Source: Caulobacter vibrioides (lineage in GTDB: Bacteria > Pseudomonadota > Alphaproteobacteria > Caulobacterales > Caulobacteraceae). From it: a stretch of 64,000 nt of DNA. The stretch is from contig LNIY01000106.1 of NCBI GenBank assembly GCA_001449105.1, positions 1 through 64,000 on the forward strand, written 5' to 3'. The notes beneath the pieces are model-generated. The model was not told where the DNA came from and ran no database searches. It saw nothing but the letters and a program-made list of their open reading frames with translations. Positions 1 to 64,000 of the stretch are shown here, in pieces. How positions within the stretch are numbered: position 1 is the stretch's first letter; the number at the start of each line of letters is the position of its first letter. The translations under genes were made by a program, and so were the position numbers.

Positions 1-27
1 AAAGGGGGAGCATCTGCATTGATAGAT

Positions 28-68
28 CCTCCCCCGTTGGGGGAGGTGGCCCAGAGGGCCGGAGGGGG
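28..68. repeat. dispersed palindromic repeat, family A
   Basis: Two hairpins in tandem: CCTCCCCC/GGGGGAGG with a GTT loop (28-46), then GGCCC/GGGCC with an AGA loop (48-60), followed by GGAGGGGG. The reverse complement matches the copy at 2095-2160 in order and spacing, so this is a dispersed element and not a unique terminator. It lies just past the stop codon of the aldo/keto reductase and could end its transcript. Confidence 0.7.
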
Positions 69-82
69 CCGGCGCCAGCCGG

Positions 83-2091
<2,009 letters not shown>

Positions 2092-2094
2092 AGG

Positions 2095-2160
2095 CCCCCT
2101 CCGGCCCTTCGGGCCACCTTCCCCCAGAGGGGGAGCTGTCGCGAAGCGACCGAGGGGGTC
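2095..2160. repeat. dispersed palindromic repeat, family A
   Basis: Begins four bases after the LysR stop codon. It shows CCCCCTCCGGCCC, a short loop, GGGCCACCTTCCCCC, AGA, GGGGGAG, then a second hairpin TCGC-GAA-GCGA and GAGGGGG. Its first 45 bases match the reverse complement of 28-68. It probably forms an RNA hairpin that ends or stabilises the LysR transcript; that role is inference. Confidence 0.7.
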
Positions 2161-2256
2161 TTCGCTGAAAATTCTCCTCGACCCTGTCGGGATGACGGGC
2201 GTTCCTTCGTCCTCGGGAAGACGCGGCGATCAGGCCGCCGCCGAGGAGGAAGCGCC

Positions 2257-2742
2257 ATGCCGAAGATTTCGCCGTTCCTGTGGTTCGACACGCAGGCCCT
2301 TGAGGCCGCCGAGTTCTACGTCTCGATCTTTCCCAATTCGCGGATCGTGTCGGTGAACCGCTATCCCGACGACGTGCCGCCGCCGGCCGGGCCGGGCGGC
2401 TCGGTGTCGACGGTCTATTTCGAGCTCGACGGCCAGCCGCACGTGGCGCTGAACGGCGGGCCGCACTTCAAGTTCACCGAGGCGATCTCGCTGTCGATCG
2501 ACTGCGACGGTCAGGCCGAGGTCGACCACTACTGGGACGGGCTGCTGGCCGGCGGCGGCGCGCCCTCGCAGTGCGGCTGGCTGAAGGACCGCTACGGCCT
2601 GTCCTGGCAAGTCACGCCGCGCCAGTTGATCGAGCTGACCACCGGCCCCGACAAGGCCGTCGCCGGCCGCGTCTTCGCCGCCATGATGACCATGAGCAAG
2701 ATCGACGTGCCCACCCTGGAAAAGGCCGCCCGCGGCGAATGA
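2257..2742 (+). CDS. VOC-family protein, PhnB/3-demethylubiquinone methyltransferase-like
   Basis: A 161-residue protein of the vicinal-oxygen-chelate superfamily, PhnB/YjdN branch. The start MPKISPFLWFDTQALEAAEF and the segments SIFPNSRIVS, STVYFELDGQPHVALNGGP and GLSWQVTPRQL are typical of the group; a beta-alpha-beta-beta-beta repeat fits the length. Proteins of this group are often annotated as 3-demethylubiquinone-9 3-methyltransferase, but they lack a methyltransferase fold and their reaction is mostly unknown. AGGAGG sits nine bases upstream of the ATG. The following gene is in the same direction but is separated by a perfect inverted repeat. Confidence 0.88.
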   Translation: MPKISPFLWFDTQALEAAEFYVSIFPNSRIVSVNRYPDDVPPPAGPGGSVSTVYFELDGQPHVALNGGPHFKFTEAISLSIDCDGQAEVDHYWDGLLAGGGAPSQCGWLKDRYGLSWQVTPRQLIELTTGPDKAVAGRVFAAMMTMSKIDVPTLEKAARGE

Positions 2743-2753
2743 CGTCAATTTAA

Positions 2754-2786
2754 CCCGGATAATATTGACTCGTATTTTTATCCGGG
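2754..2786. promoter_or_regulatory. perfect inverted repeat, candidate operator
   Basis: Perfect 9-base arms, CCCGGATAA at 2754-2762 and TTATCCGGG at 2778-2786, separated by 15 AT-rich bases that include TTGACT (2765-2770), a possible -35 element. No T-run follows the second arm, so an intrinsic terminator is unlikely. It lies 33 bases upstream of the phosphotransferase start and could be the operator of an unidentified dimeric regulator. Confidence 0.5.
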
Positions 2787-2819
2787 CGAATTAGGCGGCC
2801 GCTTTCGAGAGGCCGCCCG

Positions 2820-3767
2820 ATGTCCGTCGCCCAGATCCCCGCCGTCGCCCGCGCCCTGCGGGCGACTTTCGCCACCGACGTCGTCGACGCCGAGACCCGC
2901 CTGACCGGCGGGCTTTCGGGCGCAGGCAGCTGGCGGATCAGGGTCGGCGGGATCCCCTATGCGCTGCGGGTCGACACCGCCCGCGACGCCGTGCGCGATC
3001 CGGTCCGTGCCCAGGCCTGCCAGGGCATCGCCGCCGACGCCCTGCTGACGCCGCGCCTGCGCCATGCCGATCCGGAAGGCGGCGTGACGATCGTCGAGTG
3101 GATCGAGGCCCGACCGCTTTCGGACTTCCCCGGCGGCGGCGGCGCCCTGCTGGACGAGCTGGCCCGCACCGTCCGCCTGCTGCACGAGACCCCGGCCTTC
3201 CCGCCGCTGATGGACTATGCCGACGCCCTGGACGGCCTGGTGCGCGGCCTGCTGTCCCGCCTCCTGCTGGCGCCGGCGAACCGCGAGCGCATGGCCGTGC
3301 TGTGGGACGACCTGGCCGCCGCCGGCCGCGCGGCCGGCGTCGAGACGGTCTCCAGCCACAACGACCTCAACCCGCGCAACATCCTCAGCGACGGGCGGCG
3401 GCTGTGGCTGGTCGACTGGGAGTCGGCGTTCGCGGCCGACCGCTATGTCGACCTGGCCGCCGTCGCCAACCTGTTCGCCCCCTCGCCCGAGGCCGTCGAG
3501 CGGATGCTGTCCGTCTATTTCGGCGCCCCGCCGACCGATCGCCAGCGCAGGCGCCTGGCCCTGACCCGGAGGGTCAGCCACCTGTTCTACGCGGTGATGT
3601 TCCTGACCCTGGCGGCCGAGGAGCGCCCCGACGCCCGCCTCGCCCCGGACGTCGCCTGCCGGCCGCTGGACCAGTTTCAGGCGGCCCTCGGCGAAGGCCG
3701 TCCCCTGTTGGAGACCTGGCAAGGGCGGCTGGAATACGGCCTGGCGCGGCTCGCCGCGGCCGATTGA
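2820..3767 (+). CDS. phosphotransferase, APH/choline-kinase fold
   Basis: A 315-residue cytosolic kinase-like protein of the aminoglycoside phosphotransferase/choline kinase superfamily. The catalytic loop SSHNDLNPRN (His180, Asp182, Asn187) and the metal-binding VDWESAF (Asp199) are intact, and the N-lobe has a glycine-containing turn (LTGGLSGAGSWRI, residues 28-40). The substrate may be a small hydroxylated molecule such as choline, ethanolamine, a sugar or an antibiotic; the sequence does not decide it. The gene stands behind a perfect inverted repeat that may control it and ahead of the PadR promoter region. Confidence 0.88.
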   Translation: MSVAQIPAVARALRATFATDVVDAETRLTGGLSGAGSWRIRVGGIPYALRVDTARDAVRDPVRAQACQGIAADALLTPRLRHADPEGGVTIVEWIEARPLSDFPGGGGALLDELARTVRLLHETPAFPPLMDYADALDGLVRGLLSRLLLAPANRERMAVLWDDLAAAGRAAGVETVSSHNDLNPRNILSDGRRLWLVDWESAFAADRYVDLAAVANLFAPSPEAVERMLSVYFGAPPTDRQRRRLALTRRVSHLFYAVMFLTLAAEERPDARLAPDVACRPLDQFQAALGEGRPLLETWQGRLEYGLARLAAAD

Positions 3768-3789
3768 ACGAACGCCGTTACAAGGGCGC

Positions 3790-3824
3790 TTGACTCAAAC
3801 TCTACATATGTTGCTAATGACGAC
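3790..3824 (+). promoter_or_regulatory. promoter and possible PadR operator
   Basis: TTGACT (3790-3795) and TGCTAA (3812-3817) with 16 bases between form a good sigma-70 promoter. The palindrome ACATATGT (3804-3811) lies between them, and an ATGT...ACAT pair spans the -10 region up to the start codon. PadR regulators commonly bind ATGT/ACAT half-sites and repress their own genes, so autoregulation is likely. Confidence 0.5.
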
Positions 3825-4136
3825 ATGAACCGCGCACCCAACATCTCGCGACAGACGCTCGGCGTCCTCGCCGCCCTGCTGGCCCAGCCCCAGGCCTGGC
3901 GCTACGGCTACGACCTGTCCAAGGAGACGGGCCTGAAGTCGGGCACGCTGTATCCGCTGCTGATGCGGCTGTCGGACCAGGGCTACCTGGAGGCCGAGTG
4001 GCGCCAGCCGCTGCAGCCCGGCCGCCCGGCCCGCCACGCTTATCGCCTGACCGCAGCCGGCGTCGCCCTGGCCCGCCAGCGCGCCGAGGCGGCGATCCAA
4101 ACCGCCCCGCTCCAGACCTCGACGGTGCGTCCGTGA
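3825..4136 (+). CDS. PadR-family transcriptional regulator
   Basis: A 103-residue short PadR regulator. It consists almost only of the winged helix: TLGVLAALLAQPQAWRYGYDL, then KSGTLYPLLMRLSDQGYLE and the wing GRPARHAYRLTAAG. A long C-terminal dimerisation domain is absent, as in the small PadR-s2 class. It shares GTGA (4133-4136) with the next gene, so the two are translationally coupled. In many Proteobacteria such a PadR gene is paired with a membrane-protein gene it represses, which fits here. The sensed signal is unknown. Confidence 0.92.
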   Translation: MNRAPNISRQTLGVLAALLAQPQAWRYGYDLSKETGLKSGTLYPLLMRLSDQGYLEAEWRQPLQPGRPARHAYRLTAAGVALARQRAEAAIQTAPLQTSTVRP

Positions 4137-4789
4137 GCCGGTCTCTCGCCGAGCGCCTGCTCGACCACGCCGCCGCCGTCCTTCCGGCCGCCCAGTGCAA
4201 CTGGGCCCAGGGCATGAAGGCCGAGCTTTCCGCCATTGAGGCCCCGGGCGAGGCCCTGGCCTTCGCCGCCGGCTGCGTGCTGGCCGCTTATCGCCGCAGG
4301 ATCGATCCGATGCGCATAGCCCTGACCACCGTCCGCCTGTTCGTCGCCGCCCTGGCCATGCTGGCCGCCGCCTTCCACGTGCTCCCGACCAGCTACTGGC
4401 TGCTCGTCCTGGCCGACCTGAAACTCAGCGGGATGGGAGGATGGGCCGGCCGGCGGGGGATGTTCCGCGGCGCCTCCGCCGAGCAGGCGATCGACAGCCT
4501 GATGCAGTTCCAACCGTGGAACTTCATGCTGACGCTCATCATGGGTTTCAGCTTCGCGGCCGCGGCCTGGTTCGTGGTCAAGGGACGGATGCGCGGCCTG
4601 TTCGTCGCCGTCCTGGTCGGCGCCCTGGCCCATACGGCCCGAAGCGCCATGCTGATGGCGTTCTGGCCCGCCCCGTCGCATCTGGGCTTCGCCTGGCTGA
4701 ACATCATCGCCTTCGGCTTGCTGCTGGCGGCGGGACTGTCCCTGTACGGCCTGGACCGCTGGACGCGGCCCAAGCTGGCGGCCGCCTAA
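4133..4789 (+). CDS. membrane protein co-transcribed with PadR
   Basis: A 218-residue inner-membrane protein. The GTG start at 4133 overlaps the PadR stop codon. A soluble N-terminal part (residues 1-58) with CNWAQGMKAEL is followed by about four hydrophobic segments: roughly 60-90 (ALTTVRLFVAALAMLAAAFHV), 130-150 (FMLTLIMGFSFAAAAWFVV), 155-175 and 185-210. No catalytic motif is visible. Proteins of this plan in PadR operons are uncharacterised. The stop codon is part of the terminal repeat of the family C element that follows. Confidence 0.8.
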   Translation: MSRSLAERLLDHAAAVLPAAQCNWAQGMKAELSAIEAPGEALAFAAGCVLAAYRRRIDPMRIALTTVRLFVAALAMLAAAFHVLPTSYWLLVLADLKLSGMGGWAGRRGMFRGASAEQAIDSLMQFQPWNFMLTLIMGFSFAAAAWFVVKGRMRGLFVAVLVGALAHTARSAMLMAFWPAPSHLGFAWLNIIAFGLLLAAGLSLYGLDRWTRPKLAAA

Positions 4790-4976
4790 GGCCGGATCGA
4801 CATTCAACCGCTTGCCGCTCCCAACCCGTCCAATCCCCGCGAAGGCGGGGACCCAAGCTGGCTTTCAGGACGTGGCCAAGCCTTGGATCATCTCCGAGCT
4901 CGGCTTGGATCCCCGCCTTCGCGGGGATGCTCGGTGAGAAATCGGCCCGAGCGCAGGAATGTCGATCAGCCCTAGG
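4785..4976. repeat. family C palindromic element, copy 1
   Basis: A 192-base element with terminal inverted repeats: GGCCGGATCGACATTC near 4790-4805 and its imperfect complement GAATGTCGATCAGCCC at 4957-4972. Inside is a long inverted repeat, CCCCGCGAAGGCGGGG then ACCCAAGC on the left, GCTTGG then ATCCCCGCCTTCGCGGGG on the right. The left end contains the TAA of the membrane protein and the right end contains the TAG of the convergent hybrid kinase, so it fills the whole gap. It probably acts as a two-way terminator. Other copies are at 31361 and 61187. Confidence 0.85.
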
Positions 4977-7041
4977 CCGCCGCAGGCTCGCGCAGCCAAG
5001 CCTCGACCGTGGCGTAGAGCACGTCCTTCTGGATCGGCTTGGCCACGTGGTCGACCATGCCGGCCTCGCGGCACTGGGCGATCTGCTGGGGCAGGGCGTC
5101 GGCGCTCATGGCGATGATCGGCACGGCCGAGGCCGCCCCCGGCAGGGCGCGGATGGCCCGTGTGGCGGTCAGGCCGTCCATGCCGGGCATGTGGATGTCC
5201 ATCAGCACGACGTCGAAGTCGCCGCCCATGGCCATCTCCACCGCCTGCTGACCGTTCTCGGCTGTGATCACCTCGCAGCCGGCCAGGGTCAGGAAGGCGC
5301 CGCCGATCTCGCGGTTCATCGGATGGTCGTCGACCAGCAGGATGCGCGCGGCGGCGATCCGGCCGCCCGCCGCGGCCGTGGTCGCCGCCGCTGCCTCGCA
5401 AGGCCCCGCCGCCAGCTCGATCCAGAAGGTCGAGCCCTGGCCTTCGTTGGCGGTCATGCCGATCCGCCCGCCCATCAACTCGACCAGCGCCTTGCTGATC
5501 GCCAGGCCCAGGCCAGCCCCGCCGAAAGCCCGCGTCACCGAGCTGTCGCCCTGGCTGAAGCGCAGGAACAATCGTTCGCGCAGCTGCGGCGGCACGCCGA
5601 TGCCGGTGTCGACGATCTCGATCCGCAGTTGGTCGACCGCCTCGCCCGGCGTCACCGCCAGCCGCGCGGTCACCCGTCCGGCGGGCGTGAACTTCACGGC
5701 GTTGTTGAGCAGGTTCAGCAGCACCTGGCGCAGGCGATCGGCGTCCAGGCCGTGATGGCGAGCGGTCTCGCCGAGCACCTCGATCTCCAGCGCCAGCCCC
5801 TTGGTCCGGGCGTCCTGGGCGACGATGCCGACGGCGTCGCGCAGCACGGCCTCGGCCCGCACGGGTTCGACCTGCAACTCCACCCGTCCGGCCTCGACCC
5901 GCGAGAAGTCGAGCACGTCGTTGACCAGGGTCAGCAGGGCGCCGCCGGCTCCGTCGATCAGGCCGACATGGCGGCGCGCCTCGGGGGCCAGGTCGTCACG
6001 GTCGGCCAGCAGGCGGGTGAAGCCCAGCACGCTGTTCAGCGGCGTACGGATCTCGTGGCTCATGGTGGCCAGGAACTCGGTCTTGGCCTGGCTGGCGGCC
6101 TGGGCGCGGGCCTGGGCCTTGCGAGCCAGGGCCTGGCGACGCACCAGAAGCTGCTTGAGGCGCTGCTGGTCGGCCAGCGCCAGGGCCGCGGCCAGACAGG
6201 TGAACAGCAGCGCGCTGACCAGGAACTGCAGGCCGTGCATGCGCTCGGACGCCTGGGCCCTTGTGGCGGCCTCGGCCACGATGCCCAGCACGCTCAGCGG
6301 CGCGGCGATGGCGGCCACGATCAGGGTCGTCCAGGCCGCGCCCTTGGGACCAAGCCGGAAGGCCACCAGCACCCCGGCCGGAAACACCAGGAACGGCAGG
6401 GTGTGGCCGGGCCGTCCGAACGCGATCAGCGCCGCGACGGCGACCATCGCGTAGCAGGCGATCTTCTCCCAGGCCGACCTTTCGAAGCCGCGCTGGATGC
6501 GGGTGTCGAACAGGATCAGCGCCACGGGCAGGCCCGCCGTCATGCCCAGCATGTTGATGAACAGCCAGTTCTTGACCAGCACCGGCAGCGAGACATGCAG
6601 CATGGGAGCGCTGGCGAAGGCGCCGATAACAGCCAGCACCGCGGTGATCGGCAGGGCCAGGCCGACGACCCGCAGGGCCTGAGCCAGGTTCTTCAGGCGC
6701 GGCGGCCCGCCGAACGCCCGGCGCAGCACCACCGCGATCAGGGCCGCCTCGGCCGTGTCGAGCGCCGTGAACAGCGCGGTCATCGCCGGCGCCGTGCCGC
6801 CCAGGCGGTCCAGCAGGACGTGGCAGACGGTGGACACCACCAGCAGGATCAGGCTGCGGCCGGGGGTCAGCAACACCAGGCCGCCGGCCAGCAGGCCGTT
6901 GCACGGCCAAAGGGTGGCCATCCCCGACGGCCCACGGGTCAGCAGGTCGCAGTAGGCGATGGTCACGGCGTAGGCGAGGATCAGCGCCAGCAGCAGGCGC
7001 GTCTGCCGCGCCTCGCCCTCCAACCGTTTGAAAGCCCACAT
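4972..7041 (-). CDS. MASE1-domain hybrid sensor histidine kinase
   Basis: A 689-residue inner-membrane hybrid kinase. Residues about 10-290 hold eight or so hydrophobic segments of MASE1 type (SGMATLWPCNGLLAGGLVLL is characteristic). A short coiled linker leads to HisKA with the H-box SHEIRTPLNSV (His329), then an HATPase domain with NLLNNAVKF, DTGIGV and GGAGLGLAI boxes (about 380-545), and a C-terminal receiver from about 565 (LLVDDHPMNRE, phospho-acceptor Asp615 in VVLMDIHMPGMDG, Lys in HVAKPI). No phosphotransfer domain or DNA-binding output is present, so a separate Hpt protein is needed. The signal sensed by MASE1 is unknown. It is convergent with the membrane protein and shares a family C element at its 3' end. 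Confidence 0.93.
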   Translation of the reverse strand: MWAFKRLEGEARQTRLLLALILAYAVTIAYCDLLTRGPSGMATLWPCNGLLAGGLVLLTPGRSLILLVVSTVCHVLLDRLGGTAPAMTALFTALDTAEAALIAVVLRRAFGGPPRLKNLAQALRVVGLALPITAVLAVIGAFASAPMLHVSLPVLVKNWLFINMLGMTAGLPVALILFDTRIQRGFERSAWEKIACYAMVAVAALIAFGRPGHTLPFLVFPAGVLVAFRLGPKGAAWTTLIVAAIAAPLSVLGIVAEAATRAQASERMHGLQFLVSALLFTCLAAALALADQQRLKQLLVRRQALARKAQARAQAASQAKTEFLATMSHEIRTPLNSVLGFTRLLADRDDLAPEARRHVGLIDGAGGALLTLVNDVLDFSRVEAGRVELQVEPVRAEAVLRDAVGIVAQDARTKGLALEIEVLGETARHHGLDADRLRQVLLNLLNNAVKFTPAGRVTARLAVTPGEAVDQLRIEIVDTGIGVPPQLRERLFLRFSQGDSSVTRAFGGAGLGLAISKALVELMGGRIGMTANEGQGSTFWIELAAGPCEAAAATTAAAGGRIAAARILLVDDHPMNREIGGAFLTLAGCEVITAENGQQAVEMAMGGDFDVVLMDIHMPGMDGLTATRAIRALPGAASAVPIIAMSADALPQQIAQCREAGMVDHVAKPIQKDVLYATVEAWLREPAAA

Positions 7042-7163
7042 ACGCCTACTCGCGATCCCTTCGTCATCCCCCGACGAAATCGCCGGCAGGATCGCGTCTA
7101 ACCCCGCCTAAACGGTTAAGACGAGACGGGAATTTCTCGCGAGAGGCGCGAGCGAGGCTGTCC

Positions 7164-7385
7164 TCAGGCCTTCTTGACGAACTCGGTGCGCAGGACGAGG
7201 CCCTTCACCTTGTCGACATTGGCCTCGATCTCGTCGGGATCGCCGGTCAGGCGGATCTTCTTGACCAGGGTCCCGCGCTTGAGGGTCACCCCGCCCGAGC
7301 CCTTGACCTTCAGGTCCTTGATCAGGGTGACGTTGTCGCCGTCGGCCAGGATCGCGCCGTTGGAATCGCGGGTTTCATCGGACAT
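7164..7385 (-). CDS. PhnA-like protein lacking the zinc ribbon
   Basis: A 73-residue protein equal to the C-terminal domain of PhnA/YjdM: GAILADGDNVTLIKDLKVKG, GTLVKKIRL and the end LRTEFVKK match the family closely. The N-terminal four-cysteine zinc ribbon of E. coli YjdM is missing, and there is no cysteine at all. The start at 7385 is chosen over 7418 because GGGAG lies eight bases upstream and the sequence then begins MSDETRDSNG. Despite the name, the family has no proven role in phosphonate use. Confidence 0.85.
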   Translation of the reverse strand: MSDETRDSNGAILADGDNVTLIKDLKVKGSGGVTLKRGTLVKKIRLTGDPDEIEANVDKVKGLVLRTEFVKKA

Positions 7386-7476
7386 GGAAGGCTCCCGGGG
7401 CTCAAGACAAGCCCGCACAAAAAGTACGGGCTCTCTTAGAGCGCGTCGGACGAAAGTCCAGGCGGTTTCGCCGGCC

Positions 7477-8895
7477 CTACTTGGCGCGGCCCAGGCACGG
7501 GGCGCCGTCCGGGCCCGTCGCGCCGTCGCAGACGCGCTGGGCCAGCATCGATTCCCTGCTCTCGATCAGGGTCTTGGAGCCGTCCTTGGCGCGCCGCAGC
7601 GTGAAGGCGTCGTAGAGCTTGCCGCTGGCGGTATAGGCGGCGAAGCCCAGCTTGTCGGCGTCGACGTCGATCACCTGGTAGAACTCGGTGTCGGCGGCGA
7701 CCTTGTCGGGCTGGGTCAGGGCGCGGTCGTTCAGGGCGTACATCTTCGAGCCGACCACCGAGACCACATAGACCGGTCCCTGCGGCTTGCCCGCCGCGTG
7801 GCGGCCGGCGGCGTCGGCCTTCCCGGCCTCGCTGGTCAGGCGGGCGTAGCAGTGGTCGTGCCCCTGCAGCACCAGGTCCACCTTGCGGGCCTCGAACACC
7901 GGCTTCCAGGCGGCCTTCAGCTTCTCGGTGTCCTGCGGGCGGGCGCAGGTGAAGATCGGCTGGTGGAAGGTGACGATGTTCCACTTGGCCTTGCTGGCGG
8001 CCAGGGTCTGGTCGAGCCAGCGGGTTTGGGCCTCCAGCGCGCCGAGATCCAGCGCGGCCGTGCCGTCCAGGATGATGAAGCGAACGCCCTGGTAGTCGAC
8101 GTAGTAGGTCGTCTCCTTCACCGGCTCAGCGCCGTTGGCCGGCAGCGCGAACTGCAGCGGCCAGTAGGGACCAAGCTTGCGGCTTTCGGTCCCGTCGGCC
8201 TTGGTCACGTCGACATATTCGTGGTTGCCGGTGGCCGGCAGCTGCGGAACCGTCGAGAAGTTGTAGGCGCCGGCCGCCGTCCACTCGCCCCACTCGTCGT
8301 CATGGTCCAGGTCGTCGCGCTGGGCCACCAGGTCGCCGGCGTGCAGCACCAGGGCCGGCGCGGCGGTCGACTGGAACCCCTGGCGGATCACCCGCGAGCC
8401 GATCGGCAGGATGCCGTTCTGGGTGTCGCCCAGATAGAGGAAGCGGAACGGACGGAAGGTCGCCGCGGCGGTATGGAACTGCAGCCACTCGCTCCAGCCG
8501 TCGGCGCCCTTCACGCGATAGACGTAGGCCGTATCCGGCGACAGGCCCGTCAGGCGGGCCTGGTGATAGAGGGCCGGACCGTTGGCGCTGTCGATCGCCT
8601 TGGTCAGGCCCGACAGGGTCTTGGCGCGGTATTCGAGGCTGGGGCCGTCGATGGCCGGGGCCAGCTGGATCTCGGCGCTCGCCTGGCGCGGGTCGGTACG
8701 CCAGGCCACGGCCATCTCGCGCGAGGGATCCGCGCCCGCGGTCAGCACGACGCGGTCGGGAAGGCCCTTGGGCTTGAACGGCAGGCCCGGCGAGCGCGGG
8801 ATCGGCTGGGCGGCTTCCTGGGCCAGGACAGGCGCCGACGACAGCGCCATGAGACCCAGCGCCGCCGCGCCCAGAGCCAGTTTCCGCAAAGCCAT
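7477..8895 (-). CDS. exported metallophosphoesterase, purple acid phosphatase-like
   Basis: A 472-residue exported phosphoesterase. The signal peptide is residues 1-26 (MALRKLALGAAALGLMALSS, ending VLAQ). An N-terminal fibronectin-like domain (about 45-150) is followed by a calcineurin-like metallophosphoesterase domain with the metal-ligand blocks LGDTQNG, HAGDLVAQRDD, GNHEY, FHQPIFTC and QGHDHCYAR, in the family order. It should hydrolyse phosphate esters in the periplasm or outside the cell. The ATG at 8895 is supported by GGAGGAAG just upstream. There is no visible Pho box or operon partner. Confidence 0.92.
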   Translation of the reverse strand: MALRKLALGAAALGLMALSSAPVLAQEAAQPIPRSPGLPFKPKGLPDRVVLTAGADPSREMAVAWRTDPRQASAEIQLAPAIDGPSLEYRAKTLSGLTKAIDSANGPALYHQARLTGLSPDTAYVYRVKGADGWSEWLQFHTAAATFRPFRFLYLGDTQNGILPIGSRVIRQGFQSTAAPALVLHAGDLVAQRDDLDHDDEWGEWTAAGAYNFSTVPQLPATGNHEYVDVTKADGTESRKLGPYWPLQFALPANGAEPVKETTYYVDYQGVRFIILDGTAALDLGALEAQTRWLDQTLAASKAKWNIVTFHQPIFTCARPQDTEKLKAAWKPVFEARKVDLVLQGHDHCYARLTSEAGKADAAGRHAAGKPQGPVYVVSVVGSKMYALNDRALTQPDKVAADTEFYQVIDVDADKLGFAAYTASGKLYDAFTLRRAKDGSKTLIESRESMLAQRVCDGATGPDGAPCLGRAK

Positions 8896-9001
8896 CACTT
8901 CCTCCGTCGTCTGACGACCAGACCAGCGCCGCCGTGGCGGTACCTGCCCGGGTTCCGTGACAGATTGACGAAGGGCGCGCGCTTTTCCCGCCAGGGGCGC
9001 G

Positions 9002-10135
9002 CTAGGGCGCGGCCGTCCCGTACCAGTCGCGCCCGTCGCCATCGGCGCTGAGGACGGCGACGACGCCCTCGCCGCCGCGGGTCAGGGTCAGGCGATGGCT
9101 CCACAGCGACACGACCAGCCGGCCGTCGGCGTCGAAATTGCCGCCGCCGGTCCACACCCGCACCGTCTTGCCGTCGCGCTCGCCCACCGCTGAAAGGCGC
9201 ACGCCCTTCTTGGTGATCTTGTCCAGCTTGAACGTCACCGTCACCGGGCCGATCAGGTCCTCGGCGCTGGCCTCTAGCCTCGGCCCGTCGTCGACCGGGA
9301 AGCCGCCCGCGAAGAGCTCGCCGGCCAGCCATGTCTCGCCGCCGACATTGACGACCTTGAAGCCGTCGCCCGCCGTCTCGACGCAGCCCATCTGCGTGAT
9401 CTTGCCCTGCACCGAGCCGTTGACGAACGGTCCGCACCATTGGGCGATGTAGGGGCCGCGCGCCACGGCGTGGAACACCGCGCCGGCCTCGCCGCGCTTG
9501 TTGATGCCCAGCATGTTGCTCACCGGATAGTCGACCGCCAGCCGGGCCGTGGCCAGGTGGCCGGCCGGCACGGTCAGCAGCGCGCCGCCCTCGGCCACCG
9601 CGCTCTCGGCGACCTTGGCCTGGGCCATGTCGAAGACCAGGCCCGCGGCGCCGGCCTTGGCGTCGGGAACCGGCGGCAGGTCGATGATCTCGCCTTTTGT
9701 CGCCTCGATGCGCTGGGCCAGGTCCGGACGGGCCAGCAGGGCGGTGAACCAGGCCTCGCGCTCGGGCTGCTTGCGGGCGGCCTTGAGGGCGGTTTCCTCC
9801 TCGGGGGTCAGGGCCACCTTGGTGTAGCCGCGCGCCCGCATGCAGCGCTCGTAGCTCGCGCGGCGGGCCTTGGCCTCCTCGAGCCCGGCGAGGAAGCCGG
9901 TGGCCAGGGCGGCCCCGGCCGCGGCGGCCACGCCGCCGTTCGTCACCACCGGCGGCGGCAGGCCCGGCGTCGGCACGCCCTTGGCGTAGTCGGTGCAGGT
10001 GGTCTCGTCGGCCATCTGGCCGGGCAGGTCCTTGCCCACTTGGGTGAACACCCTGACGGGCTTGGCCGCGTGCGCCAGCCCGGGCGCGACGAGAACCGCG
10101 CCGACCACGGCCGCGACGATCGATCTGTTGGTCAT
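9002..10135 (-). CDS. exported protein of unknown function with glycine-rich segment
   Basis: A 377-residue protein that I do not recognise. It has a signal peptide (MTNRSIVAAVVGAVLVAPGLAHA), a glycine-zipper-like stretch (GGVAAAAGAALATGFLAGLEE, about residues 67-87), the block RRASYERCMRARGY that resembles small surface proteins, and then a mainly beta C-terminal half with two cysteines (IAQWCGPFVNG and QMGCVETAG) that may form a disulfide. The start is fixed by the signal peptide; the frame upstream to 10318 is antisense to noncoding DNA. Likely periplasmic or outer-membrane associated. Confidence 0.75.
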   Translation of the reverse strand: MTNRSIVAAVVGAVLVAPGLAHAAKPVRVFTQVGKDLPGQMADETTCTDYAKGVPTPGLPPPVVTNGGVAAAAGAALATGFLAGLEEAKARRASYERCMRARGYTKVALTPEEETALKAARKQPEREAWFTALLARPDLAQRIEATKGEIIDLPPVPDAKAGAAGLVFDMAQAKVAESAVAEGGALLTVPAGHLATARLAVDYPVSNMLGINKRGEAGAVFHAVARGPYIAQWCGPFVNGSVQGKITQMGCVETAGDGFKVVNVGGETWLAGELFAGGFPVDDGPRLEASAEDLIGPVTVTFKLDKITKKGVRLSAVGERDGKTVRVWTGGGNFDADGRLVVSLWSHRLTLTRGGEGVVAVLSADGDGRDWYGTAAP

Positions 10136-10220
10136 GGAACCCCCGTTTCCAGGAGACGATCTATGGCAAGCGTCACCCTGCCCCACAACCCCGAGTTCGT
10201 GACAGTCAGTCCTTACGTCT

Positions 10221-11153
10221 CTAGTCCTTGCGCCCCAGCGGATGCTTGGTGCGCACCACCTCGGCCAGGTGCTCGCCGGCCACGTGGGTGTAGATCTGGG
10301 TGGTGCCGATGTCGGCATGGCCCAGCAGCGTCTGGATCACCCGAAGGTCGGCCCCGCCCTCCAGCAGGTGGGTGGCGAAGGCGTGGCGCAGCACGTGGGG
10401 GCTGACCTTCTCGCGGTCGATGCCGGCCGCGATGGCGGCGTCCTCCAGCAGTTGCGAGACCCGCCGTGCGGTGAGCCGTCCGCCCTTGCCGCGGGAGGGA
10501 AACAGCCAAGGGCTGTCCTTCTGGCCTTTTGGCAGGAATTGCAGCCTTCCCTCCAGATAGGCCTTCACCGCCGTTCGCGCCGCGTCGTTCAGCGGGGCCA
10601 GCCTTTCCTTGCCGCCCTTGCCCTTGACCATCAGGAAGGCCGGATCGCGGGCCAGGGCCGACAGCGGCAGGGCCAGCAGTTCGGAGATCCGCAGGCCCGA
10701 AGCGTAGAGCAGCTCGATAATGCAGGTCAGGCGCAGGCCCTGGGCGCCGTCCTTGGTGGTCGCCGCGGCCAGCAGGCCGTCGATCTCGGCCCGCGACAGC
10801 ACCTTGGGCAGGGGCCGGCCGGCCTTTGGGGCCACGACGCGGCGTGAAGGGTCGTCGGCGCGCCAGCCCTCGCCCAGGGCGAAGCGATAGAACTGCCGCA
10901 CGGACGAGCGCCGCCGCGCGGCCGTGGCCGGCGACAGGCCCCGCGCGCCCAGGTCCTGGAAATAGGCCTCGATGGCTTCGGCGTCGGCGCCGTCGAGATC
11001 GCCGCCCGTGCGTCCCAGAAAGCCCCGGGCGTCGGCCAGGTCCTTCTCATAAGCGCGCAGGGTGTTGGCGGCGGCCGCGCGCTCGACCGCCATCATCTCC
11101 AGGAAGGCCTCGACCCAGCCCTCGGCCTTTCCACCGGCCTTGGGGCCGCTCAT
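10221..11153 (-). CDS. xerD: site-specific tyrosine recombinase XerD
   Basis: A 310-residue tyrosine recombinase of XerC/XerD size that, with XerC, resolves chromosome dimers at dif during division. The N-terminal SAM-like DNA-binding domain (residues about 10-98) is followed by the catalytic domain with Arg155 (SGLRISELL), Lys179 (KGKGGKER), His253 and Arg256 (SPHVLRHAFA), His279 (LLGHADI) and Tyr288 (QIYTHV), a full active site. XerD rather than XerC is inferred from the sequence style (ERAAAANTLRAYEKDL and the end HPLGRKD). Its ATG overlaps the stop of the upstream exported-protein gene by four bases (ATGA), so the two are translationally coupled. It is not linked to any integrated element here. 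Confidence 0.93.
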   Translation of the reverse strand: MSGPKAGGKAEGWVEAFLEMMAVERAAAANTLRAYEKDLADARGFLGRTGGDLDGADAEAIEAYFQDLGARGLSPATAARRRSSVRQFYRFALGEGWRADDPSRRVVAPKAGRPLPKVLSRAEIDGLLAAATTKDGAQGLRLTCIIELLYASGLRISELLALPLSALARDPAFLMVKGKGGKERLAPLNDAARTAVKAYLEGRLQFLPKGQKDSPWLFPSRGKGGRLTARRVSQLLEDAAIAAGIDREKVSPHVLRHAFATHLLEGGADLRVIQTLLGHADIGTTQIYTHVAGEHLAEVVRTKHPLGRKD

Positions 11154-12625
11154 TTCTTCTTCGGCGTCGGCTTGGCGGCGGGCTTGGGCGCGGGCGGCGC
11201 GGCCGGGACCGGCAGCAGGCCCTCGACGGCCAGGGCCCGGGCGTCGGCGACAAGGCCCGCGCGGGTCAGGGCCGCGACGATGCGGGCGCGGTCGGCGGCG
11301 GTGGGTCCGGCCACGCCTGCGTCGGCGGCGACCGACAGGGCCAGCACGGCGGCCTCGCCCTTGCGGCCGGCGACGGCCGCGCTGTCCAGCAGCGCCAGGC
11401 GCGCGGCCGAGGCGGTCGACTTGCCAGCCTCGAAGCCGGCGAAGGCGGCGCGATCCTCGGGACTGAGCGCCCCGCCCAGGGCCTGCAGCACCACGGCGGC
11501 CGGCTGGGCCGGGGACTTGGCCCCGCCGCTGGCGCCCAGTTCCACCAGCCGGTCCAGCGCCTGGTCGGTCGAGCCGCCCGAGGCCGCCGCCAGCGCCGCG
11601 TCGAACAGGGCAAGGTCCTGATTGCCGACGCCCGGGATGGCGTCGCCGGTCATCTTGCCCCGGAGGGCCTGGGCGGTCTTGACGTCACCGGCGGTCAGGG
11701 CCGCGCGCAGGAAGAGGCCCGGCTCGGTGATCGGCGCGTCGGCGGCGACCATGGCCGCGATCAGCGGGGCGGCGGCGCGGGCGGCGACGGCGAAGTCCGC
11801 GCCGGACTTGGCGCCCTTCAGGAACGCCCAGTCGGCGGCTTGCGCGGCGGCCAGATCGGCGGCGGGCGGAGCCAGCACGCCCCGGGTGGCCGGCGTCGCC
11901 GTGGCCGAGGCGGCCTGGATGTCGAGCCCCAGCTTTTTGGACAGAGCGTAGTTGATGCCGGTGCGCAGGTTGGCGCCGCCGCTCGGCGGGGCGCCCGACA
12001 GCAGGGCCGGCATCAGCCGGGCGTAGTCGGCGTCCTTGCCCTGCTGCTGGGCGAGGTTGAAGGTCAGCTGGGCCTCGGCGGTCTGGCCGGCCCGCGCCTG
12101 GCAGAAGGCCCGCAGCCGCAGCCAGTAGCCCGTGCCGCGATCGGCGCTCAGCGCGTCGGCCACGGCGCAGGCGCGGTCGTCGTCGCCGGCGATCAGGTTG
12201 GCCTCGGCCGCGGCCATGGCCAGGGCGGCGTTCTGGTCCAGGCCCGGCGTGCGGTCCATCACCCGCTTGGCGCCGGCCGCCTCGCCTAGGGCGATCAGGG
12301 CCAGGGCCCGGGCGCCGCCCATCTCGGGATCGTCGCCCACGCCCGCCGGCGCCCGCGCGCCGGTGGCCAGCACCCGCCGCGCGAAATCGGCGAAGGCCGG
12401 CGACAGCGGCTTGGCCCCGAGCTTGGGCAGGACCTCGCGCATCAGGCCCGGCGAGGCGTCCTTCCAAAGGTCGCCCGGCAGGCCGGTGTCGGCGGCGGGA
12501 TTCGAGAACAGGTCGGGCGGCGCCAGCGTGGACACGGCCACGTCCTGGGCGTGAGCAGAGGCCGCGACGGCGAGAACGGAAACGGCGGCGGCGAGCGCCA
12601 GCGGGGAACGCGGGGAGAAAGCCAT
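11150..12625 (-). CDS. exported alanine-rich helical-repeat protein upstream of xerD
   Basis: A 491-residue exported protein without a recognised domain. A signal peptide (MAFSPRSPLALAAAVSVLAVAASAHAQ) precedes a long alanine-rich, almost entirely helical body, suggesting antiparallel helical repeats of TPR or Sel1 kind (for example LALIALGEAAGAKRVMDRTPG and AMAAAEANLIAGDDDRACAVADAL). The C-terminus is a proline/lysine tail (PAPKPAAKPTPKKK). Coupling to xerD by a four-base overlap suggests joint expression, though a functional link is not obvious. The start at 12625 is set by the signal peptide. Confidence 0.78.
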   Translation of the reverse strand: MAFSPRSPLALAAAVSVLAVAASAHAQDVAVSTLAPPDLFSNPAADTGLPGDLWKDASPGLMREVLPKLGAKPLSPAFADFARRVLATGARAPAGVGDDPEMGGARALALIALGEAAGAKRVMDRTPGLDQNAALAMAAAEANLIAGDDDRACAVADALSADRGTGYWLRLRAFCQARAGQTAEAQLTFNLAQQQGKDADYARLMPALLSGAPPSGGANLRTGINYALSKKLGLDIQAASATATPATRGVLAPPAADLAAAQAADWAFLKGAKSGADFAVAARAAAPLIAAMVAADAPITEPGLFLRAALTAGDVKTAQALRGKMTGDAIPGVGNQDLALFDAALAAASGGSTDQALDRLVELGASGGAKSPAQPAAVVLQALGGALSPEDRAAFAGFEAGKSTASAARLALLDSAAVAGRKGEAAVLALSVAADAGVAGPTAADRARIVAALTRAGLVADARALAVEGLLPVPAAPPAPKPAAKPTPKKK

Positions 12626-12855
12626 GGCCCTTACTATGGCAAGGAAGCGCGGCAGGCAGAAGACGGTTGGACGGCGATAGCGCGGCGAAAGGGCGTAACC
12701 GTGATCGGCCATAAATGCTTGCGAGCGACAGAGTTTGGGTCCAAAGCGCGAATGTGCCGCTTACCTAGCGTGAGCTTGAGCCCGTGGGGGGCTCCATACG
12801 TCCATCAGTGCGGACGGGAGTGGTCGAGCCGCGTCGATCATCCACGGGAGACCCC

Positions 12856-15291
12856 ATGCCCTCCACCCTGTCCGACACCCGTAACGCCGTCAGTCCGTTG
12901 GCGCGGCTATGGCTGCTGCTGCTCGGCGCGGTCATCGTGGCCGCGGGCCTGTTTTTCCTGATCGGCGGCGGCAAGCTGCTGGCCCTGGGCGGCAGCCCCT
13001 ACTTCCTGGCCGCCGGCGTGGTGCTGGCCGCGGCCGGCGTGCAGATCTGCCGGGCCAGGACGATCGGCGCCCTGCTGTTCGGGGCGGTGTTCGTCGTCAC
13101 GGTGGTCTGGGCGCTTTGGGAGTCGGGCTTCTCGTTCTGGCCGCTGATCTCGCGCCTGCTGGCGCTGAGCGTCGGCGCGGCCGTGGTGGCCTTCTCCTAT
13201 CCGCTGATGGCGCGGGCCAGCGGCAAGCCTTCGGCCCTGGTTCCCGCCCTGGCGACCGGCGCGGTGCTGGCCCTGGGCGCGGCCGCCGGCTTTACCGCCA
13301 TGTTCTTCCCCCATCCCACCGTGGCCTTCACCGGCGCGGCAGGCGCCCTGGTCCCGGTCGATCCGGCCAAGGCCCAGAAGAACTGGGAAGCCTACGGCAA
13401 CACCCCCGGCGCCAGCCGCTTCGTGGCGCTGGACGAGATCACCCGCGATAACGTGGGGGGCCTGAAGGTCGCCTGGACCTACCGCACCGGCGACGTGGCG
13501 GTCAGCGACGGCAACGGCGCCGAAGACCAGGACACCCCGCTGCAGGTCGGCGACACCGTCTATATCTGCACCCCGCACAACAACGTCATCGCGCTGGACG
13601 CCGACACCGGTCGCGAGAAGTGGAAGACCATCGTCGACGCCAAGGCCTCGGTCTGGATGCGCTGCCGGGGCCTGGCCTATTTCGACGCCGGCGCGCCGCT
13701 GGCCCAGCCGACCGTCGCCGGCGCCAGCCCCGTCCTGGCCGCGACCGTGCCCGAGGGCGCGCCCTGCCGCCGCCGCATCCTGATGAACACCATCAACGCG
13801 GTGCTGATGGCCTTCGACGCCGACACCGGTAAGGCCTGCCAGGACTTCGGAACCGCCGGCCGCGTCGACCTGAAGGCGGGCCTGGGCGACGCGCCCGACC
13901 CGCAGTACCAGCTGACCGCCGCCCCGACCCTGGCCGGCACGACGATCGTCGTCGGCGGCCGCATCGCCGACAACGTCCAGGTCGACATGCCGGGCGGCGT
14001 GGTGCGCGGCTTCGACGTCATCACCGGCGCCCTGCGCTGGGCCTTCGATCCGGGCGATCCGTCGATCACCAAGGCCCCGCCGGCCGGCAAGACCTACGCC
14101 CGCTCGACGCCGAACGTCTGGTCGTCGATGTCGTACGACGCCGCCTCCAACACCGTGTTCATGCCGGTGGGCAGCGCCTCGGTCGACCTCTACGGCAAGA
14201 CCCGCAGCGCGCTCGACCATCGCTACGGCGCCTCGATGCTGGCGCTGGACGCCACGACAGGCCGCGAGAAGTGGGTGTTCCAGACGGTCCATAACGACCT
14301 CTGGGACTTCGACGTGCCGATGCAGCCCAGCTTCGTCGACTTCCCCAAGGCCGGCGGCGGCGCGACCCCCGCCCTCGTCTTCGGCACCAAGGCCGGCCAG
14401 CTCTACGTGCTCGACCGCGCCACCGGCGCTCCGCTGACCAAGGTCGAGAACGTGCCGGTCAAGGCCGCCGACATCCCCGGCGAGCCCTACGCTCTCAGTC
14501 AGCCGCGCTCGACCGGCATGCCGCAGATCGGCGCCCAGACCCTGAAGGAAGCAGACATGTGGGGCGCCACGCCCTTCGACCAGCTGCTGTGCCGCATCGC
14601 CTTCAAGGGAATGCGCTACGAGGGGCTCTACACCGCGCCAGGCACGGACAAGTCGCTGAGCTTCCCCGGCTCGCTGGGCGGCATGAACTGGGGCGGGCTG
14701 TCGACCGACCCGACCACCAACACCATCTTCGTCAACGACATGCGCCTTGGCCTGTGGGTGAAGATGGAGCCCCAGGCGGCCAAGGCCACGGCCGCGGCCG
14801 GCGGCGAGGCGGTAAACACCGGCATGGGAGCCGTGCCGCTGAAGGGCACGCCCTATTCGGTGAACAAGAACCGCTTCCTGTCGGTGCTGGGCATCCCCTG
14901 CCAGGCCCCGCCCTACGGCACGATGACCGCCGTCGACATGACGACCCGGAAGATCAAGTGGCAGGTCCCGGTCGGCACCGTGCGCGACACCGGCCCGCTG
15001 GGGATCAAGATGGGCCTGCCCATGCCGATCGGCCTGCCGACGCTGGGCGGCAGTCTGGCCACCCAGGGCGGCCTCGTCTTCTTCGCCGGCACGCAGGACT
15101 ACTATCTGCGCGCCTTGGACTCCGCGACGGGCAAGGAAGTCTGGAAAGCCCGCCTGCCGGTGGGCAGCCAGGGCGGTCCGATGAGCTATCGCTCGCCCAA
15201 GACCGGCAAGCAGTACGTGGTGATCACCGCCGGCGGCGCGCGCCAGTCGCCCGACCGCGGCGACTACGTGATCGCCTACGCCCTGAAATGA
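12856..15291 (+). CDS. gcd: membrane-bound PQQ-dependent glucose dehydrogenase
   Basis: An 811-residue quinoprotein that oxidises glucose and other aldoses to lactones in the periplasm and passes electrons to ubiquinone. Residues 1-145 hold five transmembrane segments, the family's quinone-binding anchor. The rest is an eight-bladed beta-propeller with PQQ-dehydrogenase signatures such as AYGNTPGASRFVALDEI, RTGDVAVSDG, VHNDLWDFDVPMQP, GTKAGQLYVLDRATG and FFAGTQDYYLRALD. The length matches E. coli Gcd (about 800). GGGAG precedes the ATG at 12856. The last codon overlaps the start of the OprB gene (ATGA). No PQQ biosynthesis genes are in the window, so the cofactor must come from elsewhere. Confidence 0.94.
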   Translation: MPSTLSDTRNAVSPLARLWLLLLGAVIVAAGLFFLIGGGKLLALGGSPYFLAAGVVLAAAGVQICRARTIGALLFGAVFVVTVVWALWESGFSFWPLISRLLALSVGAAVVAFSYPLMARASGKPSALVPALATGAVLALGAAAGFTAMFFPHPTVAFTGAAGALVPVDPAKAQKNWEAYGNTPGASRFVALDEITRDNVGGLKVAWTYRTGDVAVSDGNGAEDQDTPLQVGDTVYICTPHNNVIALDADTGREKWKTIVDAKASVWMRCRGLAYFDAGAPLAQPTVAGASPVLAATVPEGAPCRRRILMNTINAVLMAFDADTGKACQDFGTAGRVDLKAGLGDAPDPQYQLTAAPTLAGTTIVVGGRIADNVQVDMPGGVVRGFDVITGALRWAFDPGDPSITKAPPAGKTYARSTPNVWSSMSYDAASNTVFMPVGSASVDLYGKTRSALDHRYGASMLALDATTGREKWVFQTVHNDLWDFDVPMQPSFVDFPKAGGGATPALVFGTKAGQLYVLDRATGAPLTKVENVPVKAADIPGEPYALSQPRSTGMPQIGAQTLKEADMWGATPFDQLLCRIAFKGMRYEGLYTAPGTDKSLSFPGSLGGMNWGGLSTDPTTNTIFVNDMRLGLWVKMEPQAAKATAAAGGEAVNTGMGAVPLKGTPYSVNKNRFLSVLGIPCQAPPYGTMTAVDMTTRKIKWQVPVGTVRDTGPLGIKMGLPMPIGLPTLGGSLATQGGLVFFAGTQDYYLRALDSATGKEVWKARLPVGSQGGPMSYRSPKTGKQYVVITAGGARQSPDRGDYVIAYALK

Positions 15292-16538
15292 GCGGGCCGA
15301 TCGAACGGCTGGGCGCCGCCGCGGGCCTCGCGGCGGCCCTGGCCTGCGCCTCGCCGGCCCTCGCCGGCGAACGCACGACCCTGACCGGAGACTGGGGCGG
15401 GCTGCGCACCGACCTGGCCGAAGACGGCATCGCCTTCCGGGGCGACTACGTCTCGGAGACCTTCAGCGTGCTGGACGGCGGCCTGCGGCGGGGCGGCGGC
15501 TACACCCAGCAGATCCGGGTCGGCGCCGACTTCGACCTGGACAAGCTGGCCGGCTGGTCGGGCGCCATCGTGCACCTGACCTTCAACGATCGGCGCGGCA
15601 AGGGCGTGTCGTCCGACGTGGTCGGCAACCGGCTGCCGATCCAGGAGGCCTATGGCGGCCAGTACACCCGCCTGACCGAGCTCTCCCTCGAGCAGCAGTT
15701 CGGGCGGCTGGACCTGCGGGCCGGCTTCTTCGCCATGGGCAACGACCTGGGCGGCATGGCTATCGGCTGCAACCTGGTCAACGCGGCCTTTTGCGCCCAC
15801 CCGCTGTCGATGTCGGGCGACAGCGGGTGGTACAACTATCCCAACGCCCGCTGGGGCGTGGCGGCGCGCTACGCCGTGCGCACCGACCTGCTGGTGCGCA
15901 CCGGCGTCTACCAGGTGAACCCCGCCCTCAACGACAAGGCCAACGCCTGGCGGCCGTTCGCCTCGGGCTCGACGGGCGTGATGCTGCCGCTGGAGGTGGA
16001 ATACGACCGGGGAACCGGCGGCGGCTTGCCGGGCCACTACAAGCTCGGCGCCTATTACGACAGCTCCCGCGTCACCCGTCAGGGCGAGACCGGAACCGTG
16101 AAGGGCCGCTACGGCGTCTACCTGCTGGCCGACCAGATGATCTGGCGGCAGGGAAGCGGCAATCGGGGCCTGTCGCTGTTCGGCCAGTTCACCAGCAATC
16201 CGAAGGCCTCGGCCCCGATCACCCGCTGGTACGAGGTCGGCCTGGTCAAGACCGGGACCTTCCCCGGCCGCGACGCCGACACCATCGCCCTGGGCCTGGT
16301 CCACGCCCAGCTGAACCCGCGCCTGCGGCGGGCCTATGTCGACCCCGCCGACCCGCCGGTCGACTACGGCGCCCTGCCGGCCGGCGAGACCGCGATCGAG
16401 CTCAGCTACGGCTGGCAGGCGACCCGCTGGCTGACCGTGCGGCCCGACGTGCAGTACATCGTCGAGCCCGGCGCGTTCGGCTACCGCGACACCCCCAACG
16501 CCTTGGCCGTCGGCGCGCAGGTGAAGGCGCAGTTCTAG
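15288..16538 (+). CDS. oprB: OprB-family carbohydrate-selective porin
   Basis: A 416-residue outer-membrane porin. A signal peptide (to about residue 26, ASPALAGE) is followed by the OprB N-terminal block LTGDWGGLRTDLAEDGI and many amphipathic beta-strands, including SLEQQFGRLDLRAGFFAMGND, and it ends in phenylalanine (VKAQF), the outer-membrane assembly signal. OprB porins let glucose and other sugars enter. Its ATG overlaps the gcd stop codon, so the pair makes an uptake-plus-oxidation unit. The open frame upstream of 15288 is a shadow of gcd. Confidence 0.93.
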   Translation: MSGPIERLGAAAGLAAALACASPALAGERTTLTGDWGGLRTDLAEDGIAFRGDYVSETFSVLDGGLRRGGGYTQQIRVGADFDLDKLAGWSGAIVHLTFNDRRGKGVSSDVVGNRLPIQEAYGGQYTRLTELSLEQQFGRLDLRAGFFAMGNDLGGMAIGCNLVNAAFCAHPLSMSGDSGWYNYPNARWGVAARYAVRTDLLVRTGVYQVNPALNDKANAWRPFASGSTGVMLPLEVEYDRGTGGGLPGHYKLGAYYDSSRVTRQGETGTVKGRYGVYLLADQMIWRQGSGNRGLSLFGQFTSNPKASAPITRWYEVGLVKTGTFPGRDADTIALGLVHAQLNPRLRRAYVDPADPPVDYGALPAGETAIELSYGWQATRWLTVRPDVQYIVEPGAFGYRDTPNALAVGAQVKAQF

Positions 16539-16545
16539 AGCGGGC

Positions 16546-16690
16546 TTCCCCCTCTCCCATAGGGAGAGGGCCGGGGTGAGGGGTTAGGGCGCCTGACGGA
16601 GCGCCGGCACGCCGTCCGACCTCGTAACCCCTCACCCTCCCATCGCTTCGCGACGGGCCCCTCCCTCTCCCAATGGGAGAGGGGCTAGGG
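16546..16690. repeat. dispersed palindromic repeat, family B
   Basis: Fills much of the 327-base gap between oprB and aroK. It starts with CCCCTCTCCCATAGGGAGAGGG and a GGGTGAGGGGTTA block and ends with their inverted copy TAACCCCTCACCCTCCC, then CCCTCCCTCTCCC-AAT-GGGAGAGGG. The overall plan is a long inverted repeat with small hairpins at both ends. The same plan recurs at 48112-48243. The remaining bases to 16865 show nothing I can name. Confidence 0.75.
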
Positions 16691-16865
16691 AGCGGCGCCT
16701 TGGCAACTTCCGCAAGCGATCCAATCGCTCGCTTCAGACCCATCGCCAGCAAGCGCCGGCTTCCGCCGACACTCCCCCTTCCACGAAACATGGCGCCAGC
16801 CCCAGGAATAACCGCAGTTCCAAGCGTGGCGGCGGGGGCGCGGGTCGTGTATCGGGGGATCGACC

Positions 16866-17441
16866 ATGACCGCCGACCTCGCCCCGCCCCGCTATCCAGA
16901 CCTCCGTGACCGGACCATCGTGCTGGTCGGGCTGATGGGCGTGGGCAAGTCCAGCGTCGGCCGGCGGCTGGCGGGCGTCCTCGACCTGCCGTTCCGCGAC
17001 GCCGACAACGAGGTCGAGCGCGCCGCCGGCCGCTCGATCCCCGAAATCTTCGGCGAGATGGGCGAGGAGGCCTTCCGCGACGGCGAGCGGCGCGTGATCG
17101 CCCGCCTGCTGGACGAGCCGCCGCACGTGCTGGCCACCGGCGGCGGCGCCTTCGTCAACGCCGAGACCCGCGCCCTGATCAAGGACAAGGCCATCGCCGT
17201 CTGGCTGAAGGCCGACCTGGAACTGCTGGCCCGCCGCGTCGGCCGCAAGGACGGCCGCCCGCTGCTGAAGAACCGCGACCCGATGGACGTCCTGCGCGAG
17301 CAGGCGATCACCCGCTACCCCGCCTATGGCGAGGCCCACCTGACCGTCGAGACCGGCGACACGCCCCACATGGTGGCCGTCGAAGCCGTTATCGCCGCCC
17401 TGCAGGGCCGCCTCGCCGCCGCGTCCGCTACCGGAGAGTAA
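16866..17441 (+). CDS. aroK: shikimate kinase
   Basis: A 191-residue cytosolic kinase for the fifth step of the shikimate pathway (ATP-dependent 3-phosphorylation of shikimate). The Walker A loop [11 protein letters not shown] (residues 22-32), the shikimate-binding FRDADNEVE, the GGGAF loop and the lid [12 protein letters not shown] are all present. An N-terminal extension of about 15 residues relative to E. coli AroK is usual in alphaproteobacteria. Only four bases separate its stop from the aroB start, so aroK-aroB is one operon. Confidence 0.97.
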
Positions 17442-17445
17442 GACC

Positions 17446-18561
17446 GTGATCCGCACCGTTCCCGTGGGCCTGGGCGATCGCGCCTACGACGTCGTCATCG
17501 GCACGGGCCTGATCGACAAGGCCGGCGAGCACGTCCTGCCCTTCCTCTCCAAGCGCAAGCGTTGCGCCGTGGTCACCGACGCCAATGTCGGCGAGCACCA
17601 CGTCGAGCGGCTGTCGGTGTCGCTGGAGAAGGCCGGCGCCGCGGTCGACGTCATCGTGCTGCCGCCGGGCGAGGAGACCAAGAGCTTCGAGGGCCTGGCC
17701 CACCTGTCGGACCAGCTGCTGGCGCTGAACCTGGAGCGCGGCGACATGATCGTGGCCTTCGGCGGCGGCGTCATCGGCGACCTCGCCGGCTTCGCCGCGG
17801 CGATCTACAAGCGCGGCGTCGACTTCATCCAGATCCCGACCACGCTGCTGGCCCAGGTCGACAGCTCGGTCGGCGGCAAGACCGCCATCGACACCCCGCG
17901 CGGCAAGAACCTGATCGGCGCCTTCCACCAGCCGCGCCTCGTCCTGGCCGACCTCGACGTGCTGGCCACGCTGCCCGCCCGCGAACTGGCCTGCGGCTAC
18001 GCCGAGGTCATCAAGTACGGCCTGCTGGGCGATTTCGACTTCTTCGAATGGCTGGAAAAGAACGTCCACGCCGTCCTGGAGCGTGACACCGAGGCTCTGG
18101 TGCGCGCCGTCGGCCGCAGCGTCGAGATGAAGGCCGAGATCGTCGCCGAGGACGAGAAGGAGGCCGGTCGCCGCGCCCTCCTGAACCTCGGCCACACCTT
18201 CGGGCACGCCATCGAGGCCGAGATGGGCTTCGGCGACGCGCTCAAGCACGGCGAGGCCGTGGGCGTGGGCATGGCGCAGGCGTTCCGCTTCTCGGCTTCG
18301 CAGGGCCTGTGCTCGGCCCAGGACGCCGTCCGCGCCGTGGCCGCCATCAAGGCCGCCGGCCTGCCGACCACCCTGGCCGACGTGCGCAGCCAGCCCTTCG
18401 GCGCCGACGCCCTGATCGCCCACATGGGCCAGGACAAGAAGGCCGAGGGCGGCGCCCTGACCTTCGTGCTGGTGCGCAGGATCGGCGAGGCCTTCGTCGC
18501 CAAGGGCGTCGATCCGGCCCCGCTGCGCGCCTTCCTGGTGAGCGAGGGCGCGGCGGGCTGA
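17446..18561 (+). CDS. aroB: 3-dehydroquinate synthase
   Basis: A 371-residue NAD- and metal-dependent enzyme of the second step of the shikimate pathway (DAHP to 3-dehydroquinate). Visible signatures are [10 protein letters not shown], the NAD-binding [39 protein letters not shown], and the metal ligands within [11 protein letters not shown] and [10 protein letters not shown]. The GTG start at 17446 follows CGGAGAG. It directly follows aroK, the common pairing in Proteobacteria. Confidence 0.97.
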
Positions 18562-18646
18562 AACCCGTCGTCTCGCGGCCGACTGGCGGCGATACGGGCG
18601 TTTCACGTCCCCGCTTCCCTAAAAGCCAAGCTTGTTTACGATCGGC

Positions 18647-18671
18647 GGAACCGCTCCGTTTCCGGCGCGTT
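18647..18671 (+). promoter_or_regulatory. EcfG/SigT-type general stress promoter
   Basis: GGAAC at 18647-18651 and CGTT at 18668-18671 with exactly 16 bases between match the alphaproteobacterial general stress consensus GGAAC-N16/17-CGTT. It is 50 bases upstream of the HWE kinase start, a suitable leader length. Confidence 0.65.
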
Positions 18672-18720
18672 GAGGACGACGCGCCGTGTTGTCGGCGTTG
18701 GGGTCTAGGGGGGAGCCTAG

Positions 18721-20343
18721 GTGACCGTTTTGGAGGCCGACGCGGTGTCAGCGACGGAGGAGGTTGCCGATCTCCGCCGACGGCTGGTCGAGGCGCAGGC
18801 GGCCCATGCCGACGAGGTCCGCCGCAACACGGCCTTCAGCCGCATCGCCGCCGCGATCGGCGCGCACCAGAGCCTGGGCGAGACGGTCCAGGCGGTGATC
18901 GACGGCGGGGTCGAGCTGATCGGCGCCCAGTTCGGAGCCTTCTTCTACAATGTCGTCGACAAGACCGGCGAGAGCTACATGCTCTACGGCTTGGCCGGCG
19001 CGCCGCCCGAGGCGTTCTCCGACTTTCCGATGCCGCGCAAGACGGCGATCTTCGCGCCCACCTTCGACGGCACGGGCGTGGTCCGCTCCGACGACGTCAC
19101 GGCCGACCCGCGCTATGGCCGGAACGCTCCCCGCAAGGGCATGCCTGAGGGCCATCTGCCGGTGCGCAGCTACCTGGCCGCCCCGGTCAAGACCTCCGAC
19201 GGCCTGGTGCTGGGCGGTCTCTTCTTCGGCCATCGCGAGCCGGGCAGGTTCGACTCGCGCGCCGAGACGGTGATCGTGGGCCTGGCCGCCCAGGCCGCCG
19301 TCGCCATCGAGTGGAGCCGGGCCGGCCAGGCCGGCGACCGCGAGCTCACCGAGCGCCGCCGCACCGAGGAGCGCCTGAAGTTCGCCCTGGATTCGGGACG
19401 CCTCGGCTCGTGGGAGCTCGACGTCGAGACCCGCGCCTACGACGCCTCCGACATCTGCAAGTCGAACTACGGACGCACCGCCGACCAGGACTTCGGCTTC
19501 GACGACCTGGTGGCCACCATCCACGCCAGCGACCGCGAGCGGATGCTGGCGGCGATGGACGAGGCCATCCGCACCGGCGGCGACTACGACATCGAGTACC
19601 GCGTGGTGATCCCCAGCGGCGAGACGCGCTGGGTGCACGCCCGCGGTCGCGCCGCCGTGCGCGACGAGACGCCGGTGATCGGCGGAAGCGTGCGGCGCAT
19701 GGCCGGCGTGTCGCTGGACGTCACCGAGCGCAAGCGGGCCGAGGAACGCCAGCGCCTGCTGCTCAACGAGCTGAACCACCGGGTGAAGAACACCCTGGTC
19801 ACCGTCCAGTCGATGGCCGCCCAGACCCTGCGCGCCGCCGACGACCTGGACGCCTTCCGCGAGGCCTTCGAAGCCCGGCTCATCGCCCTCTCGCAGACCC
19901 ACAACCTGCTGACCGAGCAGAACTGGGAAAGCGCCAGCCTGCGCGAGATCGTCGACGCCGAGCTGGAGGCCTTCGCCGGCCGCGAGCGGCTGGACTTCGA
20001 CTACGACCGCGACCTGCGGCTCAATCCCAAGGCCACCGTCGCCATCGGCATGGCCGTGCACGAACTGGCCACCAACGCGGCCAAGTACGGAGCCCTGTCG
20101 ACGCCCGAGGGCCGCGTCACCGCGGCCTGGTCGATCGAGCCCGCCGAAGCGCCCGCCCGCCTCGTCCTGACCTGGACCGAGCGCGACGGTCCGCCCGTCA
20201 CCCCGCCGAGCCGTCGTGGTTTCGGCGCGCGCCTTCTGGAGAAGGGCCTCGCCGGCGAGTTGTCCGGCGTGGTCCGTCTCGCCTATGATCAATCCGGCCT
20301 GGTCTGCGCCATGACGCTGCCCCTCGCCGCCCTGGAGCCGTGA
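18721..20343 (+). CDS. HWE-family sensor histidine kinase (GAF-PAS)
   Basis: A 540-residue soluble histidine kinase. A short coiled N-terminus is followed by a GAF domain (about 45-195), a PAS/PAC domain (about 215-335, ending VTERKRAEE), and an HWE-type kinase core with LLLNELNHRVKNTL (phospho-acceptor His353), the MAVHELATNAAKYGALS N-box and the WTERDG motif that names the family. There is no transmembrane segment, so the signal is likely cytosolic. The GTG start at 18721 follows GGGGGAG. The gene overlaps the receiver gene by four bases and lies behind a general stress promoter, pointing to a role in the stress response network. Confidence 0.94.
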   Translation: MTVLEADAVSATEEVADLRRRLVEAQAAHADEVRRNTAFSRIAAAIGAHQSLGETVQAVIDGGVELIGAQFGAFFYNVVDKTGESYMLYGLAGAPPEAFSDFPMPRKTAIFAPTFDGTGVVRSDDVTADPRYGRNAPRKGMPEGHLPVRSYLAAPVKTSDGLVLGGLFFGHREPGRFDSRAETVIVGLAAQAAVAIEWSRAGQAGDRELTERRRTEERLKFALDSGRLGSWELDVETRAYDASDICKSNYGRTADQDFGFDDLVATIHASDRERMLAAMDEAIRTGGDYDIEYRVVIPSGETRWVHARGRAAVRDETPVIGGSVRRMAGVSLDVTERKRAEERQRLLLNELNHRVKNTLVTVQSMAAQTLRAADDLDAFREAFEARLIALSQTHNLLTEQNWESASLREIVDAELEAFAGRERLDFDYDRDLRLNPKATVAIGMAVHELATNAAKYGALSTPEGRVTAAWSIEPAEAPARLVLTWTERDGPPVTPPSRRGFGARLLEKGLAGELSGVVRLAYDQSGLVCAMTLPLAALEP

Positions 20344-20717
20344 AACAGATGAAGACCCTCGCCGCCCTGAAGGTACTGGTTGTCGAAGACGAAGCCCTCG
20401 TCTCGATGCTGGTCGAGGACATGCTTGGCGATCTCGGCTGCGAGGTCGTAGGCCCGGCCGCCGAGATCGAGGAGGCCCTGCGCCTGGCCGGTTCGGCCGA
20501 GATCGACGCGGCCCTGCTGGACGTCAATCTGGGCGGCCGCCCGATCTTCCCGGTGGCCGACGCGCTGAAGGCGCGCGGCGTGCCCTTCGCCTTCGCCAGC
20601 GGCTACGGCGAGGCGGGGCTGACCGAGCCGCACAAGGGCTCGCCGGTGCTGCAGAAGCCGTTCCGCGAGGCCGACCTGCGCCGCGTGCTCGAAGGCCTGG
20701 CCGCCCAGGTCGTCTGA
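20340..20717 (+). CDS. stand-alone receiver-domain response regulator
   Basis: A 125-residue receiver domain without output. LVVEDEALVSMLVEDML gives the acidic pocket, Asp61 (ALLDVNLGG) is the phospho-acceptor, FAFASGYGE carries the Thr/Ser position as serine, and Lys lies in VLQKPF. The GTG at 20340 overlaps the kinase stop (GTGA); an ATG at 20349 is possible. Partnered with the preceding HWE kinase, it probably works as a phosphate sink or a protein-interaction regulator, like the single-domain regulators of the alphaproteobacterial stress pathway. Confidence 0.93.
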   Translation: MKQMKTLAALKVLVVEDEALVSMLVEDMLGDLGCEVVGPAAEIEEALRLAGSAEIDAALLDVNLGGRPIFPVADALKARGVPFAFASGYGEAGLTEPHKGSPVLQKPFREADLRRVLEGLAAQVV

Positions 20718-20830
20718 CCCGCGCCACCGCTTCAAGACCTTTCGACAGCCGCTCCGGTCGCCCCGGGGCGGCTGTCTGCGTTTGGGCCCGCGCCCCGCGC
20801 GCGCCCTTCGCGAAGGGGGGCGACACGCAA

Positions 20831-20863
20831 AGAAAAAGGGCGGCGAGGTTGCCCTCGCCGCCC
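20831..20863 (-). terminator. intrinsic terminator of the TonB receptor gene
   Basis: Perfect 10-base stem GGGCGGCGAG (20838-20847) / CTCGCCGCCC (20854-20863) with a six-base loop. Read on the minus strand the stem is followed by TTTTTCT, a classical Rho-independent signal, 28 bases past the receptor's stop codon. Confidence 0.85.
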
Positions 20864-20891
20864 TTCCCGTCCCCCTAGAGGGTCGGTTTTC

Positions 20892-23800
20892 CTACCACTT
20901 CTTGCTGACGTTCAGGAACATACGACGGCCGAGGATGTCGTAGGACGAGGCCAGACGCATGTTCGAGAAGCGGCTCGCCGACGAGGTCGAGTAGAACGGC
21001 GGTTGCTCGTCGAACACGTTGTTGATGCCGGCGATCACGGTGATGTCGTCGAACTTGCGACGGACCGAGATGTCGTGCGTGGCGTTGAACTCGATGTGAC
21101 GCTTCACGTAGGCGGTCTGGTCACGGTACGAGATCAGGTCCGTGCCGTAGCCGCTGTAGCTGTCGTCGACGTCCGAGGTCTTGCCGACCATCTGGGTGGC
21201 CCAGGTCACGGTCCAGTCACCCTGGATGTACGAGACGCCGGTGCGGCCCGCGAAGTCGGGGTAGCCGGTGAAGCCCTGGTTCTTGAACGCCGCGGCGCCG
21301 CCCGTCAGCTGGGTGTACCAGTCGAGGGTCCAGGTGAACTGGCCGTTCAGCACCAGGGTGCCGTGCGGCAGTTCGTGGCGGTACGTCGCGGTCAGGTCGA
21401 GCGAGTTGTTCCACTGCTTGGCGACGTTCAGGTAGGCGTCCGAAACCGTCAGCACTTGGCCGAAGGTGGTCGAGCCCGCGGTCAGGTCACGCGTGATCAG
21501 GCTGCAGTAGGCGCTGTTCGGGAAGTCCGGCGCATCCAGGCACGAGTCCAGGATGTTGGCGGCGCCGTAGCGTTGCACCTGGTTGTTGACCGTCAGTTCC
21601 GAGTAGTCGAGCGCGACGTTCAGGTCGATGAAGCTCGGCGTGAAGATGATGCCGATCGACTTGTTGTCCGACTCTTCGGCTTCCAGGTAGCCGACGCCGC
21701 CCTTGGCGAAGATCGTGAACGAGCCGGCGCCGCCGTGCGTCGAGTTCGGTCCGATGCCCAGGGCCTGGCAGTTGGCGCGCTGGCGGTCGGTGACGCCCGC
21801 CGTCGTGCCGTACTGGTAGCAGGGGTCGTTGGTCTGGGCCAGGAAGCTGGTCGACGAGCCGAGGTACAGCTCATACAGCGCCGGAGCGCGGAACGAGGTG
21901 CCCTTGTTGGCGCGCAGAGCCCACGTGGAGTTGATGTTCCACTTCAGGCCGGCCTTGTAGGTGCTGCTCGAGCCGTAGGACTTGTAGTCCGAGTAACGGG
22001 CCGAGTAGTTCAGCGTCAGGTTTTCGACGAACGGCAGGTTCTTCAGCAGCGGCACTTCCAGTTCGCCGAAGAGTTCCTTCACTTCGTCCGAACCGTGGGT
22101 TTCGGCCGAGGCGGCCGAGCCGTTGTAGTTGCTGTTGCGGCTGTTGTAGCCCGGGACGTCGTCGAGGCTTTCCTTACGCAGCTGGAAGCCGACGGCGGCG
22201 CCGACCATGCCGGCGGGCAGCTTGAACAGGTCGCCGCTGATCGAGCCTTCCACGTACTGGTAGACGTACTCGGTGTGGCCTTGCTCGTAGCCGTTCAGGA
22301 AGGCGTACTCTTCCGGCGTCAGGTAGCTGCCGCCGACGGTCGAGACCTTCGCCAGGTTGATGTTGGTCGGGCAGGTGGCGTTCGGCATGTTCGCCGAGAT
22401 CGTCACGAGCGCCTGGTTGCAGCGCTGCGTGCCCGACACGGCCAGCAGGCGGTCGTTGTAGATGAACTCCTGGCCGTAGTCGCCCGACGACTTCGAGTAC
22501 TGGCCGTAGATGTCCCAGTCCCAGTTGCCGAGCAGCGGCAGCGATTCCGGCAGCACGCCGCGGGCGCCGAGGACGACGCGGGCGTAGTCGACGGACTGGT
22601 CGCGGGTGATCGGCAGCACGAAGATCGGCTGGAAGGCGACGGCCGCGAGCGGGGCGCCGGTCGGACCGACGTAGCTCGGGTTGTTGGCGAAGTTGAAGGG
22701 GTTGGTCGGGTTGCCGGCGGCGATCGACGGACCCAGCTGGCGGATGCTGCGCTGTTCCGATTCACGACGGTTCAGCAGCAGTTCGCCGTAGAGTTCCGTC
22801 TTCTCGGTCAGGTCGAAGCCGCCGCTGGCGAAGAACGACTTGCGGGTCACCGGCGACACGGCGTGGCGATAGCCTTGCAGCGGCGAGTCGGTGGTCTGCA
22901 GCGCCTGGTTGGCGCGGGCGAAGGCCAGCGGGCTCGAGCAGTTGCCGGCCGTGCTGCTGCCGCAATAGATGGTGTAGGCCGATTGCGTGCCGGCCAGGTC
23001 CGGACGGACGTCGGCCGAAACCGTGGCCAGGCTGCCGTTGACGCGGCGGAAGCCGTTCAGGTCCCAGCCGTTCGAGACGGCGGTGGCGTCCGGGATGTAG
23101 CGCAGGCCGCTACGGATGTAGATGCCGGTCAGGGTGTTCAGGCACTTGTACGAACCGTCCGGCATGACCAGGTCGCGACGGGCGCCGGTGGTCGGGTCGA
23201 AGGTGTAGTCCTGCGGGCAGTTCAGGTAGTCGCGGTCTTTGAAGCGCAGGCCGTTCGACTGGTAGTAGTCGCCGGCGAGGTTCAGGTAGCCGCGGCTGAA
23301 GGTCCAGCCCTTCGAGGCGTTGGCGCGGTAAACTTCACCGCCCTTGCTGAACGGCACGTTGGCGTAGACGGCGATTTCGCCGTCGTCGCTGTTGCGCTTC
23401 GTCATGATGTTCACGACGCCGGCGATGGCGTCCGAACCGTAGATCGACGAGGCGCCGCCGGTCAGGATTTCGGTGCGGTCGACGACCGAGCTCGGAATGA
23501 CGTTCAGGTCGAACGGGCCGACGGTGCCGCCGATGCCGGCGGGACCGGCGCGGCGGCCGTTGATCAGGAACAGGGTGCGCTGGGCGCCCAGGCCGCGGAG
23601 CGACAGGGTGTTGGCGCCGTTGCCGCCGGTGGTGACGAAACCGGTGAAGTTGTTGTTGATCTGCTGGCTGGTGGCGCCGAGGATCGAGCTCTGCAGGATC
23701 GAGGCGGTGTCGACCTGGCCTTGCAGTTCGGCGCTTTCGCTGGTGATCACGGTCACCGGCGAGGCGCTGTTGAATTCAGAGCGCTTGATGCGCGAGCCGG

Positions 23801-23951
23801 TGACGACCAGCTCTTCGACTTCGTTGGCCGCGGTTTCTTCGGGCTTCGGCGCCGGCTTGGTGGTCTGGGCCGAGGCGGCCGACACGACGCCAAGCATCGC
23901 GATGCCAGCGATCACCGTGCTCGCAAGCAGGTTTCTCTTATCAAACGTCAT
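20892..23951 (-). CDS. TonB-dependent receptor
   Basis: A 1019-residue outer-membrane receptor. Signal peptide MTFDKRNLLASTVIAGIAML...ASAQ, a proline-rich linker, the TonB-box-like EVEELVVTGSRIKRSEF, a plug domain (about 50-170; GANTLSLRGLGAQRTLFLINGRR, GGASSIYGSDAIAGVVNIMTK) and a long beta-barrel ending in tryptophan (FLNVSKKW). The size and plug resemble the large receptors of Caulobacter and Xanthomonas that import oligopeptides or sugars instead of siderophores. It is divergent from an S9 peptidase, suggesting uptake and degradation of peptides. Codon choice is very uniform, as in abundant proteins. The longer frame to 24218 has no signal peptide and is rejected. Confidence 0.93.
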   Translation of the reverse strand: MTFDKRNLLASTVIAGIAMLGVVSAASAQTTKPAPKPEETAANEVEELVVTGSRIKRSEFNSASPVTVITSESAELQGQVDTASILQSSILGATSQQINNNFTGFVTTGGNGANTLSLRGLGAQRTLFLINGRRAGPAGIGGTVGPFDLNVIPSSVVDRTEILTGGASSIYGSDAIAGVVNIMTKRNSDDGEIAVYANVPFSKGGEVYRANASKGWTFSRGYLNLAGDYYQSNGLRFKDRDYLNCPQDYTFDPTTGARRDLVMPDGSYKCLNTLTGIYIRSGLRYIPDATAVSNGWDLNGFRRVNGSLATVSADVRPDLAGTQSAYTIYCGSSTAGNCSSPLAFARANQALQTTDSPLQGYRHAVSPVTRKSFFASGGFDLTEKTELYGELLLNRRESEQRSIRQLGPSIAAGNPTNPFNFANNPSYVGPTGAPLAAVAFQPIFVLPITRDQSVDYARVVLGARGVLPESLPLLGNWDWDIYGQYSKSSGDYGQEFIYNDRLLAVSGTQRCNQALVTISANMPNATCPTNINLAKVSTVGGSYLTPEEYAFLNGYEQGHTEYVYQYVEGSISGDLFKLPAGMVGAAVGFQLRKESLDDVPGYNSRNSNYNGSAASAETHGSDEVKELFGELEVPLLKNLPFVENLTLNYSARYSDYKSYGSSSTYKAGLKWNINSTWALRANKGTSFRAPALYELYLGSSTSFLAQTNDPCYQYGTTAGVTDRQRANCQALGIGPNSTHGGAGSFTIFAKGGVGYLEAEESDNKSIGIIFTPSFIDLNVALDYSELTVNNQVQRYGAANILDSCLDAPDFPNSAYCSLITRDLTAGSTTFGQVLTVSDAYLNVAKQWNNSLDLTATYRHELPHGTLVLNGQFTWTLDWYTQLTGGAAAFKNQGFTGYPDFAGRTGVSYIQGDWTVTWATQMVGKTSDVDDSYSGYGTDLISYRDQTAYVKRHIEFNATHDISVRRKFDDITVIAGINNVFDEQPPFYSTSSASRFSNMRLASSYDILGRRMFLNVSKKW

Positions 23952-24278
23952 CAATGAAATTCCCCCGCGGGCTGCCCCGCACTGCTTTTCGCCGACGACA
24001 CATCCCATACCGTCGGCGCGGGGAAACGTAACAGGTTTGCGACCCACCTCAACGCACTTGGCCAAATTGTGACGCGGATGTCCGAGATCGTAGCAAATAC
24101 GACACAGTTTTGCCTTCAGCGACGGCGGAAGCGACCTCCAAGAACGATGATCCTTGGATGAAACTGCTGAGACCCCTAAGCAAGAACGGGGGTTGAGGGG
24201 AAGCCGCTGACGCTGCAATCATCAACTTCACGCTGCATGCGCACAGGCGCACGCTCACGCAGATTCGGGGGAATCCTG
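23952..24278. other. divergent intergenic region, TonB receptor / S9 peptidase
   Basis: 327 bases that must hold both promoters. On the minus strand GCTACGATC (24094-24086) resembles the Caulobacter -10 consensus GCTANAWC, which would give the receptor a leader of about 130 bases. The plus strand shows GGGGGA before the peptidase start. No clear operator or riboswitch fold was seen. Confidence 0.4.
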
Positions 24279-26339
24279 TTGCTTTCCAAGCGTTTGAAAA
24301 CCGCCACCCTGGCCGCACTGCTCGCGGCGACCACGCTCTCGGCCGGAACCGCGCCGGCGCTCGCCGCGCTGCCCCCCGTTCCCGCCGACGCTCCCAGCGC
24401 GAAAGATCTTACCCGTTACGCGCTGATATCCGACGTCGCGATTTCGCATGACGGCAAGCACATCGCCGCCCTCACGTCGGGCGACGGGGTCAAGGTCAAC
24501 ATCAGCGTCTGGCGCACCGACGCCCTGGACAAGCCGCCGACGATCATCGGCTCGACCTCCATGACCTTCAAGAGCGTGAGCTTCGTCAAGAACGACCGCC
24601 TGCGCGTGGCCGCCATGCAGCCCATAACGATCGCCTCGTGGAAGGGTCACGTCCAGAAGGTCTATTTCACCGATCTCGAGGGCAAGACCTGGAATTCGCC
24701 GCTGGCCGACACCGGCACGGCCAAGACCGATGACGAAGCCATCGAGCGCGCCCTGTCCAACCCGTTCGTGGTCGACAATCTGCCCAACGATCCCAAGAAC
24801 GTGCTGGTCGTCGACCAGCGCCGCGGCGGCGAAGGCGACGTCTACAAGGTCAACGTCTACACCAACTCGGCCGAGCGCATCGACCGCATGGCCGGCCGCT
24901 ACGGCGGCTTCGTCACCGACGCCAAGGGCGAGATCCGCGGCCGCACCAGCGCCGGCTACGAGGAAGGCAAGGCCTACTTCGTCCAGCAGATCAAGAACAC
25001 CAAGACCGGCGCCTGGGAGGACCACTTCCGGTCCTACGCCCGCGATCGCAACTTCACCAACCTCGAAGGCTTCGCCAGCGACCCCAACATCGCCTACGTG
25101 TCGATGGTCAAGACCAACGGCAAGCGCGGCATCTATGTCTACGACATCGCCGCCAAGCAGGTGCTGGAGCCGCTGTTCGAGCACAAGCTGTTCGACGCCA
25201 AGGGCGTGTTCCTGGACGACAAGGACGAGGTGCTGGCCGTCGGCTACGACGACGCGCGCGGCAGCGCCTACTGGATCGACGAGCAGCTCGGCGCCCGCTT
25301 CAAGGCCGTCCGCACCGCGCTGGGCGTCAAGACCGAGCCGCTGGCCTGGACCGATCCCGACACCGACCTGAAGACCCGGTTCAACGTCACCACCGACTTC
25401 GACGTTGCGGTCGTCGACTGGTCGACCGACCGCAACACCGTGATCATCGAGAAGTCGGGACCCAAGCTGCCGGCCGAGTACTACCTGCTCGACAAGGCCG
25501 GCAAGCTGACCCTGCTGGGCAACTCGCGCCCCTGGATCAAGACCGCCGCCCTGGGCCAGACCAAGCTGGTCCAGTACACCGCGCGCGACGGCCTGCCCAT
25601 TCCGGCCCTGCTGACGACCCCGCCGGCCAGCTTCGGCCCCGGACCGCACCCGACCATCATCCATCCGCACGGCGGCCCCTGGGCGCGCGACCACCTCGAC
25701 TGGGATCCGGCCGGCTGGGTGCAGTACTTCGCCTCGCGCGGCTACGTCGTGCTGCAACCCCAGTTCCGCGGCTCGATGGGCTGGGGCGAAAAGCTCTGGC
25801 GCGCCGGCGACAAGGAATGGGGCGGCAAGATGCAGGACGACAAGGACGACGGCGCCAAGTGGCTGATCGACCAGAAGCTGGCCGATCCCACGCGTATCGC
25901 CATGTTCGGCTATTCCTACGGCGGCTACGCCGCCCTGGCCGCCGCAATCCGGCCCAACGGCATCTACAGCTGCGCGGTTTCCGGCGCCGGCGGCAGCCTG
26001 GCGGAAATGCGCAAGGTCACCAGCAACAGCCGCATCCTGCGCGAGCGCCAGGCGCCGTCGGTGGACGGCCTGGACGCCATCCAGAACGCCAGCGACGCCA
26101 AGATCCCGATCTTCCTCTACCACGGCGATCGCGACACCAACGTCGACATCAAGGACTCGCTGCGCTTCATCAACGGCCTGAAGAACGCCGGCAAGCCCTA
26201 CAAGTGGATGGAAATCAAGGACATGGGCCACGGCTACGTCACCATGACCCCCGACATGATGGAGGTCCAGCTGACCGAGATCGACCGGTTCTTCCAGAAG
26301 CAGTGCCACTTCGGCGGCGGCAGCGTCGCCGACGAATAA
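24279..26339 (+). CDS. S9-family (prolyl oligopeptidase-like) exported peptidase
   Basis: A 686-residue serine peptidase. The TTG at 24279 (LLSKRLKTATLAALLAAT) follows GGGGGA and gives a normal signal peptide ending ALAA; an ATG at 24237 would add 14 residues. An N-terminal beta-propeller (about 45-420) precedes the alpha/beta-hydrolase domain with the nucleophile in FGYSYGGYAAL, Asp in YHGDRDTNVD and His in KDMGHGYV. Upstream elements HPHGGPWARD and RGSMGWGEKLW are typical. It likely cleaves short peptides in the periplasm, perhaps those imported by the divergent TonB receptor. A terminator follows at 26351. Confidence 0.92.
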   Translation: MLSKRLKTATLAALLAATTLSAGTAPALAALPPVPADAPSAKDLTRYALISDVAISHDGKHIAALTSGDGVKVNISVWRTDALDKPPTIIGSTSMTFKSVSFVKNDRLRVAAMQPITIASWKGHVQKVYFTDLEGKTWNSPLADTGTAKTDDEAIERALSNPFVVDNLPNDPKNVLVVDQRRGGEGDVYKVNVYTNSAERIDRMAGRYGGFVTDAKGEIRGRTSAGYEEGKAYFVQQIKNTKTGAWEDHFRSYARDRNFTNLEGFASDPNIAYVSMVKTNGKRGIYVYDIAAKQVLEPLFEHKLFDAKGVFLDDKDEVLAVGYDDARGSAYWIDEQLGARFKAVRTALGVKTEPLAWTDPDTDLKTRFNVTTDFDVAVVDWSTDRNTVIIEKSGPKLPAEYYLLDKAGKLTLLGNSRPWIKTAALGQTKLVQYTARDGLPIPALLTTPPASFGPGPHPTIIHPHGGPWARDHLDWDPAGWVQYFASRGYVVLQPQFRGSMGWGEKLWRAGDKEWGGKMQDDKDDGAKWLIDQKLADPTRIAMFGYSYGGYAALAAAIRPNGIYSCAVSGAGGSLAEMRKVTSNSRILRERQAPSVDGLDAIQNASDAKIPIFLYHGDRDTNVDIKDSLRFINGLKNAGKPYKWMEIKDMGHGYVTMTPDMMEVQLTEIDRFFQKQCHFGGGSVADE

Positions 26340-26350
26340 GGACGACGGAG

Positions 26351-26377
26351 GGGCGGCTCGAAGGAGCCGCCCTTTTT
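26351..26377 (+). terminator. intrinsic terminator of the S9 peptidase gene
   Basis: Nine-base stem GGGCGGCTC (26351-26359) / GAGCCGCCC (26364-26372), loop GAAG, followed by TTTTT. It lies 11 bases after the stop codon and just before the convergent ogt gene ends. Confidence 0.92.
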
Positions 26378-26385
26378 CGTCGCGC

Positions 26386-26961
26386 TCAGCGCCCCCTGGG
26401 CGGCGCGACCGAGAAGTCGATGTCGAACAGCGTCGGGACGTCGGTGACCCTGGCCCGCTCGATGGTCAGCAGGCGGGCCTTGGTGGTCGAGCCGCCGTCC
26501 GCGCTGAAGCCGCCCATCTTGCCGTCGGCGCCCAGCACCCGGTGGCAGGGCACGACGATCGGCCAGGGGTTCTCGCCCAGGGCCTTGCCCACCGCCCGCA
26601 TCGCGCCCGGCTCGCCCATGGCCTTGGCCACCTGGCCGTAGGTCGAGGTCTCGCCGGGGCGGATGGCGCGGGCGATCTCGTAGACCCGGCGGTTGAAGGG
26701 CTGCACCACCGTCAGGTCCAGGGCGACGTCCGAAAGGTCGTCGCGACCGCCGGCCAGCAGGTCGATGATGCGGTCGGCGGCCTCGTCCACCTCGCCCGGC
26801 GGGGCGGTCTCGACGGCGTCGGGATAGCGCTTGCGCAGCCGCGCCCAGGCCGCGCCCGGCGCGGTCTCGGGCAGTTGCACGCCGATCAGCCCGCCCGCGC
26901 CCCACGCCAGGCCGCAGCGACCGATCGCCGTCTCGAAAAGCATGAAGCCCTGTCCCATCAC
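26386..26961 (-). CDS. ogt: methylated-DNA--protein-cysteine methyltransferase
   Basis: A 191-residue O6-alkylguanine-DNA alkyltransferase that repairs alkylated guanine by transfer to its own cysteine. The active site is IVVPCHRV (Cys139), preceded by the DNA-binding helix GETSTYGQVAKAMGEPGAMRAVGKALGENP in pieces that match the family; the N-terminal ribonuclease-like domain is present (residues 8-85). The start may be the ATG at 26961, the next one at 26958 or the one at 26943 (MLFETAIG); none has a strong ribosome binding site. No Ada-type regulatory domain is attached. Confidence 0.95.
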   Translation of the reverse strand: MMGQGFMLFETAIGRCGLAWGAGGLIGVQLPETAPGAAWARLRKRYPDAVETAPPGEVDEAADRIIDLLAGGRDDLSDVALDLTVVQPFNRRVYEIARAIRPGETSTYGQVAKAMGEPGAMRAVGKALGENPWPIVVPCHRVLGADGKMGGFSADGGSTTKARLLTIERARVTDVPTLFDIDFSVAPPRGR

Positions 26962-27036
26962 CGACAGATTAGCACCGCTATTGCCGGAGGCGAGCGGCGC
27001 CTTCTACCTTTCCACGCTGAAGTTCGGAGACCGCCC

Positions 27037-28695
27037 TTGCGCCGCATCGCCCCGCTCGCCGCCGCCCCCATCCTCGCCCTGGCCCTCGCCGCTCCGGCCC
27101 TGGCCGGCGACATCCTGGTCCACGGCGGGCCGATCCACACCGGCGTGACGGGCGCCCCAGCCGCCGAGGCGGTGCTGATCCGCGACAGGACCATCGCCTT
27201 CGTCGGCCCGCTGGCCGTCGCCCGCGCCAGGGCCGCCAAGGACGTCCGCGACATCGACCTGAAGGGCGGGGCGGCCTATCCGGGCTTCGTCGACGCCCAC
27301 GCCCACCTGACCGGCATCGGCCTGCGCGAGCTGACCCTCAACCTCGACCAGGTCGATTCCGTCGAGGCCCTGGTCGCCGCCGTCCGGGCCTACGCCCAGG
27401 CCCGTCCGGGCGACGCGCCGATCTACGGCCGCGGCTGGATCGAGACCCACTGGCCCGAAAAGCGCTTTCCCACCCGCGCCGACCTCGACCGCGCCGCGCC
27501 CGGGCGCATCGTCGTGCTGGGCCGCGCCGACGGCCACGCCGTGGTCGCCTCCAGCGCCGCCCTGGCCAAGGCCGGGCTGACCCGCGACACCAAGGCCCCG
27601 GCCGGCGGCCAGATCCTGCACGACGAGACGGGCGAGCCCGCCGGGCTGCTGGTCGACCACGCCCAGGCCCTGGTCGAGGGCGTCATTCCCCCGCCCTCCC
27701 CCGCCCTCAAGCGCCAGGCGCTGGAGACGGCCGGCAAGCTCTATGCCGGACGCGGCTGGACGGGGCTTGGCAATATGAGCGTCGAGGCGCCCGACCTGGA
27801 CCAGTTGCGCCGGCTGGCCGCCGAGGGCCGCTTCCTCCTGCGGGTCGACAACTACATGGACCCGTCCGGCGCGGCCGAGGTGCTGAAGACCGGTCCCAGC
27901 GCCGACCCGACGGGCCTCATCCGCCTGCGCGGGATCAAGCTCTACATGGACGGCGCCCTGGGCTCGCGCGGCGCGGCCCTGCTGGCGCCCTACAGCGACG
28001 CCGAGGGCCTGGGCCTGGTGCTCACCGAGCACGGCCAGGGTCTGGCCCTGATGCGGCAGGCCAAGGCCGTGAACGCCCAGGTCGCCATGCACGCCATCGG
28101 CGATCGCGGCAACCGCATGGTGCTGGACTGGTTCGGCGAGGCGCTCGCCAAGAAAGATGGGGGCGTCGAGACCGGCCGCCGCTGGCGCATCGAGCACGCC
28201 CAGGTGGTCGACGCCGCCGACCTGCCGCGCTTCTCCAGCCTGGGCGTCGTGGCCTCGATGCAGCCCAGCCACGCCATCGGCGACCTCTATTTCGCGCCCG
28301 CGCGCCTGGGCAAGGCGCGCCTGAAGGGCGCCTATGCCTGGGCCGACATGCTCAAGAGCGGCGCGGTCGTCGCCGCGGGCTCGGACGCCCCGGTCGAGGT
28401 CGGCGATCCGCGCATCGAGTTCTACGCCGCCGTCGCCCGCAAGAGCCTGACCGGCTTCTCCAACGCCGACTGGCATCCGGAAGAGGCCGTCAGCCGCCAG
28501 CAGGCGCTGCGCATGCTGACCTGGGGCCCGGCCTGGGCCGCCTTCGCCGACCAGCAGCGCGGCACGCTCGAAGCCGGCAAGGCCGCCGACCTCACCGCCT
28601 TCGACCGCGACCTGATGACCGTGCCCGAAGCCGAGATCCTGAAAGCCCAGCCGATCCTCACCGTGGTCGACGGCAAGGTGGCGTTCGAGCGGTAG
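27037..28695 (+). CDS. exported amidohydrolase, YtcJ-like
   Basis: A 552-residue metal-dependent hydrolase of the amidohydrolase-3 (YtcJ) group. The TTG at 27037 follows CGGAGA and starts a signal peptide (LRRIAPLAAAPILALALAAPALAG), so the enzyme is exported. Metal-site motifs include VDAHAHLTGIG, AMHAIGDRGNRMVLDW, RIEHAQVV and AAGSDAPVE, and the C-terminal composite-sheet segment GTLEAGKAADLTAFDRD is typical. The substrate is unknown; relatives hydrolyse cyclic or N-acylated amides. The open frame reaching back to 26542 is antisense to ogt and not used. Confidence 0.9.
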   Translation: MRRIAPLAAAPILALALAAPALAGDILVHGGPIHTGVTGAPAAEAVLIRDRTIAFVGPLAVARARAAKDVRDIDLKGGAAYPGFVDAHAHLTGIGLRELTLNLDQVDSVEALVAAVRAYAQARPGDAPIYGRGWIETHWPEKRFPTRADLDRAAPGRIVVLGRADGHAVVASSAALAKAGLTRDTKAPAGGQILHDETGEPAGLLVDHAQALVEGVIPPPSPALKRQALETAGKLYAGRGWTGLGNMSVEAPDLDQLRRLAAEGRFLLRVDNYMDPSGAAEVLKTGPSADPTGLIRLRGIKLYMDGALGSRGAALLAPYSDAEGLGLVLTEHGQGLALMRQAKAVNAQVAMHAIGDRGNRMVLDWFGEALAKKDGGVETGRRWRIEHAQVVDAADLPRFSSLGVVASMQPSHAIGDLYFAPARLGKARLKGAYAWADMLKSGAVVAAGSDAPVEVGDPRIEFYAAVARKSLTGFSNADWHPEEAVSRQQALRMLTWGPAWAAFADQQRGTLEAGKAADLTAFDRDLMTVPEAEILKAQPILTVVDGKVAFER

Positions 28696-28704
28696 CCTGC
28701 GCCG

Positions 28705-28729
28705 GGAACCACCGCCCGCCCTCACCGTT
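28705..28729 (+). promoter_or_regulatory. EcfG/SigT-type general stress promoter
   Basis: GGAAC (28705-28709), 16 bases, CGTT (28726-28729): the second exact match in the window to the GGAAC-N16/17-CGTT consensus. It lies 44 bases upstream of the hybrid kinase start and 10 bases after the amidohydrolase stop. Confidence 0.65.
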
Positions 28730-28772
28730 AGCAAGCTCGCCGGCTCCGCTTCAGACCAAGAGTATCCGTCCC

Positions 28773-31364
28773 GTGACCTCCGCCGCGGCCGCCGTCGCTT
28801 CCGACGCCGTCTTTCTCGGCCAGGCCAGCGAGATGTCGCGCCTGATCGCCGCCCACGACTGGTCGGCCACGCTGGGGCCGATCGGCGGCTGGCCGGCCAA
28901 CCTCAGGACCACCGTCGGCCTGATGGTCCACTCGCCCGTGCCCATGGTGCTGCTGTGGGGCGAGGACGGGGTGATGATCTACAACGACGCCTATTCGGTG
29001 TTCGCCGGCGGCAGGCACCCGACCCTCCTGGGCAGCAAGGTCCGCGAGGGCTGGCCCGAGGTCGCCGACTTCAACGACAACGTCATGCGGGTGGGCCTGG
29101 CGGGCGGCACCCTGGCCTACAGGGACCAGGAGCTCACCCTCAACCGCAGCGGCTCCCCCGAGCGCGCCTGGATGAACCTCGACTACTCGCCGGTGATGAG
29201 CGAGGACGGCCGCCCCGACGGGGTGATCGCCATCGTCGTCGAGACCACCGCCCAGGTGCGCAGCGAGGCCGCGCTGCGGGCCAGCGAGGCGCGCCTGCGC
29301 TTCCTCGACGCCCTGGGCCGGGCCACCGCCAAGCTGTCCGACGCCGACGCGGTGATGGCCGCCACCACGCGCCTGGTGGGCAGGCACATGGGCGTGGCCA
29401 TCTGCGCCTATGCCGACATGGACGACGACCAGGACGGCTTCACCATCCGCGGCGACTGGGCCCAGCCTGGCTCGGTCAGCATCGTCGGCCGCTACAGCCT
29501 GGCCGCGTTCGGGCGCCGGGCGGTGGCCGACCTGCGCGCCGGCCGGCCGCTGGTCATCCACGACAATCTCGCCGAACTGCCGCCAGAGGAAGCCGCGACC
29601 TTCCAGGCCATCGGCGTCGGCGCCACCATCTGCATGCCGCTGGTCAAGCAGGGCCGGCTGACCGCCCTGATGGCCGTCCACCATGCCGGCCCGCACGCCT
29701 GGACGCCCGAGGAACTGGCCCTGATCCGCGAGGTCACCGACCGCTCGTGGGCCCATGTCGAGCGCGTCGCCGCCGAGGCCGAACTGCGCGCCGCCAACAC
29801 CTCGCTGGAGCACCGCGTCGCCGAGCGTACGGCCGCCCTCGAGCAGAGCGAGCAGGCCATGCGCACCGTCCTGGAAAGCTCGCACCAGGCGCAAGGACTG
29901 CTGAACGCCGCCGGCGAGATCCTCTACGTCAACCGGACCGCCCTCGACATCGTCGGCGTGCGCCTGGAGGACGTGGTCGGCCGCCCCTACTGGAACACGC
30001 CCTGGTTCACCGGCACGCCCGGCGCGCCCGAGATGCTGCGCGAGGCCATCGCGCGCGTCGCCGAGGGCCGGATGGTCACCGCCGAACTGGCCCTCGACAC
30101 CCCCGGAGGCCGCCGCTGCTGGGACTTCTCGCTGCGGCCGGTGTTCGACGAGGCCGGCGCGGTGTCGACCATGGTGCCCGAGGCGATCGAGACCACCGCG
30201 CGCCTGCAGGCCGAAAGCGCCCTTCGCCAGTCGCAGAAGATGGAGGCCATCGGCCAGCTGACCGGCGGCCTGGCGCACGACTTCAACAACCTGCTGGCCG
30301 GCGTCAGCGGCAGCTTCGAGATGCTGGCCCGGCGCCTGGCCGAGAACCGCACGGCCGACGCCGACCGCTACATCCAGGCGGGCCTGGGCGCGGCCCATCG
30401 CGCCGCCGCCCTGACCCAGCGCCTGCTGGCCTTCTCGCGCCAGCAGACCCTTGACCCGCGCGCGATCGACCTCAACCGTCTGATCGACGGCATGGGCGAC
30501 CTGATCCGCAGCAGCGCGGGACCGCTGGTCGCCGTCGAGGTCCGCGCCGCCGACGACCTGTGGCCGGTCCGCGTCGACGTCTCGCAGCTGGAGAACAGCC
30601 TCCTCAACCTCTGCATCAACGCCCGCGACGCCATGGCCCCCAAGGGCGGCCGCCTGACGATCGAGACCGGCAACGTCATGTTCGACGCCGCCGACGGCGA
30701 GGCCTTCGGCCTGCCGCCCGGCCCGTTCGCGCGGCTGACGGTGTCCGACACCGGCGTTGGCATGAGCCCCGAGGTCATCGCCCGCGCCTTCGACCCGTTC
30801 TTCACCACCAAGCCCCTGGGCGAGGGCACCGGCCTTGGCCTGTCGATGATCTACGGCTTCGTGCGCCAGTCCGGCGGCGAGGTGCGGGTGGAGTCCGAGC
30901 TCGGGGCCGGCGCCGCCATCCACATCTACCTGCCGCGCCACTTCGGACAGGCCCAGGCCGAGGCCCCCTCCGCTCCCGCCGATCCCGACCCTGGGCTTGG
31001 CGAGACCGTGCTGGTCATCGACGACGAGCAGGTGGTGCGGATGCTGATCGCCGACGTGCTGGAGGAGGCCGGCTATCGCGTGCTGCAGGCCGCCGACGGG
31101 GCCGCGGGCCTGTCCATCCTGCAATCGGACCGCCGCATCGACCTGCTGGTCTCCGACGTCGGCCTGCCCGGCGGCATGAACGGCCGCCAGGTCGCCGACG
31201 CCGCCCGCGTCACCAAGCCCGGCCTCAAGGTGCTGTTCGTCACCGGCTACGCCGAGACCGCCGTGGTCGGCGACGGCGTCATGGCCGACGGCATGGAGGT
31301 GATCACCAAGCCCTTCCCCACCGCCGGCCTGGCGGCCAAGGTCCGCGAACTGCTGGACCGCTAG
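28773..31364 (+). CDS. PAS-GAF-PAS hybrid sensor histidine kinase
   Basis: An 863-residue soluble hybrid kinase. Order: an N-terminal PAS-like domain (about 25-165, starting DWSATLGPIGGWPANLRTTV, common in this class), a GAF domain (about 185-335), a coiled coil, a second PAS (about 365-480), HisKA with GGLAHDFNNLLAGV (His502), HATPase (NLCINARDAM, DTGVGM, GTGLGLSM) and a C-terminal receiver (VIDDEQVVRML, Asp795 in LLVSDVGLPGGMNG, Lys in ITKPFP). The GTG start has no strong Shine-Dalgarno. The general stress promoter just upstream suggests stress-linked expression. Its stop codon is the first base triplet of a family C element. Confidence 0.93.
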   Translation: MTSAAAAVASDAVFLGQASEMSRLIAAHDWSATLGPIGGWPANLRTTVGLMVHSPVPMVLLWGEDGVMIYNDAYSVFAGGRHPTLLGSKVREGWPEVADFNDNVMRVGLAGGTLAYRDQELTLNRSGSPERAWMNLDYSPVMSEDGRPDGVIAIVVETTAQVRSEAALRASEARLRFLDALGRATAKLSDADAVMAATTRLVGRHMGVAICAYADMDDDQDGFTIRGDWAQPGSVSIVGRYSLAAFGRRAVADLRAGRPLVIHDNLAELPPEEAATFQAIGVGATICMPLVKQGRLTALMAVHHAGPHAWTPEELALIREVTDRSWAHVERVAAEAELRAANTSLEHRVAERTAALEQSEQAMRTVLESSHQAQGLLNAAGEILYVNRTALDIVGVRLEDVVGRPYWNTPWFTGTPGAPEMLREAIARVAEGRMVTAELALDTPGGRRCWDFSLRPVFDEAGAVSTMVPEAIETTARLQAESALRQSQKMEAIGQLTGGLAHDFNNLLAGVSGSFEMLARRLAENRTADADRYIQAGLGAAHRAAALTQRLLAFSRQQTLDPRAIDLNRLIDGMGDLIRSSAGPLVAVEVRAADDLWPVRVDVSQLENSLLNLCINARDAMAPKGGRLTIETGNVMFDAADGEAFGLPPGPFARLTVSDTGVGMSPEVIARAFDPFFTTKPLGEGTGLGLSMIYGFVRQSGGEVRVESELGAGAAIHIYLPRHFGQAQAEAPSAPADPDPGLGETVLVIDDEQVVRMLIADVLEEAGYRVLQAADGAAGLSILQSDRRIDLLVSDVGLPGGMNGRQVADAARVTKPGLKVLFVTGYAETAVVGDGVMADGMEVITKPFPTAGLAAKVRELLDR

Positions 31365-31549
31365 GCCGGCTCGACATTCACCCGACGGCCGTCTCCTCAG
31401 TCCGCTCTTCCCCGCGAAGGCGGGGACCCAAGCGGAGGTTGCGCGTCGCTCGCGGCCGCGCCGTTTCCTGAAAGGCAGCTTGGATCCCCGCCTTCGCGGG
31501 GAAACTCGGTGAGAAGCGACCAAAATTACTGAATGTCGATCCAGCCTAG
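31361..31549. repeat. family C palindromic element, copy 2
   Basis: A 189-base element: left end CTAGGCCGGCTCGACATTCA at 31361-31380, right end TGAATGTCGATCCAGCCTAG at 31530-31549, nearly exact inverted copies. The inner part has the same CCCCGCGAAGGCGGGG...CCCCGCCTTCGCGGGG palindrome as copy 1, including the trailing CTCGGTGAGAA, but a different spacer. The TAG stop of the hybrid kinase is inside the left terminal repeat. Confidence 0.85.
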
Positions 31550-31821
31550 CGCCGGCTCGACCCCGGCAGAACCGCCGACCTGGCGACCCTGCCCGAGGCC
31601 TTCTCCCGGGGATCAGCCGTATTCGGCCGACAGCAGCAACGAAGCCTCCCCCGTCTTGCCGATCCTGACCATCTGGCCGACCGTCCCTTGAAATGAAATG
31701 ATCTAAAAATGGCGCGGCCGCACAGCCTGGCTGAGGACCGCCGCGCCCAGAGCAACGTGGGCATGCGTCAATTCCGGACGCGCTTGCCTCGCCACGATTC
31801 CCGCCCCACTTTCGGAGAGTC
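31550..31821. other. intergenic region before the helicase gene
   Basis: 272 bases with no convincing gene. An AT-richer patch (AAATGAAATGATCTAAAAATG near 31691-31711) stands out from the surrounding GC-rich sequence. A promoter for the helicase operon should be here, but no consensus match is clear. CGGAGAG before 31822 is its ribosome binding site. Confidence 0.4.
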
Positions 31822-34398
31822 ATGAGCGACCGTTCCACTGGCCTCGCCCCGTCGCGGCTCACCGCGGTCCTGGGGCCCACCAACACCGGCAAGACCCACC
31901 TGGCCGTCGAGCGGATGCTCAGCCACGGCTCGGGGATGATCGGCCTGCCGCTGCGCCTGCTGGCGCGCGAAATCTACGACCGCATCGTCAAGCTGCGCGG
32001 CAAGGCGGCCGTGGCCCTGATCACCGGCGAGGAGAAGATCACCCCGCCGCGCGCGGCCTATTTCGTCTGCACGGTCGAGGCCATGCCGCTGGGCCGCGAG
32101 GTCGACTTCGTGGCCATCGACGAGATCCAGCTGTGCGCCGACCCCGAGCGCGGCCACATCTTCACCCACCGCCTGCTGCACGCCCGGGGCCGGTTCGAGA
32201 CCATGCTGCTGGGCGCCTCGACCATGGCCCCGCTGGTCCGCCGCCTGCTGCCCGACGCCGAGATCGTCGGCCGCGAGCGGTTCTCCAACCTGTCCTACGC
32301 CGGCTCCAAGAAGCTGACCCGCCTGCCCCGGCGCACCGCCGTGGTCGCCTTCTCCACCGACGCCGTCTACGCCATCGCCGAGCTGATCCGCCGCCAGCGC
32401 GGCGGCGCGGCCGTGGTCATGGGCAGCCTGTCGCCCCGCACCCGCAACGCCCAGGTCGCCCTCTACCAGAGCGGCGAGGTCGACTTCCTGGTCGCCACCG
32501 ACGCCATCGGCATGGGCCTGAACATGGACGTCGACCACGTGGCCTTCGCCGGCCTTCGCAAGTTCGACGGCCGCCGCACCCGCTGGCTGCACCCGCAGGA
32601 GGTGGGCCAGATCGCCGGCCGCGCCGGCCGCTACACCCGCGACGGCACCTTCGGCGTGACCGGCGACTGCGAGGAGATGGACGAGGATCTGGTCCAGGCC
32701 GTCGAGGAGCACAGCTTCCAGCCCGTGATGGCCGCCGAATGGCGCAGCGCCAAGCTCGACTTCGGCTCGCTGCAGGGCCTGCTGCGGTCGCTGTCGGAGC
32801 CGCCGAACCGCAACGGCCTGACCCTCTCGCAGGAGGCCCTGGACGAGCGCACCCTGCGCAAGCTGGCGACGCACGAGGACGTCGTCGCCCGCTGCAAGAC
32901 CGACCGCTCGGCCCTCTTGAAGCTGTGGGACGTCTGCCAGACCCCCGACTTCCGCAAGACCACCGACGACGACCACCAGCGGATGGTCCGCACCCTGTTC
33001 GACGACCTGACCACCGGTCGCAAGCGCCTGCCCGAGGACTGGATCAACGGCCAGTTCAAGGCGCTGGACCGCACCGACGGCGAGATCGACAGCCTGGCCG
33101 CGCGCCTGTCGGGCGTGCGCACCCTGTCCTACATCGCCAACCGTCCCGACTGGCTGGCCAATCCCGTCCACTGGCAGGGCCGCACCCGCGAGCTGGAAGA
33201 CAAGATCAGCGACACCCTGCACGAGAAGCTGATGGCGCGGTTCATCGACCGCCGCACCAGCGTGCTGATGAAGCAGCTGGGCGAGCGCGAGGTGCTGCTG
33301 GCCGGGGTCGCCCAGGACGGCGAGGTCAGCGTCGAGGGCCAGGTCGTGGGCCGCCTGACCGGCGTCACCTTCACTCCCGAAAAGGCCTCGACCCCGCTGG
33401 AGGAGCGCGCCCTGCGCAACGCCGCCCAGCGCGCCGTCGGCCCCGAGATCGCCAGGCGCCTGGGCCAGCTGGCCGCCGAGCCGGACGACGCCTTCGCCCT
33501 GACGCCCGACGGCGCGATCCTGTGGCGCGGCGAGATCGCGGGGGCCGTGCGTTCGGGCGGCGACCTGCTGGCGCCCCGCGCCAGGCTGCTGGGCGAGCTT
33601 GGCCCCGCGCCGGCGCGCGAGCGGGCCGAGCGCCGGCTCGACGCCTTCCTGGCCGCCGAGGTCGATCACCATCTGGCGCCGCTGCGCAAGCTTCAAGCCG
33701 CCTTGGCGGGCGGCGAGCTGCGCGGCCTGCCGCGCGGCGTCGCCCACCGCCTGCTGGAAGCCGGCGGCGTGCTCGACAAGCGCCCGCTCGACCCTGAACT
33801 GAAGGCGCTCAGCCAGGCCGAGCGCCGCACGCTGAAGGCCCTGGGCGTGCGCATCGGCGCCTTCTCGCTCTATTCGCCGGGCGTGCTGAAGTCCGAGGCC
33901 ATCGCCTGCGCCCGGGCGCTGGACCCCGGCGGCTGGCGCGGGCCGCTGGTCGGCCTGTCGTCCCTGCACTCGCCGCCGCCCTCGCCCCGCGCCCTGGCCG
34001 CCAGCGGCCTGCGCATCGCCGGCAAGCACCTCGTCCAGGTCGAGATGCTGGAGAAGCTCGACGCCCTGCTGCGCGCCGAGCAGCGGCCCGGCGGCGTGGT
34101 GCTGACCCCGGCCGCGCTGGAGGCCCTGGGCTGGACGGCGGCCGAGGCCTCCTCGGTGCTGCGCGCCCTCGACTACACCCCGGCCGTGCGGGCCAAGCCC
34201 GACGCCCCGATCATCTGGAAGCGCCGCGGCGCCCAGCGGCTGGAGCCCAAGCCCGTCAAGGCCCGCCCGGACTCGCCGTTCGCGGCCCTGGCCAAGCTGA
34301 CCGAACCGCCGCCTCCGCCTCAGCCTCCATTGGCCCGGCGCAGGAAGCCCCGCCGTCGCAAGTCGCCCGTCGCCGCGCCCGAAAAGGCCGCTTCATGA
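31822..34398 (+). CDS. SUV3-like RNA/DNA helicase
   Basis: An 858-residue superfamily 2 helicase of the SUV3/Suv3-like type common in alphaproteobacteria. Walker A is LGPTNTGKTHLA (residues 17-28), motif II is the SUV3-typical DEIQ (VAIDEIQLCAD), and motifs IV-VI include STDAVYAIAELIRR, VATDAIGMGLNMDVD and QIAGRAGRYTRDG. The C-terminal half has a beta-barrel-like segment and ends in a proline- and arginine/lysine-rich tail (RRRKPRRRK) likely to bind nucleic acid. Mitochondrial SUV3 acts in RNA turnover; a similar role is inferred. The last four bases overlap the S4 gene (ATGA), an arrangement conserved in this lineage. Confidence 0.93.
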   Translation: MSDRSTGLAPSRLTAVLGPTNTGKTHLAVERMLSHGSGMIGLPLRLLAREIYDRIVKLRGKAAVALITGEEKITPPRAAYFVCTVEAMPLGREVDFVAIDEIQLCADPERGHIFTHRLLHARGRFETMLLGASTMAPLVRRLLPDAEIVGRERFSNLSYAGSKKLTRLPRRTAVVAFSTDAVYAIAELIRRQRGGAAVVMGSLSPRTRNAQVALYQSGEVDFLVATDAIGMGLNMDVDHVAFAGLRKFDGRRTRWLHPQEVGQIAGRAGRYTRDGTFGVTGDCEEMDEDLVQAVEEHSFQPVMAAEWRSAKLDFGSLQGLLRSLSEPPNRNGLTLSQEALDERTLRKLATHEDVVARCKTDRSALLKLWDVCQTPDFRKTTDDDHQRMVRTLFDDLTTGRKRLPEDWINGQFKALDRTDGEIDSLAARLSGVRTLSYIANRPDWLANPVHWQGRTRELEDKISDTLHEKLMARFIDRRTSVLMKQLGEREVLLAGVAQDGEVSVEGQVVGRLTGVTFTPEKASTPLEERALRNAAQRAVGPEIARRLGQLAAEPDDAFALTPDGAILWRGEIAGAVRSGGDLLAPRARLLGELGPAPARERAERRLDAFLAAEVDHHLAPLRKLQAALAGGELRGLPRGVAHRLLEAGGVLDKRPLDPELKALSQAERRTLKALGVRIGAFSLYSPGVLKSEAIACARALDPGGWRGPLVGLSSLHSPPPSPRALAASGLRIAGKHLVQVEMLEKLDALLRAEQRPGGVVLTPAALEALGWTAAEASSVLRALDYTPAVRAKPDAPIIWKRRGAQRLEPKPVKARPDSPFAALAKLTEPPPPPQPPLARRRKPRRRKSPVAAPEKAAS

Positions 34399-34703
34399 GC
34401 GACGAGGCCCACAACGGCGCGCCCCATGGGGAGCACTGCCGCGCCGACGTCTGGCTGTGGCGCGCCCGCTTCTTCAAGACCCGCTCGATGGCCGCCCGCT
34501 TCGTCGACGAGGGCCGCATCCGCCTGACCCGCGCCGGCGCCCCCGACAGCCGCATCGACAAGCCCTCGCGCGTGCTGAAGGCCGGCGACGTGCTGGTCTT
34601 CGCCATCGGCGGCCGGCTGGTCAACGTGCGCATCCTCGACTGCGGCGAGCGCCGCGGCCCGGCCACCGAGGCGCGTGGGCTGTACGAGGCGCTGGAGGGG
34701 TAG
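34395..34703 (+). CDS. S4-domain RNA-binding protein, Hsp15-like
   Basis: A 102-residue S4 protein. CRADVWLWRARFFKTRSMAARFVDEGRIRL (in pieces) and KPSRVLKAGDVLVFAIG match the heat shock protein 15 family that binds stalled 50S subunits carrying nascent chains. The S4 fold spans about residues 15-75; a short basic tail follows. Translational coupling to the helicase gene links it to RNA handling. Sure about the domain, less about the Hsp15 role. Confidence 0.9.
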   Translation: MSDEAHNGAPHGEHCRADVWLWRARFFKTRSMAARFVDEGRIRLTRAGAPDSRIDKPSRVLKAGDVLVFAIGGRLVNVRILDCGERRGPATEARGLYEALEG

Positions 34704-34829
34704 GAGAAGGCCCAATGTGAGTGAAAAGGGCATGGACTTCGCTGCATCGAAAACCATCTCCCTTTCCCCATGGACGCAGCCACGCTAACCGCTACCCTGG
34801 GTCGAGCTTCATCCTGGGGAGTACATCGC

Positions 34830-35657
34830 GTGGCGTCGTTCCGTCCGGCCCTGGCCGTCAGCCTGGCCCTTCTGCTTTCCGGGCTCGCCCCCCCCCAGCC
34901 CGCCGCCCCCGTCAGCAAGGCGCCCGCCGCGCCCGCCGCGCCGATCCAGGCCTACGACCTGCCGCGGATCGAGGCCTTCGGCCGCGCCATCTACCGCCAG
35001 GACATCGCCGCCTGGCTGGCCAGCGACGCGCTCGCCGCCAAGGTCGCCGACCTACAGGGCGTCGGCCTGAAGGGCTGGCTGGTGCAGGACGACGGCAAGA
35101 CCGCCAAGGTCCGCTTCCTGCGCGACAACGGCGCCGGCCTGGAGGTCGCCTACGACGTGGTGGTCGACGGCAAGGGCGCAGGCCCGCTGACCGAGCCGGC
35201 CGACCGAAAGCTCACCGACGAGGAGCGCCTGACCTTCTCGGCCCGCCAGGCCGCCATCGCCGTCCAGCCCAAGACCTGCCGCGCCGGCTACAACACCGCC
35301 GTGATCAGGAACCCCGACGGCGAGGGCTGGATCGTCTGGCTGCTGGCCCCCTCGCCCGCCGCCGGCGCCGTCCCGGTCGGCGGCCACTACCGGATCTTCG
35401 TCGCCGGCGACGGCAAGACCGTGCAGCGCGTCGACGCCCTGTCGGCCTCGTGCCTGCTGATCGAGAAGCCCAAGGCCGCCGACGGCAAGCCGGCCCTGGC
35501 CTTCGCCAGCCACATCGTCTCGCCCACCCCGGTCGAGACCCACGTGTTCATCAGCTCGCTCTACAAGCTGCCGCTGGCCGTCGGCACGAGCACGACCAAG
35601 GAGGTCTGGCTCGTCGACCAGGGCAAGATCAGCAAGATGGACCTGGGCAAGAAGTAG
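34830..35657 (+). CDS. exported protein of unknown function
   Basis: A 275-residue protein with no family I recognise. The GTG at 34830 is chosen because GGGGAG lies nine bases upstream and it begins a signal peptide (ASFRPALAVSLALLLSGLAPP); an ATG at 34770 would bury the signal. A proline/alanine linker (QPAAPVSKAPAAPAAP) leads to a helical part (AFGRAIYRQDIAAWLASDAL) and a beta-rich domain with two cysteines (PKTCRAGYNTAVI and SASCLLIEKP). Periplasmic location is likely. It follows the S4 gene in the same direction with a 126-base gap. Confidence 0.72.
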   Translation: MASFRPALAVSLALLLSGLAPPQPAAPVSKAPAAPAAPIQAYDLPRIEAFGRAIYRQDIAAWLASDALAAKVADLQGVGLKGWLVQDDGKTAKVRFLRDNGAGLEVAYDVVVDGKGAGPLTEPADRKLTDEERLTFSARQAAIAVQPKTCRAGYNTAVIRNPDGEGWIVWLLAPSPAAGAVPVGGHYRIFVAGDGKTVQRVDALSASCLLIEKPKAADGKPALAFASHIVSPTPVETHVFISSLYKLPLAVGTSTTKEVWLVDQGKISKMDLGKK

Positions 35658-35698
35658 GGAACGAACCTCTCCCGGATGGGAGAAGGACCGACCGCGCC

Positions 35699-37777
35699 CT
35701 AGCCGGTGAACCCGTCGACGAAGCCCGGCACCTTCTCCGGCGGCATCGGACGGCTGAAGTGATAGCCCTGCACCTGGTCGCAGCCATAGGCGGCCAGGGC
35801 TTCCAGCTGGTCGCGATCCTCGACGCCCTCGGCCACCACCTTCATGCCCATGGACGAGCCCAGCGTGATCACCGCCTTGACGATGGCCGCGTCCTCGGCG
35901 TTCTGGACGAAGCCCTTGTCGATCTTCAGCCGGTCGATCGGAAACTGGCGCAGGTTGGCGAGGCTGGCGTAGCCGGTGCCGAAGTCGTCCAGGGCGATCA
36001 TCACCCCGGCCGCGTGCAGCTTGCGCACCGTGTCGCTGACCACGTCCGAGGCCCAGCCCATGTAGACCGTCTCGGTGACCTCGATGGTCAGGCGGTCGCA
36101 CGGCACGTTCCAGCGGGCCAGGCGCTCCTGCACCTCCTCGGCCAGGCGGCCGGAGCGGAACTGGGCGGCCGAGATGTTGACCGCCACCCGGCCGAACTCG
36201 ATGCCGGCGTCGAGCCAGGCGCGCATCTGCTTCAGCGCGGTCTCGAAGGCCACGTCGCCCAGCTTCAGCGACAGATCCTGGTCCTCGAACGCGGCCATGA
36301 AGCGGTCGGGCGTCAGCACCCCCTGCTCGGGATGGGCCCAGCGCATCAGCGCCTCGAAGCCGGCCACCGAGCCGCTCTCCAGGTCGATCACCGGCTGGTA
36401 GTAGAGGATGAACTCGTCGGCCTCGATCGCCGCGCGCACGTCGCGCAGCAGCTCCAGCCGCTGCTCCAGGGCCGAGCGCATCGACGGGTCGAACAGGATC
36501 GAGCGGTTTCGCCCCTCGTCCTTGGCCCGATAGAGGGCGATGTCGGCGTTCTTGAAGATGTGGTGCGGGTCGGCGTCGGGATCGCCGTGCAGGGCGGCCC
36601 CGATGCTGGCGCTGACCGAGAAGCTGCGGCCGGCGTGCTGGATCGGCTGGCGCAGCAGGTCCTGCAGCGACTTGATCGGCCGCAGCATGTCGCCCTCGCC
36701 GTGCAGGCCGCGCAGGATCACCGCGAACTCGTCGCCGCCCAGCCTCGCCACGGTGTCGCCCGAGCGGAAGGCGTGGCGCAGCACGTCGGCCAGCCGCCGC
36801 AGCAAGGCGTCGCCGGCGTCGTGGCCCAGGGTGTCGTTGATGTCCTTGAAGTGATCGACGTCGATCATGATCAGGCCGAAGACCTCGCCGGCCATCTCCG
36901 AGGCGTCGACCGCCTCCTGGAACTTGCGCTGGAAGTAGGCGCGGTTGGGCAGGCCGGTCAGCGGGTCGCGGAAGGCCAGGTTCTCAACGGCCTCGGTCTG
37001 CCGGCGCCGGTCGGTGATGTCCTTGAACAGGTTGACCAGCCGCTCGGGCTTGCCGTCGGCGCCCAGGAAGCGCTTGCCGACCGAGCGCACCCAGGTCTCG
37101 ACCCCGTCGTCGCGGTTCAGGCGGAACTCGAACACGGCGGCCTCGCCGTCGCGGCGGGCGCGCATGATCTGGGCCATCCGCTCGCGGTCGTCCTCGTGCA
37201 CGATCTCCAGCGGGTCGCGGTCGAACAGGCACCACTTCTCGAGCTCGAGGCAGGTGCCCGAGACATAGACCTCGCCGGTCTTCAGATCGACCTCGCGCAC
37301 CATCAGGTCGTCGAGCTCCAGCGCCAGCTTCAGCCGCTGCTCGTTGCGCTCGGCCCGCAGGGCGGTCTGGGCGTAGCCGGTGACGTCGCGGGCGGTGACG
37401 ATGACGGCGAAGATCGTCCCGTCGTCGCTGCGGCAAGCGGCGAACTCGCTGCGCCAGATGCGCTGGCCATCGTGCCCGGACTGGGCCCGATAGCGCGAGA
37501 AAGGCTCGCCGGTCGCCAGGCAGCGCTCCAGGCTCTCGACGTCCTCCAGGTTCATCAGGCAGCGGGCGAAATACTCGCCCGGGTGCAGGTTCGGGGTCAG
37601 GTCCTCGTCGCGCCACTCGGCGCTGAGCGCCACAAGGCGGCCGCTGCGGTCGATCAGCGCCGCGGCGAACGGCGCATGCGCGACGAAGGCCTCGAACGAG
37701 GCCATTCGAAGCCGCAGCTGCGCGTGGATGTCATCGGCCGCCATGGACGGCGCGGGCTTAAGGGCCATGGAGAGCAT
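35699..37777 (-). CDS. PAS-GGDEF-EAL cyclic-di-GMP turnover protein
   Basis: A 692-residue cytosolic protein. Two PAS-like domains (about 25-140 and 150-260, ending FKDITDRRRQ) precede GGDEF (residues 265-430) and EAL (about 435-690). The GGDEF signature is intact (RLGGDEFAV, 347-351) and a product-inhibition I-site RSGD lies five residues before it. The EAL signature is intact as well (GFEALMRW, 475-477), with DDFGTGYASL and KIDKGFV. It could therefore both make and break cyclic di-GMP; which activity dominates cannot be read off. It would act on motility, attachment or cell cycle. The 270 bases upstream hold no other gene I can support. Confidence 0.94.
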   Translation of the reverse strand: MLSMALKPAPSMAADDIHAQLRLRMASFEAFVAHAPFAAALIDRSGRLVALSAEWRDEDLTPNLHPGEYFARCLMNLEDVESLERCLATGEPFSRYRAQSGHDGQRIWRSEFAACRSDDGTIFAVIVTARDVTGYAQTALRAERNEQRLKLALELDDLMVREVDLKTGEVYVSGTCLELEKWCLFDRDPLEIVHEDDRERMAQIMRARRDGEAAVFEFRLNRDDGVETWVRSVGKRFLGADGKPERLVNLFKDITDRRRQTEAVENLAFRDPLTGLPNRAYFQRKFQEAVDASEMAGEVFGLIMIDVDHFKDINDTLGHDAGDALLRRLADVLRHAFRSGDTVARLGGDEFAVILRGLHGEGDMLRPIKSLQDLLRQPIQHAGRSFSVSASIGAALHGDPDADPHHIFKNADIALYRAKDEGRNRSILFDPSMRSALEQRLELLRDVRAAIEADEFILYYQPVIDLESGSVAGFEALMRWAHPEQGVLTPDRFMAAFEDQDLSLKLGDVAFETALKQMRAWLDAGIEFGRVAVNISAAQFRSGRLAEEVQERLARWNVPCDRLTIEVTETVYMGWASDVVSDTVRKLHAAGVMIALDDFGTGYASLANLRQFPIDRLKIDKGFVQNAEDAAIVKAVITLGSSMGMKVVAEGVEDRDQLEALAAYGCDQVQGYHFSRPMPPEKVPGFVDGFTG

Positions 37778-38047
37778 TCTGCTGTCGGCTTCCCGACGTT
37801 GTTCTTGGACGCGTCCTCAACCGAACAGTGAAACGCTCTTCCATAAGAAAAGGTATCTTTCGACGAACATCGTTGTGCATCGTCGGAAAGCCGACGCGGA
37901 GCCGGCTCGGCGACGATTTTGCCTGTCGCCCTGCGGGCGCCATGAGAAATCCTGCGGGTCCTGCGCGCCGCGCCGCATTGACATTCGGCGCCGTCGCTCC
38001 GAAAACGCGGCCGCGTTACGTCCGTCCCAGAAAGCCGCCAAGTTCCG

Positions 38048-38389
38048 ATGACCTACATCGTCACCGACGCCTGCATCCGCTGCAAGTTCATGGACTGCGT
38101 CGAGGTGTGCCCGGTGGATTGCTTCTACGAGGGCGAAAACACCCTCGTGATCAATCCGGACGAATGCATCGACTGCGGCGTCTGCGAGCCGGAATGCCCG
38201 GTCGACGCCATCAAGCCGGACACCGAGGACGACGCCGACGGCAAGTGGCTGCGGATCAATTCCGAGTACGCCAAGGTCTGGCCTAACATCACCGTGAAGG
38301 GCGAGCCGCCGGCCGACCGCGCCGACTTCGAGCGCGAGACCGGCAAGTTCGAGAAGTACTTCAGCGAAAAGCCCGGCAAGGGCTCCTGA
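38048..38389 (+). CDS. fdxA: 7Fe-8S ferredoxin FdxA
   Basis: A 113-residue low-potential electron carrier binding one [3Fe-4S] and one [4Fe-4S] cluster, like Azotobacter ferredoxin I. The cysteines sit in [20 protein letters not shown] and [18 protein letters not shown], with the family's central [12 protein letters not shown] and the acidic C-terminal extension ending [10 protein letters not shown]. The fdxA-carD order is typical of Caulobacterales. No strong ribosome binding site is seen before the ATG. Confidence 0.96.
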
Positions 38390-38771
38390 TCACGCAAAAT
38401 CCGGCGTGTGAGCGCGCCAGGGTTGGGCGTACGCGCTGGCCAATTTTGGACGTTCCATTCAAAATTGGCGGGCTTTAGCGGCTGGATTCGGGCCGCCATA
38501 CCCCAGGTTGGGGTCGCAAGCCTTTCATGAGGCTGAATTTTATGCTATTGTCGCCCTCGACGTGACGGGTGCGGCCTCGCACCTGCATGTCTCGTGGAAG
38601 ACGACAGCCGTTCCAACGGCTCGCCCGATCGAAGGCGAAGGGTGACTTAAGAGACACTCCAAATCCTGATCCGACTTGGCCCCGCCTCTCCGACGGACGG
38701 GTTGCTATCGCTTTTTGGAATGTTTGGAAACGGCGTTTTGGGCGCAAGCCCAATTTTATGAGGACGAACGA
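38390..38771. other. intergenic region between fdxA and carD
   Basis: 382 bases without a supportable gene. It contains the inverted repeat at 38439-38469, an AT-rich TTTTATGCTATTGTCGC (about 38538-38554) that could be a -10 element for carD, and GAGGAC before the carD ATG. The long leader (over 200 bases if that promoter is right) is unusual for a housekeeping regulator. Confidence 0.45.
38439..38469. promoter_or_regulatory. perfect inverted repeat downstream of fdxA
   Basis: Ten-base arms GCCAATTTTG (38439-38448) and CAAAATTGGC (38460-38469) with an 11-base spacer. The stem is AT-rich and no T-run follows, so it is a poor terminator; a protein-binding site is possible. It lies 50 bases past fdxA and 302 bases before carD. 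Confidence 0.4.
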
Positions 38772-39278
38772 ATGAGCAAGAGCGGTCTGGAATTCTCGGT
38801 CGGCGATCACGTCGTCTATCCCGCCCACGGCGTGGGGACGATCCAGGGCATCGAGACCCAGGAAGTGGCCGGGATGTCGCTCGAGGTCTACGTCATCACC
38901 TTCGACCACGAGAAGATGACCCTTCGCGTTCCGACCAAGAAGGCCAAGGTCGCCGGCCTGCGTCCGCTGGCCGAAGGCGACGTCGTCAGCCAGGCTCTGA
39001 CCACCCTCAAGGGACGCGCCCGCGTGAAGCGCACCATGTGGTCGCGTCGCGCCCAGGAATACGAAGCCAAGATCAACTCGGGCGACCTCGTCTCGATCGC
39101 CGAAGTGGTTCGCGACCTGCACCGCGCCGAGAACCAGCCGGAACAGTCCTATTCGGAGCGCCAGCTCTATGAATCGGCCCTGGACCGCATGGCCCGCGAA
39201 GTCGCCGCCATCGAGCGCATCGACCGCGAAGCCGCCATCGGCATCCTGACCAAGTCGCTGGTCAAGACGGCCGCCTAA
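38772..39278 (+). CDS. carD: CarD-family transcriptional regulator
   Basis: A 168-residue CarD protein that binds the RNA polymerase beta subunit and stabilises open promoter complexes, often at rRNA and ribosomal genes. The N-terminal Tudor-like RNA-polymerase interaction domain (FSVGDHVVYPAHGVGTIQGIE) is followed by the helical DNA-binding domain (VKRTMWSRRAQEYEAKINSGD, ERQLYESALDRMARE). The ATG at 38772 fits the family N-terminus; the frame upstream is noncoding. A strong terminator follows. Confidence 0.95.
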   Translation: MSKSGLEFSVGDHVVYPAHGVGTIQGIETQEVAGMSLEVYVITFDHEKMTLRVPTKKAKVAGLRPLAEGDVVSQALTTLKGRARVKRTMWSRRAQEYEAKINSGDLVSIAEVVRDLHRAENQPEQSYSERQLYESALDRMAREVAAIERIDREAAIGILTKSLVKTAA

Positions 39279-39307
39279 GGCCTCCTACGCCTACGACGTT
39301 TTCGAAG

Positions 39308-39336
39308 ACGCCCCCGGTTCCGCCGGGGGCGTTTTT
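39308..39336 (+). terminator. intrinsic terminator of carD
   Basis: Ten-base stem ACGCCCCCGG (39308-39317) / CCGGGGGCGT (39323-39332), five-base loop, then TTTTT. It lies 30 bases after the stop codon. Confidence 0.95.
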
Positions 39337-39401
39337 CGTTTGTGGAGAACGGCGCGTGAGCGACCGGCCCGCCACCCGTTTCCCCCTCCGCGGGCCTGGC
39401 T

Positions 39402-39424
39402 TCGACCAGGCGTCTCAATCTGAG
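39402..39424. promoter_or_regulatory. AraC-linked motif, copy 1
   Basis: TCGACCAGGCGTCTCAA followed by T then CTG. The same 17 bases, then A and CTG, occur at 41582-41604 upstream of the AraC regulator gene. Here it is about 127 bases before the toxin-like gene. Shared between the regulator and its neighbour, it is a candidate binding site. Confidence 0.5.
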
Positions 39425-39550
39425 GCGGGCCTCGCCGATCCTGTTGCGGCGGCCATATGCCGGTGCAATTTCTGATTGATGAGGCCGCCGGCGCACGCCG
39501 GGCCTGCGCCGCGGGCCGCCGCCCGCACAACCATCATTGGGGGGACACCA

Positions 39551-40372
39551 ATGCCCGACGGAATGACGACGACGACGGCCGCGACCACGAGCGACAACCT
39601 CCTGGCGGAAGTCAGCACCATCATGCAGCCGCTGGCGAACCACTGGCCCGGCAACGCCGAGGTCGGCGCCTGGGACTTCGGCTTCTCGGTCAACTGCAAG
39701 CCGATCTCCGTGCAGCCGGAAAACAGCAGCCAGGTCTACGACTACTTCCAGATCGAACTGGTCGGCCAGAGCTCGCTGGCGACCATCGGCGATCGGGCGC
39801 CCGCCGGCTACGGCCTCTATGTCACCTACGAAGCGCCCACCGAGCCCCCGGCCGGATTGCAGTTGATCGCGGCCAAGCCGGACACCACGGTGGCGTCGAC
39901 GACCTATGACGACAGCATCAGTTGGACCGCCACCGGCAGCTTCGGCTTCTCGAGCGAGGGGGGCATTTCCGTCTCGTTCGGCGGCTCCAAGACGATGACC
40001 CACTCGACGAGCATCGCGGTTTCGGACCTCCAGATCCTCAACCGGTCGCACGTGGGCCCCTCCGCGATCGGCCACTGGGAATACATCATCGCCGCGGGCT
40101 CGCTGGAAGCCCAGGGCACGACGCCCCTTCTGGCCCAGATGCTGCTGTGCCGTCCGCACTCGGCCGACGCCCTGCAGATCCAGGTCGAGGTGTTCGCCTA
40201 CTTCAACAACAAGGGGCTGAGCGACAACCTCAACTGGAACGGGCTGAGCCAGGCCATCCCCGGCTTCAACGGCGACAATCTTGCCCCGCTCGAGAACGGC
40301 AATGCGCGCATCGCCATGCAGTACACCCTGACGGTCGCCGCCCCGCCGGCCCCGACGGCGACGCAAGCCTGA
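39551..40372 (+). CDS. leukocidin-like beta-pore-forming toxin candidate
   Basis: A 273-residue protein without a firm family match. The ATG at 39551 follows GGGGGG. Residues about 115-185 read like the stem and following strands of leukocidin/hemolysin-type pore toxins: alternating small polar and hydrophobic residues (DDSISWTATGSFGFSSEGG, then VSFGGSKTMTHSTSIAVSD) and then a strand ending GHWEYIIAAG, comparable with the GSFNYSKSISYTQ...VLWGV plan of staphylococcal leukocidins. The ends (QYTLTVAAP) are also beta-rich. There is no visible signal peptide, which argues for release by lysis or another route, or against the toxin reading. An AraC regulator with a shared upstream motif lies next to it. 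Confidence 0.6.
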   Translation: MPDGMTTTTAATTSDNLLAEVSTIMQPLANHWPGNAEVGAWDFGFSVNCKPISVQPENSSQVYDYFQIELVGQSSLATIGDRAPAGYGLYVTYEAPTEPPAGLQLIAAKPDTTVASTTYDDSISWTATGSFGFSSEGGISVSFGGSKTMTHSTSIAVSDLQILNRSHVGPSAIGHWEYIIAAGSLEAQGTTPLLAQMLLCRPHSADALQIQVEVFAYFNNKGLSDNLNWNGLSQAIPGFNGDNLAPLENGNARIAMQYTLTVAAPPAPTATQA

Positions 40373-40381
40373 TCCAGCAAG

Positions 40382-40407
40382 GCCCCGCCGTCACCGGCGG
40401 GGCTTTT
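40382..40407 (+). terminator. intrinsic terminator of the toxin-like gene
   Basis: Stem GCCCCGCC (40382-40389) / GGCGGGGC (40396-40403), six-base loop, then TTTT. Nine bases after the stop codon. Confidence 0.88.
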
Positions 40408-40456
40408 CGCTTTGGCGCAAACCGCGCGAGGCCTCGGCGCCGGGCGGAACCGGCCT

Positions 40457-41518
40457 TCACGCGTTCGCGAACGCCCTGATGTTCGCCGGCATCTCGGACG
40501 GAATGTCGAAGGCGGCCTCTCCCGCACCGCCGCCGACCGCATGGAGGGCCAGCGCCTGGAACCGGCAGGTGGTGGGCGTCATGCCGAACGCCGCGCGAAA
40601 GGCGCGCCCGGCGGCCGTGTGGTTCTCGAAGCCCCAGCGTCGCAGGACCGCGGCGATCGGCTCGCGCGCCAGGGACGGATCCGACAGGTCGCGGAACGCG
40701 CCGGTCAGCCGACGCCCGAGGATGTATCGCCCGACCCCGCCATGGGGCTCGAACATCCGGTAGAGGGTCGGGCGGGTCACGAAGAACTGGCCGGCGAGGA
40801 TCGCCGGGCCAAGCTCCGGGTCGCCGATGTCGCGGTCGATGCGCCGGCAGATGGCGCGGAACTGGCTTTTGCGCATCTCGGTCCGGGTCGCCGCGCGGCT
40901 CTGGGTGTTGGCCCGGACAACGCCGGCCAGCAGGGCCGCGGTGGACCGGCTCCACACCAGCCCCTGCTCCACGGTCAGGTCGGGGCCTTGCAGCCACATC
41001 TCCTGCAAATGCTCGCGAACGGCGACGCCGGCCTCGCTGTCGCCGCTGAGCACCAGCCCGTGAACGTCGCCCACGTCGGCCAGCAGCGGCGAGAGCAGGT
41101 CGCGCGCGACGATGGCCGACAGGTTGTCGATCCCCTCGGTGCGCAAGGCGGCCGGGCGCGACAGGTCGAGCATGCAGACGTCGCCCGGCTTCACCTGCCG
41201 CTCGGCGCCATCCAGCGTCAGGACGAAGCCATGGGTCCGGTAATACTGGACATGGAACTGATCGACGCCGGTCCGGGCGATGAGCCTGGGGTCGCGGACC
41301 ATGATCGAGGCCGGCGCCTGCGACATGCCCAGCTTGATCGGCCCGTAGTCGTAGAGTGCGAAGTCCATGACGTAGCCGACGCGCCCTTCCGGCGACGGCG
41401 TATCCAGCTCGAACATCGTCGACAGCAGCTCGCGGCAGGCGGCGAAGCTGTCAGCGTAGTCGGCGCCGATGTGGGCGGCCAGGCGAGGCAGGCGATCATG
41501 CTGGACGTCGTGCGGCAC
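40457..41518 (-). CDS. AraC-family transcriptional regulator
   Basis: A 353-residue AraC-type activator. The N-terminal part (about 20-200) is a cupin-like sensor of the AraC-binding-2 type (QYYRTHGFVLTLDGAERQVKPGDVCMLDLSRP). The C-terminal pair of helix-turn-helix motifs (about 235-335) includes GQFFVTRPTLYRMFEPHGGVGRYI and IAAVLRRWGFENHTAAGRAFRAAFGMTPTTCR in family order. The GTG at 41518 is chosen because GGGGGGAGG lies five bases before it; an ATG at 41533 overlaps that site. It is convergent with the toxin-like gene and divergent from the DUF1801 gene, with the 17-bp motif between the latter two. Confidence 0.9.
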   Translation of the reverse strand: MPHDVQHDRLPRLAAHIGADYADSFAACRELLSTMFELDTPSPEGRVGYVMDFALYDYGPIKLGMSQAPASIMVRDPRLIARTGVDQFHVQYYRTHGFVLTLDGAERQVKPGDVCMLDLSRPAALRTEGIDNLSAIVARDLLSPLLADVGDVHGLVLSGDSEAGVAVREHLQEMWLQGPDLTVEQGLVWSRSTAALLAGVVRANTQSRAATRTEMRKSQFRAICRRIDRDIGDPELGPAILAGQFFVTRPTLYRMFEPHGGVGRYILGRRLTGAFRDLSDPSLAREPIAAVLRRWGFENHTAAGRAFRAAFGMTPTTCRFQALALHAVGGGAGEAAFDIPSEMPANIRAFANA

Positions 41519-41581
41519 GCTTCCTCCCCCCATGGCCGGGCCGGCGAACCCTCCTTGTAGCGCGGTCCGGACGCGGCCCAC

Positions 41582-41604
41582 TCGACCAGGCGTCTCAAAC
41601 TGCG
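41582..41604. promoter_or_regulatory. AraC-linked motif, copy 2
   Basis: TCGACCAGGCGTCTCAA, then A, then CTGCG. It lies in the gap between the AraC gene (64 bases from its start) and the DUF1801 gene (65 bases from its start) and repeats the motif at 39402. It may be bound by the AraC protein to control itself and both neighbours. Confidence 0.5.
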
Positions 41605-41668
41605 ACGCCAGGGACCTTGGCATGCGGCCCGATCCCGCCCACTCTGGCCCGATCATCCGGAGCCCGCC

Positions 41669-42085
41669 ATGGCCGCCGAACCCAAGACCCGCCCCACGAA
41701 CGCCAGCGTCGACGACTTCCTGGCCGCCTCGCCGCCGGTTCGCCAGGCCGACGCGGCGGTCGTCCGCGACCTGCTGGCGGAGGTCGCCGGGGAGCCGGCG
41801 GTCATGTGGGGTCCCTCGATCGTCGGCTTCGGCGCCTACCAGACCCCCGGTCCCAAGCCGATGGACTGGCCGCTGCTGGGCTTCTCGCCGCGCAAGACCG
41901 AACTGGTGCTCTACTTCGCTTCCGACTTCCCCGAACGCGAGGACCTGCTGGCCCGGCTCGGCAAGCATCGCTCCGCCGTGTCCTGCGTCTACATCAAGCG
42001 CCTGGCGGACGTGGACCTGTCGGTCCTGCGCCGCCTCGCCGAGGCCTCGGCCGCCTGGACGCGCTCTGGCCACACGACGTGCTGA
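41669..42085 (+). CDS. DUF1801-domain protein
   Basis: A 138-residue YdhG/YjbR-like small protein with the DUF1801 signature: VDDFLAASPPVRQADAAVVRDLL, the aromatic pocket PAVMWGPSIVGFGAY and LLGFSPRKTELVLYF, then CVYIKRLADVD. The biochemical role of the family is unknown. CCGGAG precedes the ATG. It is divergent from the AraC regulator and ends three bases from the convergent PepSY gene. Confidence 0.88.
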   Translation: MAAEPKTRPTNASVDDFLAASPPVRQADAAVVRDLLAEVAGEPAVMWGPSIVGFGAYQTPGPKPMDWPLLGFSPRKTELVLYFASDFPEREDLLARLGKHRSAVSCVYIKRLADVDLSVLRRLAEASAAWTRSGHTTC

Positions 42086-42088
42086 GGC

Positions 42089-43411
42089 TCAGGCCGGCTT
42101 CTTCCGCAGCACCCGGGCCCGACGCTTCTTCAGCCAGATGACCACGCCGGTGACGCTGAGCGCCGCCACGACCAGGCCGGTCAGCGAGATCAGGATGCGG
42201 CCCGGAATGCCCAGGATCCGGCCCGAGTGCAGCGGAAACTGCGCCTGGACGAAGATGTCGGCCGCCGTGCCCTTCCACGGCAGGCGCTCGCCCAGGTAAC
42301 GGCCGTCCGCGCCGTCGTAATAGAGGTAGGGCGGGCCCACGCCGCCGGCCCCATGGTCGTCGCCCACCTTGTGGAAGGCCACGCCGTAGATGCCGTAGTG
42401 GGCCGAGTAGAAGGCGCCGCCCACCGGGGCGATGAAGCCGCGCGCCTGCGCATCGGCTCGCGCCTTGGCGATGATCGTCTCGTAGGTCTGCTTGGGCAGG
42501 ATCGGGTTGTCGTGGCTGGTCGGCACGCGGGTGTCGAACGGCGTCGGCGAGACCTTCGATATCTTCGACATCACCGGATAGAACACCTCGCTGTAGAGGT
42601 TCAGCGAGAAGGCCGTGAAGGCCACCACGAACAGCACGCCCCACAGCCACAGGCCGAAGGCCCGGTGGATGTCGAAATTGATGCGGTAGGCGCTGGCCTT
42701 GGTCTTGACCTGCCAGGCCGGCTTCCAGCGGCTCCAGAAGCTCTTGGCCGGCTTGCGGCCATTGGCGTTGCTGGCCGGCAGGGTCAGGTAGAAGCCGACG
42801 AAGCAGTCCAGCGTCCACAAGACCGCGATCACGCCCAGGAGCCAGATGCCCCAGCGGTCAATGCCCCAGAACTCGGGAATGTGCAGGGTGTAGTGCAGCA
42901 CGTAGAGGAACGAGACGAAGGTCTCGGTCTTGATCGGCCACACCGCGCCCCACTCGCGCCGGCCCTGCTCGACGCCCGTCGCCGGGTCGACGAACACTTG
43001 GTTGTAGCCCAGCTCGTAGTGCTTGCCGGTCTTGGGATCCTGGCGGGCGTCGACGCCGATGGCCAGGGTCTCGCCCGGCTCGGCCACGAGCGGGAAGTAC
43101 GAGACGATCACCCGCGGATCACGCGCCTCGATCTGCTTGACGATATCCAGCGTCGGCAGGGCCGGGCCGTCCGACTTGGCGTGCATCAGATGCGGGTTGA
43201 GGATGTCGTCCAGTTCGTGGTCCCACGAGATCACCGCGCCGGTGACCCCCGAGACGAACAGGAAGCCGGCCATGATCAGCCCCACCCAGCGGTGGATGAA
43301 GGTCAGGGTCGGCCGCACCGCCGCGCGGACGGCCTTGGCCGCGCCCGCGGCCTTGCGCACCGGCGGCGAGACGGGCGGCGCGTAGGGCGTATCGAGATTG
43401 CGCGCGTCCAT
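42089..43411 (-). CDS. PepSY-associated transmembrane protein, siderophore-uptake linked
   Basis: A 440-residue inner-membrane protein of the PiuB/PepSY-TM family. Four transmembrane segments: about 37-62 (IHRWVGLIMAGFLFVSGVTGAVISW), 188-212 (WGIWLLGVIAVLWTLDCFVGFYLTL), 248-272 and 400-425, with two PepSY-like periplasmic loops between. The histidines in FIHRWVGL and FDIHRAFGLW are conserved candidate haem or iron ligands. These proteins commonly follow TonB siderophore receptors and are thought to reduce ferri-siderophores in the periplasm. It is downstream of the receptor in the same direction, behind a hairpin and a Fur-like site. GGAGGCGG precedes the ATG. Confidence 0.9.
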   Translation of the reverse strand: MDARNLDTPYAPPVSPPVRKAAGAAKAVRAAVRPTLTFIHRWVGLIMAGFLFVSGVTGAVISWDHELDDILNPHLMHAKSDGPALPTLDIVKQIEARDPRVIVSYFPLVAEPGETLAIGVDARQDPKTGKHYELGYNQVFVDPATGVEQGRREWGAVWPIKTETFVSFLYVLHYTLHIPEFWGIDRWGIWLLGVIAVLWTLDCFVGFYLTLPASNANGRKPAKSFWSRWKPAWQVKTKASAYRINFDIHRAFGLWLWGVLFVVAFTAFSLNLYSEVFYPVMSKISKVSPTPFDTRVPTSHDNPILPKQTYETIIAKARADAQARGFIAPVGGAFYSAHYGIYGVAFHKVGDDHGAGGVGPPYLYYDGADGRYLGERLPWKGTAADIFVQAQFPLHSGRILGIPGRILISLTGLVVAALSVTGVVIWLKKRRARVLRKKPA

Positions 43412-43442
43412 GTGGCCGCCTCCAGCTGCTCGGAACCAAGCA

Positions 43443-43470
43443 GAGCCGGCGCGATCGCTCGCGCCGGCTC
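43443..43470 (-). other. strong hairpin between the receptor and PepSY genes
   Basis: A perfect 12-base stem GAGCCGGCGCGA / TCGCGCCGGCTC with a TCGC loop. There is no T-run on either strand. In the receptor transcript it could slow 3'-end decay or reduce read-through into the PepSY gene. Confidence 0.6.
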
Positions 43471-43481
43471 CTTGAGGATGT

Positions 43482-43502
43482 TTCTAGGAATGATTCTTAG
43501 AA
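43482..43502. promoter_or_regulatory. Fur-box-like palindrome upstream of the PepSY gene
   Basis: A 21-base near-palindrome (one mismatched pair) that overlaps the receptor stop codon. On the minus strand its core TAAGAATCATTCCTA agrees with the Fur consensus TGAGAATCATTCTCA at most positions. It could give the PepSY gene its own iron-controlled promoter. Confidence 0.5.
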
Positions 43503-45614
43503 GCGATAGTCAAGGCGCACCGAGGCGTTACGCGGCGCGGCGTAGTAGGCCTGCCCCCACATCACGCTGTTCAGGTAGCTCTCGTCGAACAGGTTGCGGA
43601 CGTTGAGCGTGACCTTGATCTGGTCGGTCAGGTCTGCGCTGCCCATCAGGTCGACCACCGCATAGGCCTTCTGGGTGACCACGAAGGTGTCCAGACCCGA
43701 GATTTCGTCCTGCCAGCGCAGCGCGGCGCCGACCTTGGCGTTGCGCCACTCCGGGAAGCTGTAGGTGGTGGAAACCTTCAGGCTCTTGCGCGGCAGGAAG
43801 GTGCGGGCGTCCTCGCCGTCCTTGTCCTCCAGCGACAGCTGGGTCCAGCCGGCGCTGACCTGCCAGCGGTCGGTGACCTGGCCGCTGACCTCCAGCTCGT
43901 AGCCCTTCGAGGTGGTGTCCACGCCCTCGTAGTAGGTGAAGCCGACCGGGCCGGCGCCGCCCGCGCCGAACGTGCCGGCGGCGGTCGCCAGGTTCTGCTG
44001 CTCGACCTTGAACACCGCGGCGCTGGCGTAGAGCTTGCCGCCGAACCACTCGCTCTTCACGCCCGCCTCGAAGCTCTCGCCCTGGACCGGGTCGAGCTTG
44101 CGGTTGCTGACGTCGACCTCGGCCTGCGGATTGAAGATGTCGGTGTAGCTGCCGTACAGCGACACGTGCGGCGTCACGTCGAAGACGAGGCCGGCATAGG
44201 GGCTGGTCTTGGAGACCGTGCGGCCCTGGTCGACGCCGTAGGACGTGCCCGACGTCTTCTGCTCGACGGCGTTGAAGCCGACCACGCCCTTCAGGCGATC
44301 GGTGAAGTTCAGGTGCGCGGCGCCGAACACGCGGGTCAGGCGGTCCTTGATCTGCGCGGCCGAGTAGAGGTCGGTGTAGGTGGTCGGCTCGGCGACGCTG
44401 CCCCAGTCATAGACCGACGGATAGGCCGGGAAGGTCTCGCCCGACGAGGCGAAGTCCTCGCGCGTTTGCTCGGCGTAGCTGCCGCCGAACACCAGCTGGT
44501 GGGTGCGGCCAAGCAGCGACACCGGGCCGTTGAAGCTCAGGTCGGCCAGGTCCTGCTTGGACTCCGACGGGTAGTGGCCGACGAAGCCGCCGATGCCCAG
44601 GCCGGTGGTCTTGTCCGGATAGCCCGAGGCGTAGAGCAGCTTGGCGTTCTGCTCGACGTCCTTGTGGGTGTAGGTGGCCTTGGCGACCCAGTCGTTGTCG
44701 AACACGTACGACGCCTCGACGAAGGCGGTCTTGTCGTTGACGTCCCAGTAGGTCCAGTCGGCCGAGGTGCTGGCCGAGCGCTTCCAGGGGATGCGCGAGC
44801 CGTCCGAGAAGCTCAGCGGCAGGGCGCCCCACAGCACGCCGTCAGCCAGGTTGTCCTGCTGCGAGTAGCCGCCGGTGACGTTCAACTTCGGCGTCACGTC
44901 CCAGGACAGCACGCCGTAATAGACGTTCCGGTTGACCTTGTAGTGGTCGAGGTAGGAGTCCTTGTCCTGGTTGGCGTAGATCAGGCGGCCCGACAGCGTG
45001 CCCGAGGCGTTTATCGAGCCCGAGACATCGGCCTCCAGGCGCTTGTCGTTCCACGAGCCGTACGACGCCGCCGCCGAGGCCTGGAAGCCGGCGACCGGGC
45101 GCTTGCGGACGTAGTTGACCGTCGCCGACGGGTTGCCGACGCCGGTGGTCAGGCCGTTGACGCCGCGCACCACGTCAACCCGCTCGAACAGGATGGTGTC
45201 GATCTCGCCGTACTGGATGCCCCAGTTCAGCGGCAGGCCCACGCCGTCGACCTGGAAGTTGGTGACGTCGAAACCGCGGGCGTTGAAGTAGGTGCGGTCG
45301 GTCTCGACGCGCTCGACATTGATGCCCACCACGCGATCCAGCAGGTCGGTGACGCTGGTCAGGCCGAAGTCGCGGATCTGCTGCTGGCCGACGATGGTCA
45401 TCGACTGAGGCGTCTCGCGCAGGCTGAGATCAAGACCCGTCGCGCCGGTGGAGCGGGCGCGGGCGCCGGTGACCACCACGCCGTCCACATTGCTGTCCGC
45501 CGTCGCCTCGGCCGCCGCGTCTGCCGGGGGAGCCTCGTCGGCATGGGCGATGCCGGCCAGGATGGCCGGGCTCATGGCGGCGGCAAGCAGAAGGGCGCGC
45601 AGGGATCGGGGCAT
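43497..45614 (-). CDS. TonB-dependent siderophore receptor
   Basis: A 705-residue outer-membrane receptor of the FhuE/FpvA type. Signal peptide MPRSLRALLLAAAMSPAILAG...AHAD, TonB-box region (NVDGVVVTGARARST), plug with LRETPQSMTIVGQQQIRDFG and the family's FNARGFDVTNFQVDGV, then a 22-strand-type barrel ending in RLDYRF. The ATG at 45614 starts the signal peptide; the frame to 45683 is not used. It should import a ferric siderophore, with energy from TonB-ExbBD encoded elsewhere. A Fur-like site lies upstream. Confidence 0.94.
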   Translation of the reverse strand: MPRSLRALLLAAAMSPAILAGIAHADEAPPADAAAEATADSNVDGVVVTGARARSTGATGLDLSLRETPQSMTIVGQQQIRDFGLTSVTDLLDRVVGINVERVETDRTYFNARGFDVTNFQVDGVGLPLNWGIQYGEIDTILFERVDVVRGVNGLTTGVGNPSATVNYVRKRPVAGFQASAAASYGSWNDKRLEADVSGSINASGTLSGRLIYANQDKDSYLDHYKVNRNVYYGVLSWDVTPKLNVTGGYSQQDNLADGVLWGALPLSFSDGSRIPWKRSASTSADWTYWDVNDKTAFVEASYVFDNDWVAKATYTHKDVEQNAKLLYASGYPDKTTGLGIGGFVGHYPSESKQDLADLSFNGPVSLLGRTHQLVFGGSYAEQTREDFASSGETFPAYPSVYDWGSVAEPTTYTDLYSAAQIKDRLTRVFGAAHLNFTDRLKGVVGFNAVEQKTSGTSYGVDQGRTVSKTSPYAGLVFDVTPHVSLYGSYTDIFNPQAEVDVSNRKLDPVQGESFEAGVKSEWFGGKLYASAAVFKVEQQNLATAAGTFGAGGAGPVGFTYYEGVDTTSKGYELEVSGQVTDRWQVSAGWTQLSLEDKDGEDARTFLPRKSLKVSTTYSFPEWRNAKVGAALRWQDEISGLDTFVVTQKAYAVVDLMGSADLTDQIKVTLNVRNLFDESYLNSVMWGQAYYAAPRNASVRLDYRF

Positions 45615-45634
45615 CAAGGGGCTCTCGCGGAAAA

Positions 45635-45653
45635 CGATAATGACTCGCAAGAG
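45635..45653 (-). promoter_or_regulatory. Fur-box-like site upstream of the siderophore receptor
   Basis: The plus-strand sequence CGATAATGACTCGCAAGAG has one good Fur half (GATAATGA) and a weaker second half. It is 21 bases upstream of the receptor start. The match is partial. Confidence 0.4.
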
Positions 45654-45756
45654 CGAATAGGCGCGACAATCGTCGGGTGTCAAACTTGACCGGAGCGGTT
45701 CATCGAATTCAGTTATTGATGCGACTTTTCGGCCACGGCACGGGAAAGTGGCATCC

Positions 45757-45770
45757 GGTTAGCGCTACCA
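45757..45770. promoter_or_regulatory. xyl-box-like operator upstream of GH74
   Basis: On the minus strand TGGTAGCGCTAACC, which differs from the xyl-box TGGTAGCGCTAACA described in Xanthomonas at one base of 14. The core AGCGCT palindrome is the usual LacI-family signature. It lies 72 bases upstream of the xyloglucanase start, where a repressor could block the promoter. Confidence 0.6.
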
Positions 45771-45842
45771 ATTGGGACTGGCGAAGCGTGTCTGGGCCGT
45801 GCGAAACCTTGCTGGAACAGTACGTTTGAGTTCAGGGCCGAC

Positions 45843-48107
45843 ATGTCTTCCAGCACCCCGACCCGCCGCGCGACCCTCACCGGCCTTCTGCTCGCGACGA
45901 GCATGACAGCGCTGCCTTTCGGCGCAACGGCCGCCACCCGCGCCCTGCCCTATCGCTGGCGCAACGTCCGGGTCGGCGGCGGCGGCTTCGTGCCGAACGT
46001 GGTGTTCAGCCCGGTCGAGAAGGGCCTGGCCTACCTGCGCTCCGACATGGGCGGCGCCTATCGCTGGCAGGCCTCGCAGGCACGCTGGATCCCGCTGCTC
46101 GACGACCAGGCCCAGGGCAGCTGGCAGGGCGTCGAAAGCGTCGCGCCCGATCCCGTCGATCCGAACGTCGTCTATCTGGCCTGCGGCATGGGCCGGCCCG
46201 ACCCGGCCGCCATCCTGCGCTCGGACAACCGCGGAACCGACTGGACCGTCGTTCCCGTCCCCTTCCGCATGGGCGGCAACGAGGACGGCCGGGGCCTGGG
46301 CGAGCGCCTGGCCATCGATCCCAACGACACCAGGACCCTCTACTTCGCCTCGCGCCACGACGGCCTGCAGGTCAGCCGCGACCGGGGCGCGACCTGGGCC
46401 AAGTCGGCGAGCTTCCCCCTGCCGGGCCTGGGCCTGAACGCCCGCCCCGCGCCGACGCATGGCGGCCTGTCGTTCGTGATCCCAGACCCTCGCAGCGGCC
46501 GGCCGGGCCGGGGCTCCAGGACGATCTTCGTCGGCGTCGCCGATCCGTCCGAGCATCACCTGTGGCGCAGCGACGACGGCGGGACCAGCTGGCGGCCGAT
46601 CCCCGCCCCGCACGCCTATCTGGCCTGCAAGGCGGCGCTCGATGCGGAGGGCCGGCTCTACGTCACCTATTCCAGCGGCATCGGTCCGTCGAACGTGGCC
46701 GATGGCGCGGTCTGGCGGCTCGACACCGCCGCCAACGCCTGGACGCAGATCACCCCCGCCACGCCCCTGCCCCAGCGCGGCGGCGGCTTCATGGGCGTGG
46801 CGGTCGACGCCAATGGCGCGGTGGCGGTGACCAGCCTCAACCGCTGGAACCCGAACGATGCGCTGTGGCGCTCCACCGACCACGGCGCGACTTGGACCGA
46901 CCTCTATCCCGACGCCCGCCGCGACGTGACGACGACGCCGTTCCTGCACTGGGGCGAGCCGGAGGCCGACTTCGGCTGGTGGATGGCGGGCCTGGCCATC
47001 GACCCGTTCGACCCCGACTTCGCCTGCTACACCACCGGCGCGACCATCTACGCCACCCGCGAGTTCACCAAGGCCGCCGCCGGGCGCCCGACCACCTGGT
47101 TCCCGTGGGTGGAAGGCATCGAGCAGACGGCGATCATCACCCTGGCCAGCCTGCCCGAGGGCCCGCAGCTGCTCAGCGGCTTCGGCGACATCTCCGGCTT
47201 CGTGCACGACGACCTGGCCGTCTCGCCGACCGACCAGTTCACGACCCCGGTGTTCGGCAACACCAACTTCATCGACTACGCGGGTGTGCGGCCCGCCATC
47301 GTCGTTCGCAGCGGCACGCCGCACCAGCGCCACGGCGGTCCGACGCTGGCCTGGTCGGGCGACCACGGCCGGACCTGGGCGCCGATGACCGCCCCGCGCA
47401 TCGCCAGCGCCCCGCCGCCGCCCGGCCAGGGCCGTCGCGGGCCCGACCCGCACGACGACGCCGCCATCGTCGTCAACGCCGACGGCTCGGTGTTCATGGT
47501 CATGACCGCCCAGGCACAGGTCACCCGCGACCGCGGCGCGACGTGGCAGGTCAGCCAGGGCCTGCCCGCCTGGACGCGCCCCGTGCCCGACCGCGTCGAT
47601 CCCCGCCGCTTCACGGCCGTCGATCTGCAAAGCGGCAAGCGCTTCGTCAGCACCGACGCCGGCTTGAGCTTCGCCGAGGCCCCGACGCTCGGGCTGCCCG
47701 CCGACCTGACCGCCGACCAGGTGACCTGGCGCGAGATCCCCTGGCCGCTGAAGGCCGTTCCCGGCCAGGCCGGCTGCCTGTGGTTCGTCTCCACCCAGGG
47801 CCTGTTCCGCTCCACCGACGGCGGCGCGCGCTTCTCGCGGATCGACGGCGGCGTTCAGGTCGACCAGCTCGATCTCGGCGCCCCGCCGCCCGGCAAGCCC
47901 TGGCCCGCCCTCTTCGCCATCGGCCGCAAGGACGGAGTGAAGGCCATCTGGCGCTCGGACGACGAGGGCAGGAGCTGGGTGCGCGTCAACGACGCCCGCC
48001 ACGAATACGGCCGCCGCTTCCGCTGCCTGGCCGCCGACATGCGGACCTACGGCCGGGTCTATGTGGGCACCGATGGGCGCGGGATCGTCTACGGCGAGCC
48101 ATCCTAG
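45843..48107 (+). CDS. GH74-family xyloglucanase
   Basis: A 754-residue exported glycoside hydrolase. The N-terminus has a Tat-like signal (TRRATLTGLLLAT). The opening WRNVRVGGGGFVPNVVFSP...LAYLRSDMGGAYRW is the GH74 hallmark, with Asp68 as one predicted catalytic acid; the second, Asp449, lies in SGFGDISGFVHDD. The rest is two seven-bladed propellers with sialidase-like Asp-box repeats (SDDGGTSWRP, STDHGATWTD, SGDHGRTWAP, STDGGARFSR). GH74 enzymes cut xyloglucan or its oligosaccharides. The xyl-box-like site upstream fits induction by xylose-containing polymers. No other xyloglucan genes are next to it. Confidence 0.9.
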   Translation: MSSSTPTRRATLTGLLLATSMTALPFGATAATRALPYRWRNVRVGGGGFVPNVVFSPVEKGLAYLRSDMGGAYRWQASQARWIPLLDDQAQGSWQGVESVAPDPVDPNVVYLACGMGRPDPAAILRSDNRGTDWTVVPVPFRMGGNEDGRGLGERLAIDPNDTRTLYFASRHDGLQVSRDRGATWAKSASFPLPGLGLNARPAPTHGGLSFVIPDPRSGRPGRGSRTIFVGVADPSEHHLWRSDDGGTSWRPIPAPHAYLACKAALDAEGRLYVTYSSGIGPSNVADGAVWRLDTAANAWTQITPATPLPQRGGGFMGVAVDANGAVAVTSLNRWNPNDALWRSTDHGATWTDLYPDARRDVTTTPFLHWGEPEADFGWWMAGLAIDPFDPDFACYTTGATIYATREFTKAAAGRPTTWFPWVEGIEQTAIITLASLPEGPQLLSGFGDISGFVHDDLAVSPTDQFTTPVFGNTNFIDYAGVRPAIVVRSGTPHQRHGGPTLAWSGDHGRTWAPMTAPRIASAPPPPGQGRRGPDPHDDAAIVVNADGSVFMVMTAQAQVTRDRGATWQVSQGLPAWTRPVPDRVDPRRFTAVDLQSGKRFVSTDAGLSFAEAPTLGLPADLTADQVTWREIPWPLKAVPGQAGCLWFVSTQGLFRSTDGGARFSRIDGGVQVDQLDLGAPPPGKPWPALFAIGRKDGVKAIWRSDDEGRSWVRVNDARHEYGRRFRCLAADMRTYGRVYVGTDGRGIVYGEPS

Positions 48108-48111
48108 GTTC

Positions 48112-48243
48112 CCCTCTCCCAGAGGGAGAGGGAGGGGCCCAGGCTAAGCCTGGGAGGGTGAGGGGTTTCACCGTCCAACGCCTTACCCCCTCATCCTCCC
48201 ACGCCTGCGGCGCGGGCCCCTCCTTCTCCCCATGGGAGAAGGT
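48112..48243. repeat. dispersed palindromic repeat, family B
   Basis: Fills the gap between the convergent GH74 and esterase genes. It begins CCCCTCTCCC-AGA-GGGAGAGGG, has GGGTGAGGGG in the middle and CCCTCATCCTCCC further on, and ends CTTCTCCCCATGGGAGAAG. The plan equals the copy at 16546-16690, though the centre differs. Confidence 0.75.
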
Positions 48244-48248
48244 GAAAT

Positions 48249-49163
48249 TCAGCGCCCCGCCCGCTGCTCGATCCAAGCCTCCACCGCCTGCGTATAGGCC
48301 CCCGGCAGGCCCAGCGTTCGGTTGACGTCGGCGTGACTGAGGCCCTGCGGCAGCACCGGCATGGCCTGGCCAGCCTTCTCCACCTGCGCTTGGAACGTCC
48401 GGGCGTCGTCGCAGGGCTTGTCGGGGCGCTTCGTCGAGCAGACCACCAGCATCGGCACGGCCGCCGGCGTCCACTGGTCCATGGGCGAGACCTTGGCCCA
48501 GCCGGCCGGATCGCTGCCGAACGCCTCGTCGTAGAAGCCCGGGTGACGACCGTCCATCACCGACGAGACCTTCATCGCCGCCGAGTCCAGCACCACCGTG
48601 CCCGCCCAGGGCTTGCCGACCATCTCGGGCTTCGACGACAGCAGGGCCACGATGTGCGCCCCGGCCGAGTGACCCATCAGTACGATCCGCCGGTCGCTGG
48701 CGCCCCACTCGCCGGCTCGCTCCTGCACCAGCCGCAGGGCCGCCGCCACGTCCTGGGCCTGCGCCTCGGCCATCGCCTCCGGCAGCAGGCGATAGTTGAC
48801 GCTGACGAACACGTAGCCCCTTGGCAGCCAGTATTTCAGCTTGTTCTCGATCGAGCCGACGTTGGACTTGTCGCCGATCTTCCACGCCCCGCCGTGGACC
48901 ATGACGATCACCGGCGCCGCATGCGCGCCCGGCGGAACATAGACATCGATCGCCTGCTTGGCCGACGATCCGTATGACGCCTGCAGCTTGCGGGCGCCCG
49001 GCGCGATGGCCTGCAGGTCGAGCGGCCGCGCCTCTTCGACGCGCTTGTCCTGAAGCCGCCGGGCCACGCGCTCGCGCAGCGGCCCGGCCTCGCCGGCCGG
49101 CGCGACGACGACACCGCCGGCCAGGGCGAGGACGAGAAGGCAAAGCTTGAGGCTCTGGGTCAC
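48249..49163 (-). CDS. exported alpha/beta-hydrolase, BD-FAE-like esterase
   Basis: A 304-residue esterase with a signal peptide (LKLCLLVLALAGGVVVAPAGEA). Oxyanion block VMVHGGAWKIGDK, nucleophile VLMGHSAGAHI, and His in LSHADVNRTLG mark the hormone-sensitive-lipase/feruloyl-esterase-like alpha/beta hydrolases. It might remove acetyl or feruloyl groups from plant polysaccharide, which would suit the neighbouring GH74 enzyme, though the two are convergent. The GTG start at 49163 follows GGAG. Confidence 0.88.
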   Translation of the reverse strand: MTQSLKLCLLVLALAGGVVVAPAGEAGPLRERVARRLQDKRVEEARPLDLQAIAPGARKLQASYGSSAKQAIDVYVPPGAHAAPVIVMVHGGAWKIGDKSNVGSIENKLKYWLPRGYVFVSVNYRLLPEAMAEAQAQDVAAALRLVQERAGEWGASDRRIVLMGHSAGAHIVALLSSKPEMVGKPWAGTVVLDSAAMKVSSVMDGRHPGFYDEAFGSDPAGWAKVSPMDQWTPAAVPMLVVCSTKRPDKPCDDARTFQAQVEKAGQAMPVLPQGLSHADVNRTLGLPGAYTQAVEAWIEQRAGR

Positions 49164-49230
49164 GGGAGGCTCCGGCGGGACATATCGCCGGAACTAACGG
49201 CGCACCGGCGATTTTCCGGCGCGAACGGGG

Positions 49231-49590
49231 TCAGGCCGCGTGGCCGAACCCGTGCACGGCGTCGCGCAGGTGGCCGAAATTGATCGGCTTGGCCAGCACG
49301 GTCACGTCCTCGAAGCCCTTGCGCGGCAAGGCCCCATAGCCGGTGGCGAAGACGAACGGCACGCCCTTGGCCCGCAGGGCCTCGGCCACGGGGAAGACCA
49401 TCTCGCCGCCGATATTGATGTCGAGCACGGCCCCGTCCAGCGACGGCTTGTCGTCGTCCAGATAGGCCAGGGCCTCGCCCACGGCACCGAACGAGCCGGA
49501 GACCTCGCAGCCCAGATCGGTCAGCAGGTCCTCGACCATCATGGCGACCAGCGCCTCGTCCTCGACGATCATGATCCGACGCCCGTTCAT
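49231..49590 (-). CDS. stand-alone receiver-domain response regulator
   Basis: A 119-residue receiver without an output domain: IMIVEDEALVAMMVEDLL, phospho-acceptor Asp57 (GAVLDINIGGE), VPFVFATGYGAL and Lys in VLAKPINF. The FATGY segment is typical of the single-domain regulators linked to HWE kinases. Its ATG overlaps the kinase stop (ATGA). It resembles the receiver at 20340 in length and motif order. Confidence 0.93.
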   Translation of the reverse strand: MNGRRIMIVEDEALVAMMVEDLLTDLGCEVSGSFGAVGEALAYLDDDKPSLDGAVLDINIGGEMVFPVAEALRAKGVPFVFATGYGALPRKGFEDVTVLAKPINFGHLRDAVHGFGHAA

Positions 49591-50738
49591 GCCGCCGCCA
49601 GCCTTTGCGACAGCGGGGCGCGGAAGGTGAAGACCAGGCCTTCGGGCAGGAAGTCGAGCACCGCGGCCCCGCCCAGGTCGCGCGACAGCCCCCGACGGAT
49701 CAGCCGCGAGCCGAAGCCCTCGTCCTTGGGTCCGGGCGCCGTCACCGGCGGCCCGCCGCGCTCGCGCCATTCCAGGGCGAAGGTGGGATGGCTTCCGGCC
49801 GCGTCCTCGACGCGCCAGGCGACGAACACCTTGCCGGCGGGGACCGAGAGGGCCCCGTACTTGGCGGCGTTGACGATCAGTTCGTGCAGGGTCATGTGCA
49901 CGGCCACGGCGGCCTCGGGCGTGATCTCGATCGGCGGCCCCTCGACGACGAACCGGCCGTCCTCCAGCCCGCCGAAAGGACGCAGGGCCGCGGCCAGGAT
50001 CTCGCGCAACTGGGCCTTGCCCCAGGCCTGCTTGGTCAGGAGCTCGTGGGCCTGCGACAGCGCCAGCAGCCGCGACTCGAACGACTCGTTGAAGGCCTGC
50101 GGCGACGTCGCCGTGCGCAGGGTCTGGCTGGCGATCGACTGCACCGAGGCCAGGGTGTTCTTCACCCGGTGGTCGAGCTCGCGCATCAGGAAGGTGCGGC
50201 GCTCCAGCTCCTTGTTGAGCGAGGCCTGCAGCCGGCCGCTCTCCAAGGCCGCGGCCGTGGCGCGGGCCATCACCTGCAGCTTGGCCACGATCTCCGGCGG
50301 CGGCGTGTGCTCCTTGGCCCAGTAGGCGCCCAGGGCCGCGATCGGGTCGCGGGTGCGCACCGGCGTCATCACCAGGCTCTTGACGAAGGTCGGCCGGTAG
50401 GCGTCGTGCGGGATGCGGTCGTCCTGGTAGATGTCGGGGATCACCACCGTCTGGCGGTTCAGCATCGCCCAGCCCGAGATGCAGGCGGTCAGCGGGAAGC
50501 GCTTGCCCTTCCACAGCGGGCCGATCGCGTCCTCGTCCAGGTACCAGCAGCAGTCGTCGTCGCGCAGCACGAAAGCCACGCCGTCGGCCCCCGAGATTCG
50601 GCGCGCGGACGAGCGGACCACCGCGGCCACCTCATCGATGGTCCGGGTCGCCGAGAGCTCCTCGATCGTTTCGACCAGGGTCAGGAGGGCGGAGTCGCCT
50701 TCGCCGTCCGACAGGTCGTGCTCGGCCATATCCAACAT
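49587..50738 (-). CDS. HWE-family sensor histidine kinase (GAF)
   Basis: A 383-residue soluble kinase. A GAF domain (about 15-165) contains an acid/cysteine patch LRDDDCCWYLDEDAIG. The HWE core follows with MRELDHRVKNTLASV (His190), MTLHELIVNAAKYGALS and the WRERGG motif. The start is uncertain: ATG at 50738 or 50729, with an open frame to 50801; none has a good ribosome binding site. It is coupled to the receiver gene. No general stress promoter was found upstream, in contrast to the pair at 18721. Confidence 0.92.
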   Translation of the reverse strand: MLDMAEHDLSDGEGDSALLTLVETIEELSATRTIDEVAAVVRSSARRISGADGVAFVLRDDDCCWYLDEDAIGPLWKGKRFPLTACISGWAMLNRQTVVIPDIYQDDRIPHDAYRPTFVKSLVMTPVRTRDPIAALGAYWAKEHTPPPEIVAKLQVMARATAAALESGRLQASLNKELERRTFLMRELDHRVKNTLASVQSIASQTLRTATSPQAFNESFESRLLALSQAHELLTKQAWGKAQLREILAAALRPFGGLEDGRFVVEGPPIEITPEAAVAVHMTLHELIVNAAKYGALSVPAGKVFVAWRVEDAAGSHPTFALEWRERGGPPVTAPGPKDEGFGSRLIRRGLSRDLGGAAVLDFLPEGLVFTFRAPLSQRLAAA

Positions 50739-51010
50739 ACGAAAGGACGCTCGCGATCCACTGGAACGCGAGCCTAGCACGCGTGGACAGGACAACAACA
50801 AGAGGCGTGATTACGCACGCATCTACTCACGGTTGCCGGGAAGGTTAACAGAGTCTTCCGGGCGACGCACAGTCGAACGAGATCAAGGCTTTGAAGCGGC
50901 GCCGCACGAGATTTCCGCATCACGCCTTGCGACAATCCGTCGCGCCGCCGCGACGGTCAGGCTTCGCACCCGGCGCAACATGCGCTATGCACCCTCTCCG
51001 CCGCGCACGC

Positions 51011-51087
51011 GGCCCGGTAGCTCAGCAGGATAGAGCAGCGCTTTCCTAAAGCGAAGGTCGGGGGTTCGAGTCCCTCCCGGGCCGCCA
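51011..51087 (+). tRNA. tRNA-Arg(CCT)
   Basis: A 77-base cloverleaf with encoded CCA: acceptor GGCCCGG / CCGGGCC plus discriminator G, D-stem GCTC/GAGC, anticodon loop TTCCTAA with anticodon CCT (reads AGG), T-stem GGGGG/CCCTC with TTCGAGT loop. The base pair 27-43 is a G-A mismatch; all other stems pair. AGG is a rare codon in this GC-rich genome. Confidence 0.93.
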
Positions 51088-51289
51088 TGCGGGTGTCGAG
51101 AACAATTGGCGCCGGCTCGAAAACATTCAAGAGCGGCGCGCTCGCCGGATCGGTCAGACCCGTGGGATGGCGATGTGCGCTGGTAGCGGACATTGATGGC
51201 TCCAGGAACCGGACCTTCACCGCTAGGAACGTCAGGCTCAGTCTTTCCAGCCCGGACTTGTAGGTCCGTCAGCGTAACCGTCTCTGAAG

Positions 51290-52498
51290 CTAGCGGGCGA
51301 GGCTGTCTGGGATCTTGTGGTCGGTGTCGGCGGGCAGCTTGCACCAGCGCCCGCTCATCCAGTAGCCGACCGGGCAGCCGTGGTCGGGCTTGCGGCGATA
51401 CTGAAAGACGATGCAGGTGTTCAGATAGACGTCCACGCAGGTGCGGCCGTCACGCTGCACGCTGCCCGAGCCGATGACCAGACTTCCGCCCTGGTTGATC
51501 ACCGATCCGGTCTTGGTCGTGCCCGAGCCGCCCACATCGGTCGAGGCCGAGCGGCCGCTCGCCACCGTCGTGACGTCGTTGGTGACCACCGTGGACGACT
51601 GACCGCCGCGAATGGACCCGATCGCCGTGGTCGCCCGACCGCCGCCCGTGGCCACCGTGGTCACGTCGTCGGTGCGCACCGTGACGCTGGAGGAACCCGA
51701 GACCGACACGCTGGTGCGCGGCGATATGGCGTTCGCCTTGGCGGACGAGGTCGCGGCCGACGCCGATGCCGACCGTGTGGAGGCGCCCCTCCCCGCGCCG
51801 TCCGCCCGGACCTGCCCGGACGGCCCGGCGGCATCCGGCCGATCGGGCGGCGCGGTCACCGGCTCGCCCGCGATCGGCACCGCGTCACAGGCGCCGGACT
51901 GCGCCAGACGACAGTAAAGCTTTCGCCCGACCCACTTGCCCGCCCATTTGCCGCCCTCTCCAGCGGCGTAGGTTCCGACGACCACGACTACGCCGTAACA
52001 TATGGCGAGACTGACCGGCCCAAGGCTCGCGCACAGGAACGCCGCCGCGCCAAGGATGAGCCCCTCGGCCGCTATACTCGCCACCAGTTGCCCGACACCG
52101 CCGAGCGCCTCTTCAAGCGACCGGTCGTACTGGCCCAGGACCATATGCCAGATCGACTTGGCCATGCTCAACCCGGCGCTCAGGAAGCTGCTCGCCGCAC
52201 TCAGCGCCTTGCCGACGGCGGGGGTGCTCGGCGCGGCCTGCGAGGCGCTGGCCATCAGGCGATCCATCCGGGAGATCTGGTCTCGGTGATCGAACCAGCT
52301 TTTCACCACGGCCTTGTTGAACTTCTCCGCGCCCAGCATGCCCCCGGTCGCGCCGATCGCGCCCAGCCCTTGGTCGGCGTATTCGAGTTCATTGAAAGGG
52401 GGCGGTTCGACCAAAGGCTGGGCCAGGGCCGCGTGATGGAACGGCGCGACCGCCAAGGCCAGGCTGAGGAGGAGGACTTGCAGCCAGCGCAGGATCAC
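51290..52498 (-). CDS. exported protein with AIGSI repeats and Cys-rich end
   Basis: A 402-residue protein of no known family, last gene of the left operon. The GTG at 52498 overlaps the preceding gene's stop and starts a signal peptide (ILRWLQVLLLSLALAVAPF...ALAQ). Residues 30-130 are helical, 135-190 hold hydrophobic glycine-rich segments (GLILGAAAFLCASLG, AICYGVVVVVGTYAAG), and 240-345 are Ser/Thr/Val/Gly repeats: VTTVATGGGRATTAIGSI and VTTVASGRSASTD. The repeats match those of the first gene of the operon. The end has five cysteines (TCVDVYLNTC, HGCPVGYW, RWCKLP). Possibly a secreted or surface-anchored beta-repeat protein. Confidence 0.8.
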   Translation of the reverse strand: MILRWLQVLLLSLALAVAPFHHAALAQPLVEPPPFNELEYADQGLGAIGATGGMLGAEKFNKAVVKSWFDHRDQISRMDRLMASASQAAPSTPAVGKALSAASSFLSAGLSMAKSIWHMVLGQYDRSLEEALGGVGQLVASIAAEGLILGAAAFLCASLGPVSLAICYGVVVVVGTYAAGEGGKWAGKWVGRKLYCRLAQSGACDAVPIAGEPVTAPPDRPDAAGPSGQVRADGAGRGASTRSASASAATSSAKANAISPRTSVSVSGSSSVTVRTDDVTTVATGGGRATTAIGSIRGGQSSTVVTNDVTTVASGRSASTDVGGSGTTKTGSVINQGGSLVIGSGSVQRDGRTCVDVYLNTCIVFQYRRKPDHGCPVGYWMSGRWCKLPADTDHKIPDSLAR

Positions 52499-53472
52499 AA
52501 GACGGCTCCACCGAAAAGGTCCACGAGGGTGAGACGGGCGACCTCGCCGCCGCCCGGCGTCTCGCGATGGGCGCTGAGCACCACATAGCGACCGCTGAAC
52601 GGGGTGCAGGAGACGACGAACCAGAGCCCCTCGATGCGGGCCACCGACACCGGCGACAACCGGGCCCGCAAGGCCGGCGCCATCTTGGCCAGCTCTGCGA
52701 AGCTCCGCCGCGCCTCCGCCGAGAGGCCGCCGGCGGGCGGTGCGCCGGACGACAGAGCCCCGACCATGGTCCCGTAGGACGGATAGCCCTGCCGGGCGCG
52801 GGAGAAGGCCTGGACCGCGGCGGCCGGACCGAGCCCGCGCTCGACCAGCAGCGCGCCGGGCGCGGCGCTCAGCCGGTCGAAGGCGGCCGGCGGCGTGGCG
52901 CTCTCGAACGCGAAGATCTTGCCGAACTCCACGTCGCCGGCCCCGCCCGAGCCCCGCAGGGCGTCGACGATCGAGATGCGCGCCATCCGGCGTCGCCAGG
53001 CCGGCAGCGGATCGGTCGTCGCCGGTCGGCCCGGGACCATCGCTCCGCCGGCGATCAGCTTGGCCTGCTCGGCGCGCCGCCCCGTGGGCGACCACAGGGT
53101 CACCCACCACAGGTCCAGCAGCGGATTGAAGAAGGCCACCACCGGGGTCTGGCTGCGGGCGTGACCGACGAACACCTGGGCGTTCTGGAAGAACAGCATC
53201 CACAGCGTATCGACGGCGTCAGGCGGCAGCAGGTCGCGCGCGGGCAGGCCCGCCAGGACCGCCGGCGCCACCATCTCGCCGGCGGCGCGGATCGAACTCA
53301 TCGCCTTCAGCTTGAGGCGCATGGCGTCGGCGCCCAGGCGTACGAGCGGCGACGGCCCGCTTTTGCCGGGCTCGTAGCGATAGGGCGCCAGTCCCCGGTC
53401 GGCGCGGCTGGACGAAAGCGGGACGACGGCCAATCCCGCGCCCAACAGCAAGTCGCGTCGGACGAGGTTCAC
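52495..53472 (-). CDS. unknown protein with Tat-like signal
   Basis: A 325-residue protein I cannot assign. GTG at 53472 overlaps the preceding stop. The N-terminus VRRDLLLGAGLAVVPLSSSRA looks like a twin-arginine or Sec signal, so it is exported. The body has a helical part (RLKLKAMSSIRAAGEMVAPAVLAGL), the aromatic block FFNPLLDLWWVTLWSP and a C-terminal beta-rich half (IEGLWFVVSCTPFSGRYVVLSA). Four-base overlaps on both sides place it firmly within the operon. Confidence 0.78.
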   Translation of the reverse strand: MNLVRRDLLLGAGLAVVPLSSSRADRGLAPYRYEPGKSGPSPLVRLGADAMRLKLKAMSSIRAAGEMVAPAVLAGLPARDLLPPDAVDTLWMLFFQNAQVFVGHARSQTPVVAFFNPLLDLWWVTLWSPTGRRAEQAKLIAGGAMVPGRPATTDPLPAWRRRMARISIVDALRGSGGAGDVEFGKIFAFESATPPAAFDRLSAAPGALLVERGLGPAAAVQAFSRARQGYPSYGTMVGALSSGAPPAGGLSAEARRSFAELAKMAPALRARLSPVSVARIEGLWFVVSCTPFSGRYVVLSAHRETPGGGEVARLTLVDLFGGAVL

Positions 53473-53879
53473 GGCTTTGGCCTCTGGCAGTCGGCCGGCG
53501 CGCCGATGACGCCGATCTGGATGCAGGCCGGCCCCGCGCCGGGTTCCCTGGAGATCACCGCGTCGCGCACGCTGACCACCGTTTCGGCCGAGCCGGAGAC
53601 GGGCCTCGACCGATCGCGATCGACCTTCAGGCTCTGAGTTTCCCGGCTGACCACCGCCTGGCGGCGCGCCGCCTCGGCGGCGGACACCGGGATCCCGCCG
53701 ACGACCAGACCGGAGTCGGCGCCCGGAGTGGTTTCGTCCCGGGTCAGCCGGCCATCCACCATGACCGTGGTCTCGACCGGCGCCGAGGCCGGCTGCCCAT
53801 CGGTAGACTGGGCGCTCGCCGGCGCCGAGACGGCGAGCGTCACGGCCAGGCCGATCAGGCAAAGGTCGCCGCCCTTCAT
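53469..53879 (-). CDS. small exported protein
   Basis: A 136-residue exported protein without known family. Signal peptide MKGGDLCLIGLAVTLAVSAPASAQ, then a Val/Thr/Ser-rich mature chain (VETTVMVDGRLTRDETT, SGSAETVVSVRDAVISRE) that could form beta strands, with two cysteines near the end (PACIQIG, DCQRPKP). Overlaps its neighbours by four bases on both sides. Confidence 0.78.
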   Translation of the reverse strand: MKGGDLCLIGLAVTLAVSAPASAQSTDGQPASAPVETTVMVDGRLTRDETTPGADSGLVVGGIPVSAAEAARRQAVVSRETQSLKVDRDRSRPVSGSAETVVSVRDAVISREPGAGPACIQIGVIGAPADCQRPKP

Positions 53880-55561
53880 GGTTCGCCCTTCTCGGCCACC
53901 CGGATCGCGCCTACCCTCACGACCGACTCCAGCCCCTTGCGATCGAACGTCTGGTGCTGGTCGACCAGGGCGCGGATCTGCCGGGCGAAGACGTCGGCGG
54001 GCTTTTCCGACGGCCGGGCCGGCGTCAGGGTGAAGGCGGTCAGGGCCTCGTTCGTCACGGTCGACGGCCCCGGGGCGTCATAGGGCCTGGCGCGGGCGAC
54101 GCAGGCCACGCGCTCCTCGCCGACATCCGTGAGCTTGAGCGAGAACTCGGACTCATCGGCGGGGATACGCAGCGTCGCACCGGCCTCGATCGGCGTCGCG
54201 GCGCCGGAGAACTGGTTGGGATAGAGCCGCATGATCGCCGGCGCCCCGTCCGGTCCCATCGTGCTCATGTAGCAATAGAAGTAGGCGGTCTTCCTGGGCT
54301 TCAGCAGGACCAGCAGGCGATCGCCCTTGACCCGCACCGGATCGCCGAGGTCGAGCGTGAAGTCCAGCCCCGCGGCCGCCGCCACGGGCATGGACGGCGG
54401 CGCCCCCCGCGGCGCGGGCAGCCCCGTCGACACCGCCAGCGTCATGTTGCGGTTCAGCATGCTGTAGTAGAGATCGAAATCGACCTGCGTGCCGGGGGTC
54501 AGGCCGGTCCTGGCGCGATAGCGGGCCACCGCCTCGGCGAACTGCGGCGTCACCGTACCGTCCACTGGGCCGCGATAGACCTCGTCGGCGGCGGCATCCA
54601 TCCTGGGCGCCCCCTCGGGCGCGCGCGGCTCGTCCTGCGTCGCCGAGCCCTGCTCCTGCATCCTGGTCAGCGCGTTCTGCACGGCGCTGATCCGGCTGGC
54701 CGGCGTCATCGCCTGGTAGAACTTCAGGGCCGTACGCTGGGCCAGCGGATCGGTGCTGGGCATGGACAGGCAGCGCCAGTACGGCACGCTGGTGAACTTG
54801 CCGACCAGCTCGATCATGCTGAGCTCGATCAGGGTGCGTACGGCCTGGTGCGAGCCTTCCGAGCGATCGCTCTTGACCGAGTAGTTGATGGAGCCGAACG
54901 AGACCAGGCCCTCGATGTTGCGCATCTGGCCGGTCTTGATGATCCGGATGGTGTTCTGAGCCCGCACGCCGGTCAGGGCGGAATCGTCGCCCTTGTTGAA
55001 GATGCCCATGTCGATGGACAGGTTGGTGACGTCCTGGGCCTTGCTCTTGCCCAGCGACAACGCGCTGAGGGCGACGCCGCCGCTCTTGCCGTCGCCCATC
55101 ACGCCCTGGTCGACCTGAGTGATCGCGCCGGCGATATAGTACGGCACACGGACCTCGTGGCGCTGCCGCTCCGGGTCGGTGCTCGACGAGCGCTCGTTGT
55201 CGACGTCGTAGAAGATGAACGCCCGGCTCTGCTGCGACATGGCGTCGAGCGCCGAGATCATCATCTCGCGCGTGCCGACATTGACCACCCCCGTCTTGTC
55301 CGGAAGGCCCTCGGTGGTGATCTTCAGGTCGCGCTTGCCATACTGCAGCAGCAGCTCGTCCATGCAGCGCAGGGACTCATCGAAGCTGGTGACGGTGCGC
55401 GTCGGTCGAGTGCTGGGCGAGGCCACCACGGTCGAAGCGGTCGGATCGTTCGCCTGCATCGCCTGCGCCGACCCGACCATGGACGCCGAGACAAGGAGCG
55501 CCACGCTCCATCGCGCTATAGTTCCAAAAGCCAAGACCCCCCCCGGATCCCTGTCCTGCAC
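53876..55561 (-). CDS. CsgG-like and DUF4384-like exported protein
   Basis: A 561-residue exported protein. The GTG at 55561 gives the longest form; a TTG at 55534 behind a run of eight G is better placed and starts the signal peptide (GTIARWSVALLVSASMVGSAQA). Residues about 55-265 resemble CsgG, the outer-membrane curli export channel: YYIAGAITQVDQGV, SGGVALSALSLG, VRAQNTIRIIKTGQ, then the helix HQAVRTLIELSMIELVGKF. Residues 328-370 look like a peptidoglycan-binding helical motif (GTVTPQFAEAVARYRARTGL). About 400-490 resembles DUF4384 (AIMRLYPNQFSG, IEAGATLRIPADESEF), a domain often linked with bacterial caspases. It lacks an obvious lipobox cysteine, unlike classical CsgG. The three assignments are by eye and graded moderate. 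Confidence 0.75.
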   Translation of the reverse strand: MQDRDPGGVLAFGTIARWSVALLVSASMVGSAQAMQANDPTASTVVASPSTRPTRTVTSFDESLRCMDELLLQYGKRDLKITTEGLPDKTGVVNVGTREMMISALDAMSQQSRAFIFYDVDNERSSSTDPERQRHEVRVPYYIAGAITQVDQGVMGDGKSGGVALSALSLGKSKAQDVTNLSIDMGIFNKGDDSALTGVRAQNTIRIIKTGQMRNIEGLVSFGSINYSVKSDRSEGSHQAVRTLIELSMIELVGKFTSVPYWRCLSMPSTDPLAQRTALKFYQAMTPASRISAVQNALTRMQEQGSATQDEPRAPEGAPRMDAAADEVYRGPVDGTVTPQFAEAVARYRARTGLTPGTQVDFDLYYSMLNRNMTLAVSTGLPAPRGAPPSMPVAAAAGLDFTLDLGDPVRVKGDRLLVLLKPRKTAYFYCYMSTMGPDGAPAIMRLYPNQFSGAATPIEAGATLRIPADESEFSLKLTDVGEERVACVARARPYDAPGPSTVTNEALTAFTLTPARPSEKPADVFARQIRALVDQHQTFDRKGLESVVRVGAIRVAEKGEP

Positions 55562-55595
55562 TTGGATCGGTCGTCGCGTTCCGTCCTCGCCGCGA

Positions 55596-55952
55596 TCAGC
55601 GGCGGCAGAGAACGATGACGTCCTCGGTGACGGTCACCGCGTCGCCCGAACCGCTGAGATTGGAGCCGACCAGGCTCTTGGGCTTCTGGGCCTGGCCGGT
55701 GGTCTGGCCGCCGATCTGGGTGACGCCGCAGTCCGTCGAGATCGCTCGATCGGTCAGCTTCTTCGGGTTCAGCTTCTTGCCGTCACGCTGGGCGGCGACG
55801 AGATTGGCCTGGGCCGTCGCCTGGGCGATCTTTGAATCGGCCTGGACCATCGCCGTCTGCCCCTTGTTGAGCTGCTGCGCGGACACCGAGCCCGAAGCAG
55901 CGACGCAGAGGCCGGCGAGCACGAGCGCCGCGCAACGGCCGGCGGCTAGCAT
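55596..55952 (-). CDS. small exported protein
   Basis: A 118-residue exported protein, second gene of the left operon. Signal peptide MLAAGRCAALVLAGLCVAASGSVSAQ; a helical Gln/Ala-rich part (ADSKIAQATAQANLVAAQRDGK) and a C-terminal SGSGDAVTVTEDVIVLCRR. Cysteines at DCGVT and the C-terminal LCRR may pair. Its ATG overlaps the stop of the repeat-protein gene by seven bases. No family recognised. Confidence 0.78.
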   Translation of the reverse strand: MLAAGRCAALVLAGLCVAASGSVSAQQLNKGQTAMVQADSKIAQATAQANLVAAQRDGKKLNPKKLTDRAISTDCGVTQIGGQTTGQAQKPKSLVGSNLSGSGDAVTVTEDVIVLCRR

Positions 55953-56359
55953 TTCTTGGTTCCGATCGAGCCGATCAGGGTTTCGGCGCAGCTCTTGTCC
56001 TTGGCGATCGTGGTGGTGTCCTTGGCCGAGACCGAGATGTCGGTCTTACCCTTGATGTCGGCGCGGTCGATGCTGCCGATCGCGGTGTAGGCCTCGCTTC
56101 CGCCCTCGGCCGAGGTGGTCGTGCCGGTGGCCGACACCTGAACGGTGGTGTCGCCCTTGATCTTGCTGTCGGTGATGCTGCCGATCGCGGCGCTGGCCTT
56201 GGAGTCGCCCTTGGCCGAGGTGGTCGTGCCGCTGGCCGAAACCGTGATCTTGGTGTTGCCCTCGATCTGCACGCCGCCGCCGTCGGTCGACTGCGCATAA
56301 CCCAAGGTGGCGGCGCCGCTCACGGCGACCGAGATCATCAAGCAGAGCGCTAGTTTCAT
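55946..56359 (-). CDS. exported protein with three 35-residue AIGSI repeats
   Basis: A 137-residue exported protein, first gene of the left operon. Signal peptide MKLALCLMISVAVSGAATLGYAQ, then three tandem units of about 35 residues (35-70, 71-105, 106-137): VSASGTTTSAKGDSKASAAIGSI, VSATGTTTSAEGGSEAYTAIGSI and VSAKDTTTIAKDKSCAETLIGSI. The units would stack as beta strands, as in curli or beta-solenoids; the third is the most diverged and adds cysteines. GAGGGGGAA precedes the ATG at 56359. It is a candidate substrate of the CsgG-like protein, by analogy with CsgA. Confidence 0.82.
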   Translation of the reverse strand: MKLALCLMISVAVSGAATLGYAQSTDGGGVQIEGNTKITVSASGTTTSAKGDSKASAAIGSITDSKIKGDTTVQVSATGTTTSAEGGSEAYTAIGSIDRADIKGKTDISVSAKDTTTIAKDKSCAETLIGSIGTKKC

Positions 56360-56456
56360 GTCGGTTCCCCCTCTGAAAGCCTGGTCGTCAGCCGACCTGC
56401 TTCCGGTGAAGCTTATTGCGAGAACGATGATCCGCCAACGAAAAATAACAACCAAA

Positions 56457-56481
56457 GAGAGTCAAAAACACCTCGACTCTC
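56457..56481. promoter_or_regulatory. inverted repeat in the divergent promoter
   Basis: GAGAGTC (56457-56463) and GACTCTC (56475-56481) with an 11-base spacer in a stretch of A-rich sequence unlike its surroundings, within the 174 bases separating the two operons. It could be the operator of a regulator that controls both. Confidence 0.45.
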
Positions 56482-56533
56482 CAAAAACGTGAATGCATGA
56501 CTATCGGAAAGCGAGACCGCGGGGGCGCGACGC

Positions 56534-57607
56534 ATGCGAGTGTTGACGGGGGGAGCGGCGGCCCTGCTGCTGACGGCGGGCTATGCGTTGCCCGCCCATG
56601 CCCAGTTGTTCAAAGGCAAGTCCTCCGGAGCGCCGGACGCCTGCGCTGTCGCCTCCAAGGAGCTGCAGGGCGCCAAGGGCGCGGTCACCCGGACGGTGAT
56701 TTCCCGAGGCGTACTGGGCGCGGCGCTGGGCGCGGGCGCGACCCTGCTCACCAAGCGTGACGCCAAGGCCAGCGACGTGGCCAAGGGCGCCGCCGGCGGC
56801 GCCCTGATCGGGGCCGGCGTCGGCTATCTGGAAGCCAAGCGCCAGCAGGCTCAGGACGCCCAGGCCCTCGCGGGCTCGATCTACCAGGACATGGCCGCCA
56901 GCAACGGCGAGGCCGCCAGGGCGCTGCGCGCCTTCACCCAGGCGCGCGGCTGCCGCCTGCAGCAGGCCCAGCTGATCAAGACCGCGCACCAGTCCGGGCG
57001 CCTCGACGCCGAAACCGCGCAGAAGCAGCTCACCGATCAGCGCCTCAAGCTGGAACTCGACATCCAGCAGGTCCAGAAATTCCTCACCGACTACGACCGG
57101 ACGATGGACGACTTCGAGTCCGCCGCCGGCTACCTGGCCCAGGGGCGCGAAACGGATCTCGCCTATGTCGGCGGGCTGAAGTCGCGCCGCAACGCGTTGA
57201 TCATGCGCGACACCGCCCTGGTCGCCCCTCCGCCCACGCCGCGCCTCAAGGCCCAGGGGGCGGTGAACGTCCGCGAGAAGCCCGACGCGGCCTCGGCCAA
57301 GATCGGCGCGCTGGCCGCCGGCCAACTCGTCGACGAAGTGGTCGAGGACGAGACCAAGGCCGGCTGGCGCAAGATCAAGCTGGCCGACGGGCGCACGGGC
57401 TACGTCACCGAGGCGCGCGTCCGCCCGGCCGAACCGGCGCAGGAGCCCGTCAAGAAGGACCCGCCCCTGCCCAAGGCCGACGCTCTCAGCCCCGAGATGC
57501 GTTTCGTGGCCGCTCCGATGTTCGAAGGCGTCGAGAAGCGCAGCGCGCTGTCGACCGAGATCAAGGCCGCCCAGGCGGATTCCGCCGGCGCCACCTTCAC
57601 TCTATGA
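56534..57607 (+). CDS. exported glycine-zipper and SH3-domain protein
   Basis: A 357-residue exported protein, first gene of the right operon. Signal peptide (to about residue 24, PAHAQ), glycine-zipper region (SRGVLGAALGAGATLL and GAAGGALIGAGVGYLEAKR, residues 58-102) that may insert in the outer membrane, a coiled coil (about 100-195), and a bacterial SH3 domain (residues 238-297: AQGAVNVREKPDAASAKIGAL...GRTGYV) likely to bind peptidoglycan. The stop overlaps the caspase gene start (ATGA). It may anchor the caspase to the envelope. Confidence 0.85.
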   Translation: MRVLTGGAAALLLTAGYALPAHAQLFKGKSSGAPDACAVASKELQGAKGAVTRTVISRGVLGAALGAGATLLTKRDAKASDVAKGAAGGALIGAGVGYLEAKRQQAQDAQALAGSIYQDMAASNGEAARALRAFTQARGCRLQQAQLIKTAHQSGRLDAETAQKQLTDQRLKLELDIQQVQKFLTDYDRTMDDFESAAGYLAQGRETDLAYVGGLKSRRNALIMRDTALVAPPPTPRLKAQGAVNVREKPDAASAKIGALAAGQLVDEVVEDETKAGWRKIKLADGRTGYVTEARVRPAEPAQEPVKKDPPLPKADALSPEMRFVAAPMFEGVEKRSALSTEIKAAQADSAGATFTL

Positions 57608-60600
57608 CCGGGCCGGGCCTGCGTCCTCCGACGTGGTGGCGCGCGCTGGCGGCCGTGCTGATCGTCGGCGCGGGCCTGTCCTGGCCGGGCGTGCGGGCGC
57701 TTGCCCAGACCCCCTCGCCGCAGAACGGGCCGCCGCCATTCGTGCGTGTGGAGACCGGCGCGCACGAGGCTTTCGTCAACCGGATCGCCTGGCTGGACAG
57801 GAACCGGCTGCTGTCGGTCTCCGACGACCAGACCGCCCGCTTCTGGACGCCCGGCCGCCAGGGCGTAGCGCGCGTCGTCCGCGGGCTCGCCGGTCCGCAG
57901 GACCAGGGCGCGCTCTACGCCATGGCCGCCTCCGACAAGTACATCGCGCTAGGCGGCCGCGCGGGAGCCGACGCGGGCGACGTCTTCGTGCGGCTGCTGG
58001 ACCGGCGTACGGGCAAGCCCGCCGGCCTGCTGTCCGGCTTGCCCGACGCGGTGTCGGCCCTGGCCTTCTCGCCTGACGGCGGCAAGCTGGCGGTGGGATT
58101 CAACCAGCGCGGCGTGCGGGTTTACGCCCTGGGCGACGGCCGTCCGCGGCTCGAACGCGACACCCGGGGCGGGACGGTCTCGGACCTGGCCTTCGTCGGC
58201 GGCGAGGTGCTGATCGCCATCGAGTCCGAGCGCGGCGTCCGGCGCTACGACCTGACCTCGGGCGAAGACCGGCTCTGGGCGCTTCCGGCCGACTTCAGAC
58301 CCTGGCGGGCCGAGGTCTCGCCCGACGGCGGCGAGCTGGCGATCACCTCGCGGGCGCGATCGGCCTTCGCGACGATGTCGTTGACCGACGGGACCTCGCG
58401 CATCGTTCCCGTGGGCGGCGGCGCGGGCGCCTGGCCGACCCTGGCCTGGAGCATGGATGGCGCCTCCCTCGTCCTGGGCGGCCGCGACGCCCAGGGCGGC
58501 GTCCTGCGCCGGGTCTCGGCCGCGAACGGGACGCTGATCGAGGAGATCCGGACCTCGGATTCCGCCGTCACGGCCGTGGCCTCCGGACCGGCCGGCGTGG
58601 CCTACGGCGAGGCCGACGGCGCGATCGGCCTGTGGCGGCCCGGACGGCCGATCGAGCCGCTCTCAAGCCCCGCCAAGCTCTCGTTCCGGGCCGCCGGCTC
58701 GGCGCCGCTCTCGGTATCGAGCGACGGGACCAAGGTCGCGCTGTCGAACAAGGGCCGTCCCTTCGCACTGCTCGACATGGGCGGCCGCCGCGTAACGGCG
58801 CTGACCGGCCCGCCGTCGGGCCTCGCCCAGCGAACCGCCGCCGCGCCCGCCCAGATCGCCCGCCTAAGAGGGCTGGAACCCGACGAGAAGGTGCTGGACG
58901 CTGCGGTGCTCGACGGGGACCGCCTGCTCGTCGGCACCAACTTCCACCTGCGCCTCGCCGGCCCCGACGGCCGGAGCCTGTGGACCAAGGCCGCCTCGGC
59001 GCCGGTATGGGCCGTCGCGGTCAGCGGCGACGGCCGCTCGGCGATCGCCGCGCTCGGCGACGGCGTGGTGATCTGGTCGGACGTCCGCACCGGCGAGGTT
59101 CGCCTCAGCGCCTTCGTCGCCTCCGACCTGCGCTGGGTCGCCTGGACGCCACAAGGCTTCTTCGACCGCAGCACCGACGGCGGCCGGCTGATCGGCTATC
59201 AGGTCAACCGCGCCCCCCGCGAGGAGGCCGACTTCCTCGACCTGGATCGGATGAGCCGCGTCTACTTCCGCAGCGATCTCGTGCAGGACGCCCTGCGAGG
59301 GGCGAGCGCCGACGTCCAGCGCCTGGCGGACGCCGGCCGCCGGGCTGGACGGCCGGAGGACCGGCTTGCCGGTGCCCCGCCCCCGGACCTGTCGCTGGAG
59401 CGGATCTGCGGCGTCGACGCCGGCAAGATCACCGCCTGTTTCGAAGGCCAGGAGAGCGGCCCCACGGCCGTGGCCTGGAACAGACTGGTGTCGAGCGGCC
59501 AGGTCGACGTGACCCTTCGCGCCCGCTCCCGCGACGGCGGCGCGATGGGGGCGACCAGCGTGCGGGTCAACGGCGTGGCCCAGGCCCCGAAGATCATCGT
59601 CCAGACCGCGCCTGACGGCGAACTGCGGCGCTTCCGGCTGGACCTGCCCGCCGGCGACGTCAGGCTGGAGATGAGCGTCGCCGACGCGACCGGCGCGCTG
59701 CAGTCGGCCTCGACGGTGATCACGGTGGCCGACGTCCAGCGCGGCGACCGACGGCCCGCCGCCATCCGCGTCCTGGCCGTCGGGGTCAGCGACTACGCCC
59801 TGGCCGAGTTCGACCTGGAGCGCGGCGTGGCCAGCAACGACGCCGCCACGGTCGCCTCGCGCCTGTCGGACGTGGCCAACCTCGCCTATCTCGAACGGTC
59901 CTCGGCGGTGCTGAAGGACGATCAGGCCACGGGCTCCAACATCCGCGCCGCGTTCGAGAAGCTGGTCAGCGAAAGCCAGACCGACGACGTGGTGATCATC
60001 TACCTGGCCGGACATGGCGGACAGATCGCGGGCGACTACGTGTTCGCCCCCTACGAGATCGGGGCCACCCAAGGCGGCGCCGCGGCCCTGCGCCGGCTGG
60101 AAGAGCGCCAGATATTCTCCGACCAGGTCGGCGAGGCGATGATGGCGGCCGACGGCTTCAAGCAGGCCGAACTGGCCGACTATCTGGCGCGGCTGAAGGC
60201 ACGCCGCGCGGTGCTGGTGCTCGACACCTGCTTCTCGGGTTCGTTCGGCCGTGAAGGGCTGACCCGGCGGCGCGACATCTCCACGGCCATGACCGAGCGC
60301 CTGGCCCAAAGCTCGGGCCGCTACGTCGTGGCCGCCGCCCGCGCTTTCGCCATAGACAATCCCGAAACCGCCGGGAGCCAGACGGGCCACACCACCTTCA
60401 CCGGCTCGGTGCTGCGCGCCCTCGGCGGCGAAGCCGATCGAGACCGCGACGGCGCGGTGACGTTGTCGGAGCTGGCCGACTACGTGCGCGAGGACGTGCC
60501 GCGCCGGACGGCCGGGCTGGGCATGGAGCAGACGCCGGTTATCGACTTCGTCGGCAACCCTTACTTCAACTTGATCCAATCGCGCGGAGGGGCGCGCCAG

Positions 60601-60615
60601 GGAGGCGGAAAATGA
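57604..60615 (+). CDS. exported WD40-caspase (peptidase C14-like) fusion
   Basis: A 1003-residue exported protein. A signal peptide or N-terminal anchor (TWWRALAAVLIVGAGLSWPG, about 10-35) is followed by WD40/YVTN-like repeats (about 45-560; AFVNRIAWLDRNRLLSVSDD, SALAFSPDGGKLAVGF, WRAEVSPDGGELAIT), a beta-rich linker and a caspase-like domain (about 715-990). The catalytic pair is His804 (YLAGHGGQ) and Cys876 (VLDTCFSGS), in the metacaspase/peptidase C14 order. The end ELADYVREDVP is common in such caspases. Bacterial WD40-caspase fusions are known but mostly cytosolic; the signal here places it in the envelope. Overlaps the OmpA-like gene by ATGA. Confidence 0.9.
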   Translation: MTGPGLRPPTWWRALAAVLIVGAGLSWPGVRALAQTPSPQNGPPPFVRVETGAHEAFVNRIAWLDRNRLLSVSDDQTARFWTPGRQGVARVVRGLAGPQDQGALYAMAASDKYIALGGRAGADAGDVFVRLLDRRTGKPAGLLSGLPDAVSALAFSPDGGKLAVGFNQRGVRVYALGDGRPRLERDTRGGTVSDLAFVGGEVLIAIESERGVRRYDLTSGEDRLWALPADFRPWRAEVSPDGGELAITSRARSAFATMSLTDGTSRIVPVGGGAGAWPTLAWSMDGASLVLGGRDAQGGVLRRVSAANGTLIEEIRTSDSAVTAVASGPAGVAYGEADGAIGLWRPGRPIEPLSSPAKLSFRAAGSAPLSVSSDGTKVALSNKGRPFALLDMGGRRVTALTGPPSGLAQRTAAAPAQIARLRGLEPDEKVLDAAVLDGDRLLVGTNFHLRLAGPDGRSLWTKAASAPVWAVAVSGDGRSAIAALGDGVVIWSDVRTGEVRLSAFVASDLRWVAWTPQGFFDRSTDGGRLIGYQVNRAPREEADFLDLDRMSRVYFRSDLVQDALRGASADVQRLADAGRRAGRPEDRLAGAPPPDLSLERICGVDAGKITACFEGQESGPTAVAWNRLVSSGQVDVTLRARSRDGGAMGATSVRVNGVAQAPKIIVQTAPDGELRRFRLDLPAGDVRLEMSVADATGALQSASTVITVADVQRGDRRPAAIRVLAVGVSDYALAEFDLERGVASNDAATVASRLSDVANLAYLERSSAVLKDDQATGSNIRAAFEKLVSESQTDDVVIIYLAGHGGQIAGDYVFAPYEIGATQGGAAALRRLEERQIFSDQVGEAMMAADGFKQAELADYLARLKARRAVLVLDTCFSGSFGREGLTRRRDISTAMTERLAQSSGRYVVAAARAFAIDNPETAGSQTGHTTFTGSVLRALGGEADRDRDGAVTLSELADYVREDVPRRTAGLGMEQTPVIDFVGNPYFNLIQSRGGARQGGGK

Positions 60616-61190
60616 ACATCGCGATGCGCGCCGGACCGGCCATGGGGCTGATCCTGTTGCTCTGCTCGGGGGCCGCCATGGCCCAGCCCAAGACCGTCTA
60701 CTCGGACAAGGCGCTCAGCGTCGAGCAGCTCGAGGCCCTGTTCGGCGACGGCAAGCCCGCCGCCAAGCCTTTGCGCTTCCGGGCGACCCCGGAGTTCGGC
60801 GCTTCGGCGCGGCCCGCCGCATCGGCTGCGGAACCCGCGAGCGCGGCCGAGACGCAGGAAGCGTTCTCGCTCTCCTATCCGATCGAATTCGAGGTCAACA
60901 GCGCCGAGGTCGAGGCGCGCTGGATGTCTGACCTCAGGCCGCTGGCCCAGTATCTGCTGCGCCATCCCGACGCGGCGATGCTGGTGATCGGCCACACCGA
61001 CCAGACCGGCGCGCCCGCCTACAATCAGCGGCTCTCGGAGCGCCGCGCCGCGGCCGTGCGCTCGGTTCTGATCGCCCAAGGCGTGCCGGCCGAACGGCTC
61101 ACCAGTCTTGGAAAAGGCCAGACTTCGCCCATGCCGAACGAACCGCCCGACAGCGCCAGGAACCGACGCGTGGAGTTCCGTAAGCTCTAG
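60612..61190 (+). CDS. OmpA-family peptidoglycan-binding protein
   Basis: A 192-residue exported protein. The signal region MRAGPAMGLILLLCSGAAMAQ could be cut by signal peptidase I, and CSGA might instead be a lipobox. A linker rich in Ala/Pro is followed by an OmpA C-terminal domain (about 85-190; SYPIEFEVNSAEVEA, VIGHTDQTGAPAYNQRLSERRAAAV, RNRRVEF) that binds diaminopimelate peptides of peptidoglycan. Last gene of the right operon; its stop codon is inside the family C element. Confidence 0.92.
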   Translation: MNIAMRAGPAMGLILLLCSGAAMAQPKTVYSDKALSVEQLEALFGDGKPAAKPLRFRATPEFGASARPAASAAEPASAAETQEAFSLSYPIEFEVNSAEVEARWMSDLRPLAQYLLRHPDAAMLVIGHTDQTGAPAYNQRLSERRAAAVRSVLIAQGVPAERLTSLGKGQTSPMPNEPPDSARNRRVEFRKL

Positions 61191-61344
61191 GTCGGATCGA
61201 CGTTCAAAATCTGAGACAAAAACCTCGTCCTTCGACAGGCTCAGGATGAGGTTTTTCTACGGTCTGGGCCTGTAAATGGTCCTCATCCTGAGCTTGTCGA
61301 AGGACGAGGACCACGCTCGAACCTTGAACGTCGATACGGCCTAG
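61187..61344. repeat. family C palindromic element, copy 3
   Basis: A 158-base element: left end CTAGGTCGGATCGACGTTCA from 61187, right end TGAACGTCGATACGGCCTAG to 61344. The inside is different from copies 1 and 2: CCTCGTCCTTCGACAGGC, then CAGGATGAGG, and an inverted second copy CCTCATCCTGAG, then GTCGAAGGACGAGG. The stop TAG of the OmpA-like gene is in the left end. So the same ends enclose another palindrome. Confidence 0.85.
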
Positions 61345-61431
61345 CAGGCTGTTTTCGAAGCCATTGCCTCATCCGTGCAATTGCACACTGATCACGCGGA
61401 CTGCCTGCTGTTCGCGAGAGCCTCGACGAAA

Positions 61432-61461
61432 CAGGGCGCGGAACCCTCGTCCCGCGCCCTG
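61432..61461 (-). terminator. terminator of the second S9 peptidase gene
   Basis: Perfect 10-base stem CAGGGCGCGG / CCGCGCCCTG with a 10-base loop. On the minus strand it is followed by only TTTCG, so it is a weak intrinsic terminator. The remaining bases of the 300-base gap show nothing else. Confidence 0.65.
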
Positions 61462-61490
61462 CTCCTTCTTCGACCTGATCGCCCGGCCGC

Positions 61491-63440
61491 CTACTCGCCC
61501 AGCAGCGTCTTTCGCCAGAACATGATGCTGCTCCAGAAGTAGTAGTCGGCGTTTTCCTTCTTGCGGAAGACGTGGCCGTCGTTCTTGGCCAGCAGGTGCC
61601 AGGCCTGCCCGCCCTTGGCGCGGACGGCGGCGATCATCTGGTCGGCTTCGGAGGCTGGCACGCGCGGGTCCGTGCCGCCCGTGGCCACCAGCAGCGGGAT
61701 GGTGATCTTGTCGACGCTGGTCAGCGGCGAGATCTTCATCAGCTGGGCGCGCTGCTTGGGGTCGCGCTCGTCGCCGTACTCCACCCGGCGCAGGTCGCGC
61801 CGGTAGGACTGGGTGTTCTCCAGGAAGGTGACGAAGTTGGAGATCGCGACGTAGCAGTTGGCGCCCTTCAGGCGCGGACTGTAGTGCGTGGCCGAGGCGT
61901 AGCACATGTAGCCGCCGTAGGAGACGCCGTTGACCGCGAAACGGTCGGCGTCCAGGGCCGGCTCCCTGGTCAGGGCGTCGAGGAAGGCCCCGATGTCCTT
62001 GACCGAGTCCTCGCGCTTGAACGGGCCGTTGTCGAGATTGACGAAGCGCTTGCCGTAGCCCGACGAGCCGCGGACGTTGGGGAAGAACAGCGCCACGCCC
62101 AACTCGTTGACCAGGTAGTTGTTGCCGCCGAGGAAATCGGGACGGGTCTGGCCTTCGGGACCGCCGTGGATGTCGACGATCAGCGGGCGCTTGCCGGGGA
62201 ACCTGGCCGGGTCGGGCTGGTAGAGGAAGCCCGAGACCGTCTCGCCGTCGAAGCTCTTGATCTCGACGAGGCGCGGCTCGACGTTCCTGGCGGGGTCGAG
62301 GCCACCGGTCTCGCTGTGGGTCCACTGGGTGACCTTCAGCGTCTTGGCGTCGATCGAGAAGGCGTCGCCGGCGACCTTGGCCGACGACATCGACAGGCCG
62401 ATCTGGCCCCACGGCGCGACGTGGATCGACGCGCCGATGCTGTAGGGGATGACGCCGGCCGGCAGACCCTCGACGTTGCGCACCGCGCCGGTGGCCAGAT
62501 CCAGCACCCGCACCCGCGACACGCCCGCCTCGTTGATGGCGTAGACCGCGAAGCTTCCGTCGGGCGACAGGGCGAAATCGGAGACGTCCCAGCGCGCTTC
62601 CTTGCTGACCGGTACGAAGGCCTTGGTCTTCGCATCCAGGCGGCCCAGACGCAGGAAGTCGCTATCCTTGTCCGAGGTCAGCCACACCGAGCCGTCGTGG
62701 GCGTAGTGGGGATCGACGAACGAGGCCTTGGCCTTCGGGTCGGTCAGCGGGGTCATCGCGCCGCTGGCCAGATCCAGCTCGTAGACCATCGCCTCGTTGA
62801 TCGACATGCGATTGAGCACGAGGGCCTTTTTGCCGTCGGCCGAGAAGTCGGCGATGTTCCAGCCGCCGCCGGTGACCGTGGCGACCAGGCGGTCGGTCTT
62901 GGGGTCGCGCGGGTCGACGACATAGAGGTCCATGTCCGCGCCGTTGCGGCGCGAGGAGGCGTAGCCGACCTGCCTGCCGTCCGGCGACCACGCGCCGAAC
63001 CAGTTGCGGCTCTTGCCGTCGGTGACCAGGCGCGGGCGGCCGTCGACCAGCAGGTAGAGCTGGTAGAATTCGTCGCCGCCGACGTCCTTCTGCAGGACCA
63101 GCGCGTCGCCGGCCGGCGACAGGGCGGCGGTCAGGATCGGCTCGGCCTCGAAGCTCAGCTGGCGGCGGTCGGCGCCGGGTCCCGCCACCGTGTGCACCTG
63201 GTCGGTGCCGCCGAAGCGGGTCTTGACCAGCATCGAGCGGTCGGCGGGGTTCCAGCCCAGGAAGTTGGCGTGGCGGGCTTGCAGGTAGGGCGTGGTCGCC
63301 GAGACCAGCTCCTGCGGGATGGGCGGCAGGCCGTCGGCGACGATGGCGGCCGGAACGGCGGCGACGGGCGCGTTTTGGGCCATGGCGAGGCCGCCGCTCG
63401 CCGCCAGCAGGGCGAGCGTCAGGGTAAGGCGCGAGATCAT
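61491..63440 (-). CDS. S9-family exported peptidase
   Basis: A 649-residue exported serine peptidase (dipeptidyl/prolyl-oligopeptidase type). Signal peptide MISRLTLTLALLAASGGLAMAQ, beta-propeller of WD-like blades (about 50-380; AWSPDGRQVGYAS, DFALSPDGSFAVYA), then alpha/beta-hydrolase with DIHGGPEGQ, nucleophile NGVSYGGYMCYA, Asp in ATGGTDPRVPA and His in KNDGHVF. It lies directly downstream of a TonB-dependent receptor gene in the same direction, so the receptor may bring in peptides for it. Related in type but not a close copy of the peptidase at 24279. Confidence 0.92.
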   Translation of the reverse strand: MISRLTLTLALLAASGGLAMAQNAPVAAVPAAIVADGLPPIPQELVSATTPYLQARHANFLGWNPADRSMLVKTRFGGTDQVHTVAGPGADRRQLSFEAEPILTAALSPAGDALVLQKDVGGDEFYQLYLLVDGRPRLVTDGKSRNWFGAWSPDGRQVGYASSRRNGADMDLYVVDPRDPKTDRLVATVTGGGWNIADFSADGKKALVLNRMSINEAMVYELDLASGAMTPLTDPKAKASFVDPHYAHDGSVWLTSDKDSDFLRLGRLDAKTKAFVPVSKEARWDVSDFALSPDGSFAVYAINEAGVSRVRVLDLATGAVRNVEGLPAGVIPYSIGASIHVAPWGQIGLSMSSAKVAGDAFSIDAKTLKVTQWTHSETGGLDPARNVEPRLVEIKSFDGETVSGFLYQPDPARFPGKRPLIVDIHGGPEGQTRPDFLGGNNYLVNELGVALFFPNVRGSSGYGKRFVNLDNGPFKREDSVKDIGAFLDALTREPALDADRFAVNGVSYGGYMCYASATHYSPRLKGANCYVAISNFVTFLENTQSYRRDLRRVEYGDERDPKQRAQLMKISPLTSVDKITIPLLVATGGTDPRVPASEADQMIAAVRAKGGQAWHLLAKNDGHVFRKKENADYYFWSSIMFWRKTLLGE

Positions 63441-63467
63441 GGGGAAATCACCAATCGAGGGAGTGAG

Positions 63468-63540
63468 GCGCCGCCGGCCCCGGGGGATCGGCCGGCGGCG
63501 CGGGTGTCGGCCGCGCCCGGAGCTTGAGGGAAGCTCCGGG
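63468..63540 (-). other. two strong hairpins between receptor and peptidase genes
   Basis: Stem 1: GCGCCGCCGGCC (63468-63479) / GGCCGGCGGCGC (63490-63501), 12 perfect pairs. Stem 2: CCCGGAGCTT (63516-63525) / AAGCTCCGGG (63531-63540), 10 perfect pairs with a GAGGG loop. No T-run follows. They may protect the receptor mRNA and allow only part of transcription to reach the peptidase. Confidence 0.6.
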
Positions 63541-63596
63541 CTGTCGGGGTCGGGCGCGCCCGGCGGGGGCGACGAACGCGTCCGACCCCGGCGTCC

Positions 63597-64000
63597 CTAG
63601 AAGCGCATCCGCGCGCCCAGGGTCACGTAACGGCCGATGACGTCGTAGTAGGGCGAGTAGAGCGAGCCGATCGGCGGCTCCTTGTCGAACAGGTTGGTGG
63701 CGTTGGCGTAGAGCTCGACGTTGTAGCCATTGAGCTCGGGCAGCTTGGCGCGCACGCCCAGGTCGACATAGGTGTAGGCCTTGATGTGGCCGTTCACGAG
63801 ATCGACGGTGTTGTTGTAGTTGCCGGGCGAGATGTAGCGGGCCCGCAGGTTGGCCCCGAACACCGGACCCGAATAGTCCAGGCTGCTGACGACGCGGAAC
63901 TCCGGCACGCCCAGGCCGAACGAGTAGCCCTGCGAGCGGACGTAGTCGATCTCGCTGACGCCGTCGTTGGTGGTCAGGTTGTTGACCCAGGTGCCGACGG
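63597..64000 (-). CDS. TonB-dependent receptor, 3' part
   Basis: The last 133 codons of an outer-membrane receptor that continues beyond the window edge; the frame is open to base 64000. The C-terminal barrel strands are clear: LRARYISPGNYNNTVDL, the ELYANATNLFDKEPP block that is near-universal at the end of TonB receptors, and the final LGARMRF with a C-terminal phenylalanine. It probably forms an operon with the S9 peptidase. Confidence 0.88.
   Translation of the reverse strand, partial: VGTWVNNLTTNDGVSEIDYVRSQGYSFGLGVPEFRVVSSLDYSGPVFGANLRARYISPGNYNNTVDLVNGHIKAYTYVDLGVRAKLPELNGYNVELYANATNLFDKEPPIGSLYSPYYDVIGRYVTLGARMRF

Follow-up and report, generated by a model that had tools for sequence, protein, structure and literature searches.

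The nine-gene Caulobacter vibrioides cluster described here, which lies in a window of 64,000 nucleotides (the whole stretch of DNA analysed), probably encodes a system of the CsgG type for outer-membrane export and surface assembly, similar to those for curli and the holdfast anchor, to which a periplasmic caspase has been added as a sensor or processing unit. We infer secretion, fibre formation and the caspase's job from sequence. The evidence comes from the family relationship of the central protein g3 to CsgG/HfaB-type proteins, the recurrence of its neighbours in distant Proteobacteria, and the intact catalytic dyad of the caspase.

Cluster layout and export signals

The cluster consists of two divergent operons, six genes leftward (g1-g6) and three rightward (g7-g9), and its coordinates (Table 1) bear out the arrangement around a 174-base promoter region that a first-pass annotation of this DNA had proposed. 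That annotation also had eight of the nine genes abutting with overlaps; the six overlaps are there, but the count is better put as six of seven within-operon junctions, with ATGA at g3/g4, g7/g8 and g8/g9, GTGA at g4/g5 and g5/g6, and seven bases at g1/g2, leaving g2/g3, with its 34-base gap, as the only junction that does not overlap. A home-made codon-usage caller recovered each of the nine frames and gave g1, g2 and g3 shorter starts. No sigma-70-like promoters were found, and the sole match in an RNA-family search was a tRNA. Insertion of the cluster at the neighbouring tRNA-Arg was considered and rejected, the longest match to the tRNA elsewhere being 11 bases on the other strand. Because this tRNA has no direct repeat and the GC fraction of the cluster (0.706) is close to that of the window (0.700), we see no evidence for an island.

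Table 1. Genes and shared promoter region of the cluster, in window positions.
Feature	Position	Strand	Description
g1	55946-56359	-	Exported repeat protein of 137 aa with AIGSI repeats and terminal cysteines; candidate exported subunit
g2	55596-55952	-	118-aa exported small protein, two cysteines, C...GDVI..C-like end
g3	53876-55561	-	561 aa; CsgG/HfaB-type domain, then a degenerate peptidoglycan-binding region and DUF4384; putative channel of the outer membrane
g4	53469-53879	-	136 aa, exported; perhaps a degenerate repeat protein
g5	52495-53472	-	325 aa, Tat-like signal; no convincing relatives found
g6	51290-52498	-	402 aa, exported; hydrophobic part, AIGSI repeats and a cysteine-rich end; candidate for a second exported subunit or a tip
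g7	56534-57607	+	357-aa TagQ-like glycine-zipper protein with SH3 domain
g8	57604-60615	+	1003-aa exported WD40 and caspase (C14) protein, His-Cys dyad intact
g9	60612-61190	+	192-aa exported OmpA-domain protein; putative peptidoglycan anchor
Shared divergent promoter region	56360-56533		174 bases, 54% GC; inverted repeat 56456-56482

An export signal had been claimed for every product, and all nine (9/9) satisfy a rule requiring a hydrophobic core and a small-x-small cleavage site, although the rule is crude, since a threshold low enough for all nine is also passed by 11 of the 38 other genes called in window positions 1-50500, some of these 11 being clearly not exported. The signal of g5 is Tat-like (RRDLL). 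With such signals, all nine products would be expected to cross the inner membrane.

The putative CsgG-type exporter family and its repeat proteins

The first reading of g3 as a CsgG-like and DUF4384-like protein holds, the DUF4384 domain exceeding its Pfam cut-off (E 2e-8) and the CsgG likeness appearing in the family profile rather than in the single sequence. Compared by hhalign with three CsgG/HfaB-type proteins, both of the two that were run against Pfam being over the CsgG cut-off, the g3 family reached a probability of 98.7 (E 2e-16). By itself, g3 stays below every single-sequence cut-off (Pfam CsgG, HfaB), and 4 of 10 family members match Pfam CsgG weakly (best 0.0056). Most of the family has a CsgG/HfaB-type domain followed by a peptidoglycan-binding domain and DUF4384; PG_binding_1 was detected in 8 of 10 members and is absent from g3 itself. 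A PDB profile search with the family returned ten hits, none of them a CsgG chain and all at profile positions 261-409, which are the peptidoglycan-binding stretch and just beyond. Homology of the g3 family to CsgG thus comes from profile comparison, and g3 may assemble into a ring channel like that of CsgG, with its own middle domain and the OmpA protein g9 tethering it to peptidoglycan.

Two described systems are close to this core. HfaABD of Caulobacter crescentus, in the same genus, likewise joins a CsgG-family outer-membrane protein (HfaB) to its own surface proteins, and the surface placement of HfaA and HfaD is described as dependent on HfaB (PMC6707917). Curli (type VIII) secretion likewise has a CsgG-type channel with adjoining short, repetitive exported proteins; Alphaproteobacteria are reported to be without several csg genes, csgE being lacking, and csgF lacking in about half of the genera (PMC3521004). 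Phage curli genes are the subject of a separate paper (PMC7029224). It is nevertheless very unlikely that the cluster is an ordinary curli or holdfast-anchor operon with extra genes, a reading that draws on the homology of the g3 family, on the HfaB requirement of HfaA and HfaD, and on HfaB being the only NCBIfam model among the matches listed for g3 (E 0.011), because that match scores 15 bits against an equivalog cut-off of 300, none of the nine proteins has a curlin-repeat, CsgE or CsgF match in Pfam, or a CsgE or CsgF match in NCBIfam, and other genomes of the genus carry separate HfaB/CsgG-type genes (loci L010 and L011). The CsgG-type protein here also bears DUF4384, with a peptidoglycan-binding domain in most relatives, its repeat proteins belong to no Pfam family, and g2, OmpA, TagQ-like and caspase genes are added. 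Unlike the curli lipoprotein channel, g3 has no lipobox; lipoboxes were seen by eye in its relatives at L034, L035, L036, L037 and L040.

The candidate cargo of this exporter is encoded beside it. Against profiles from which the window was omitted, g1 scored E 1.8e-14 (profile of 16 repeat proteins encoded at other CsgG loci; lowest E among 800 shuffles 0.027), and g2 was the top hit (profile of 9 relatives, E 0.0021; lowest among 800 shuffles 0.28). The AIGSI repeats recognised at first pass are present in g1 and g6, which share 38% identity across 111 aa (E 6e-14); judged by eye, each repeat spans some 32-36 residues and starts with G-x-V-x-I-x-G. Neither g1 nor four related repeat proteins had a Pfam match at the limits used, and therefore none had a curlin repeat. 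The gene order g1, g2, g3 matches that of relatives (repeat protein, g2-like protein, CsgG), and g2 lies directly upstream of g3, as its counterpart does in 10 of the 18 other informative loci. Large repeat proteins (798 and 772 aa) immediately follow the CsgG gene at L040 (by eye) and L049 (profile 2e-4), and DUF2807 adhesin-like genes occur at L036, L042, L043 and L044. Family membership of g1 and g2 is thus given by profile, and their position suggests that g1 and g6, perhaps with g4, would exit through g3 and build a fibre or an adhesive coat on the surface, g2 serving as chaperone, nucleator or plug.

The rest of the left operon has no convincing counterparts at other CsgG loci. The repeat-family profile missed g6. 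The identity of g4 as a repeat protein is left open, since its weak likeness to g1 (blastp 2e-4) is accompanied by a family-profile E of 3.2, within the range of shuffles; unfiltered tblastn gave likenesses to g4 (E 6e-4) and g6 (E 9e-5) at L009. No Pfam, NCBIfam, PADLOC or plasmid match was found for g5. A search of 101 relatives gave three weak g5 hits, in three Caulobacter genomes, which were rejected as none of the genes called across those 20-kb stretches is like g5; they look like wrong-frame readings of a GC-rich stretch.

Co-inheritance and caspase linkage

Co-inheritance in relatives had been proposed beforehand as a check, and the core genes do travel together. Of 26 loci examined, 24 have the core gene and 19 are informative (the window and 18 others, within and outside the Alphaproteobacteria). 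Set aside were L010 and L011, which served as HfaB-type comparisons and lack the core gene; L032, L047, L049 and L050, whose contigs are shorter than 5.4 kb; and L052, a weak 247-aa match with no partner. Near the g3-family gene in the informative loci were repeat proteins (13/19), g2-like proteins (12/19), OmpA proteins (15/19) and secreted caspases (9/19); over all 24 core-gene loci the counts are 14, 12, 16 and 9. These counts are descriptive, since L042 and L043 come from one genus, the repeat match of L009 is 4.4 kb away (E 3e-4), and several of the profiles were partly built from the loci scored.

Caspase linkage is strong in the Alphaproteobacteria, where a caspase lies no more than 8 kb from the gene in 6 of the 9 genomes that carry it, each of which has only 0-3 caspases in total; with the window excluded, 5 linkages were seen against 0.043 expected (P 1e-9). 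In other classes it is modest (2 seen, 0.19 expected, P 0.016, estimated from 8 of 11 genomes, three with contigs under 5.4 kb being omitted). In 4 of 9 genomes examined (G000, the cluster's own, and G020, G122 and G196) the linked caspase is the only one found; one core-bearing genome has none at all. At L045, outside the class, the CsgG locus has a WD40-caspase of the g8 family, a call made from NCBIfam (1.6e-12, below cut-off), an in-house profile and alignment, as Pfam C14 did not recognise it at E 0.01.

These linkages bear on whether the two halves are merely unrelated operons placed back to back, the left one exporting surface repeats and the right one encoding the WD40-caspase. The halves are divergent, searches of the other CsgG loci gave no g7-like protein, and both Azospirillum ramasamyi and A. 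lipoferum have the CsgG gene on one plasmid and the WD40-caspase on another, all of which favour independence. Against it, a caspase is linked in varied layouts at 8 other informative loci, beyond chance in the Alphaproteobacteria as given above, and the CsgG locus of A. ramasamyi carries another caspase (caspase-FGE). In a genome with a split locus, the first site (3.59 Mb) has repeats and CsgG and the second (0.99-1.00 Mb) has OmpA, CHASE2 cyclase, DUF4384, caspase-FGE, g2 and DUF2807-like genes, so that the caspase sits with other parts absent from the CsgG site. The unrelated-operons reading is already weakened by these findings, and we consider it quite unlikely.

The caspase unit and its possible roles

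The caspase-like protease reported at first pass is confirmed in g8, in which WD40 and Peptidase_C14 both exceed their Pfam cut-offs (C14 45.8 bits, cut-off 21.4). H804 and C876 are invariant in 7 of 7 aligned WD40-caspases; g8 is by sequence a C14 caspase with its catalytic His-Cys dyad intact, and activity is predicted. The OmpA-domain protein g9 (Pfam E 1.3e-19) agrees with the OmpA-type anchor suggested earlier, anchoring itself being putative; an N-terminal motif seen by eye in OmpA relatives was not borne out in g9 (E 1.3, against 1.1 for the best of 300 shuffles). In line with the SH3/glycine-zipper description of g7, SH3_3 is over the Pfam cut-off and the glycine zipper is below it. 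FGE domains are found on other caspases at CsgG loci, and TagR is FGE-like. Bacterial orthocaspases with WD40, DUF4384 or FGE share the His-Cys caspase domain and the same kinds of accessory domain, and the portions of PMC6426788 and PMC7475262 cited here treat pseudo-caspases in phototrophs and cell death, with no link there to a CsgG exporter.

Type VI secretion provides a second comparison. g7 resembles TagQ of the TagQ-TagR pair, which is described as an envelope sensor of attack (PMC10482370, PMC6657622), but its NCBIfam TagQ score (E 6.5e-10, 38.8 bits) is far below the cut-off of 300, as are those of A. ramasamyi (71.0) and P. cervicalis (60.7); unlike TagQ, g7 has an SH3 domain, no lipobox, which its relatives show, and a WD40-caspase as partner. 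It is 20-31% identical to glycine-zipper genes upstream of type VI-linked WD40-caspases. In all four plasmid records with g8 relatives (78-83% coverage of g8) a g7-g8-like pair sits beside type VI secretion genes; such pairs adjoin tssL/tssM/tagF/tssI in Azospirillum and lie near tssI, tagH and tssK in Pseudoroseomonas. This placement suggests a portable sensor/protease unit for envelope-spanning machines. In the present cluster, gene linkage and the intact dyad are consistent with a g7-g8 pair that would monitor the machine or the envelope, g8 cutting a partner and thereby switching on, maturing or clearing the machine. It is possible, and offered tentatively, that one portable envelope unit serves two unrelated machines, type VI secretion in Azospirillum and the CsgG-DUF4384 fibre exporter here, by cleaving a component of the machine, or its cargo, so that assembly starts or is completed.

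The same relatives could indicate contact- or damage-sensing killing or death, with g7-g8 acting like TagQ-TagR, the caspase killing the cell itself or a neighbour, and g6, which is hydrophobic and glycine-rich, leaving through g3 as a toxin. We regard this as unlikely, despite the type VI neighbourhoods, the TagQ-like score of g7 and the surface glycine-zipper killing proteins described from Caulobacter (PMC5380434): a VipB sheath search found none in the cluster's genome (2 of 20 genomes were positive), g6 was named by none of the libraries used, and core modules with no caspase within the stretch examined are common (10/19 informative loci). Nor did Pfam, NCBIfam or PADLOC reveal an immunity gene or a nucleotide-signalling partner in the set of nine. 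An anti-phage defence island with a caspase effector is most improbable and is not supported; the caspase domain does resemble the EACC1-associated type (NCBIfam, 78.8 bits, cut-off 140) and matches the PADLOC 2.0.0 caspase model (E 2e-10), but PADLOC otherwise found only a ZorB/MotB likeness through the OmpA domain (best E 1.6e-8), and all products have export signals by the crude rule. Defence, competition and programmed death, which the first-pass annotation had raised, thus gain no direct support, whereas its envelope-associated protease-plus-secretion system fits the co-inherited core and the export signals.

That no described system has this make-up needs refinement: the core resembles curli or holdfast-anchor export, with g3 a CsgG/HfaB relative, and it is the combined set that was not found in print. 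Searches of open-licence PMC found no paper on CsgG with caspase and DUF4384, or on CsgG with caspase and Alphaproteobacteria; DUF4384 papers were found, none on CsgG by title, and looser searches gave no such gene set, among the matches listed, by title or start of abstract.

Under the reading that we favour, the g3 family is a kind of CsgG-type exporter that carries peptidoglycan-binding and DUF4384 domains and has repeat cargo of its own, and the g7-g8-like pair links it to type VI biology. To our knowledge, the role of most bacterial caspases is unclear. Across distant Proteobacteria, the gene set connects secreted caspases with a defined module for outer-membrane export, which makes the question of caspase substrates directly testable, with a short list of candidates encoded alongside. 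If the portable-unit reading is true, bacterial caspases would act structurally at the cell surface rather than in death. As much of the set is found again in distant Proteobacteria, some of these proteases may take part in building or watching surface structures.

Architecture and products of the divergent cluster

The nine-gene layout claimed by the first-pass annotation was confirmed, a codon-usage caller recovering the same nine frames, as was the 174-base separation of the divergent starts. Its description of the genes as abutting held for six of the seven junctions, where overlaps of 4 bases (five cases) or 7 bases (one) were found, and failed at g2/g3, which are separated by a gap of 34 bases. 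A signal peptide or equivalent had been claimed for every product, and all nine were accepted by a crude signal-peptide rule, at a threshold that also accepts 11 of 38 other called genes in positions 1-50500 of the window. The shared promoter region contains an inverted repeat, GAGAGTC-n11-GACTCTC, with a GANTC site, the CcrM methylation motif of Caulobacter, in either arm; it is possibly an operator or cell-cycle control site, and it was also scored as a leftward terminator-like site. A tRNA gene lies just past the end of g6; its direct repeat was sought elsewhere in the window without success, and a GC shift across the cluster was likewise absent.

The protein assignments mostly agreed with those made earlier. 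The caspase-like protease, g8, carries WD40 and caspase domains (Pfam), and no second caspase was found in its genome; g9 has an OmpA domain and a putative anchoring role, and the AIGSI repeats are common to g1 and g6. For the supposed SH3/glycine-zipper protein, g7, the SH3 domain was found and the glycine zipper fell below cut-off. A long hydrophobic, glycine-rich stretch precedes the repeats of g6, which has a cysteine-rich end and may insert into the membrane as a tip or anchor. For g5, searches of relatives' genomes, called genes and plasmids gave no relatives that stood up to checking.

The description of g3 as CsgG-like and DUF4384-like was upheld by two routes. DUF4384 scored over cut-off, and CsgG, which Pfam did not assign to g3 by itself, emerged from the family profile: a ten-member alignment (A3) matched three CsgG/HfaB-type proteins over the whole domain (hhalign 98.7, E 2e-16), two of which were checked by Pfam and assigned to CsgG (5.7e-15 and 1.6e-17). 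A peptidoglycan-binding domain is present in 8 of the 10 family members and DUF4384 in 7.

Coordinates of features in the window and at loci examined in relatives
Sequence	Feature	Positions	Direction
Window	tRNA-Arg (CCT)	51011-51087	
Window	g1-g6 operon	56359-51290	leftward
Window	g6, repeat protein	51290-52498	leftward
Window	g3, CsgG/HfaB-type	53876-55561	leftward
Window	inverted repeat	56456-56482	
Window	g7-g9 operon	56534-61190	rightward
Window	g7, TagQ-like	56534-57607	rightward
L010	tandem CsgG/HfaB-type genes	8299-10294	
L040	repeat protein, 798 aa	10564-12960	
L049	repeat protein, 772 aa	1984-4302	
L057	FHA, PP2C genes	10833-15021	
L062	caspase-like gene	9501-10748	
L063	caspase-like gene	9900-10877	

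Co-inheritance of the module and linkage of a caspase

Co-inheritance, set beforehand as the test that could refute the first-pass reading, was borne out, as core genes recur together at the loci scored in relatives. Among 101 genomes (the window's own and 100 relatives, from 17 genera), g3 matched in six: its own, one strongly (G020, 7e-26) and four weakly. The two weak matches inspected (L010, L011) were HfaB-like CsgG genes, and these loci served for comparison as ones without the core gene; the tandem L010 pair, in another Caulobacter (G008), lies behind small exported proteins. A class-wide sample of 385 genomes contained eight, the window's included, with a long g3 match at E < 1e-100, and of 200 genomes from across the phylum 13 matched with E no higher than 1e-30, including 11 from other classes. 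The neighbourhoods of those matches and two Azospirillum plasmid loci made 26 scored loci, 24 with the core gene, and removal of four loci on short contigs and one weakly matching locus left 19 informative. OmpA was found at 15 of the 19, a repeat protein at 13, the small two-cysteine protein g2 at 12 (immediately upstream of the CsgG gene in 11, and as the third gene upstream in L057) and a caspase at nine, with none at the other ten within the stretch examined. With the window left out of the profiles to avoid circularity, and its proteins scored against 800 shuffles, g1 was recovered at 1.8e-14 (best shuffle 0.027) and g2 at 0.0021 (best shuffle 0.28). The order repeat, g2, CsgG is common to the window, L034, L036 and L040-L046, and three repeat-type genes are consecutive in L042, L043 and L045.

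Nine alphaproteobacterial genomes carry the core gene and between 0 and 3 caspases each; eight of them encode a caspase, and in six it lies no more than 8 kb from the CsgG gene. Excluding the window, five caspases in the class lay within 10 kb, against 0.043 expected by chance (P 1e-9). In other classes, whose genomes carry more caspases, two were linked against 0.19 expected (P 0.016), an estimate from 8 of 11 genomes that excludes three on short contigs and takes the G565 count as eight (six listed and two on L045). The architectures varied: WD40-caspase (window, L044, L045), caspase-FGE (L034, L035, L056, L064), Sel1-SH3-caspase (L038) and C14 alone by Pfam (L039, L009). The caspase part of the L045 protein, missed by Pfam at E 0.01 but picked up by NCBIfam at 1.6e-12, short of its cut-off, retains the caspase His and Cys. 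A split arrangement in G447 is telling for the caspase as a module part: its CsgG locus (L037) has two repeat genes without g2, OmpA or caspase, and a second site ~2.6 Mb away (L064) has OmpA, g2 and caspase-FGE alongside genes for a CHASE2 cyclase, a DUF4384 protein and a product that resembles DUF2807 but scores just under the cut-off. Against linkage, besides the ten informative loci that show no caspase in the stretch examined, none was found in G332, which has the core gene, and those of G397 are all unlinked to it.

The g7-g8 pair and type VI loci

Among 36 plasmid records with any g8 match, four (Azospirillum ramasamyi, A. oryzae, A. lipoferum and Pseudoroseomonas cervicalis) cover 78-83% of g8, the next among the matches listed covering 37%. 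All four have a g7-related glycine-zipper gene (20-31% identity) directly upstream and type VI genes within 1 kb downstream. TagQ-TagR are described as envelope sensors (PMC10482370, PMC6657622); g7 resembles TagQ at 38.8 bits and misses the 300-bit NCBIfam cut-off. L045 is a CsgG locus outside the class, and its WD40-caspase falls into one family with the plasmid proteins (E 5e-141 to 1e-46, 92-98% of it covered). No member of the type VI sheath family turned up in the window's genome or in 17 of the 19 other genomes with the module, so the pair is not type VI-specific; two kinds of machine apparently share it as an envelope unit. Sheath genes are present in G454, where a different caspase-like gene is part of a sheath-gene cluster (L062); this gene and a further one in that genome (L063) encode a peptidoglycan-binding domain, and a Ser/Thr kinase is found two genes away from each. 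In A. lipoferum (L057) the CsgG and OmpA genes are followed by FHA and PP2C genes, an arrangement known from the phosphorylation control of type VI secretion.

Relation to known exporters and a proposed surface structure

The cluster differs from curli in having no curlin repeat, no CsgE/F and no lipobox on g3, and from HfaB in that g3 misses the HfaB model cut-off; it also departs from TagQ, g7 scoring below that model's cut-off and no type VI sheath gene being found. By-eye inspection found the lipobox, also absent from g7, in most relatives of g3 and g7 whose N-terminus was inspected, and absent from the C. endophyticus g3 relative (L009). We file the cluster as a CsgG-type export kind departing from curli and HfaB by defining features, the caspase unit being the surprising part. 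The earlier remark that no described system of this make-up is known is refined, g3 being a relative of CsgG and HfaB and pairs like g7-g8 recurring in type VI clusters. A library of open-licence PMC papers yielded none uniting CsgG and caspase with either DUF4384 or Alphaproteobacteria. Defence or programmed death, as first proposed, is possible, the positive evidence being limited to the caspase itself.

We favour a CsgG-type exporter building a surface structure, the latter because large repeat proteins immediately follow the CsgG gene in L040 (by eye) and L049, and DUF2807 adhesin-like genes occur in L036 and L042-L044. Both large proteins have IGxI-type repeats (by eye) and are likely adhesins of the repeat family; that of L040 had no Pfam match. 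The proposal builds on the gene set, homologies, crude-rule export signals, conserved order and intact His-Cys. In it, g3 would form a CsgG-like channel through which g1 and g6 would pass to assemble outside the cell, g9 and the peptidoglycan-binding domains would attach the channel to the wall, and g7-g8 would sense and cut. The nearest tested analogue is the HfaABD holdfast anchor of Caulobacter crescentus, where surface display of HfaA and HfaD requires the CsgG-like HfaB (PMC6707917). Crp-type regulators (L035, L037, L038, named by eye) and nucleotide cyclases (L035 and L064, CHASE2 by Pfam; L038 by eye; L056 by annotation) among the module genes suggest that the module may be under cyclic-nucleotide control in relatives.
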